A program made the position numbers and the translations under genes. The notes beneath the pieces were generated by a model. It did not search any database, was not told the origin of the DNA, and worked only from the letters and a program-made list of their open reading frames with translations. DNA of 33,420 bases, taken from NCBI GenBank assembly GCA_017543335.1, contig JAFYGE010000016.1, positions 1 to 33,420 on the forward strand, given 5' to 3'. Below, one piece after another: positions 1-33,420 of the stretch. The number at the start of each line of letters is the position of its first letter. Position 1 is the first letter of the stretch. Source of the DNA: Ruminococcus sp. Its GTDB lineage: Bacteria > Bacillota > Clostridia > Oscillospirales > Ruminococcaceae.

Positions 1-1785
1 AACAGTACCCTTGTTGCCGGAGAATGTCTCCTGCATATCCTTGCTCATTGCCCAGTAATCGTTAGCAGCATCGCTTGTGGAAGTACCGAAAGCACCCTGC
101 CACTTACCGAGAGAACCGTTGTTGGAAGAGATGCTTACCTCTACCTTAGTTACCTTCTCTGTTGCAGGAATACCGAATTCAGCCCATTCCCAGCCTACCA
201 TCTTATCGTCTGAGTTCTGGTTGTACTTGATACGCTGATTTGGTGAATATGTGTACACACCGTCGCCCTGAGGATTAGGTGTCTTTGAAGTTGTAGTTGT
301 TGTTGGCTGAGGACCAGGAGTATACTTTGTAGTAGTTGTTGGCTGAGGACCAGGAGTTGAAGATGGCTTATAGATCTTTGTTACGCCGTTGATGCTGTTA
401 TCGATAGAACCTGTCTTATAGAAGTAGTAAAGACCAGCAGCAGCACCTACGAGACCTGCGTTATAGTCGATAGCGACCTCATTACAGATATAGTCAGCCA
501 TGTTATCGTGGTAAGAACCGCTTGCGTCGCAAGGACCGCCAACGAGAGCACCGATGAGTGGCTTAGCATTGCTGCCGTAAGCACAGAATGGAGACATATG
601 GTCGCCGTCTGGATTCCAGCCGTTCATGTTGAACTGTGAATAGCTTGTGTAGCCGGAAGCAGCTCTGTGGTGAGCGTTCTTAGCACTGTTGCTTGCGAAA
701 CCTGTTACGAAGCAAGTATTTGCAGGGTTAGAACCGAGGATGTAATTCATCTGTCCCTTAGCCCAATCCTTGTAGTTAGCAGCACCGTTCTTTGTAGCGA
801 TAAGAGCTGTCATCTGCATTGAGCAGTTAAGTCTTGCACTGCCCCACTTATCGAGGAACATATAGTTGCTTCCGTTTGCTTTGCTTGACATGAAGCCGTT
901 AGCAGCATTCCAGTCGCCAGTGATCTCGCCGTAGAGGCAAGCAGCACCGAGGTGAGCGTCGTTCCAGCCGTGAGTCCAGCCTACCTTAGGAAGGTTAGAT
1001 TTGAGGTCGTTGAGGTAGCTGTTATTCTTAGTAGCGAGGTAAAGCCAGCCTGCAGCCCAAGCCTGTTCATCAGCACATCCGTTTGAGTTATAGAAGCCCT
1101 TAGGACCGTCTACAGCTACCTGATTGTACTGCTTTGAGAACTTGTAGAGAGCCTCAGCATAGGTAAGGTCTTCAGCATTACCGAAGTTGCAGTAGTTTGC
1201 AGCGAGAGCAGCTGAATACTCAGCAGCGATATCACTTGCACCGTTGCTTGTCCAGTACATTTTTCTGCTTCCCTGCTGCTCCGGAGGACCCCAGTAGCCG
1301 TGGTCTTCATTACCGTCGCCCTTCTGATAGAGGAAATTGGAAACGTTACCGCCGCTGAGTTTTGTGGAAGCCTTGAAGAAATCGCAGAATTTATCAGTGA
1401 TAACTTTAAGGTGAGCATCCTGACCGGTGGAAACGAATGAGTCTTTGAATTCGTAGTAGCTCCAGCCGAGTGTAGCAGCTGTGAAGCCCTGTGGGAGACC
1501 GAACATAGCGTGGTCACCAGCATCGTGGAAACCGCCCTTTACTTCGTCTGTCATGTGGCAGTTACTTCTCCAGTTCAAAGCACAGCTTGAATTGTCGCCA
1601 CACATATTTGCGTCATAAAAATAGAGGGAGTACTGAAGGAGCCTAGCGTAGTTATCGTTATCCGCTGCAGTTGCTGTGAGAGAGGGAGCCTCTGATGCTA
1701 TTGGAGCAGCAAGAGGTGAAACAACTGCGGAAAAAGCGATAACACCACTAAGAACCATGTTTTTGATCCTTGAAAATGTCTTCAT
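1..1785 (-). CDS. GH9 cellulase (endoglucanase), 3' end beyond the window
   Basis: A secreted glycoside hydrolase of family 9, which hydrolyses beta-1,4-glucan by inversion. The frame is open from the ATG at 1785 to base 1 (595 codons), so the C-terminus is missing. Residues 1-30 form a signal peptide (basic MKTFSRIKN then a hydrophobic run). The GH9 signature GGFHDAGDH places the base aspartates at residues 88 and 91. An HHRAAS motif follows near residue 372, and the acid is Glu436 in NEVAIDYNAG. After the catalytic domain come a proline/threonine linker (about 473-500, two copies of a GPQPTTTT unit) and the start of a beta-sandwich resembling the CBM/DUF5620-type modules of ruminococcal cellulases (tentative). 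A dockerin would be expected in the missing part but is not seen. The ribosome binding site is weak (GAGAAAGAAG). GH9 assignment is firm; the CBM family is not. Confidence 0.93.
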   Translation of the reverse strand, partial: MKTFSRIKNMVLSGVIAFSAVVSPLAAPIASEAPSLTATAADNDNYARLLQYSLYFYDANMCGDNSSCALNWRSNCHMTDEVKGGFHDAGDHAMFGLPQGFTAATLGWSYYEFKDSFVSTGQDAHLKVITDKFCDFFKASTKLSGGNVSNFLYQKGDGNEDHGYWGPPEQQGSRKMYWTSNGASDIAAEYSAALAANYCNFGNAEDLTYAEALYKFSKQYNQVAVDGPKGFYNSNGCADEQAWAAGWLYLATKNNSYLNDLKSNLPKVGWTHGWNDAHLGAACLYGEITGDWNAANGFMSSKANGSNYMFLDKWGSARLNCSMQMTALIATKNGAANYKDWAKGQMNYILGSNPANTCFVTGFASNSAKNAHHRAASGYTSYSQFNMNGWNPDGDHMSPFCAYGSNAKPLIGALVGGPCDASGSYHDNMADYICNEVAIDYNAGLVGAAAGLYYFYKTGSIDNSINGVTKIYKPSSTPGPQPTTTTKYTPGPQPTTTTTSKTPNPQGDGVYTYSPNQRIKYNQNSDDKMVGWEWAEFGIPATEKVTKVEVSISSNNGSLGKWQGAFGTSTSDAANDYWAMSKDMQETFSGNKGTV

Positions 1786-2024
1786 GAATATCACGCTTCT
1801 TTCTCAATATTTGCCTATAATATGTATAAATTCATTATACAGTTTTTTGCAGTGATTTTAGTTACATTTAAGTTACTAAAATATTACAATATGGTAAAAA
1901 TCACAGAATTTTCACAATTTCAGAACATTGCACAAAAGTGATATAAATATTATGTGCATAATAACATTTGCACTGTGGAAATATGTCGGCTAAAGCAGTT
2001 GGCTGTATACATATTGGGAAGAAA
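1786..2024. other. AT-rich upstream region of the left GH9 gene
   Basis: This gene-free stretch carries the upstream region of the left GH9 gene on the minus strand. A TATAAT box (complement of 1834-1839) lies 48 bases before the ATG, but there is no good -35 box at 16-18 bases, so the promoter is weak or activator-dependent (inference). No small ORF or RNA gene was recognised. Confidence 0.4.
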
Positions 2025-2050
2025 ATAGGAGACACCGAAGTGTCTCCTAT
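2021..2050 (-). terminator. Rho-independent terminator of the second GH9 gene
   Basis: Downstream of the stop codon on the minus strand is a perfect 11-bp stem (2025-2035 with 2040-2050) closed by a UUCG tetraloop with C-G closing pair, followed by TTTTC. This is a textbook intrinsic terminator. It ends the GH9-dockerin transcript before the left GH9 gene. Confidence 0.9.
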
Positions 2051-2056
2051 GATTTG

Positions 2057-4279
2057 TTAATTTGATGTAGCGTCAAGGATAGGGTTAAGGGTCGGGACAG
2101 CATGAATGAGATATTTTTGTATCCATACAGCATCCATATTTGTGACACCGCTTGTGCCGTGTTCATAAACATCGGCATTGCGGTAACCCTTTTCGGTGAT
2201 ATGGTTTTCGTCAGTACCGGTGAGACCGAAAGCATCGTCATTAGCTAACATCTGCATAATGAGTACTGCGTCATTCATTTTTACCTCGCCGCTGTCGTTG
2301 GAATCGCCCCAGATTATATTTTCCGGAGGTGTAGTGGTTGTAGTGGTCTGTATCGGTGTATCTACAGTCTTGTAGTAAACTCTGTAGACCTCAGAGATAG
2401 TGCTTGAACCCTTGTTTGACCACCAGAGGTGGAGAGTAACAGTGTCATTCTGAGCTTCAATTCCGGAAACAGGAGTATTTATAACAGTTTTTCCGCTGCC
2501 GTCGTCAGTGAAGTTGAACTGACCGGTCTGGCTGTATTGACCGCTGTTGGAAGTATAGGATATTGCACCGTTTCCGTTGTCGCCTGCATCGGATTTGATT
2601 ATAAATTCAAGTTCGTCAGCACCTTTAAGCTCTATGTTGATTTCTTTGCCTGCTGCGACGTTGACTTTTTCTGTGACCTTAGTAGTAACTACAGTAGTTG
2701 TAGAAGCTCTTGTAGTTGTTATTCTTGTGGTAGTAGTCTTTGATATAGTCGGGTCATCCGGCTCGCTGTTACCGAAGACGAAGTTATTGTTTATCTCAGA
2801 AGCACTTGACTCTATCGACTTGATAGCAGAAGCGTCGCCGCCGTAGAGGTCTGCAAGACCTGCACAAGCAAGGGCGAAGCAGCCGTTGTAATCGAGAGCA
2901 CCTTCTGTATACTGGTATTTATCGGTTTGATCCTGATAGCCGCTGTTATCGTCGCCGCCTACGAGCATACCGTAGTTAGTATACTTAGCGGACGGGTTAG
3001 TTGAAGCTGTATCGTTGCCGTTTCCGGGGTTAGCGGCACGGTGGTGGATGTGGACTGGCCACTTGTTGCCGTAACCGATAAGGAAGCTGTATCCGAGAGA
3101 GTTGTTTCCGAGGATATGGTCCATCTGGAATTTAGCAGCCTTTGCGTAGCTTGAATTAGCGTCGCCCTCAGCGAGGATGAGACCTCTCAGCTGTTTAGCA
3201 CAGTTATAACGTGAAGCTCCCCAGCCGCTTGCACAGTAAGTAGTCTCGCTTATACCGCCTTGGTTAGGATATTCGTAAATAAGCTCCTGCTTAAAGACAT
3301 TTTCGCCTGTAGCTTTGTACATCATAGAACAATAGCCCTGCCATACCTTATCCCATGTATAAACGTATCCGTCGTACTGATTCCCGCCGTAGTCGCCGCT
3401 CTTAGGAGTACGAGACGGTTTATCGCCTTCGTTGAGTATCCAGAGCCAAGCCTGAGCAAGAGCTTCTTCGTCCTGATACTGAGCATCAGTGTCGTAGAAT
3501 CCGCCGATACCGCCGGAGTTGTTTCCGACGTGCTTCTGACCGAATGAAAGAAGTGCTTTTGCGTATCTTATACATTCGTCCGCATAAGCCGGGTCTGCGT
3601 CACGCCATACATAGGCTGTTCCTGCAAGACCGGCAGCCATTTCGCAGCATACAGCGGAGTTGTTTGAAGATGATGTCAGCCAGTAAACGGGTCTTGCATA
3701 TGTCTGAGTTTCAGGAGCAGACCAGTAGCTGTGGTCAGTACCGCCCTCAGCAACAACGTGAGCAACAGCAACAACGTTATCAGAGCCGTCGAGGAAAGTT
3801 GTCTTCATGAGGTAGTCAGCACCCCATTTGAGCTCATACATGAGGTGGTCTTTACAGCCAGCCTTCTCGTAAACTCCAGGGAAGAGGTAGTCTGACATAG
3901 CAAGGCTTGATATTCCGAAGCCTATAGTGAGATTGAATTTGATATGGTCGCCGGCATCGTGGAAACCGCCGGAAACGTCCACTTTTCCGTCACCGTCCGG
4001 ATCGACGATAGCCTTAGCTGAACCGCTTAGCGTACCAACGGAAGCGGTTGCATCATAGGTGTGGCAGTCGCCTCTCCATGTGAGCGGACCGTCGGTTATA
4101 CCTGTTCCGCAGGCATTACTGTCGTAGAAATACAGTGACATAGCAAGAGCTTCGTAGTAGTTGTTATCTGTTGCGGCATTTACAGACGGTGAGTAGCTCA
4201 TTGTGGTCACAGAGCTTGCCACCATAGCTGTACTTATGATGCCGGTAACAGCCTTTTTGAATTTTGATCTTATTGACAT
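2057..4279 (-). CDS. GH9 cellulase with CBM-like domain and dockerin
   Basis: Secreted family 9 endoglucanase, probably a cellulosome component. The start at 4279 is chosen because AAAGGAG sits ten bases upstream; a longer frame exists but would translate the ribosome binding site. The protein is 740 aa. Residues 1-36 are a signal peptide (ending VNAA). The GH9 catalytic domain spans about 38-485, with SGGFHDAGDH giving Asp108 and Asp111, HHRAAN at 412-417, and the acid Glu459 in YTEGALDYNG. A Thr-rich linker (512-535) leads to a beta-sandwich (about 538-645) probably related to the CBM-like module of the neighbouring GH9. A second Thr linker follows, then a dockerin (657-735) with two Ca-binding segments, beginning GDSNDSGEVKMNDAV and NADVYEHGTSGVTNMDAV. 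The 27913 GH74 carries the same dockerin type, so both probably bind the same cohesin class. The gene has its own extended -10 promoter and terminator. Confidence 0.95.
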   Translation of the reverse strand: MSIRSKFKKAVTGIISTAMVASSVTTMSYSPSVNAATDNNYYEALAMSLYFYDSNACGTGITDGPLTWRGDCHTYDATASVGTLSGSAKAIVDPDGDGKVDVSGGFHDAGDHIKFNLTIGFGISSLAMSDYLFPGVYEKAGCKDHLMYELKWGADYLMKTTFLDGSDNVVAVAHVVAEGGTDHSYWSAPETQTYARPVYWLTSSSNNSAVCCEMAAGLAGTAYVWRDADPAYADECIRYAKALLSFGQKHVGNNSGGIGGFYDTDAQYQDEEALAQAWLWILNEGDKPSRTPKSGDYGGNQYDGYVYTWDKVWQGYCSMMYKATGENVFKQELIYEYPNQGGISETTYCASGWGASRYNCAKQLRGLILAEGDANSSYAKAAKFQMDHILGNNSLGYSFLIGYGNKWPVHIHHRAANPGNGNDTASTNPSAKYTNYGMLVGGDDNSGYQDQTDKYQYTEGALDYNGCFALACAGLADLYGGDASAIKSIESSASEINNNFVFGNSEPDDPTISKTTTTRITTTRASTTTVVTTKVTEKVNVAAGKEINIELKGADELEFIIKSDAGDNGNGAISYTSNSGQYSQTGQFNFTDDGSGKTVINTPVSGIEAQNDTVTLHLWWSNKGSSTISEVYRVYYKTVDTPIQTTTTTTPPENIIWGDSNDSGEVKMNDAVLIMQMLANDDAFGLTGTDENHITEKGYRNADVYEHGTSGVTNMDAVWIQKYLIHAVPTLNPILDATSN

Positions 4280-4380
4280 GATAAATGCACTCCTTTCATT
4301 TTGTAAGGGCAATTTGGGATATTTTGGTCAGATGAAGTCCTCCCGTATCATCTGCACAAAAACATCCACTATACACCTTC

Positions 4381-4389
4381 ATTATACCA
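4381..4389 (-). promoter_or_regulatory. Extended -10 promoter element of GH9-dockerin gene
   Basis: On the minus strand TGGTATAAT (TGn plus a perfect TATAAT) lies about 100 bases upstream of the GH9 start. No consensus -35 is found 17 bases upstream (AACAAA there), as is usual for extended -10 promoters. The leader would be roughly 95 nt. Confidence 0.6.
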
Positions 4390-4494
4390 TAAATAAAGGG
4401 CATTTTGTTACTAAACTATGTACAAATACTGATTTATGCATAAATTCAGCACTTAGTTTAAATATATCGGACTGATATTGTGCAAATTGAATAC

Positions 4495-4531
4495 AAAAAA
4501 TACCGGTGAACTTTAATGTTAGTTCACCGGT
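4495..4531 (-). terminator. Terminator of the GGDEF gene
   Basis: Just past the GGDEF stop codon on the minus strand is a perfect 11-bp stem (ACCGGTGAACT, 4502-4512 with 4521-4531), an 8-nt loop and then ATTTTTTG. This is a strong intrinsic terminator that separates the GGDEF gene from the GH9 gene. Confidence 0.92.
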
Positions 4532-4535
4532 CGTA

Positions 4536-6407
4536 TTATCTTCTTGCAGAATCTTTTTTTCTGCGTTTTTCTGAGTACATAAGCTCGTCTGAGTGCTTTA
4601 TAAGGCTTTCAATCCGCATTTCTTCCGGTTTATCGGTGGAGTATACTCCGATACTTGAAGATACATTATAATCGAATCCGAAGCTGTTTTTTTCGAGGAA
4701 GAAGCTTATGCTGTTCTTGATGCTCTCTTCCTGCGGAGCTCCGCCCATTACAGCCATCATCTCATCGCCGCCGAGTCTTACGAAAAGCGAATCTTCCGGA
4801 CAGGCATACTGCAAAGCGTCTGCGACCATACGTATAGCCTTATCACCAGCCATATGTCCGAATTTATCGTTTATATATTTCAGATTATCGAGGTCTGCAA
4901 GTACTACCGTTATTGATGAAGTGTTCGGGTTGCCGAATCTTCTCTCGAATTCATTTGAGAAACCGATACGGTTGAAAAGTCCGGTAAGAGGGTCAGTGCG
5001 GTACATCTCCTCAACACGGAACAACAGGTAACGCTGACTCTGATTGTTGATGTATCCTCCGAGGGCATTGTTCAGAGCTGTTATTATAATAGGTATACGG
5101 CAATACAGATTCAGGTCGTCCGTAGGGTAGTGGAAAATGACGTATCCCAGCGGAGTGTTGAGGTAATCTATCATTGAAAATACAAGAGGACATTTTTTTT
5201 CAAGCAGTCTGTCTATCTCCGGTATTATATTGTTCTTATGGAAGTTAAAAGGTTTATAGTCCTGAAGTGAGCCGAAATTATGCAGTACACACATCTCGTC
5301 CTCGAAAATATCCTCTTCAGTATGAACGAAAGGCTTTGCGGTCGGGACAGTGAACCTCTTATTCAGAAGGCAAGTCGTGTCAGAGAAAACATAGTTGTCG
5401 AAGAGAGCTGAAACTTCTTCGATACTGCGGCAGTTCTGCATTTTTTCCGAACATTTTGAAAGTGCGTGGTTGTCATCCTGAATGCGGTTGAATCTTGAAC
5501 TGAGAAGTGACATTATGGAAGGCACATTTATTGTCTTATCATCACAGCATCCGCATGAATTTGAGGGCATAAGCTCCGGTATTACTTGGGTAGAACCGGT
5601 GAATTTTCCGGTGCGGAAGATCTCGTCAGCAGTTTCAGCGACCTTTTTGCCCATAAGCGTGAGACTACAGCTTGCGGAGGTTATCCTCGGCAAAGAGAAT
5701 AGAATATCCTCTATACCGTCAAACCCCGTCACGAGAACATCGTCCGGAACGTTTATCCCGTTTTCTGTGAGTACTGTGCAGACATTTATTGCCATTATGT
5801 CGTTTGCACATATTATAGCTTTTGGCAGTCTTCCGCTTTCTATTAGTCTGATAGCAGCCTGTTTTGCGGGAACTCCCCAGAAGTCTCCGTAGCTGACATT
5901 TTCCTCGGTAAACTTTATACCCTTTTCAGCAAGTACATCTTCGATAACCTTGCGTCTTTCTTCTGAGAACGAGTTGCCTTTGAATCCTGCTATATAGTGG
6001 ATGTCGGTAATACCGTGGAAATCGGTTATATGCCTTACGATCTTTTCAAATCCCTCTTTAAATCCGAAACCAAGATTGATACAGCCCTCAAAATAGCCGT
6101 CGATAGTTATAACGGGGACTCCGTGCTCCTGAGCGTTGAGTACAAGGGCAGCAACAGTTGGTTTGTGCTTTATTCCCTCTACAGATATTACCAGTACATC
6201 AACGATGCTGAAGTCGATAAGGTCGAATATACGTGCTTCGGTCTGACTTCTTGTATCTGCATAAAAAAGATCTTCGCATAAATTGTATACAAAAACACTG
6301 TGTCCAAGTTTCTGAGCTTCTGCGTTCAGTGATGTGGTCAGCTGAAAGCTCGGAACTTCACCTAATTTTGAAAGGCATAGTGCAATGATCCTTCGTCCGT
6401 TTATCAT
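4536..6407 (-). CDS. LacI-type substrate-binding / GGDEF fusion (putative diguanylate cyclase)
   Basis: A 623-aa protein without signal peptide, membrane segment or helix-turn-helix. Residues 1-285 resemble the periplasmic-binding fold of LacI/GalR regulators (VLVISVEGIKH, VPVITIDGYF, AIICANDIMAINV, VLVTGFDGIEDILF), so it probably senses a small ligand, perhaps a sugar, in the cytoplasm. A linker of about 165 residues follows, then a GGDEF domain (about 460-620). The metal- and GTP-binding part is preserved (VVLADLDNLKYINDKFGH). The signature reads GGDEM (546-550) instead of GGDEF. The RxxD inhibitory I-site expected upstream is absent, with Pro and Ser at those positions. If active it would make c-di-GMP in response to the ligand. 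Substitution of the last signature residue leaves some doubt; it could also be a c-di-GMP or GTP sensor. An AGGAG site lies seven bases before the ATG. The gene is divergent from the LRR-transglutaminase-dockerin gene. Confidence 0.88.
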   Translation of the reverse strand: MINGRRIIALCLSKLGEVPSFQLTTSLNAEAQKLGHSVFVYNLCEDLFYADTRSQTEARIFDLIDFSIVDVLVISVEGIKHKPTVAALVLNAQEHGVPVITIDGYFEGCINLGFGFKEGFEKIVRHITDFHGITDIHYIAGFKGNSFSEERRKVIEDVLAEKGIKFTEENVSYGDFWGVPAKQAAIRLIESGRLPKAIICANDIMAINVCTVLTENGINVPDDVLVTGFDGIEDILFSLPRITSASCSLTLMGKKVAETADEIFRTGKFTGSTQVIPELMPSNSCGCCDDKTINVPSIMSLLSSRFNRIQDDNHALSKCSEKMQNCRSIEEVSALFDNYVFSDTTCLLNKRFTVPTAKPFVHTEEDIFEDEMCVLHNFGSLQDYKPFNFHKNNIIPEIDRLLEKKCPLVFSMIDYLNTPLGYVIFHYPTDDLNLYCRIPIIITALNNALGGYINNQSQRYLLFRVEEMYRTDPLTGLFNRIGFSNEFERRFGNPNTSSITVVLADLDNLKYINDKFGHMAGDKAIRMVADALQYACPEDSLFVRLGGDEMMAVMGGAPQEESIKNSISFFLEKNSFGFDYNVSSSIGVYSTDKPEEMRIESLIKHSDELMYSEKRRKKDSARR

Positions 6408-6448
6408 AAATTACTCCTATTTGGCAAAACACATAAAAAATCACTTAT

Positions 6449-6477
6449 ATGATAACATGGATATATCGATTTGTCAA
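6449..6477 (-). promoter_or_regulatory. Sigma-A promoter of the GGDEF gene
   Basis: On the minus strand TTGACA (complement of 6472-6477), 17 bases, then TATCAT (complement of 6449-6454). Spacing is ideal and the leader is about 35 nt. It is back to back with the promoter at 6550-6578. Confidence 0.8.
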
Positions 6478-6549
6478 GTTTATATAAAATGACTGATATT
6501 ATAAAATATAATGCAATAAAGTGAAATTTTTTTGAAAAAATTTACGCTA

Positions 6550-6578
6550 TTGACATTGTTGCAAAGTTGTGTTATATT
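6550..6578 (+). promoter_or_regulatory. Sigma-A promoter of the LRR-transglutaminase-dockerin gene
   Basis: TTGACA (6550-6555), 17 bases, TATATT (6573-6578), giving a leader of about 65 nt to the ATG at 6649. Because a frame is open upstream, a start at 6532 is formally possible. This promoter lies inside that extension, which argues for the 6649 start. Confidence 0.82.
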
Positions 6579-6648
6579 ATTTATGTTGCAACAATTATAT
6601 ATCAATCATTATAGCTATATAAAAAATATATCAAGGAGATTTTTACTA

Positions 6649-8310
6649 ATGAGTTTAAGCATCAATTCAAAAAAAATCATAGCATCTGTTATGGCACTTT
6701 CTATAGTTGCATCAGGTGTGATCTCATCAGAAGCAAGCATTTTCAGCAAGATAGTTCCAACAAATACTATTTCTGCATCCGCTGCTATCAGCTACGGTGA
6801 CTGGGAGTATGAGGAAACAGGAACATATACTGCAAAACTTACAAAGTATAAGGGAAACGGCGGATATGTTATTATCCCTGAATCTATTAACGGTCATTCT
6901 GTAACTGCTCTTGGATATGGCTTATTCCAGCAGAATAATAATGTTACAAAAGTTGCTATTCCAAGAGGAGTAACTGAGATACCAAATAGCTGTTTCTATA
7001 ATGCCAAGAACTTAGAGACCGTATTTGTTCCGCACGGAGTAAAAAAAATAGGTGCGGCTGCGTTTTGTGCAACACCAAAATTAAAGTCTATATCACTGCC
7101 TACAACAGTTAATACTATAGATTATAATGCATTTTGTTCTTCTGGAATTACTTCAATATCAGTACCTTCAGTAACTGAATTTGGAAATTATGTATTCAGA
7201 GGTTGTAATGATCTCAAATCAGTAACTTTATCAAGCAACTTAAAAAAATTGACTTATGGTATGTTCATGGAGTGCCCAAGTCTTGAATCTTTCGTTGTTC
7301 CTGCATCTGTTGACTCCATTGATATGAAGGTATTTGAGGATTGTACAGGACTTAAATCAGTAACAATTTCACGCTATCCGGAAAAGATGTTTAAAAATGA
7401 TGTTTTTATGGGATGCACTTCACTTGAAAATCTTAACATCTCTGATCCTGCTATTTTGAACCAGTTATTTGTCAGACAGTCATTAAATGACTGCAAGAAG
7501 TTCAATAAGATCAATAATCAAACTATCGTAAGCTATAGAAGCAAGAGATACAGCCCTAATGCTGAGCCTGTTTTCCAGACGGCTTTTGATGAAGTGATAA
7601 GAAAGAATTTCAGATATTGTGATGTTCAGAAGTTTGCGTTTTATAACGAGTATTTAAATGCAATAGTAAAATATACCGTTGGTACTAATACACATTCTGG
7701 TATGACGAAAGGTCAGAAGATAAAGGCTTTGCATGACTGGGTTTGTGATAAAGTTGACTATGCATTTGTTAACGGAGCACCTGATCCTTCAACAGAGTGC
7801 CATGTTGATTCCTCTGTTTTCATGAGAGATACAACTGTTTGTGACGGCTATGCAAGAGCACTTACACTTCTTCTCCGTGAAGCTGGTATAGAGTCATATT
7901 GTTTAAGCAGTAGCAGCCATGCATGGTGTATGGTAAAATTAGGAAATCGTTATTTCCATGTAGATTCTTGTCATGATGGTCAGTCATCAACCACAAATTA
8001 TTCTCACTTCCTTAAATCAGACAATGATATTAAGAAGTGTTCTGCTGGACATAGCAGCTGGAGGATTTCATCTCCAAGTGATTCCAGAATCAATTATACT
8101 ATCTCACCAATGCCTGCTTGTCAGTATTCAATAGGCGATGTTAATATGGATCATGTTATCGATAAGAAAGATGTACAGCTTATTCAGGACTATAAATTAA
8201 ATCTTGCACAGATCTCTGATTTAACACTCGCAGATACAAATTTAGATGGCGAAATTAACCTCGCTGATGCGATAAATCTTATACAGCTTTACCCATCTTG
8301 CAGAGGTTGA
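6649..8310 (+). CDS. Secreted LRR (BspA-type) / transglutaminase-like / dockerin protein
   Basis: The start at 6649 is supported by AAGGAG ten bases upstream and a clean signal peptide (residues 1-28, basic SKK then hydrophobic). The protein is 553 aa. Residues about 60-280 are BspA/LRR_5-type repeats with the usual pattern of F..C..L.S...P..V..I (for example CPSLESFVVPASVDSI). Residues about 345-445 form a transglutaminase/cysteine-protease-like domain. Its triad appears complete: Cys398 in TVCDGYA, His424 in SHAWCMV and Asp439 in FHVDS. A dockerin closes the protein (496-552; GDVNMDHVIDKKDVQLI and DTNLDGEINLADAINLI), of a different sequence type from those on the GH9 and GH74 enzymes. LRR-transglutaminase-dockerin proteins are known in cellulosomal ruminococci, but their substrate is not established. 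Protein cross-linking, peptide cleavage or adhesion are all possible. Codon use looks more A/T-rich than in its neighbours. Confidence 0.9.
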   Translation: MSLSINSKKIIASVMALSIVASGVISSEASIFSKIVPTNTISASAAISYGDWEYEETGTYTAKLTKYKGNGGYVIIPESINGHSVTALGYGLFQQNNNVTKVAIPRGVTEIPNSCFYNAKNLETVFVPHGVKKIGAAAFCATPKLKSISLPTTVNTIDYNAFCSSGITSISVPSVTEFGNYVFRGCNDLKSVTLSSNLKKLTYGMFMECPSLESFVVPASVDSIDMKVFEDCTGLKSVTISRYPEKMFKNDVFMGCTSLENLNISDPAILNQLFVRQSLNDCKKFNKINNQTIVSYRSKRYSPNAEPVFQTAFDEVIRKNFRYCDVQKFAFYNEYLNAIVKYTVGTNTHSGMTKGQKIKALHDWVCDKVDYAFVNGAPDPSTECHVDSSVFMRDTTVCDGYARALTLLLREAGIESYCLSSSSHAWCMVKLGNRYFHVDSCHDGQSSTTNYSHFLKSDNDIKKCSAGHSSWRISSPSDSRINYTISPMPACQYSIGDVNMDHVIDKKDVQLIQDYKLNLAQISDLTLADTNLDGEINLADAINLIQLYPSCRG

Positions 8311-8331
8311 TACGATATATTTAAATACACC

Positions 8332-8363
8332 AAAGCACTCCCGTAAAAAGGAGTGCTTTTTTT
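8332..8363 (+). terminator. Terminator of the LRR-transglutaminase-dockerin gene
   Basis: A perfect 10-bp stem AAAGCACTCC / GGAGTGCTTT (8332-8341 with 8350-8359) with an 8-nt loop, running into a T-tract (8357-8363). It lies 21 bases after the stop codon. Confidence 0.93.
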
Positions 8364-8381
8364 ATAAAAAAGATGCAACAC

Positions 8382-8410
8382 TTTACATTTTGGCGTCGTA
8401 TGTGTATAAT
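8382..8410 (+). promoter_or_regulatory. Promoter of the sigma / anti-sigma operon
   Basis: TTTACA (8382-8387), 17 bases, perfect TATAAT (8405-8410), with a leader of about 40 nt. It looks like a housekeeping sigma-A promoter. No second ECF-type promoter pointing to autoregulation was recognised. Confidence 0.8.
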
Positions 8411-8457
8411 GAAAGCTGAAATGTATGCATAAAGCTTTATGAAGGGAGGAATGTCAG

Positions 8458-9018
8458 GTGAACGACAAAGAGATAAAAGAAAAGATAGAGCGTTCACGTG
8501 ATGAGGGTTTCCGAGCGTTATTTGATGAATACTGGCAATATGCTTATACTATCATATACAGCATACTCAACAAGTACGGATGTGTAAGAGATGCAGAAGA
8601 CTGCACAGCAGACGTGCTTAGTGACGTTATGATAAAATATGATACAGGATTTGATGGTTCACTAAAAGCATATATAGGAACTACAGCAAGAAACAGAGCG
8701 ATAGATATTGCCCGTTCAGCATCAAAGAAAAATGCAAGAAGTATTGAAATGGAGAGTGAAGAATACGAAGCACTTCCGTCAAAAGAAAATATTGCAGAGA
8801 AAATTGAAAATTCTGAACTTACAAAAATACTTCTTGACAATATCGAAGCACTGGGCGAACCGGACTCGGTTATCATAATCCAGAAATATTTCTTTGAACG
8901 CAGTTCAACAGAGATAGGAAAGATAACTGGCATAAATCCTATAACTGTCAGGAGCAGGCTGAAAAGAGCACTAAATAAGCTCAAAGTACAGCTTGAACGC
9001 TTTGACATCACTCTATAA
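8458..9018 (+). CDS. ECF-type RNA polymerase sigma factor
   Basis: A 186-aa sigma-70 family protein of extracytoplasmic-function size, with region 2 and region 4 only. Region 2 (about 18-85) contains FRALFDEYWQYAYTI and the DAEDCTADV segment typical of the core-binding helix, then the -10 recognition stretch LKAYIGTTARNRAIDIAR. Region 4 (about 130-183) is a helix-turn-helix (TEIGKITGINPITVRSRL). The start is a GTG at 8458 with AGGGAGGA seven bases upstream; the ATG at 8451 is out of frame. The stop codon overlaps the ribosome binding site of the next gene, so the two are co-transcribed and probably act as a sigma / anti-sigma pair (inference). The target regulon cannot be read from the window; neighbouring secreted genes are candidates. 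Confidence 0.93.
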   Translation: MNDKEIKEKIERSRDEGFRALFDEYWQYAYTIIYSILNKYGCVRDAEDCTADVLSDVMIKYDTGFDGSLKAYIGTTARNRAIDIARSASKKNARSIEMESEEYEALPSKENIAEKIENSELTKILLDNIEALGEPDSVIIIQKYFFERSSTEIGKITGINPITVRSRLKRALNKLKVQLERFDITL

Positions 9019-9030
9019 AGGAGGAGTTAT

Positions 9031-10659
9031 ATGAAAAAAAGCATAAAGTTTCTACTGCAAAGCAAGTCAGCTGTTGAACGTATTGCCGGAAGTTATCCCG
9101 CTGCCGACCGGCGTACAGAAGAAAGAATATATAAAAAAACTATGGAAAAAGTGCGGACGAAATTGGACGGAGAATCTGAACATTCAGATATATATACCGT
9201 TACGCCTGTACGCTCTGTAAGAAGATTCAGAACTGCTGCAATGGCAGCAGCTGTAGTTCTGGTCGTTGGAGCGACAATAGGCGGAGCAGTGTTCAGATTC
9301 CGTCCTGATCCGAAAAAGAAAGATGATCCCCGACCGGTCATAGTTGAGGAACATACAAGGTCGAGTCAGGAAAATGAGAAAGATAAAGTAACAACAGATA
9401 CAGCTGAAACTCAGGTAGTGACCACATCTGCAACTGAAACTACAAGAGTTACAGAAACAATGGTAGTTACTCAGAATGGAGATAATAGAGTAATATATAC
9501 CAAAGTGAACGTTGTAGACAGAGGCAGATACAGTACAGAAACAACAGTGAAGAATAACGGCAGTAATCATCCTACAGTAACTGTAAAGAGTCAGGAGCGG
9601 AAAAATACCGTAACTACGGCAGTCACGGGCAGACGTGATACTAAGTCTGCTGTAACGACGTATCTCTATGGACCTTATAATGCTCCGTCTACTACAACTG
9701 CACCGCCGACGACAACTGCACCGCTGCCTACCACTACATATCCTTATGGAGTAAGTGTGACAACGGTTGATCCTCGATATAACGAGATCGTTACCTATCT
9801 TGAAACGATCAATCCAAAAAGCGGTCCACCTTATGTTGATGTTCAGGAGGCATTCAATAAGAGGCTGTCAAATGAAAAAATAGCTAAACTTGCAGAAGTC
9901 CGCAAAGATGAGAGAGAAGATGGTGTTGAGTATCCGTTCAGGGAGTATCTGGTAGTTGAGGACTATCCTGTTAAAAACCGCCTTGAATTGGACATAGCAA
10001 TAAGAGAGATATTTGTAACATACTGTAATAATTATGAATTTAGTGATGCGATGAATGTCTTTGCTTCTTATCAAAAGTATCCTGATACAACATATTATGA
10101 AAATAATAAAAAGATAGATATTTATAATGTATCGTCCAATGCGGACTTATACATTGATCATGGTAATAAAACGATAAAATACTGCGGCAATGACAAAAAC
10201 GGCATATACATCGAGCGTTATCTATATGGCAATAACTATTCGTATCCTAATCCGTTCGTATCAGTATCTGCGGCGAAGCTTCAAAAGATAAGGGAGTATA
10301 TTAATTCCGGAAGTTCGGTTTATCAAAGAAAAGTCAAGCAAATGGCTGGAGAGCTTTCTGAGAATGCTCCGAGAATTACTCCAGAGCAGGTAAAAAAAAT
10401 AGTAAATTCGACACTCGGTATGTATGCTGATAAAGCCAAGGCTGTATATATGGCAAGCGGCGGTAATCCGGACCGTATCTTGTATTACGGTAATAATGCT
10501 CAATATTATCTTGATGATGATAAAAATGCCTTTATATTATGTTCAAGAGTCATTCCGGGAAGTCCTTATTATGGTTCACGTAATCAGATATTATATTTTG
10601 ATGGGGAAAAGACAGAAGTTTTTTATGATGAATATTCATATGGTATAAGTGTATACTGA
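9031..10659 (+). CDS. Single-pass membrane protein with Thr-rich stalk, putative anti-sigma factor / surface sensor
   Basis: A 542-aa protein. It has a cytoplasmic N-terminus (1-67, charged, with no His/Cys zinc motif of the ZAS type), one membrane helix (about 69-88, AAMAAAVVLVVGATIGGAVF), a long Thr/Ser/Pro-rich stalk (about 110-245, including APPTTTAPLPTTT) and an extracellular C-terminal domain (about 250-542). That domain is rich in Tyr and Asn and I do not recognise its family. The AAAGGAGG site at 9017-9024 overlaps the stop codon of the sigma gene, so the two are tightly coupled. By position and topology it is most likely the anti-sigma factor that holds the ECF sigma at the membrane and senses an outside signal, similar in design to RsgI proteins of cellulolytic clostridia but without visible sequence relation. 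The Thr-rich stalk resembles linkers of the secreted cellulases. Function is inferred; topology is clear. Confidence 0.75.
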   Translation: MKKSIKFLLQSKSAVERIAGSYPAADRRTEERIYKKTMEKVRTKLDGESEHSDIYTVTPVRSVRRFRTAAMAAAVVLVVGATIGGAVFRFRPDPKKKDDPRPVIVEEHTRSSQENEKDKVTTDTAETQVVTTSATETTRVTETMVVTQNGDNRVIYTKVNVVDRGRYSTETTVKNNGSNHPTVTVKSQERKNTVTTAVTGRRDTKSAVTTYLYGPYNAPSTTTAPPTTTAPLPTTTYPYGVSVTTVDPRYNEIVTYLETINPKSGPPYVDVQEAFNKRLSNEKIAKLAEVRKDEREDGVEYPFREYLVVEDYPVKNRLELDIAIREIFVTYCNNYEFSDAMNVFASYQKYPDTTYYENNKKIDIYNVSSNADLYIDHGNKTIKYCGNDKNGIYIERYLYGNNYSYPNPFVSVSAAKLQKIREYINSGSSVYQRKVKQMAGELSENAPRITPEQVKKIVNSTLGMYADKAKAVYMASGGNPDRILYYGNNAQYYLDDDKNAFILCSRVIPGSPYYGSRNQILYFDGEKTEVFYDEYSYGISVY

Positions 10660-10669
10660 TGAAAACGAA

Positions 10670-10695
10670 GAGCGTTCCGAAAGGGACGCTCCTTT
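10670..10695 (+). terminator. Probable terminator of the sigma operon
   Basis: A 9-bp stem with one G-U pair (10670-10678 with 10683-10691) capped by a GAAA tetraloop and followed by CTTTCAT. The U-tract is short, so termination may be partial. Confidence 0.65.
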
Positions 10696-10701
10696 CATAT
10701 A

Positions 10702-10731
10702 TTCACAAGAAGCCCTTCATAAGAATATAAT
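10702..10731 (+). promoter_or_regulatory. Possible promoter of the DUF11-like gene
   Basis: A perfect TATAAT (10726-10731) with a poor -35 candidate TTCACA (10702-10707) 18 bases upstream. It would start transcription just before the 10739-10759 hairpin. Evidence is limited to the -10 box. Confidence 0.4.
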
Positions 10732-10738
10732 ATAGCGA

Positions 10739-10759
10739 GGGAGGGAAGAACTCCCTCCC
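10739..10759 (+). other. Leader hairpin of the DUF11-like gene
   Basis: A perfect 8-bp GC-rich stem GGGAGGGA / TCCCTCCC (10739-10746 with 10752-10759) with a 5-nt loop, about 40 bases before the start codon. No T-tract follows, so it is not a terminator. If the -10 at 10726 is used it would sit at the very 5' end of the mRNA, where such hairpins usually protect against decay. The strand GGGAGGG also resembles an anti-Shine-Dalgarno competitor. Confidence 0.6.
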
Positions 10760-10797
10760 GAAATCGGACGGCAGCCCCGTCTTATGGAGGAATCATA

Positions 10798-11655
10798 ATG
10801 GCAGTATTTTATAATCAGGCAACACTTTCCTATAACGGAACAGTGACCACTTCTAATATAACTACCGGAGAGATACTTGAAGTTCTCTCCGCATCTAAGA
10901 ACGCAACTCCGGAGACTTATACTACCGGTGATAATGTAGTATTCGTAGTAAGCATGGTGAACAGCGGTTCAACAGCTCTTAACGGGATAACGCTCACCGA
11001 TGACCTTGGTGCGTATGAAGTAGGTGAGCCGGCTGTAACAGTAGTGCCTCTGACTTACGAGGAGGGGAGTATCAGCTACTATGTGAACGGTGTTCTCCAG
11101 CCTGCACCGACCGTGACATCGTTTTCTCCGCTTACAGTTACCGGAATAAATATACCTGCGGACGGCAATGCAGCTATTATTTATTCTGCAACAGCTAATC
11201 AGTATGCACCTCTTGGCGAGGGGACTTCTGTTACAAATACAGCAGTACTGAGCGGAGCAGGTATAACAGATGTATCAGCATCAGAGCAGATAAATCCGGA
11301 GAATACTCCTTCGCTTGAGATAAGCAAGTCACTCAGTCCTGTTGCCGTAGAGGAAAACGGAGCACTTACCTATACCTTTGTTATCCGCAATTACGGCAGT
11401 GAGCCTGCTGCAAGAACAGATGATGTGATATTCACAGATACTTTCGATCCGATATTAAAGAATCTTACTGCAACATTCAACGGAGCTACTTGGACAGAAG
11501 GCACAAATTACACCTATAACGAAAATACAGGAGAATTTACAACACTTGCAGGGCAGATAACAGTACCTGCTGCTGTATTCACACAGGATACAACTACAGG
11601 AGTATGGAGCACTCAGCCGGGTGAGAGCATCATAACTATTTCCGGCAATATCTGA
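10798..11655 (+). CDS. DUF11-like repeat protein without signal peptide
   Basis: A 285-aa protein starting MAVFYNQATLSYNG, with GGAGG seven bases upstream. Two beta-sandwich units of the DUF11 / conserved-repeat type can be seen. Unit 1 is about 25-165 (TTGDNVVFVVSMVNSGST, LNGITLTDDLGAY). Unit 2 is about 172-285 (LEISKSLSPVAVEENG, LTYTFVIRNYGSEPA, VIFTDTFDP). Such units usually occur in surface proteins, but here there is no signal peptide, membrane helix or LPXTG motif, so it is either cytoplasmic or leaves by a non-classical route. It is almost free of Cys and rich in Thr, Asn and Gly. The gene is monocistronic, between two terminators, just upstream of the pilus operon. Its function is unknown. 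Confidence 0.85.
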   Translation: MAVFYNQATLSYNGTVTTSNITTGEILEVLSASKNATPETYTTGDNVVFVVSMVNSGSTALNGITLTDDLGAYEVGEPAVTVVPLTYEEGSISYYVNGVLQPAPTVTSFSPLTVTGINIPADGNAAIIYSATANQYAPLGEGTSVTNTAVLSGAGITDVSASEQINPENTPSLEISKSLSPVAVEENGALTYTFVIRNYGSEPAARTDDVIFTDTFDPILKNLTATFNGATWTEGTNYTYNENTGEFTTLAGQITVPAAVFTQDTTTGVWSTQPGESIITISGNI

Positions 11656-11694
11656 TAAGTTATACTCTTTCGGCTTTAATTATGGGAAAAATAG

Positions 11695-11731
11695 GGGGGA
11701 GCAAATATGCTCCCTCTCTTTCTTTTTTTGT
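11695..11731 (+). terminator. Terminator of the DUF11-like gene
   Basis: A stem GGGAGCA / TGCTCCC (11697-11703 with 11708-11714) with a 4-nt loop, extendable by two outer pairs. A T-rich tail TCTTTCTTTTTTT follows. Confidence 0.9.
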
Positions 11732-12081
11732 GCTTTTATGTTTTTACAATGAATAACTATAAAGTTTTACTTTATTTTTTAAGTATTTGTTAAATTCGAC
11801 ACCAAGTATTTTTTGCACTATTTAGATTTTTTAAAAAAGTTGGACATATTCTACATAATGTGTAATTTTAGCTATAAAATGCATATAGTAATCCATAAAC
11901 TTAATGTATAAAAAATTCTATTTGCTGAAAGTTATACAAAATATTAGTTGATTTGTTGTAGGAATATACGATAATTAAGAACAAATTATTAACATTGTAA
12001 TTATTGTATTGAATGTTGTAGTAAATGCTGATATAATTGGTATATAAAATCAATATGGTTATATATAAATAGCTATTTTTA
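11732..12081. other. AT-rich non-coding region upstream of the pilus operon
   Basis: About 350 bases with very high A+T and no credible ORF, RNA gene or inserted element. It holds the operon promoter near its right end (12009-12037). The length and composition leave room for regulator or curvature sites, but no clear operator repeat was recognised. Confidence 0.6.
12009..12037 (+). promoter_or_regulatory. Promoter of the sortase-pilus operon
   Basis: TTGAAT (12009-12014), 17 bases, perfect TATAAT (12032-12037), giving a leader of about 57 nt to the ATG at 12100. No other convincing promoter was seen before 27774, so it probably drives the whole 15.7-kb operon. Confidence 0.8.
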
Positions 12082-12099
12082 ATGTCCGGAGGATCAAAA

Positions 12100-12321
12100 A
12101 TGACGGATAAAGAGTTGAAAAAGCTAAAAAGAATAGAACTTATAGAAATACTATACTATTTAAAAAAGGAAAACGAAGAGCTTAAAGCAGAAAATGATCT
12201 GCTGAAAGATAAATTGTTTTCTTTAGCTGATGAGGCTATCGAGTTAAAAAAGAAGCAGACTGCCGTGAACGAGGATACAGCTCCTGAACCGGCTGAAAGT
12301 GCTTCTGAGGATAAAAAATAA
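12100..12321 (+). CDS. Small coiled-coil protein, first gene of the pilus operon
   Basis: A 73-aa, highly charged protein. The start at 12100 is chosen because GGAGG lies seven bases upstream; an ATG at 12082 would translate that site. Residues about 5-52 form a leucine-heptad coiled coil (LKKENEELKAENDLLKDKL), with an acidic Ala/Pro/Glu tail. There is no signal peptide or membrane segment. Its stop codon directly abuts the start of the signal peptidase gene (TAAATG), so translation is probably coupled. It may be a cytoplasmic partner or chaperone of the assembly machinery, but the sequence gives no proof. I do not recognise a family beyond the coiled coil. Confidence 0.8.
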   Translation: MTDKELKKLKRIELIEILYYLKKENEELKAENDLLKDKLFSLADEAIELKKKQTAVNEDTAPEPAESASEDKK

Positions 12322-12903
12322 ATGACTGATAAAAAATTAATTGATATTCCCTCTTCTGAACAATTCGGAAGAGAACTGAAAAGGCTTAGGTATAAAAAAA
12401 GCTTTTTCCGAAACTTGAAAAGTACTGTCGGAGCACTTATAGTAGTTGCTGCGATAGCAGTTATAGTCTCAACGAGACTTATTCCGGTATTCAGAGTTAC
12501 CGGTTCAAGTATGTCTCCTACATTGACAAATGGAGAGGTCGTGATGTGCATGAGGTCATCGCATTATAAGACCGGAGACATAGTTGCTTTCTATTATAAT
12601 AATAAGGTATTGCTTAAAAGAGTCATCGGAGTTCCCGGAGATAATATACTTATTAAAGACGACGGCACAGTCGTTCTTAATGACGAGGAACTTGATGAAT
12701 CTTATGTAAGCGGCAAAGCTAAAGGCGAATGCGACATAACAATGCCATATCAGGTGCCGGAAAACAGATTGTTTGTAATGGGCGACCACAGAGCTGTATC
12801 TGTAGACAGCCGTTCAACTTCCGTTGGATGCATAGCGGAGGAAAATGTGCTCGGCAAGGTGGTTCTGAGAGTTTACCCGTTCGATAAATTCGGAAAGCCC
12901 TGA
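12322..12903 (+). CDS. lepB: Signal peptidase I, pilus-operon encoded
   Basis: A 193-aa type I signal peptidase. A single membrane helix (about 34-54) anchors a catalytic domain outside. The Ser/Lys dyad is intact: Ser63 in TGSSMSPTL and Lys99 in VLLKRVIGVPGD. The GDxRxxSxDSR box is present as MGDHRAVSVDSRS. Length fits the short Gram-positive SipS/LepB group. It sits between a small coiled-coil gene and the giant sortase substrate, so it probably processes the signal peptides of the pilus proteins. Some streptococcal pilus islands have a SipA paralogue in the same role with lost catalytic residues; here the residues are kept. Confidence 0.95.
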   Translation: MTDKKLIDIPSSEQFGRELKRLRYKKSFFRNLKSTVGALIVVAAIAVIVSTRLIPVFRVTGSSMSPTLTNGEVVMCMRSSHYKTGDIVAFYYNNKVLLKRVIGVPGDNILIKDDGTVVLNDEELDESYVSGKAKGECDITMPYQVPENRLFVMGDHRAVSVDSRSTSVGCIAEENVLGKVVLRVYPFDKFGKP

Positions 12904-12938
12904 TAAGGACAAATAAAATGATGAAAGGAGAGAGCGGT

Positions 12939-15900
12939 GTGAAAGATCTGCATAGGAAGATCAATGAACTGATACGAAACAGAAAGCAAAACAGAAGATT
13001 TATAGCGTGTTTGCTGACTCTCTCTGTTTTAGTTACATTTGTAGTTCCGGTGTCGATGATAGCTCCGGGAGTCAGTATGACAAGACAGAATGCGGGAAAG
13101 GTGGATATCTCAAAGATCATTCAGCTTAACCGGAGAGGTGATTCAACACCTTTCGTCAGCTCTGCACCTTCGTCCCCGATGACTGGCAGTAGTGACTTTG
13201 AAGACAAGATAAAAAGTATATCAGTAATCAGCGGCGGTAAAAAATATGACGGTACTCCGTGTATCGTTGATGCAGGAGACGCTGATTCAGCCTTACTCAG
13301 CATTACTCTTAATTATGAGTACAATGGTACTCAACTCGCCGAGTCGGGAATACTTGATAACCACTATGTACACTACAATATCCCGAAAGATTTGATTATC
13401 AGTCAGGACTACTACGGTTCTAATATGACTGTTATCGATACTTCATGGGAACTGGGTTCAACTACACCAGCCGGATATTATGCGATATCCAAAGGTGCAG
13501 ACGGCGGCGGTCTTATATCGATATACTTCACTAATGAATATATCTCATATTTGAATACCTGTACAAACGGATTCAAAGGTGCGATAAACTTCTCTGGTAA
13601 TGTAACAAGAGTAGATGATGCTGACGGCGACAGAACAGTTGTGATAAGTCAGGCAAATAATGTCGAGCTTAATGTGGACTTTGCTGATGACAAACTCACA
13701 ATCGCCAAAGAAGGACAGATCAAACATGAAGGTCCGAATAAATATATTCTCTGGACTGTAACTCTTACAGACCCAAGAGGTTATATCGACCTCAGCCAGT
13801 ATTCACTTACCGATGTTCTGAAAGACAACGGTACAGCTTTAGACTGGTCAACTATAAGAGACATAACGGTTTCACCTGAAGGAAGTGCAACTCATACCGG
13901 AAACGGTAACTTCACACTTGCCGGAAGCAATCAGCAGGTAACTATAACTTATAAGCAGAGAAACCTGACAAACGGACATACATATGATAATGATGTAAGT
14001 GCTCAGAAGGGTGATGAAACACCTATAACTGCTTCAAAGACAATTACGATCGAGAACAAACTCAATATAAGCAAGACCGGTACACCTGATTATTACATTG
14101 ACGGTGCAGGCTCGAACGATAAGATACAGTGGACTATCCACGTTGATAACTATTCAGGCGACGGTCTTGGAAATGCTACTGTTGAAGATTCAGCACCTAT
14201 ACCAGCAGACGCAAAGGTATATTACTTCAATGAAGCATGGCAGAGACAAGAGCTTGCTCCAAGTAAATATACCATAAGCGGAAATACGATCACATTTAAC
14301 CCGGATCCGAACATACCGGCTTCACTCGATATAGTTTATATGAAGGATGTTGCCTTCGATAATACAGACGGTATAGCAAGTACCGAGCAAACTAACAGTG
14401 CGAGCGTAAGACAGAATGTACATAATCCTCCTGATCCGGCATCTACGGGTAATGTAACAGTAAAATATGAACATCAGTTCCAGGTAGGAAAATGGTTCGA
14501 TGACTTCAATTCCGATACGGAAGAAGTAAAGTGGAAGATCACTGCTACAGCTAATGCTTATACCGATCAGAATGGCGAACCGAGAGTCGATGCGAACAGT
14601 AAGCGAACTCTTGACGGATACACCATTTCCGATCCGGCATTTGTGGGTCTTACAGCAGATCAGATAACTTTCAATGCTTTCCGTACATTCAACCGTTGGA
14701 GTGATGCAAGTAAGGAATCAGGATATACGGATCAGGAAGAAGACCTTACTTCTTACGTAACTTTATCTAAAGATCAGAATTCCGATACAGTTACTATCCA
14801 CATTACTGACAATACAAAGATAGTAAACAAAATAGAGCTGTTCTATACAAAGCCTCTCGAAAATACAGCTTTTGAGACCGGAAATTATGCCGGTTATCAG
14901 GCTGGTCAGGAGGTACAGGTAAGTAATACAGCAGAGGGTGCTTCACCTGACGACAAAATGAAAGACGGTGCAGAAGGTGTCGGAACTCTCAAGATGAGAA
15001 TAGAAGGCAGTAAATCCTATAGAGGTATTTCGGAAAATAAGACTTCATCTGTTGTCGGTATGAACGATACAGAGGACAGAGAGCTTAACTGGAAAATAAA
15101 ACTCACTAAGGACAACTATATAGTCAGCGGGGATAAGTTTGAAGACCATATCCTCAATGATGAAAACGGCGGAGTTCATTACATAACTCCGGAACAGGCT
15201 GCGGCAATTGAAATATACGGCAACACTGTCGATAACGAAAGTACAATGACTAAGCTTACAAGCGAAATGTACACTATCAAATTTTTCGATGCCTCCGGTG
15301 ATGAGATAACCGATCTTTCATCTTCAACAAAAAAGGCTGTAAAGTTTGAAGTCACTTTCACTTCTGCGATCGATTCTTCAAAATATAAGTATATAGTGGC
15401 TAATTATAAGACGGAAGCTGACATAAGCGGAGTTGAAAACGGAAAAACTTCTCAGTTCTCAAATAGACTCACATTCAATGAAACTCCTAAGGACGTTCCG
15501 GGAATGAATTTTGAGAGAAAAGATCCAAATCCTGTTGAAACAGTTAAACTAAAACTTACAAAGAGCTGGGAAGATAAGAATAATGCTTATGGAACACGTC
15601 CGGCTAATATAAAGATCAGAATATGGCAGGCCATTGCAGAAGATGGAGCTGCTCCGGCTGAAACTGATACCGAAAAGTGGACTATGTTTAAAGAGTATAC
15701 CCTTTCAGCAGGTGCAAAGACCGGCGAAGATCAGTTTGAATTGCCAGACAATGTTCCAAAATGGGCGGTCGACGAAAACGGATGCGTTAACGACTACTAT
15801 TATAGAGTAGAAGAAGTTCTTGATGAAGAATCCGGTTATACCGCTACTTACAATAATAAACTGATAAATGCAATGACCTATAATCAGTATGACAGCAATC

Positions 15901-18900
15901 AGAATTTGAAGGTCACTAATAAAACTGATGTTAAAGGTTATGGTAAGTCAAGTATACGTTTCGATTATGAGGGAGTGCTCGACAGCGTCAACAGTACCGC
16001 TGATCTTAATAAAAAGACTCTTGATCTGGACGGCAGTGGAACAGCAAAAGAATATTACATATTCCGCTGGCTGCTGAACTTTGATATGGGTTCAGATAAA
16101 ACAAAACAGATAACGTATATCGATACGCTGCCGGAAGGTGCGATTTATCTTGACACAGCTAAAGCTCAGTCATTAGGCAGTGATTATGCTCCGGCAATAT
16201 CGTATGATGATAACCCTACATGGCGAAGGGACTTCCCGATAGGGTATGAATATTACGGTATGAATGATACGTATGAAGTGGACGGAGATACGCTTACTCT
16301 TACACTTCGTGAGAATACAGTAGCTTTCAGATATTGTATCGCTATACCAGTTGATAAGCTTGATGAGGCACTCGTAAACGGAGTTCTCACTAATAAGATA
16401 AGAAAAGAAGATGACACCAAGGATAAGACAGCAACTCTTACTATTATAAACAGCTCGATACCGGATGATCCGATAAATGATGAAAATAATCATCTTAATA
16501 AGAAGTTCAATGCCGGCGTTGCAGGCGGATATCTCAATTATAGTCTGGAAGTAAATCCAGAGGGAGAGAAGCTTACTAACGATGATTACATCAGCATCAC
16601 CGATAAGCTTACACTCGGTGAGGGAAGCAGCAAGACGATGGATAACCTGAGACTTGCTCTCGATCATATCGCAGTTTATCCTTATAATGAGGACGGAACT
16701 GTTGATAAGACTCATCCGATAACCGATTACAGCTATACGATCGATTATAATTACGCTCCTCGTTCGGGTCTTACAGTATCCGAAAGAAAGCCAGCTTCCA
16801 AGGACGGTTCTAATGTCGGATTCTTCTTGGTAGACGGCTGGAAGGCTGGAGACTATGTAACGATAACCGCTAATAAGAATCCTGTTGTGAACGGTGATTC
16901 GCCTGGAGAAGTTTACTTCTATACCGACTTTGATGAAGAAGCACCGAATTGGTATGCTAATATGGTGCAAAGTCAGACCGCTTTACCGGCATATAATAGT
17001 TCTGGTACAAGTGTACTTAATTTTAAAGTACCGGAAAACGCTAAATATATCGTGATCGTTGATAAATCAAACTATGGTTATAATGATGATCATGGAGTTT
17101 ATCATAGTAATGTAAATCGAATGCTCGATAATATAGAAGCTTTTTCAACTCCTGAAGCGATACCGGCAGTACTTAATGTAGAAGTTCCGGATCAGCAGCA
17201 TCTGTATGTTGAGTATAGATACAGCGTAACAGGTTACACACCAAATACAGCAGGTCCGGGTGCACCAAGCAACGGCGATAAGATCTATTTCGACAACGTT
17301 GCTTCGTTTGAAGAAGATAATGCGAGCGGCTGGTCTAAACAGTCACACAGCGAAATGAATGTCAGCGATTCAAGTGCGAGTGCAGAGGCTATCAAATATC
17401 CAAGTATATATAAGGTAGACGTAAACAACTACACTCTTAATACTCTTAGTGCTGTATTCAAGGTCGCAAAATACGATACTGATTCAGGACAATGGGTATA
17501 TGCAAGCAGCATAGAACCTGTACTCCGTGAAAGCAAGTATGTAAGAAAATTCACTTTCCCTGATGAAGCGGTCGGATATACCGAGGTTCAGAAGGGCACC
17601 AATGATAAAACATATCCAGAGGCAGCCGCTTCTTTGGTATTTGCAGACAGCGATGATGCTGCAACAGATGACAAAGAAAATGTTCACGATTTTATCCTTG
17701 AACAGAAAACACTCTACAAATTCGTAGAGGTGCAGGCTCCTACCGATTACCTACAGCCTGATTGGTCAAACGGCGGATTCAAAGCTAACAGCGAGTATGT
17801 GTTCTATTACTCATACGATGGTTTTAATGGAACACCTCCTGAAGATGCTTTTGATGAAAACGGAATCAGCCGCATCAGACCACTCACTACATACGGCACA
17901 GCTAATATCCCGAACAGCTGCCGTATACAGTTACAGGCTAAAAAGACTTTCTCCGGTAAGGATATAGATATTCCGGACACAGCTTCTGTAGAGCTTAAAC
18001 TCTACTACTCATTCGACAAGAACGGAACTGATCTTAAACCGGTTACTAAGGAATTCCTCGGACTTCCTGCATCGGATACAACATTTAGTAATCCGATAAA
18101 CGCAACTTATAAAAAGAATCCGGTTGATCCTGACGCAGTTATCGACACAGTCGAGTGGACAGGACTCCTGACCGGTAAAAACGGCTCTCCAGTCTACTAC
18201 TTCGTACAGGAAGAAAGCTATACCGCTAATGGAAAGAAATATACTTTTGATCCGGCAAGCGGAAGATTCAAGCATAATGATGAGATAAGCCCGTTTATTC
18301 CGGTATATACCAGAAATGGTACAAATAAGGACGGTACTCAGATAGGCGTAAACAACTCGGAGGGCATTCAGGTCAAAAAGAGATGGATAAACCTCGACGG
18401 AAAAGAGATACCACCGCCTAAGGAAGTTGGTTCTTCAACAGAATCAATGGCTGTAGACTTCGAGGTCTACGGAATAAAGGGTCCTTACAAAGTTAAGCTT
18501 GATCTTGAAGATCATGTGCTTAACGCTGCTAATGAGTATAAACTACAGCTTCCTGTAGAGGTTGGACTTGTAGATGTTCCTGCGGGTTCGGCTGCTACAT
18601 ATCTGGAATATACAGAAGGTAAAAAATACCCGCTTGCATATTTCGATAATTTTGAGGTTGCAGAAAAACTCACGGATGCACAGAAAGCGGCTCTTGAGGG
18701 CAAGTTCCTTGAACCGCAGACTTCAAGAATGATAAGCAATGGTACCGGTGTTCTTGAAATTATCAATACCGATAAGAGACAGACGGCGGTAAATGCTACA
18801 GTCGAAAAGATATGGAACGATATGGGTGCCGATCACAGCGGCGACCAGATAAGAGTTAAATTCGTACAGTCACTGTATCAGCTTACGGAAGAGCAGCTCG

Positions 18901-21900
18901 AAGCAATAGCAGAAGGCAATATTCCGGAGGGTACATATACAGGTGAAGATATCCAGTCAAACAAAGATGTTAAGGTCATTGTAAAAGGCAAGACTAAGGC
19001 ATTCATTCTGGATAGCAATATATCCTCGATATCGTCAGCAAGCTCGATAGCTACTATAAATCATAACAGCGATCAGCTTATAATTACCGGAGATACAGCC
19101 GGTACTGAAACGATAACAGTCACCTTCTCGGACGGAACTGAACAGGAACTTACGATAACTGTAATCGAACCGGAAGTGCTGCTCGATGAAACAGGCAGCT
19201 GGACGGCTTCATGGAACGGACTTCCTTCAGCAGATGACAGCGGCAGTGATTATTACTACTATGCTGTAGAAGAAGAAGTTCCGGAAGGCTACATAGCTTC
19301 ATATGTAAACAGAACATCATCCGGAACATTCAGAACAACTATTACCAATACTCAGCCAACAGAGCTGAAAATTGTAAAGAAATGGTATGATGTTCTCGGA
19401 GATGAAATAGTGACAGATCCTGATGATGCTGATTATAATGCCGCTAAGCTAAATAAACTGCCGGATAGTATAACAGTTGAGATCTATCAGCTGCTTGCTT
19501 CACAGGCAGGAGGCACAAAGCTCGCAATGCCAGCGGATGCCGATATCAATTCTATTTTGATAGGCACTCCTTATAGGATATGCACGCTTGAAAAAGCGGA
19601 CGGCTTCAGTAAGATACTGAAGGATCTGCCAAAAACAAACGATCAGAATGAGGAATATGTATACTACTTCAAAGAGGTCGGCACTCATGTGCTCAACTCC
19701 GCAGAAGGATACTATAACTTGTCTGAACCGGAATACAGATATATTTCGGAAGTAAAATATCAGAACAATGGTCTTGTGGCTACTGAAAACGGAATTGTTA
19801 CTATAAGCAATAAGTTGAAGCCGGCAAAGATCAAGTTCATCAAGACATGGGCTGACGGAAACGAAAACCATGACGGCGAACAGGTAACGATAAGAGTTTA
19901 TCGTTCAACAACAGCAGATACCGAAGAAGCTCAGCAGAATCCGCTCATACTTTCACTGGATAAGAATCCGGTAACTATGACAAAGAGCGATACAAGCGGA
20001 GTTACGGTAACTGCAAATCAGAAGGTAAAGATAATCTCTGCCGAAGGCGAAGATTATGACGATACTCTGATAAATGTGGCAACGGACGGAGTTGCCGGAC
20101 GTATCCTGAATATTACTCCTACAGGTACGAAAACCGGAACTACTACCATTAAGCTTCAATCAGAGGACGGACAGATAGTTGAACTTATTGTCAATGTTAC
20201 AGACGATCCGGCATTGATGCTTACAGCTGATAAGTCAACATTCAAATATGATGAGACTCCGGCTGTGCTGACTGCAACTTATACAGCTCCGGGAGAAACT
20301 CCTGAGGATGTAACAAATAAGAGCAGCATAGGCTATACAAGCAGCAATACTGATGTGATCGAAGTAGCAGCTGACGGAACATTAACGGTCAATGGCGTAG
20401 GCGATGCGACAATAACTGCAACCTATAAGGGCTTGCAGGACAGCGTAACACTTACAGTTGAACTTCCGGATACATTTAATGTAATCGGTGAGGATACCGT
20501 TAATATGGGAGATACGCTCGATTTAGACGTTGATCCTCCATTCGGTACATTTGAATGGTCATCAAGTGACGAGACTGTCGCTACAGTCGACGACAATGGT
20601 GTTGTAACTCCGGTAGGTGAGGGTACTGCTAATATCACAGCTACTCGAAATGACGAAGAGACAGCGTCGAAGGAGATCACTGTAAATGCTTCCAAGAAGA
20701 TGCCGTTTATATTTGAAACATCAGGAGATCAGGAGATAAGCAGAGGTGAACTGAGCTATACTTACGATCAGGAAACTGGAATAATAACTCTTAATATTCC
20801 TGCTGTAGAAGACGGCGGTACAGAATACAGGAAGTATCTTATAAATGCTCTCCAGACAAATGATGAGCTTAAAGACCTGAAGCCTCTTAAATATGAGGTT
20901 TATCCGGAGACCGGACAAAATAATGCAATCGGTATTTCAGCTCCTGGTATAGACTGGAAAGAAAATAATGGCACAATTAATGCAGCTAATCCGACTGTGT
21001 TCGATGCTTCCGGTTCTGCTGCACTAAGCAGTAAACCAGTATTGATACAGGTGAATAACGTTCAGGGTCCATATGTAATAAAGATCCATACGAAAGCTAA
21101 AACCGAATATCTAGAGCTTGATGAAATTGCTGGTCAGGAGGTTTCATTTACTCCGGGAACTAAATATATTATTAGTTCTTCATCACCTATAACTTCGATT
21201 TACAGAACATATGGAAATGATAATAATGTATCAGTAAACGGAAATACTCCAGGTTGGTGGGTAGATGTAAATTATACGGCTGGAAGCACATCATTTGATC
21301 TTACAGTTAAACAAGCTAATCTGAATTGGGGCGAATCGATCACTGTAGAGACTGCTGATGGCAATAAAACGATCATCGCAAAATCTCCACCAGCACCAAA
21401 CGGAGCTCCAAGAAGACGCTCGGCAGCACCGGGTACTGAAAGCGGAATGCCGCTTACAAGATTCAGTGCATCAACATTACGACTTGGAAAGGCTAAAGCA
21501 TATGCAGCATCAGCTCCGTCAGAAATACCGGAGACTGGCTCAGCAGATAGCGGTCAGAAGTCGATGATGAGCACTCCAAAAAGATCAGCGGGTACGCCGA
21601 CATTTGAAGATGACGGCTACATCGAAAAGACAATAAGCAGCAGCGATGACTGGCAGCTTATTGCAAATGATCTTCCAATGTACAACGTTAAGGCAGACGG
21701 AACTGTTGAACCTTACTACTATTGGATAGAAGAAGTCGGCGGAGCAGACGGCTACAAAGCAAGCTATCTGTTCATCGACGGCGACGAACATACCGAATAT
21801 TCAGTAAATGCTTCAACAGGAACAACGCCTGAAATAACGATACAAAATACTCCGGATGATACTGGAGTAGAACTTCCCGAAACCGGCGGCAAGGGAATGA

Positions 21901-21986
21901 AAACAATTTATATGGCAGGAGGTGTTATGATACTTCTTGCTATCGCCGGAGGTTTAAAGGTAAGAAAACGTATTAAAAACGTATGA
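12939..21986 (+). CDS. Giant LPETG-anchored adhesin with CnaB and Big-like domains (about 3015 aa)
   Basis: The GTG at 12939 is preferred, with AAAGGAG eight bases upstream; an in-frame ATG at 12918 with AAGGA is a possible alternative. The N-terminus has a long basic leader and hydrophobic segment (21-42). At least four tandem collagen-binding/DUF11-like units follow, marked by W motifs (WTVTL ~270, WTIHV ~396, WKITA ~530, WKIKL ~717); similar FRWLLNF and LNYSLEV units lie near 1043 and 1198. CnaB domains begin near 869 (LKLTKSWEDKNN), 1810, 1951, 2143 and 2296, and a SpaA-like unit lies near 1490-1610 (LYKFVEVQAPTDY). The CnaB domains at 1951 and 2296 are split by Big-like insertions. A basic Ser/Ala/Pro stretch (about 2815-2890) holds an internal IPETG (2863). 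The sorting signal is LPETG (2979-2983), a membrane helix and KVRKRIKNV. The protein is wall-anchored and may form the pilus tip (inference). Confidence 0.93.
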   Translation: MKDLHRKINELIRNRKQNRRFIACLLTLSVLVTFVVPVSMIAPGVSMTRQNAGKVDISKIIQLNRRGDSTPFVSSAPSSPMTGSSDFEDKIKSISVISGGKKYDGTPCIVDAGDADSALLSITLNYEYNGTQLAESGILDNHYVHYNIPKDLIISQDYYGSNMTVIDTSWELGSTTPAGYYAISKGADGGGLISIYFTNEYISYLNTCTNGFKGAINFSGNVTRVDDADGDRTVVISQANNVELNVDFADDKLTIAKEGQIKHEGPNKYILWTVTLTDPRGYIDLSQYSLTDVLKDNGTALDWSTIRDITVSPEGSATHTGNGNFTLAGSNQQVTITYKQRNLTNGHTYDNDVSAQKGDETPITASKTITIENKLNISKTGTPDYYIDGAGSNDKIQWTIHVDNYSGDGLGNATVEDSAPIPADAKVYYFNEAWQRQELAPSKYTISGNTITFNPDPNIPASLDIVYMKDVAFDNTDGIASTEQTNSASVRQNVHNPPDPASTGNVTVKYEHQFQVGKWFDDFNSDTEEVKWKITATANAYTDQNGEPRVDANSKRTLDGYTISDPAFVGLTADQITFNAFRTFNRWSDASKESGYTDQEEDLTSYVTLSKDQNSDTVTIHITDNTKIVNKIELFYTKPLENTAFETGNYAGYQAGQEVQVSNTAEGASPDDKMKDGAEGVGTLKMRIEGSKSYRGISENKTSSVVGMNDTEDRELNWKIKLTKDNYIVSGDKFEDHILNDENGGVHYITPEQAAAIEIYGNTVDNESTMTKLTSEMYTIKFFDASGDEITDLSSSTKKAVKFEVTFTSAIDSSKYKYIVANYKTEADISGVENGKTSQFSNRLTFNETPKDVPGMNFERKDPNPVETVKLKLTKSWEDKNNAYGTRPANIKIRIWQAIAEDGAAPAETDTEKWTMFKEYTLSAGAKTGEDQFELPDNVPKWAVDENGCVNDYYYRVEEVLDEESGYTATYNNKLINAMTYNQYDSNQNLKVTNKTDVKGYGKSSIRFDYEGVLDSVNSTADLNKKTLDLDGSGTAKEYYIFRWLLNFDMGSDKTKQITYIDTLPEGAIYLDTAKAQSLGSDYAPAISYDDNPTWRRDFPIGYEYYGMNDTYEVDGDTLTLTLRENTVAFRYCIAIPVDKLDEALVNGVLTNKIRKEDDTKDKTATLTIINSSIPDDPINDENNHLNKKFNAGVAGGYLNYSLEVNPEGEKLTNDDYISITDKLTLGEGSSKTMDNLRLALDHIAVYPYNEDGTVDKTHPITDYSYTIDYNYAPRSGLTVSERKPASKDGSNVGFFLVDGWKAGDYVTITANKNPVVNGDSPGEVYFYTDFDEEAPNWYANMVQSQTALPAYNSSGTSVLNFKVPENAKYIVIVDKSNYGYNDDHGVYHSNVNRMLDNIEAFSTPEAIPAVLNVEVPDQQHLYVEYRYSVTGYTPNTAGPGAPSNGDKIYFDNVASFEEDNASGWSKQSHSEMNVSDSSASAEAIKYPSIYKVDVNNYTLNTLSAVFKVAKYDTDSGQWVYASSIEPVLRESKYVRKFTFPDEAVGYTEVQKGTNDKTYPEAAASLVFADSDDAATDDKENVHDFILEQKTLYKFVEVQAPTDYLQPDWSNGGFKANSEYVFYYSYDGFNGTPPEDAFDENGISRIRPLTTYGTANIPNSCRIQLQAKKTFSGKDIDIPDTASVELKLYYSFDKNGTDLKPVTKEFLGLPASDTTFSNPINATYKKNPVDPDAVIDTVEWTGLLTGKNGSPVYYFVQEESYTANGKKYTFDPASGRFKHNDEISPFIPVYTRNGTNKDGTQIGVNNSEGIQVKKRWINLDGKEIPPPKEVGSSTESMAVDFEVYGIKGPYKVKLDLEDHVLNAANEYKLQLPVEVGLVDVPAGSAATYLEYTEGKKYPLAYFDNFEVAEKLTDAQKAALEGKFLEPQTSRMISNGTGVLEIINTDKRQTAVNATVEKIWNDMGADHSGDQIRVKFVQSLYQLTEEQLEAIAEGNIPEGTYTGEDIQSNKDVKVIVKGKTKAFILDSNISSISSASSIATINHNSDQLIITGDTAGTETITVTFSDGTEQELTITVIEPEVLLDETGSWTASWNGLPSADDSGSDYYYYAVEEEVPEGYIASYVNRTSSGTFRTTITNTQPTELKIVKKWYDVLGDEIVTDPDDADYNAAKLNKLPDSITVEIYQLLASQAGGTKLAMPADADINSILIGTPYRICTLEKADGFSKILKDLPKTNDQNEEYVYYFKEVGTHVLNSAEGYYNLSEPEYRYISEVKYQNNGLVATENGIVTISNKLKPAKIKFIKTWADGNENHDGEQVTIRVYRSTTADTEEAQQNPLILSLDKNPVTMTKSDTSGVTVTANQKVKIISAEGEDYDDTLINVATDGVAGRILNITPTGTKTGTTTIKLQSEDGQIVELIVNVTDDPALMLTADKSTFKYDETPAVLTATYTAPGETPEDVTNKSSIGYTSSNTDVIEVAADGTLTVNGVGDATITATYKGLQDSVTLTVELPDTFNVIGEDTVNMGDTLDLDVDPPFGTFEWSSSDETVATVDDNGVVTPVGEGTANITATRNDEETASKEITVNASKKMPFIFETSGDQEISRGELSYTYDQETGIITLNIPAVEDGGTEYRKYLINALQTNDELKDLKPLKYEVYPETGQNNAIGISAPGIDWKENNGTINAANPTVFDASGSAALSSKPVLIQVNNVQGPYVIKIHTKAKTEYLELDEIAGQEVSFTPGTKYIISSSSPITSIYRTYGNDNNVSVNGNTPGWWVDVNYTAGSTSFDLTVKQANLNWGESITVETADGNKTIIAKSPPAPNGAPRRRSAAPGTESGMPLTRFSASTLRLGKAKAYAASAPSEIPETGSADSGQKSMMSTPKRSAGTPTFEDDGYIEKTISSSDDWQLIANDLPMYNVKADGTVEPYYYWIEEVGGADGYKASYLFIDGDEHTEYSVNASTGTTPEITIQNTPDDTGVELPETGGKGMKTIYMAGGVMILLAIAGGLKVRKRIKNV

Positions 21987-21994
21987 TCTGTGTT

Positions 21995-22022
21995 CTGTCT
22001 GCTGTGAACAAACAGCAGACAG
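21995..22022 (+). other. Intercistronic hairpin between adhesin and major pilin
   Basis: A perfect 11-bp stem CTGTCTGCTGT / ACAGCAGACAG (21995-22005 with 22012-22022) with a 6-nt loop. It is followed by GGCAAATAAT, not a T-tract. It probably acts in mRNA processing or protection, separating the 9-kb adhesin message from the major pilin message. Confidence 0.75.
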
Positions 22023-22052
22023 GGCAAATAATAATGATAAGGAGAATTAATT

Positions 22053-23870
22053 ATGAAAAATACAAGAAGATTTTTAGCAATGGCAGCTGCCCTTGCACTT
22101 ACAGCTTGCACAATGGCTCCAGTAGCTTCATTCGCAGCAGATCCTGTTTCTGTAAACGTTAAGATGAATACTTCTGCTGATAATGCAGAGCACACCTACA
22201 CAGCATATCAGATCTTTACCGGTGCGTATGACAATACCGATCCAGATAATCCAGAGTTCAATATAACCGGTTGGGGTGCAGATGCAGCAGCTCTGAAAGA
22301 AAATGCTGCTTTCCTCGCATTCAAGAAGAGCGAAGCAGGTTCAAAGACTGTAGGTGAGTATATCGATGCTCTTCCTGCTACTGCAACAGACGCTCAAAAA
22401 GCAGCAGCTGCTGCTAAGGCACTTGACGGAATCGATGATGACTCAACAGATGCTCAGGCACTCGCAGACATTGTTGCTAAGGCTATAACAACAGGCGGAA
22501 CAGCTATTGCAGCAGATGGTACAGATCTTGTTGAGGGCTATTACCTCATCAAGGATTCATACACAGCAGCTGGTGATACCAACGATGCAGTTTCAAGATT
22601 CATACTTCAGGTATCTTCATCTGATAAGGCTGCAACTGGTCTTTCAGTAGCTACTAAGAAGTCCTATCCTTCAGTAATCAAGAAGGTACAGGAAAATGTA
22701 AAGACTACTACAGGCTATACAGGAACTCCTTCAGCTCTTGAGGCAGAGGTTGATAACTCTGCAAAGTGGAATGACGTTGCTGACTATAGCATTGGTTCAG
22801 ATGTTCCATTCCAGCTCTATGGTTCAATGCCTGCTACTCTTGAAGATTACGATCACTACTACTACAAGTTTACTGATACTCTCGGAACACAGTTTGATCA
22901 GCCTAAGACAGTAGAAATCAAGGTTGGCGACAACACAACACTTACAGCAAGTAATCCTGTTGACGGTGTTTACACAGTAGAAGGTGATACCGGAACAAAC
23001 TGCCGTGTTAAGTGGGATTCTGAAAAGAATCAGCTTATAGTAACATTTGAGGATATAAAGGCTTATGACGGCGTTAACGCAAATACTATCGTAACCGTAA
23101 AGTACTCAGCTAAGCTTAATAGTACAGCTAATATTGGTATCCCAGGACAGGAGAACAAGGTTGACCTTACATACTCAAACAATCCGAATTGGGAATATAC
23201 TCCTAACACAAACGATGAAAAAGAGGACGTTCCAAAGGATGACAAGGGTACACCAGATGAGGAAGACGATGAGGAGAAGACAGACAAGACTCCTGAGGAT
23301 AAGGTAATCGTATTCACATACGAGATCGATGTTACCAAGATCGACGGCACAACTAAGGACGTTCTTGCAGATGCTGAATTCGAGCTCAAGAGCGGCACAA
23401 ATACTATCAAGTTCATCGATAATGGCAACGGTACATATACAGTTGCTGACCAGGATCTTAGAGATGGTGTTACAACAACTGTTAAGTCTGGTGAAAACGG
23501 TATATTCAAGCTTATCGGTCTTGATGACGGTACATATACCCTCACTGAGACTAAGGCTCCTGAGGGATATAAGCTCCCTGCTGATCCTGACGTAACACTG
23601 ACATTAACTGCAACAACAGTTAACAATCAGACTTGGGACGGAGATGCAAAGAAAGCTCTTACAAATCTTGCACTGAATAATGTATCTGTAGAAGATACAA
23701 CTGATTTCGATGTTGCAAAGATCGACGTTGAGAACAACAAGGGAACATCACTCCCAACAACCGGTGGCATGGGTACTACACTGTTCGTACTCGGCGGCGG
23801 CTGTGCAGCTGGTCTCGCAGGTATCTACCTCGTTTCCAGAAAGAGATCTAAGGACGAAAACGCTGACTGA
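22053..23870 (+). CDS. Major (backbone) pilin, LPTTG-anchored, isopeptide-forming type
   Basis: A 605-aa secreted pilin, with AAGGAG eight bases before the ATG. The signal peptide covers 1-29 (ending SFAAD). A pilin-motif candidate is YPSVIKK (205-211), whose lysine would accept the LPXTG threonine of the next subunit. A central domain (about 210-400) resembles the middle domain of Gram-positive backbone pilins. A Pro/Asp/Glu-rich acidic linker (about 390-420) follows. A SpaA/CnaB-type domain starts at about 425 (VTKIDGTTKDVLADAEF) and carries an E-box near 494-505 (YTLTETKAPEGY), which supports an internal Lys-Asn isopeptide bond. The sorting signal is LPTTG (567-571), a helix and a basic tail. 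Immediate flanking by hairpins and the downstream class C sortase identify it as the polymerised shaft subunit (inference from family knowledge). Confidence 0.95.
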   Translation: MKNTRRFLAMAAALALTACTMAPVASFAADPVSVNVKMNTSADNAEHTYTAYQIFTGAYDNTDPDNPEFNITGWGADAAALKENAAFLAFKKSEAGSKTVGEYIDALPATATDAQKAAAAAKALDGIDDDSTDAQALADIVAKAITTGGTAIAADGTDLVEGYYLIKDSYTAAGDTNDAVSRFILQVSSSDKAATGLSVATKKSYPSVIKKVQENVKTTTGYTGTPSALEAEVDNSAKWNDVADYSIGSDVPFQLYGSMPATLEDYDHYYYKFTDTLGTQFDQPKTVEIKVGDNTTLTASNPVDGVYTVEGDTGTNCRVKWDSEKNQLIVTFEDIKAYDGVNANTIVTVKYSAKLNSTANIGIPGQENKVDLTYSNNPNWEYTPNTNDEKEDVPKDDKGTPDEEDDEEKTDKTPEDKVIVFTYEIDVTKIDGTTKDVLADAEFELKSGTNTIKFIDNGNGTYTVADQDLRDGVTTTVKSGENGIFKLIGLDDGTYTLTETKAPEGYKLPADPDVTLTLTATTVNNQTWDGDAKKALTNLALNNVSVEDTTDFDVAKIDVENNKGTSLPTTGGMGTTLFVLGGGCAAGLAGIYLVSRKRSKDENAD

Positions 23871-23883
23871 TCTTAATAAATAA

Positions 23884-23897
23884 CGGACATAAGTCCG
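23884..23897 (+). other. Small hairpin after the major pilin gene
   Basis: A 5-bp stem CGGAC / GTCCG with an ATAA loop, 13 bases past the pilin stop codon and upstream of the larger hairpin at 23906-23940. It adds to the structured 3' end of the pilin message. Confidence 0.5.
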
Positions 23898-23905
23898 AAA
23901 GCTGA

Positions 23906-23940
23906 CCTGAAATGCCTCCGCATCTGCGGAGGCCATCAGG
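23906..23940 (+). other. Intercistronic hairpin between major pilin and class C sortase
   Basis: A GC-rich 8-bp stem GCCTCCGC / GCGGAGGC (23914-23921 with 23926-23933) with an ATCT loop, extended past a small internal loop by CCTGA / TCAGG (23906-23910 with 23936-23940). No T-tract follows. It may stabilise the pilin mRNA or cause partial termination, keeping pilin levels above sortase levels. Confidence 0.75.
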
Positions 23941-23963
23941 GAGAGACTAACAAGGAGAAGATG

Positions 23964-24845
23964 ATGAAGAAAAAGCGTGAAACACTTATTACAGTAATTC
24001 TGATTTTCATTTTCCTTGCAGGCCTCTCCGTGATGCTTTATCCGACAGTTAGTAACTGGTGGAATCAGCGTATGCAAATGAAAGCAATAGTTGAATATAA
24101 GGAGACTGTGGCTCAGCTCGACGAAAAAGAGATTGATGCCAGAATTGCAGAAGCAAGGGAATATAACCGTAAACTCGCAATGCTTAGTGCTCCGTTCAGA
24201 AATTATGACCAGATAGAGGGCTATGATGATATACTTGATATATCAGGCACCGGCATCATGGGATATATAACTATTCCATGCATACGTGTAGAGCTTCCGA
24301 TATATCACGGTACAGACGAAGGTGTATTGCAGATAGCTGCCGGACATATAAAGGGTTCTTCATTCCCTGTTGGCGGAGCATCAACACATTCGGTAATATC
24401 CGGTCACCGTGGACTTCCCTCTGCAAAGCTCTTTTCAGACCTTGATGATATGGTCGAGGGCGATATTTTCACGGTTAATGTACTCAACGAGGTGCTGACC
24501 TATGAGGTCGAGAAGATAATCAAGATACTTCCCGATCAGACTGAGGAGCTTGCGATCATACCTCAGGAAGATTACATGACTCTTATGACCTGTACCCCAT
24601 ATGGAGTAAATACTCACAGACTTCTCATAAGAGCTCACAGGATCGACAATTTCGATCAGGGCCGCAGAGTTAAAGTGCCTGCTGACGCATTACAGGTCGA
24701 CAGAATGACAATAATGCCATTAATATTAGTACCGCTTATAGCTGTACTTGTTATCTATTGGATCATAACAGGAAAACGAAAAAAAGATATGTATATAGAC
24801 AAATATATAATAGAAAAAATAAAATTGCCAAAGGACGGTGAGTGA
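23964..24845 (+). CDS. Class C (pilus-polymerising) sortase
   Basis: A 293-aa membrane sortase. The second of two adjacent ATGs (23964) is preferred because AAGGAG is then six bases away. An N-terminal helix (about 6-26) and a C-terminal helix followed by GKRKKDMY give the two-helix topology typical of class C enzymes. The catalytic residues are His148 (SGHRGLPSAKLF), Cys210 (TLMTCTPYGVNTHR) and Arg223 (LLIRAHR); TLMTCTPYG is the class C signature. It should join pilin monomers by cutting LPTTG and linking threonine to the pilin-motif lysine. It lies directly after the major pilin, and its stop codon sits four bases before the next start. Confidence 0.95.
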   Translation: MKKKRETLITVILIFIFLAGLSVMLYPTVSNWWNQRMQMKAIVEYKETVAQLDEKEIDARIAEAREYNRKLAMLSAPFRNYDQIEGYDDILDISGTGIMGYITIPCIRVELPIYHGTDEGVLQIAAGHIKGSSFPVGGASTHSVISGHRGLPSAKLFSDLDDMVEGDIFTVNVLNEVLTYEVEKIIKILPDQTEELAIIPQEDYMTLMTCTPYGVNTHRLLIRAHRIDNFDQGRRVKVPADALQVDRMTIMPLILVPLIAVLVIYWIITGKRKKDMYIDKYIIEKIKLPKDGE

Positions 24846-24846
24846 T

Positions 24847-25788
24847 ATGAAGGCTGCTAAAAAGCGAATATTTTCAGTGATAGCTGCAATAGGCTCGATA
24901 ATGCTTATGCTTACGGCTGTTTTATCATGGAACTGTGCTTTTGCTGAAGAAGCTCCGAGCCTGAATCTGATATGCCGTAGGGATGATACAATTCTTGTAG
25001 GTATGGAATGGCGTATATACAGAGTGGGAAAGATGCAGGGCAAGGAACTTGTGCTTGAGGGAGACTTTGCAAAGTATTCCGTGAGCCTCGGTGAATTGAC
25101 TGCTGACGAGAATATGAAGGCTGCAAAAACTCTTGAAAGCTATGCGGTCGCTGATAATATCCCGATACTGAAAAACGGAAAGACTGACAGCAAAGGTGAG
25201 TTAAAGTTCAATGACCTCGAAACGGGCGTTTACCTTGCTGCCGGAACAGATCTTATCAGCGGTGAAGTAATTTACGTTCCTTCAACATTCCTTATTAACA
25301 TTGCTGAGGAAAATGCCGAGCTTAGTTACGACGCTTATCCTAAGTTCATAATGCGTTCAACTAATGATTTTTACAATAAATATGCAGTCAAGAAGGTATG
25401 GAAGGGCGATGAGTCCGCTCTCGCTGACAGACCTGTTGAGATAGATGTTGAAATTTATTGCGACGGCAGTCTGTATGATACCATAAAGCTTAACAGCGAG
25501 AATAACTGGCAGTACTCATGGCTCTCAGAAAAAGACAAGAAAAACTGGAGCGTCGTTGAACGCAATATCCCGTCTGAATATACTGTAGCTATCGACCATA
25601 ATGAAACACAGTTCATTATTGAGAATACTTATAAGAAATCAACAACTCCACCTGTCACAACAACTGTTTCCAAAGAGAAGATTCCTCAGACCGGACAGCT
25701 GTGGTGGCCTGTGATACCAATGGTCGGCGGCGGAGTGGTCATGATAGGTATAGGTGCCTTCCTCAGACCTAAAAAGGATGAAGAATGA
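24847..25788 (+). CDS. Minor pilin with CnaB domain and IPQTG sorting signal
   Basis: The ATG at 24847 is preferred; a GTG at 24838 overlapping the sortase gene is possible. The protein is 313 aa. The signal peptide covers residues 1-34 (ending CAFA). The N-terminal domain (about 38-170) resembles the first domain of FctB-like minor pilins (GELKFNDLETGVYLAAGTD). A CnaB domain follows (about 175-262; YAVKKVWKGDESALADRP, then WSVVERNIPSEYTVAI). A short Thr/Pro stretch leads to the sorting signal IPQTG (279-283), a hydrophobic helix and RPKKDEE. The deviating motif IPQTG, also found as IPxTG on several basal pilins, suggests a minor subunit placed at the base or tip. A different sortase may handle it, perhaps the one encoded next. 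Its stop codon overlaps the next start in ATGA. Confidence 0.9.
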   Translation: MKAAKKRIFSVIAAIGSIMLMLTAVLSWNCAFAEEAPSLNLICRRDDTILVGMEWRIYRVGKMQGKELVLEGDFAKYSVSLGELTADENMKAAKTLESYAVADNIPILKNGKTDSKGELKFNDLETGVYLAAGTDLISGEVIYVPSTFLINIAEENAELSYDAYPKFIMRSTNDFYNKYAVKKVWKGDESALADRPVEIDVEIYCDGSLYDTIKLNSENNWQYSWLSEKDKKNWSVVERNIPSEYTVAIDHNETQFIIENTYKKSTTPPVTTTVSKEKIPQTGQLWWPVIPMVGGGVVMIGIGAFLRPKKDEE

Positions 25789-26438
25789 AAAATAAAATAT
25801 GGAAATTATTTGTAATTGCTGGAACAATGCTGATATTATCGGCATTGTTCCTTTGCTTGTATAACGTGTGGGATTCCCGCAGAGCCGGAAAACGTGCGGA
25901 GGATATTCTCGTCCAGCTTAAAGACGAGATACCGGAGACTCATGAGTACACTCAGGAGTCAGACTTAACTCCGCCAGACAGCGAGGAAGATCTCTTTGAG
26001 CAATATAGCAATGAAACTGATGAAGTCAAGACTATAAGTATTGACGACAGATATTACTGCGGATATATCATGATTCCTAAACTGGGTACCGAACTTCCTG
26101 TTATGGACGGCTGGAGCTATGAGGGACTTAAATACTCACCCTGTCGTTACAGCGGCTCGGTGCAGGATGATGATATAGTCATAGCAGCACATAACTACAG
26201 CAGCCATTTCGGTAATATCCGTGACCTCGTTCAGGGCGACGAAGTTGATTTTATCGACTGCTCCGGAACTGTTCACCGCTATGAAGTCATATACTCAGAG
26301 GAAATAGACGGCTATAACGTTGAACAGATGCTCCGCCGTCAGGACGGTGAATGGGATATGACGCTGTTTACCTGTACACTCAGCGGACAGAGCAGAGTGA
26401 CGGTCAGACTCGAAAGGATAAAGGAAAAGGAGGATTGA
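25785..26438 (+). CDS. Second sortase (not class C), probable anchoring enzyme
   Basis: A 217-aa sortase with one N-terminal helix (about 6-27) and no C-terminal helix, so it is not class C. The catalytic residues are His136 (IAAHNYSSHFG), Cys197 (TLFTCTLSG) and Arg208 (VTVRLERI). The core starts near residue 88 (YCGYIMIPKLGTELPVMDG). Motifs look B/D-like, but I cannot fix the class by eye. The start codon overlaps the previous stop (ATGA), which implies translational coupling with the minor pilin. It most likely attaches the finished pilus, or the IPQTG subunit, to the cell wall (inference). Confidence 0.9.
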   Translation: MKNKIWKLFVIAGTMLILSALFLCLYNVWDSRRAGKRAEDILVQLKDEIPETHEYTQESDLTPPDSEEDLFEQYSNETDEVKTISIDDRYYCGYIMIPKLGTELPVMDGWSYEGLKYSPCRYSGSVQDDDIVIAAHNYSSHFGNIRDLVQGDEVDFIDCSGTVHRYEVIYSEEIDGYNVEQMLRRQDGEWDMTLFTCTLSGQSRVTVRLERIKEKED

Positions 26439-26439
26439 G

Positions 26440-27774
26440 ATGAAAAAACTGATATGTTTATGTACAGCAGCAGTGCTTGCAGTCAGTGCAGGCTGTGCTA
26501 AGAAGTCAGAAAAAGCATCTTCGCCTCTTATGGGACTTGGCTGGTATGATAAGTCGGATGAAGTCCGTGAAAAGCTCAGCGACAAAAAGCTCGTAAAGGA
26601 ACGAAGTGTCAACATCTACGATGCCGATCAGCTTATGCTGGACTATTCCGGTGTCGAACTTCTCGATATAAACTGCGATCTTTCACTTTGCTTTGTTAGT
26701 GACGGACTTATAGGTCTGAATTACCACGATCTCGATCACGGCAGAAACTATATGGAGTGGAGAAATAAGCTGGAGGATATTTACAGCTCCCCGACAGAGG
26801 AGGGCGGCGGTATAGCAGTATGGTATGATGATCCTCTCGGCAGAGATACGGTCGTTTACCTTTTCAATCTTGAAGAGGGCATACAGGTGTCGTTTTACAC
26901 TACAGCCGCAACTCCGGATAATTCCTATGAGCGTCAGAGGGACTATGTTCCTTCGCCGGAAGTAAGGTCGCCTGTAGTTCCGGTCATATCCGACGGCGAG
27001 ACTTTTATCGAGCCTACAAAAAAAGAAGCTCCGACAGAAGCTCCTGAAAATACGGTGCAGACCGAAGCTGATATTCCTCAGTATGAAACCCAATATGTAC
27101 CTGCTGAGCAAGATGTTCCGCCGGATGATGATGAAGAAACTCCGGAGACAGATGAAAATAATAAACTGATTGATAATGCCGCAGCCGTTACGAGGGTCGT
27201 AACAAAACCCGGAAAGAGTAACGACCGTAAAATTACTGCCACTACTTCTAAACCACGTACTCCAGTCTCTACAACAGCGGCTTTAAATACCGTTACCGCA
27301 GCCAATACCTCGGTAACCTCAACAGCTGTTACTACAACTGTACCATATGTTGACAGGACTAAGGACTTTAAACTCAACGGTCTTGAATTCTACAGTAATC
27401 CGTCAGTAGAGAGAAAGAAAATGTCAGGCTATATAAAGCGTTACGAGTACCGCACAGAGGAAAAGGGTCAGCCGTGGCAGATAATAATGGAGTACGGCAG
27501 CGTGAAATATTGCGGAAAATTCTGCGATATAGTGCTTTGCTTCACGAGCCGTGGACTTGTCGGCATAAATTACTTTGACGATAAGAGCAGCAATTATCAT
27601 TTCTGGGTGAATAAGCTTACCGAGATATATGGTACTCCTTCCGATAGCGAGGGCAGCTATGCTGTATGGGATAATGCTCCGGTCGGTAAGGGAACTGAAA
27701 TTTATGTTTTCGCTATGGAGGACGGTGTCCAAATATCGTTCTTCGCAGACGATACAGGCTCGGAAATGTCATAA
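26440..27774 (+). CDS. Lipoprotein with duplicated domain, last gene of the pilus operon
   Basis: A 444-aa protein with a lipoprotein signal peptide (VSAGC, lipid Cys19). Two homologous domains are separated by a Pro/Glu/Thr-rich linker of about 150 residues. Domain 1 is about 30-158 (LCFVSDGLIGLNY, NKLEDIYSSPTEEGG, AVWYDDPLG, EEGIQVSFY). Domain 2 is about 310-438 (LCFTSRGLVGINY, NKLTEIYGTPSDSEG, AVWDNAPVG, EDGVQISFF). The family is not known to me. An AAAAGGAGG site overlaps the end of the sortase gene, so it is in the operon. It may be a membrane-anchored accessory factor of pilus assembly or a wall-located binding protein (inference). It ends directly at the 27772-27915 palindrome. Confidence 0.85.
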   Translation: MKKLICLCTAAVLAVSAGCAKKSEKASSPLMGLGWYDKSDEVREKLSDKKLVKERSVNIYDADQLMLDYSGVELLDINCDLSLCFVSDGLIGLNYHDLDHGRNYMEWRNKLEDIYSSPTEEGGGIAVWYDDPLGRDTVVYLFNLEEGIQVSFYTTAATPDNSYERQRDYVPSPEVRSPVVPVISDGETFIEPTKKEAPTEAPENTVQTEADIPQYETQYVPAEQDVPPDDDEETPETDENNKLIDNAAAVTRVVTKPGKSNDRKITATTSKPRTPVSTTAALNTVTAANTSVTSTAVTTTVPYVDRTKDFKLNGLEFYSNPSVERKKMSGYIKRYEYRTEEKGQPWQIIMEYGSVKYCGKFCDIVLCFTSRGLVGINYFDDKSSNYHFWVNKLTEIYGTPSDSEGSYAVWDNAPVGKGTEIYVFAMEDGVQISFFADDTGSEMS

Positions 27775-27800
27775 AAACGCACCAGAGCGAATGTGGTGCC
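27773..27800 (-). terminator. Terminator of the GH74 gene
   Basis: Read on the minus strand: GCACCA, 9-nt loop, TGGTGC (27779-27784 with 27794-27799), followed by GTTTTTA. It lies about 110 bases beyond the GH74 stop, at the lipoprotein stop codon, so the two convergent transcripts overlap. Confidence 0.8.
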
Positions 27801-27886
27801 GATATAAAAGTTTTACGTGTATCTATTGAGGGAAACCCTTTTGAAAAAGGGTTCTCCCCGATAAATACGCATAAGCTTCTATATAG

Positions 27887-27914
27887 GCACCGTATTCAGT
27901 CCGGTGCGTTTTTT
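27887..27914 (+). terminator. Terminator of the pilus operon
   Basis: Stem GCACCG / CGGTGC (27887-27892 with 27902-27907) with a 9-nt loop, followed by G and six T (27909-27914). It lies against the GH74 stop codon and mirrors the minus-strand terminator at 27773-27800. Confidence 0.85.
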
Positions 27915-30618
27915 ATTTTGCAGAATCTTTAGGGTCAAGAGAAGCAATGGAGTGGATGAGATACTTCTGGATCTGGAGGGCGTCTTGGTTAGTTAGACCG
28001 CTGCCGTTGTCGTAAACATCAGCGTTGAGAGCACCTTCAGAAGTGATATGATTTTTATCATCGCCGTTCTCGCCGTAAGCATCAGAGTTTGCGATAGCCT
28101 GCATAACGAGAACAGAGTCATTCATTTTTATTTCGCCGCTGCAATTAGCGTCGCCCCATAATCTTTTCTTATCAGGTTCTGTAGTGCCGGTAGGTTTTGT
28201 AGAAGGCTCTGTTCCTTCTGCGGAGAGGTATCCAACAACGATACCGCATCCTACAGTTGACATATAGACCTTGCCGAACTCGTCCATATCGCCTACGAGG
28301 AAGTTACCGTTTCCGGTACCGCCATAGAGGTGGTCGGTGTTGATGCATACCCAGCTCTTACCGCCGTCTGTAGAGCGATAGATGCCCTCAGGGTCAGTAT
28401 CAGCAGGTTTGCCGTAGAAATAGATAGTATTGATTCCGCCCTTCTTCTCAGGAGCACCGTAACCTACAGTCTTACAGTAGCTTACGTTGTCGAGCTTCTT
28501 GGAGGTTACCTTACCGTCCTTGATAACGACATCGTACATACCGTACCAGCCGCCGCCGAGTATAAGGTGACCTTTTTCGAGGTAGCCTATACGACCTGCA
28601 CTGTCGCACTGGTCATACATACATATATCAGTAGAAGTGAAAGTCTTACCGCCGTCAGTGCTGACGCAGAGCTTATACTGAGCATCAGAAGCGTCCGGTT
28701 CGTCCTTAGAATAGAACCATGAGGAGTTATAATATGTAGCATAAGCATATACTGTGTTCGGGTCATCAGGCTCTATGAGGAGCATAGTTGGCTTAGAGCC
28801 GTACTGTGAAGGGATTCCCTGACAAGCAGTCCAAGTCTTGCCCCAGTCGTCGCTGTATGACACAACTCCGTCGTTCTTACCAGTGTTGAAGAGACGGTAA
28901 GTTGACTTGTTTATCTGAGAGATAGCGAGTTTTCCGCCTTTAGTTGAAGGAGAAAATGCAGTCCATGACTTACCTCTGTCAGTAGTGTAGTATCCGCCGC
29001 CGTTGTCACCCTCTGCAAGTCTTGCCCAAACGTCGGTATTCTGAGGGCAAACAGCAATTGCAGAAGTTGAGCCCATATTAGGCTGATACTGAAGACCGAT
29101 CTTATCCATTTTTTCATGTACAAAACCGTCATAATCGCCTATAGCGGAGAGATCGAGACCGTCAGCTGTACTTGCAAAATCAAGAGCAACAACTTCCTCA
29201 ATTCCGTCCGGATGGAAGGTATATGTAGGAACTTTATCGATGTCTGTATCTGTGCTCCAGAGGTTTGTACAGATGAAGACGCCGTTACCGGATGTAATGA
29301 ACATTCTATTATTATCACGAGGGTCGGTAACAACAGTACCGGACCAGTGGATAGCCTTATCTCTTATCCAGTCATATCCGCCGTCTTGCAGATAGTTAGC
29401 AACGAGGTGTCTATTTCCCCAATCTCCAGCCTGTTTTCCGGGAGTGATATTCTCCCATGTTTTACCGCCGTCGAAAGAACGATAATACTGGTCGCCCCAA
29501 GTAGCACCGTGTTCGTCAGTCCATTCCTGCCAGAGCTGATCTTCCCATTTACCGCAGCTTCCTGTGATAAGGTGATCCGGATTTGTAGGGTCAGCCCAGA
29601 TTGAGCCGAGACCGGTGCTGCTTGCAAAGATCTGAGTAACAGTATTTGTCTTAGGAGAATAGCGGTATCCGCCGCCGGAAGCTCCGCCGAAAGCAAGACC
29701 TGCTATATAAGAGATCAGAAGATCGCCGTTGGCATCTTTATTTATACGTGAAGGGTAAACATCTGTAGGAAGGTCTTTGCTGAGGAGTGTGAACTCGTCG
29801 TCCTTAGTGCTTGCAACGTGAACGTTTCCAACGCCTTTTGCAGAAGTAGCAACATAAACTTTTCCATCGAGTATCTGAATTGCAGCAACGCCGTTCTGGT
29901 GGTTATACTCATCGGCAGTTATAGAACGAGCGTAAGTATCTGTCCAAGTAGGCCACTTAGTAGTTTTGCCGAAGAGTCCGAGGGAGTCATAACCGAGAAC
30001 CGGTTCCCAAGTTTCGCCGCCGTCAGTAGATTTGATAAGAGCAGATTTTGACTTATCGTCGCTCATAACGTCGCCGCCGGCATAAATCACCTTCGGGTTA
30101 TCAGGGTCAACAGCGATAGACTCACCGCACTGACGGCCGTCACCGTTACCCATTACCTTAATAAGATTTGTAACGTTTATCTCTTTGAATGTCTTACCGC
30201 CGTCAGTTGTCTTGAAAATAACAGTTTTCTCTGCTGAGAAGTAAGCACATCCGCAGAGGAAGTAAACAGTATTATCGTCAGTAGGGTCGATAGCCATAGC
30301 ATCGACGCTGAGGAGACCTCTGTCAGCTTCGTTGATAAATCCCAGAAGCTGTTCCCAGCTTTCTGTTTCGTAGTTATACTTGTAAGCACCGCCAACGTCG
30401 GTACGTGCATACATTTCTTTTTTACCTGTAACGATACCGGAAACGAAACCGCCGCCGCCTATTCTGAGGGTACCCCAAGTCATGTCAGATGAGATGTCTT
30501 TAACTGCTGCTGAAGCGGTATAATTTTTGCCTATAAAAGAATTTGAGTATGGTGCAATGAAGCCTGCACTCATAGCGACAGCAAAAAGACCCGCCATAGC
30601 CTTTTTGTATAATTTCAT
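27913..30618 (-). CDS. GH74 xyloglucanase with dockerin
   Basis: A 901-aa secreted family 74 glycoside hydrolase that cuts the beta-1,4-glucan backbone of xyloglucan. GGGAGG lies eight bases before the ATG. The signal peptide is residues 1-38 (ending TASAA). The N-terminal propeller start GGGGFVSGIV and the motif YARTDVGGAYKY give the first conserved aspartate, Asp74. SAIGDYDGFVHEKMDK contains the likely second one, Asp495. Several BNR/Asp-box repeats are visible (TTDGGKTFKE, SFDGGKTWEN, TTDRGKSWTAF, STDGGKSWVC). A short Thr/Pro linker (about 800-818) leads to a dockerin (820-895; GDANCSGEIKMNDSVL and NADVYDNGSGLTNQDAL) nearly the same type as that of the 2057 GH9. It is probably assembled in the same complex. 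The gene has its own promoter at 30700-30728. Confidence 0.96.
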   Translation of the reverse strand: MKLYKKAMAGLFAVAMSAGFIAPYSNSFIGKNYTASAAVKDISSDMTWGTLRIGGGGFVSGIVTGKKEMYARTDVGGAYKYNYETESWEQLLGFINEADRGLLSVDAMAIDPTDDNTVYFLCGCAYFSAEKTVIFKTTDGGKTFKEINVTNLIKVMGNGDGRQCGESIAVDPDNPKVIYAGGDVMSDDKSKSALIKSTDGGETWEPVLGYDSLGLFGKTTKWPTWTDTYARSITADEYNHQNGVAAIQILDGKVYVATSAKGVGNVHVASTKDDEFTLLSKDLPTDVYPSRINKDANGDLLISYIAGLAFGGASGGGYRYSPKTNTVTQIFASSTGLGSIWADPTNPDHLITGSCGKWEDQLWQEWTDEHGATWGDQYYRSFDGGKTWENITPGKQAGDWGNRHLVANYLQDGGYDWIRDKAIHWSGTVVTDPRDNNRMFITSGNGVFICTNLWSTDTDIDKVPTYTFHPDGIEEVVALDFASTADGLDLSAIGDYDGFVHEKMDKIGLQYQPNMGSTSAIAVCPQNTDVWARLAEGDNGGGYYTTDRGKSWTAFSPSTKGGKLAISQINKSTYRLFNTGKNDGVVSYSDDWGKTWTACQGIPSQYGSKPTMLLIEPDDPNTVYAYATYYNSSWFYSKDEPDASDAQYKLCVSTDGGKTFTSTDICMYDQCDSAGRIGYLEKGHLILGGGWYGMYDVVIKDGKVTSKKLDNVSYCKTVGYGAPEKKGGINTIYFYGKPADTDPEGIYRSTDGGKSWVCINTDHLYGGTGNGNFLVGDMDEFGKVYMSTVGCGIVVGYLSAEGTEPSTKPTGTTEPDKKRLWGDANCSGEIKMNDSVLVMQAIANSDAYGENGDDKNHITSEGALNADVYDNGSGLTNQDALQIQKYLIHSIASLDPKDSAK

Positions 30619-30699
30619 GTTTTCGTCCTCCCATTTTATATTTTCGTTAAGTCCGCCAGATCGCCCAATTCTGTGGACTTACTATGCTTTTGCACGTTA

Positions 30700-30728
30700 A
30701 TTCTAACATAATTTCAGTACAATGTCAA
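30700..30728 (-). promoter_or_regulatory. Sigma-A promoter of the GH74 gene
   Basis: On the minus strand TTGACA (complement of 30723-30728), 17 bases, TAGAAT (complement of 30700-30705). The leader is about 75 nt and contains a weak 7-bp inverted repeat (30648-30654 with 30675-30681). The rest of the gap up to 30805 is AT-rich without further recognisable sites. Confidence 0.8.
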
Positions 30729-30804
30729 TAGAATTTTCTTTAATTTACAGCCGATATCCGTAAAAAAGCATTATAGTTCATAAAAAACAGCTTACTGCAT
30801 ATAA

Positions 30805-30849
30805 ACAAAAATATCCTGTGCAAAAGATTATTGTGCACAGGATATTTTA
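30805..30849 (-). terminator. Terminator of the small lipoprotein gene
   Basis: A perfect 15-bp stem (30808-30822 with 30834-30848, AAAATATCCTGTGCA and its complement) with an 11-nt loop, followed on the minus strand by TTTTTGTTTATAT. It insulates GH74 from the lipoprotein gene. Confidence 0.9.
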
Positions 30850-30891
30850 TACTATATGAAATTTTGATATAAAATTATACAGAGTTGAAAC

Positions 30892-31518
30892 TCAATCTAT
30901 AGTGGAGAAACGACTCTCAAATTCTTCGTCGGACTCTGTTTTTTCAGTTCCGTACAGTCGGGTTATGACTACTATGTAATCGTCGATGCAGGCTGTGTAA
31001 TAAATCCCGGATGCCAAAAAGCTCTGGTCGTCTATGTAATCTTTTAGTCCTTTCAGCGTTCCTTCATCTTTTACTCCAGTCGCTTTTGTAGTGACTTTGA
31101 GAAATTCTGTGTCTCCGAGAGTTATCTTTTCGCCTTCGCTTAGCTCGAACGAAAAATAATCGTCCGAAGCTGTTTTATCCTTCACCCAGTCCATAGGCTC
31201 GCCGGAATATTTTTCTACATCCACCGTGAAAAGTCCGCCTGCTTCAGCGTGAGCGTTCAAGTCCCTGTTTTCAATGTCATTGTCTATGCCGAGTTCCTCA
31301 AGTTTTTTCCAGCTATCGCTGTTGAGGTCGGCATATATCCATGTGTCACCGCCGTCAAACTTGAAGCCTGCAAGCTCGTTATAGTAGATGCTTCCCTCGA
31401 TTTTTCGCTGTATCGGATCAATGTCTTTTTTCTCGGACGATGATGAGCTTTTCTTCGAGCAGCTAAAAGTGCTGCACAGCAATACTGTGGTCATGATAAA
31501 TAAAATGATACGTTTCAT
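30892..31518 (-). CDS. Lipoprotein of unknown function
   Basis: A 208-aa lipoprotein. The ATG at 31518 has AGGAGG just upstream (spacing about four bases); a TTG further upstream would translate that site. The signal peptide ends STFSC with lipid Cys20, followed by a Ser/Lys spacer. The mature part (about 40-208) is a mixed alpha/beta domain with GFKFDGGDTWIYADLNS, GGLFTVDVEKYSGEP and YYTACIDDYIVVITRLYG. I do not recognise a family. It begins 61 bases after the stop of the GH94 gene with only a terminator between, so it either depends on read-through or has a promoter inside the GH94 3' end. It is not obviously linked to polysaccharide use. Confidence 0.82.
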   Translation of the reverse strand: MKRIILFIMTTVLLCSTFSCSKKSSSSSEKKDIDPIQRKIEGSIYYNELAGFKFDGGDTWIYADLNSDSWKKLEELGIDNDIENRDLNAHAEAGGLFTVDVEKYSGEPMDWVKDKTASDDYFSFELSEGEKITLGDTEFLKVTTKATGVKDEGTLKGLKDYIDDQSFLASGIYYTACIDDYIVVITRLYGTEKTESDEEFESRFSTID

Positions 31519-31535
31519 ACTTCCTCCTGAAAACA

Positions 31536-31567
31536 AAAAGGACAGACTCCGGAAAGCCTGTCCTTTA
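31536..31567 (-). terminator. Terminator of the cellobiose phosphorylase gene
   Basis: On the minus strand AAAGGACAG, a 12-nt loop with CTTTCCGGAG, CTGTCCTTT and then TTG. It lies 13 bases after the GH94 stop and 18 bases before the lipoprotein start. Confidence 0.85.
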
Positions 31568-31579
31568 TTATCAAATAGC

Positions 31580-33420
31580 TTAGCCCATTACAACTTCAAC
31601 TTCGTGAACTCCGCCGTTGTTTACTGGGATAACATTTCCGTCAACAGCCTTGCCGTCAACAGTCATGGACTTAACACCCTTGCAAACGTGGTCTGGGTTC
31701 TTAACAGTGATATTGTATGTAGCACCACGGAACTTACGTGTAGCAGTGAAGCCGTCCCACTCGTGAGGAATGGAAGGATCAACTTTAAGTCCGTCGAATA
31801 CCGGCTGTACACCGAGGATGTACTGGGAAATAGCAACCATATTCCAAGCAGCAGTACCTGTGAGCCATGAGTTCTTACCCTGACCGAAGTTCTTTGCGTC
31901 CTTACCGCCGATCATCTGACCGTATACATAAGGCTCTGTCTTGTGGATATCGGAAGTTTCCTCAGTGAAAGCAGGAGCTATCTTGCTGTAGTACTCGAAT
32001 GCCTTGTCGCCTCTGCCTGCATAAGCCTCAGCACAGATGATCCAAGCATTGTTGTGTGTGAAGATACCAGCGTTCTCCTTGTATCCGCCCGGATATGTGG
32101 AGATCTCACCGTACTGTATATAGTACTTTGTGAATGCAGGGTTATTGAGTACGAGACCGAACTCACAGTTGAGGTATTTATCGATAGAATTGAGAGTCTT
32201 GATATCAGCACCCTGATCCTTACCGATCTCTGACATAACTGCGAAGCCCTGTGGCTCGATGAAGATCTTACCTTCCTCGCACTCCTTAGAGCCCATCTTC
32301 TCGCCGTTAGCGTCATAAGCTCTTATGAACCAGTCGCCGTCGAATGCGGACTTCATAACATTGTCCTTCATCTTGTCGATCTCAGCCTGAGCCTTAGCAG
32401 CTTCATCAGCTTTTCCGAGATGCTCTAAGATACCTACGAAAGCAGGACCTGTGTATGTAAAGAGTGTAGCAACGAAAGCAGACTCAGCTATCTTGGAGTA
32501 ACCGCCCTCTGCTGCGAACTTAGGATTGGTGTATGTCTGGAAGGACTCGCCAGGTGTATCAGAGAAGCAGGAAAGGTTAATACAATCGTTCCAGTCAGCT
32601 CTCATTGCGAGTGGAAGACCGTGAGGTCCGAGATTATTTACGATATGATAGAATGAAACATTGAGATGTTCGAGCATTGTGTGCTTGCCGTTCGGATCGT
32701 CATCGAAAGGAACGTCAGCATCAAGGATGCCCCAGTCGCCTGTCTCCTTGATGTAAGAAGCGACAGAAAGGATCATCCAGAGCGGATCATCAGAGAAGTC
32801 GCCGCCGATATCAGCGTTACCCTTCTTTGTAAGAGGCTGATACTGGTGGTAGCATCCGCCGTCTGAAAGCTGAGTAGAAGCGATGTCGATAAGTCTTTCT
32901 CTTGCACGCTCAGGGATCTGGTGAACGAATCCGAGAATATCCTGGTTAGAGTCACGGAAGCCCATACCTCTGCCGATACCGCTCTCGAAGTAAGAAGCAG
33001 AACGTGAGAGGTTGAAAGTAACCATACACTGATACTGGTTCCAGATGTTTACCATTCTGTTTACCTTGTCATCAGGTGTGTTTACCTTGAAGATAGAAAG
33101 GAGATCATTCCATGTGTTGCGGAGTTCTTCAAGACCTGCTGCAACCTTCTCAGGAGTGTTGTACTTCTCGATCATTGCATAAGCCTTTTCCTTGTTGAGT
33201 ACCCATGCCTCTCTTGTGAGGAGGTTAGCTGGCTTTTCAGCAGCAAACTTCTTGTCCTGAGGATTCTCAGCATAGCCGAGGATGTAGATGAGTGTCTTTG
33301 ACTCGCCAGGAGCAAGAGTTATCTTCTTGTAGTGAGAAGCTACCGGTGACCAACCGTCTGCAAAAGAGTTTGAAGGCTTGTCAGCCTTGACTGTCTCAGG
33401 GTTGTCCCAGCCGTTGTAGA
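31580..33420 (-). CDS. GH94 cellobiose phosphorylase, 5' end beyond the window
   Basis: A cytoplasmic family 94 enzyme that splits cellobiose with phosphate into glucose 1-phosphate and glucose, saving ATP in cellulose users. The frame runs from the stop at 31580-31582 to the window edge (613 codons), so roughly the first 200 residues of an about 810-aa protein are missing. The ATG at 33175 is internal: coding continues upstream ([17 protein letters not shown], then [16 protein letters not shown]). The (alpha/alpha)6 barrel contains [34 protein letters not shown] and the active-site motif [10 protein letters not shown], in which the Asp codon at 32585-32587 is the general acid. The C-terminal beta domain begins near [15 protein letters not shown]. 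Sequence favours cellobiose over cellodextrin or chitobiose phosphorylase, but this was judged by eye. It takes up products of the cellulases in this window. Confidence 0.93.

Follow-up and report, generated by a model that had tools for sequence, protein, structure and literature searches.

The nesting of a domain inside a CnaB domain is already known. In Spy0125 (Cpa) of Streptococcus pyogenes a CnaB-like domain is interrupted by another domain, placed between its isopeptide-forming residues (portions of PMC12617251 and PMC4282584), and in RrgA, a pilus subunit of Streptococcus pneumoniae, a large domain is inserted in an isopeptide domain (a portion of PMC12617251). SpyTag/SpyCatcher, SpyLigase/KTag and PilVax are engineered systems based on CnaB splitting or on the insertion of peptides into pilin loops (sections of PMC7900414). 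In Ruminococcus flavefaciens, plant-fibre enzymes are displayed at the surface by the cellulosome (part of PMC3672088). Here we analyse a stretch of 33,420 nucleotides from Ruminococcus sp. (the window), encoding a giant pilus protein in which two CnaB domains are each interrupted by inserted modules.

Results

The preliminary description of this DNA took the protein bearing the split domains for a simple wall-anchored adhesin. It is instead the first and large subunit encoded by a conserved sortase-pilus operon (Table 1), having both the LPXTG signal and the neighbouring major pilin and class C sortase by which a sortase-dependent pilus subunit is recognised. Sortase C and the major pilin lie downstream in 56 of the 62 giants with room for them, the window included, and a signal peptidase lies upstream in 49 of the 54 proteins with room; sortase C is absent beside six of the 62, two of which carry GH9 (L042 and L105). 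The giant is the large subunit of a sortase-assembled pilus, probably located at the tip. A second sorting signal might be suspected in an internal IPETG (residue 2870), but this was rejected; the two residues after IPE differ in the relative L003 and no hydrophobic segment follows.

Table 1. Features of the pilus operon and of the split CnaB domains, in window coordinates
Feature	Position	Strand	Basis
Pilus-operon signal peptidase I	12322..12903	+	TIGR02227, E 1.1e-36
Giant LPXTG pilus protein of 3022 aa, containing both split domains	12918..21986	+	ORF; TIGR01167 anchor model above cut-off
First split CnaB, N-half, residues 1957-1994, presumed reactive Lys (VEKIW)	18786..18899	+	read in sequence
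First insert, about 80 aa, Ig-like	about 18930..19175	+	several bacterial Ig families matched weakly
First split CnaB, C-half, residues 2087-2148, presumed Glu (YYYYAVE) and Asn (TITNT)	19176..19361	+	Pfam Cna_B; C-half profile
Uninterrupted CnaB, residues 2150-2302	19365..19823	+	sequence; comparison with relatives
Terminal split CnaB, N-half, residues 2303-2336, presumed Lys (FIKTW)	19824..19925	+	leave-one-out profile, 5.7 bits
Cargo part 1: three Ig modules of Big type with approximate boundaries, the first least certain	19935..20693	+	Big_2; phmmer
Cargo part 2: module of about 230 aa without Pfam family	20694..21383	+	common to L003, L102 and partly L034
Cargo part 3: low-complexity linker returning to stalk	21384..21614	+	sequence
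Terminal split CnaB, C-half, residues 2900-2980, presumed Glu (second E of YYYWIEE) and Asn (TIQNT)	21615..21857	+	C-half profile
LPETGG sorting signal (from 21873), membrane segment, basic tail	21873..21983	+	sequence; TIGR01167
Major pilin, isopeptide-forming backbone type	22053..23870	+	TIGR04226, SpaA and GramPos_pilinBB above cut-offs; NF033902 below its cut-off
Class C (pilus) sortase	23961..24845	+	NF033745, E 1.2e-79
CnaB minor pilin	24838..25788	+	Cna_B, E 3.4e-11
Second sortase	25785..26438	+	TIGR01076, E 3.6e-12

It is extremely improbable that the giant consists of separate genes fused by an assembly error or a frameshift. The source genome is in 95 contigs and 85.88% complete, but the reading frame is single and unbroken over 3022 codons, dozens of genomes have the same plan, and L003, from the MAG of a goat omasum Ruminococcus, is a full-length ortholog, 88% identical, with a dN/dS of 0.22. 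In the same comparison dN/dS ranges from 0.14 to 0.28 across the terminal halves (0.14 and 0.20), the Big modules and the 230-residue module; the values for the anchor (1.18) and the linker (0.46) indicate little constraint.

In both CnaB domains the interruption falls in the same hairpin loop, at the coordinates and with the motifs first read from the sequence: VEKIWND at 18801 and GSWTASWNG at 19194 in the first, KIKFIKTW at 19827 and DWQLIAND at 21648 in the terminal one, which is indeed the next domain but one, a single uninterrupted CnaB separating the two. The loop was mapped onto the B repeats of Staphylococcus aureus Cna (1D2P, E 1.2e-32). In each domain a presumed lysine is read before the insert and a presumed glutamate and asparagine after it, in the order typical of a CnaB domain (lysine in the first strand, glutamate in the middle, asparagine in the last strand). 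Profiles of the C-half were built from relatives (13 uninterrupted CnaB domains, excluding that of the window) and run with 420 shuffled proteins as control; the resumed halves scored 45.2 bits (first) and 35.5 bits (terminal) against 8.8 bits for the best shuffle, and Pfam Cna_B matched the first of them (best stretch residues 2063-2145, profile 18-87, E 6e-12). With profiles of uninterrupted relatives neither N-half of the window scored above 6 bits (shuffle maximum 5.1). When leave-one-out profiles were built from 98 N-halves, that of the terminal domain scored above all of 265 shuffles (maximum 3.3), and the terminal split domain has a CnaB sequence match across both halves; the N-half of the first domain stayed at or below 5 bits in the window, though it scored 9.0 bits in L003 and 13.6 in L034. 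A survey by regular expressions was superseded by these profile searches.

The inserts had been described as Ig-like. This holds for the Big-type modules of the second insert (about 565 residues, about 19935-21614), but that insert also holds the 230-residue module, which matches no known family, and the linker. Big_2 matched two stretches of the giant, the better at residues 2543-2586 within the second insert (E 5.3e-13), and its score for the protein, 49.2 bits, exceeds the gathering cut-off of 22.8. The modules of cargo part 1 match cargo modules of relatives (phmmer); taken alone, the first of them matched no Big family in Pfam. No named family was found for the 230-residue module by phmmer, iterated profile or Pfam, Pfam recognised no enzyme or CBM in the cargo of the window, and no relative of the terminal region was found among the viral contigs searched. 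The first insert passes no Pfam cut-off, its Big_2 score being 14.7 bits in the window (E 0.03) and 17.4 in L003 (E 0.0043) against the same 22.8; it matches a Big module of L102 (phmmer, E 0.00038).

The arrangement had been thought uncommon, and yet the CnaB nearest the anchor is split, often by catalytic domains, in 52 of the 53 same-genus proteins examined, L106 having it intact. This share may be too high, because the survey model (A3) was made from 14 split proteins and the best matches were fetched first. The survey matched 67 of 125 genomes; the 53 proteins were drawn from 20 plus 40 regions, L003 and the window, some weaker or partial matches lying outside, and G001:C40, whose contig is exactly as long as that of L003, was not counted beside it. 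They are those with a complete terminal domain and an anchor above 40 bits among 69 ORFs longer than 700 residues (the window's included) in 61 loci and the window; the 16 left out include L046 (cut off by the end of its contig), L123 and the proteins L047-L053. In other genera of the same family the terminal CnaB is split in nine of 15 proteins and intact in six. This wider survey matched 21 of 247 genomes (three of the same genus), 15 regions being used, and G319 and G421:C17 (both with an internal stop), G195, G374 and extra places were left out. At the level of the order 12 of 295 genomes were matched and seven further loci, one of them of the same family, were read with short flanks each: four are intact, one is split (gap 140) and two have no detectable N-half.

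The cargo of the 52 split terminal domains is GH9 cellulase in 19, CBM_4_9 in 11, Big modules in 10 (window included) and a GDSL esterase in one, with no class assigned in 11; the Pfam families found as cargo in relatives are GH9, GDSL, CBM_4_9, CBM77 and Big_2. Both of the catalytic sequence patterns of GH9 are present in 16 of the 19 nested GH9 domains. Judged on the sortase tree, cargo has changed repeatedly: the classes need 16 changes, where the minimum possible is five, and all 11 CBM_4_9 rows fall within one clade. Furthermore, the domain in the position of the window's uninterrupted CnaB has a GDSL esterase nested in it in five relatives (L034, L035, L036, L038 and L046).

The nesting of the inserts within CnaB domains is supported, because the same loop is opened in both, matching domains occur with and without an insert, and the lysine lies on the opposite side of the insert from the glutamate and asparagine. 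Homologues lacking the insert were found among the relatives; the counterpart of the first split domain is uninterrupted in L035, L036, L038, L044 and L046. Alternatively, the halves could be unrelated pieces, each from its own complete or decayed domain, paired by chance. The N-halves are about 30 residues long and score low in the window, and in a pairing test the two halves chose different domains in several relatives; those of the first split domain picked the same domain in three of five same-genus relatives, and those of the terminal domain agreed in two of these five, in both of which that domain is split. Four relatives have an intact terminal domain beside at least one other CnaB, and in none of them did both halves pick the terminal domain. 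Chance pairing is nevertheless highly improbable, given that a C-half match above 10 bits lies between the terminal halves in only one of the 53 proteins (L039, 11.8 bits), that the terminal N-half begins within 25 residues of where the previous C-half match ends in all 53, that the halves are 14 to 29 residues apart in the six intact domains of other genera, and that same-position domains exist in both states. The gap from N-half to C-half is at most 53 residues in 91 of 107 non-terminal CnaB pairs and at least 93 in 37 of 38 terminal pairs above stricter cut-offs.

It could also be that the inserts are plain extensions of the stalk, with the halves not closed, no isopeptide bond formed and the Big modules lengthening the fibre in series. 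Big modules are common stalk repeats, the N-half similarity in the window is weak, and AlphaFold models of the two split regions, from a two-row alignment (window and L003), have a mean pLDDT of 38.5 and 41.8, too low for use. Against this reading, the tryptophan, glutamate and asparagine are invariant in 14 of 14 aligned terminal C-halves, the lysine is kept where it is expected (a pattern finds it in 51 of the 53 terminal N-halves, and it can be read by eye in L112 and L113), the terminal halves have the low dN/dS given above, and the split persists under very different cargo, with gaps from 93 to 1321 residues; we regard it as improbable. Foldseek with the 700-residue model returned seven matches at E <=0.001, the best a multi-modular xanthanase (E 3.6e-5, TM-scores 0.13 and 0.10), with Big_2-CBM56 chains lower in the same listing; these were set aside, because the query model is of low quality.

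Discussion

We consider it likely that two CnaB stalk domains of this sortase-pilus subunit act as cargo hosts, the terminal one being an exchangeable socket, and that a bond closes the stalk. One hairpin loop of a CnaB domain would have been opened and other domains inserted, the two flanking halves completing the CnaB fold. An autocatalytic Lys-Asn bond would join these halves covalently, since the presumed lysine is in the N-half and the presumed glutamate and asparagine are in the C-half. Tension on the stalk would then run along the closed CnaB and bypass the cargo, which would hang from it as a side branch; the fold, the bond and this geometry are what we infer from the sequences. The terminal CnaB, beside the sorting signal, would be the conserved socket, in which GH9, CBMs, a GDSL esterase or Ig modules would be swapped between lineages. 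The wider proposal, to which we give about an even chance, is that sortase pili of this Ruminococcus group have a dedicated exchangeable socket of this kind, in which the bond closes the stalk behind the cargo and fibre-degrading domains are displayed and do not bear load.

The cargo of the window would most likely help the pilus to bind plant fibre or to be presented to it, since cellulase genes lie nearby. It is possible, if rather doubtful, that it is instead mainly an adhesive or spacer module for contact with host or microbe: it contains no recognised enzyme or CBM, and its 230-residue module has no Pfam family. Against this, two GH9 cellulases, a GH94 phosphorylase and a dockerin protein are encoded near the giant in the window, and sister proteins hold GH9, CBM_4_9 and CBM77 at the same place.

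If the socket is real, fibre-degrading gut bacteria would attach enzymes and binding modules to their covalent pili through insertion into isopeptide domains, with the mechanical path closed, and there would be a route for the surface display of cellulases apart from the cellulosome. Sortase pili and plant-fibre degradation, two fields seldom in contact, would be joined, and the loop would be suggested as a site for enzyme display. For annotation, it should be borne in mind that Cna_B models may detect one half alone of a split domain. None of the papers listed by the literature searches describes exchangeable enzyme cargo at a fixed CnaB site.

The window protein resembles Spy0125 in having an insertion in a CnaB-like domain between the bond residues (portions of PMC12617251 and PMC4282584), but Spy0125 has one inserted thioester domain (TED inserts in a figure legend of PMC12617251) where the window has Big modules and an unnamed module. 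Also unlike Spy0125, the loop holds enzymes and CBMs in relatives, and there is more than one host domain per protein. The domain inserted in RrgA is a vWA domain, in agreement with that figure legend. RrgA, as far as the portion cited above describes it, is like the window protein a pilus subunit with a large insert in an isopeptide domain; its host domain is, however, CnaA-like and its cargo is not Big, enzyme or CBM. A foreign domain in the loop of an isopeptide domain, as in both streptococcal proteins, is indicated here by same-position domains with and without the insert, whereas their type of cargo is not shared: no thioester or vWA family of Pfam was found in the window protein at E up to 0.1. 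The S. aureus Cna B repeats, the best PDB sequence match of the intact relatives, form an uninterrupted CnaB stalk, with a short stretch where the window and its relatives hold the cargo loop. SpyTag/SpyCatcher, SpyLigase/KTag and PilVax are man-made, whereas the split in the window is natural, with both halves in one chain; the socket would be a natural counterpart to split CnaB engineering of the SpyCatcher type. The cellulosome relies on cohesin-dockerin docking as opposed to nesting within a covalent pilus subunit; what the proposed socket would have in common with it, at least as the cellulosome is described in the part cited at the outset, is the display of plant-fibre enzymes at the surface.

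Architecture of the giant pilus protein and its operon

The motifs and coordinates that the preliminary description gave for two interrupted CnaB domains in the giant pilus protein proved correct when the sequence was re-read, as did its claim that the next-but-one domain is interrupted too; an intact CnaB domain separates the two split ones (Table).

Table. Features of the window
Feature	Window position (nt)	Residues of giant protein	Remarks
GH9 and GH94 genes	1-4312; 31580-33175		Two GH9 cellulase genes (one cut by window end), one GH94 phosphorylase gene; on either side of pilus locus
Dockerin protein	6532-8310		BspA-type leucine-rich repeats, transglutaminase-like domain and dockerin in one protein
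Sigma-70-type factor, then 542-aa ORF	8458-10659		Upstream of pilus operon; ORF without Pfam family
Giant protein	12918-21986		3022 residues; LPETGG sorting signal
First split CnaB		start ~1957; resumes ~2087	Insert ~80 residues
Uninterrupted CnaB		2150-2302	
Terminal split CnaB		start 2303; resumes ~2900	Insert ~565 residues
Cargo Big modules	19935-20693		97% amino acid identity to L003, dS 0.095
444-aa ORF	26440-27774		Pilus operon end; no Pfam or NCBIfam match
BNR/Vps10-type repeat protein	27913-30618		

The genome, of 2.4 Mb, is assembled in 95 contigs, of which the window makes up one, and an ortholog of the giant protein, 88% identical over the whole length, is found in a Ruminococcus MAG from goat omasum. 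The operon runs in the order signal peptidase I, giant protein, major pilin, class C sortase, CnaB minor pilin and second sortase. Counting the window's own, 56 of the 62 giant proteins with room for them have sortase C and major pilin downstream; sortase C is absent from that neighbourhood in L038, L042, L043, L105, L106 and L153, so assignment as a pilus subunit is not general to all such proteins. Counterparts of the 444-aa ORF adjoin other pilus operons (e.g. L003, L045, L102, L103, L110). The sigma-70-type factor and the 542-aa ORF are possibly a sigma/anti-sigma pair.

Detection and pairing of the CnaB halves

Uninterrupted CnaB domains of relatives, 13 in all, supplied the profiles for the part after the insert (C-half). 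These recognised both resumed segments in the window, with 45.2 bits for the first and 35.5 bits for the terminal domain (the last before the anchor); none of 420 shuffled proteins exceeded 8.8. The parts before the inserts (N-halves) are short and gave a weaker signal: in the first scoring neither exceeded 6 bits in the window, and those of the ortholog L003 reached 7.9 and 7.1. Leave-one-out profiles gave 5.7 bits for the window's terminal N-half (shuffles at most 3.3, n=265) and no score above 5 bits for its first N-half; counterparts of the latter reached 9.0 in L003 and 13.6 in L034, and its tentative assignment in the window is based on these and on reading the sequence.

Five same-genus relatives (L035, L036, L038, L044, L046) have an uninterrupted domain at the place where the window has its first split CnaB. 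When the window halves were tested for pairing in such relatives, the N-half picked the matching domain in 5/5 and the C-half in 3/5. For the terminal domain both halves picked the terminal domain in 2/5 same-genus relatives, and in none of the four relatives that have several CnaB domains and whose terminal one is intact. For the terminal domain this test is less clear than the comparisons of gap and position. Among pairs over stricter limits, the gap between halves was at most 53 residues in 91 of 107 non-terminal pairs and at least 93 in 37 of 38 terminal ones; some of the 16 long non-terminal gaps contain GDSL domains and others reflect one missed half, as does the window's entry (1817 to 2089). 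The terminal N-half begins within 25 residues of the preceding C-half match in 53/53 proteins, and a C-half match above 10 bits lies within the insert in one (L039, 11.8 bits). A socket for cargo, the domains inserted in the terminal loop, is the probable best explanation, at a confidence slightly lowered by the outcome of the pairing test and by the first N-half that the profiles missed.

Distribution and exchange of cargo

Of the same-genus proteins in which both terminal domain and anchor are complete, 53 in number, 52 have a split terminal domain (L106 is intact), in a sample biased by its survey model (A3), which was made from the C-half and anchor of 14 split proteins and whose best matches were taken first. 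The N-half was scored directly in 43, scored in an earlier round in L039 and read by eye in eight. The split proteins have a median gap of 554 residues, with extremes of 93 and 1321. The cargo is GH9 in 19, CBM_4_9 in 11, Big only in 10, GDSL in one and unassigned in 11; Pfam called 16 GH9 and 2 CBM_4_9 directly, and profiles from those the other 3 and 9. In other genera of the family the domain is split in 9 of 15 (CBM77 in two, Big in one, six unassigned) and intact in six. Seven loci from an order-level search, one of the same family, gave four intact, one split and two without clear call. At the position of the window's intact CnaB, a GDSL-type esterase lies inside the domain in L034, L035, L036, L038 and L046.

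The inserts had been described as Big-like. This holds for modules in the window's terminal insert, which match Pfam Big_2 and relatives' cargo modules; the insert also includes a low-complexity linker and a 230-residue module, common to L003, L102 and partly L034, that matched no Pfam family. The Pfam GH9 model covered most nested GH9 domains nearly full length (those of L041 and L088 in two pieces), and simple patterns found both catalytic motifs in 16/19. In L045 (2460 aa) the domain at residues 1443-1903 follows profile order 37-421, then 1-39, and looks circularly permuted; Pfam gave two stretches, the best spanning 43-443.

Mapped on a sortase C tree with 55 members, the six cargo states required 16 changes (minimum possible 5, shuffle mean 33.5), GH9 alone requiring 5; cargo is thus clustered by kinship yet also exchanged. 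All 11 CBM_4_9 rows fall within one clade of 12, and the window's well-supported clade of seven holds six Big and one GH9. For the single pair with L003, the terminal halves have a dN/dS of 0.14 and 0.20, the Big modules 0.18, the 230-residue module 0.28, the linker 0.46 and the 42-codon anchor 1.18. The N-terminal bulk (residues 60-1955) is 88% identical to L003 (dS 0.367), and the higher similarity of the Big modules could reflect their recent exchange.

Proposed mechanism and role

According to two sources (PMC12617251, PMC7900414), the CnaB bond joins a first-strand Lys to a last-strand Asn, with a catalytic Glu. In the terminal split domain the Lys precedes the cargo and the Glu and Asn come after it; the predicted isopeptide bond would therefore link both halves across the cargo, and tension could bypass the cargo through them. 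All 14 aligned terminal C-halves keep the Trp, Glu and Asn without variation, and a pattern placed Lys as expected in 51/53 N-halves; in L112 and L113 it caught an earlier Trp, and the Lys was seen by eye.

The window's own cargo holds no recognised enzyme or CBM. Its neighbouring genes (two GH9 cellulases, GH94 phosphorylase, dockerin protein, BNR/Vps10-type repeat protein) and the GH9, CBM_4_9 and CBM77 cargo of sister proteins make binding or degrading plant fibre the likeliest role.

Comparison with known systems

Among titles and abstract beginnings, with few subscription journals or preprints covered, we found no paper describing a glycoside hydrolase, esterase or CBM nested within a pilus CnaB domain. 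The principle of domain insertion in such folds is already known: a 2025 survey (PMC12617251) states that the loops of both CnaA and CnaB folds accept inserted domains, and it names RrgA and Spy0125. At the insertion site, the length of relatives' uninterrupted CnaB domains varies. In L048, L049, L052 and L053, of a different protein type, the same loop (about residues 420-680) holds about 120 residues of unrecognised kind; in L047, of that type, the gap is 22. In the S. aureus Cna B structure 1D2P, which a profile of uninterrupted domains matches at E 1.2e-32, the site maps between the VELYQ stretch and the one that contains the NW motif; there, where the split domains hold cargo, Cna B has just a short connection.
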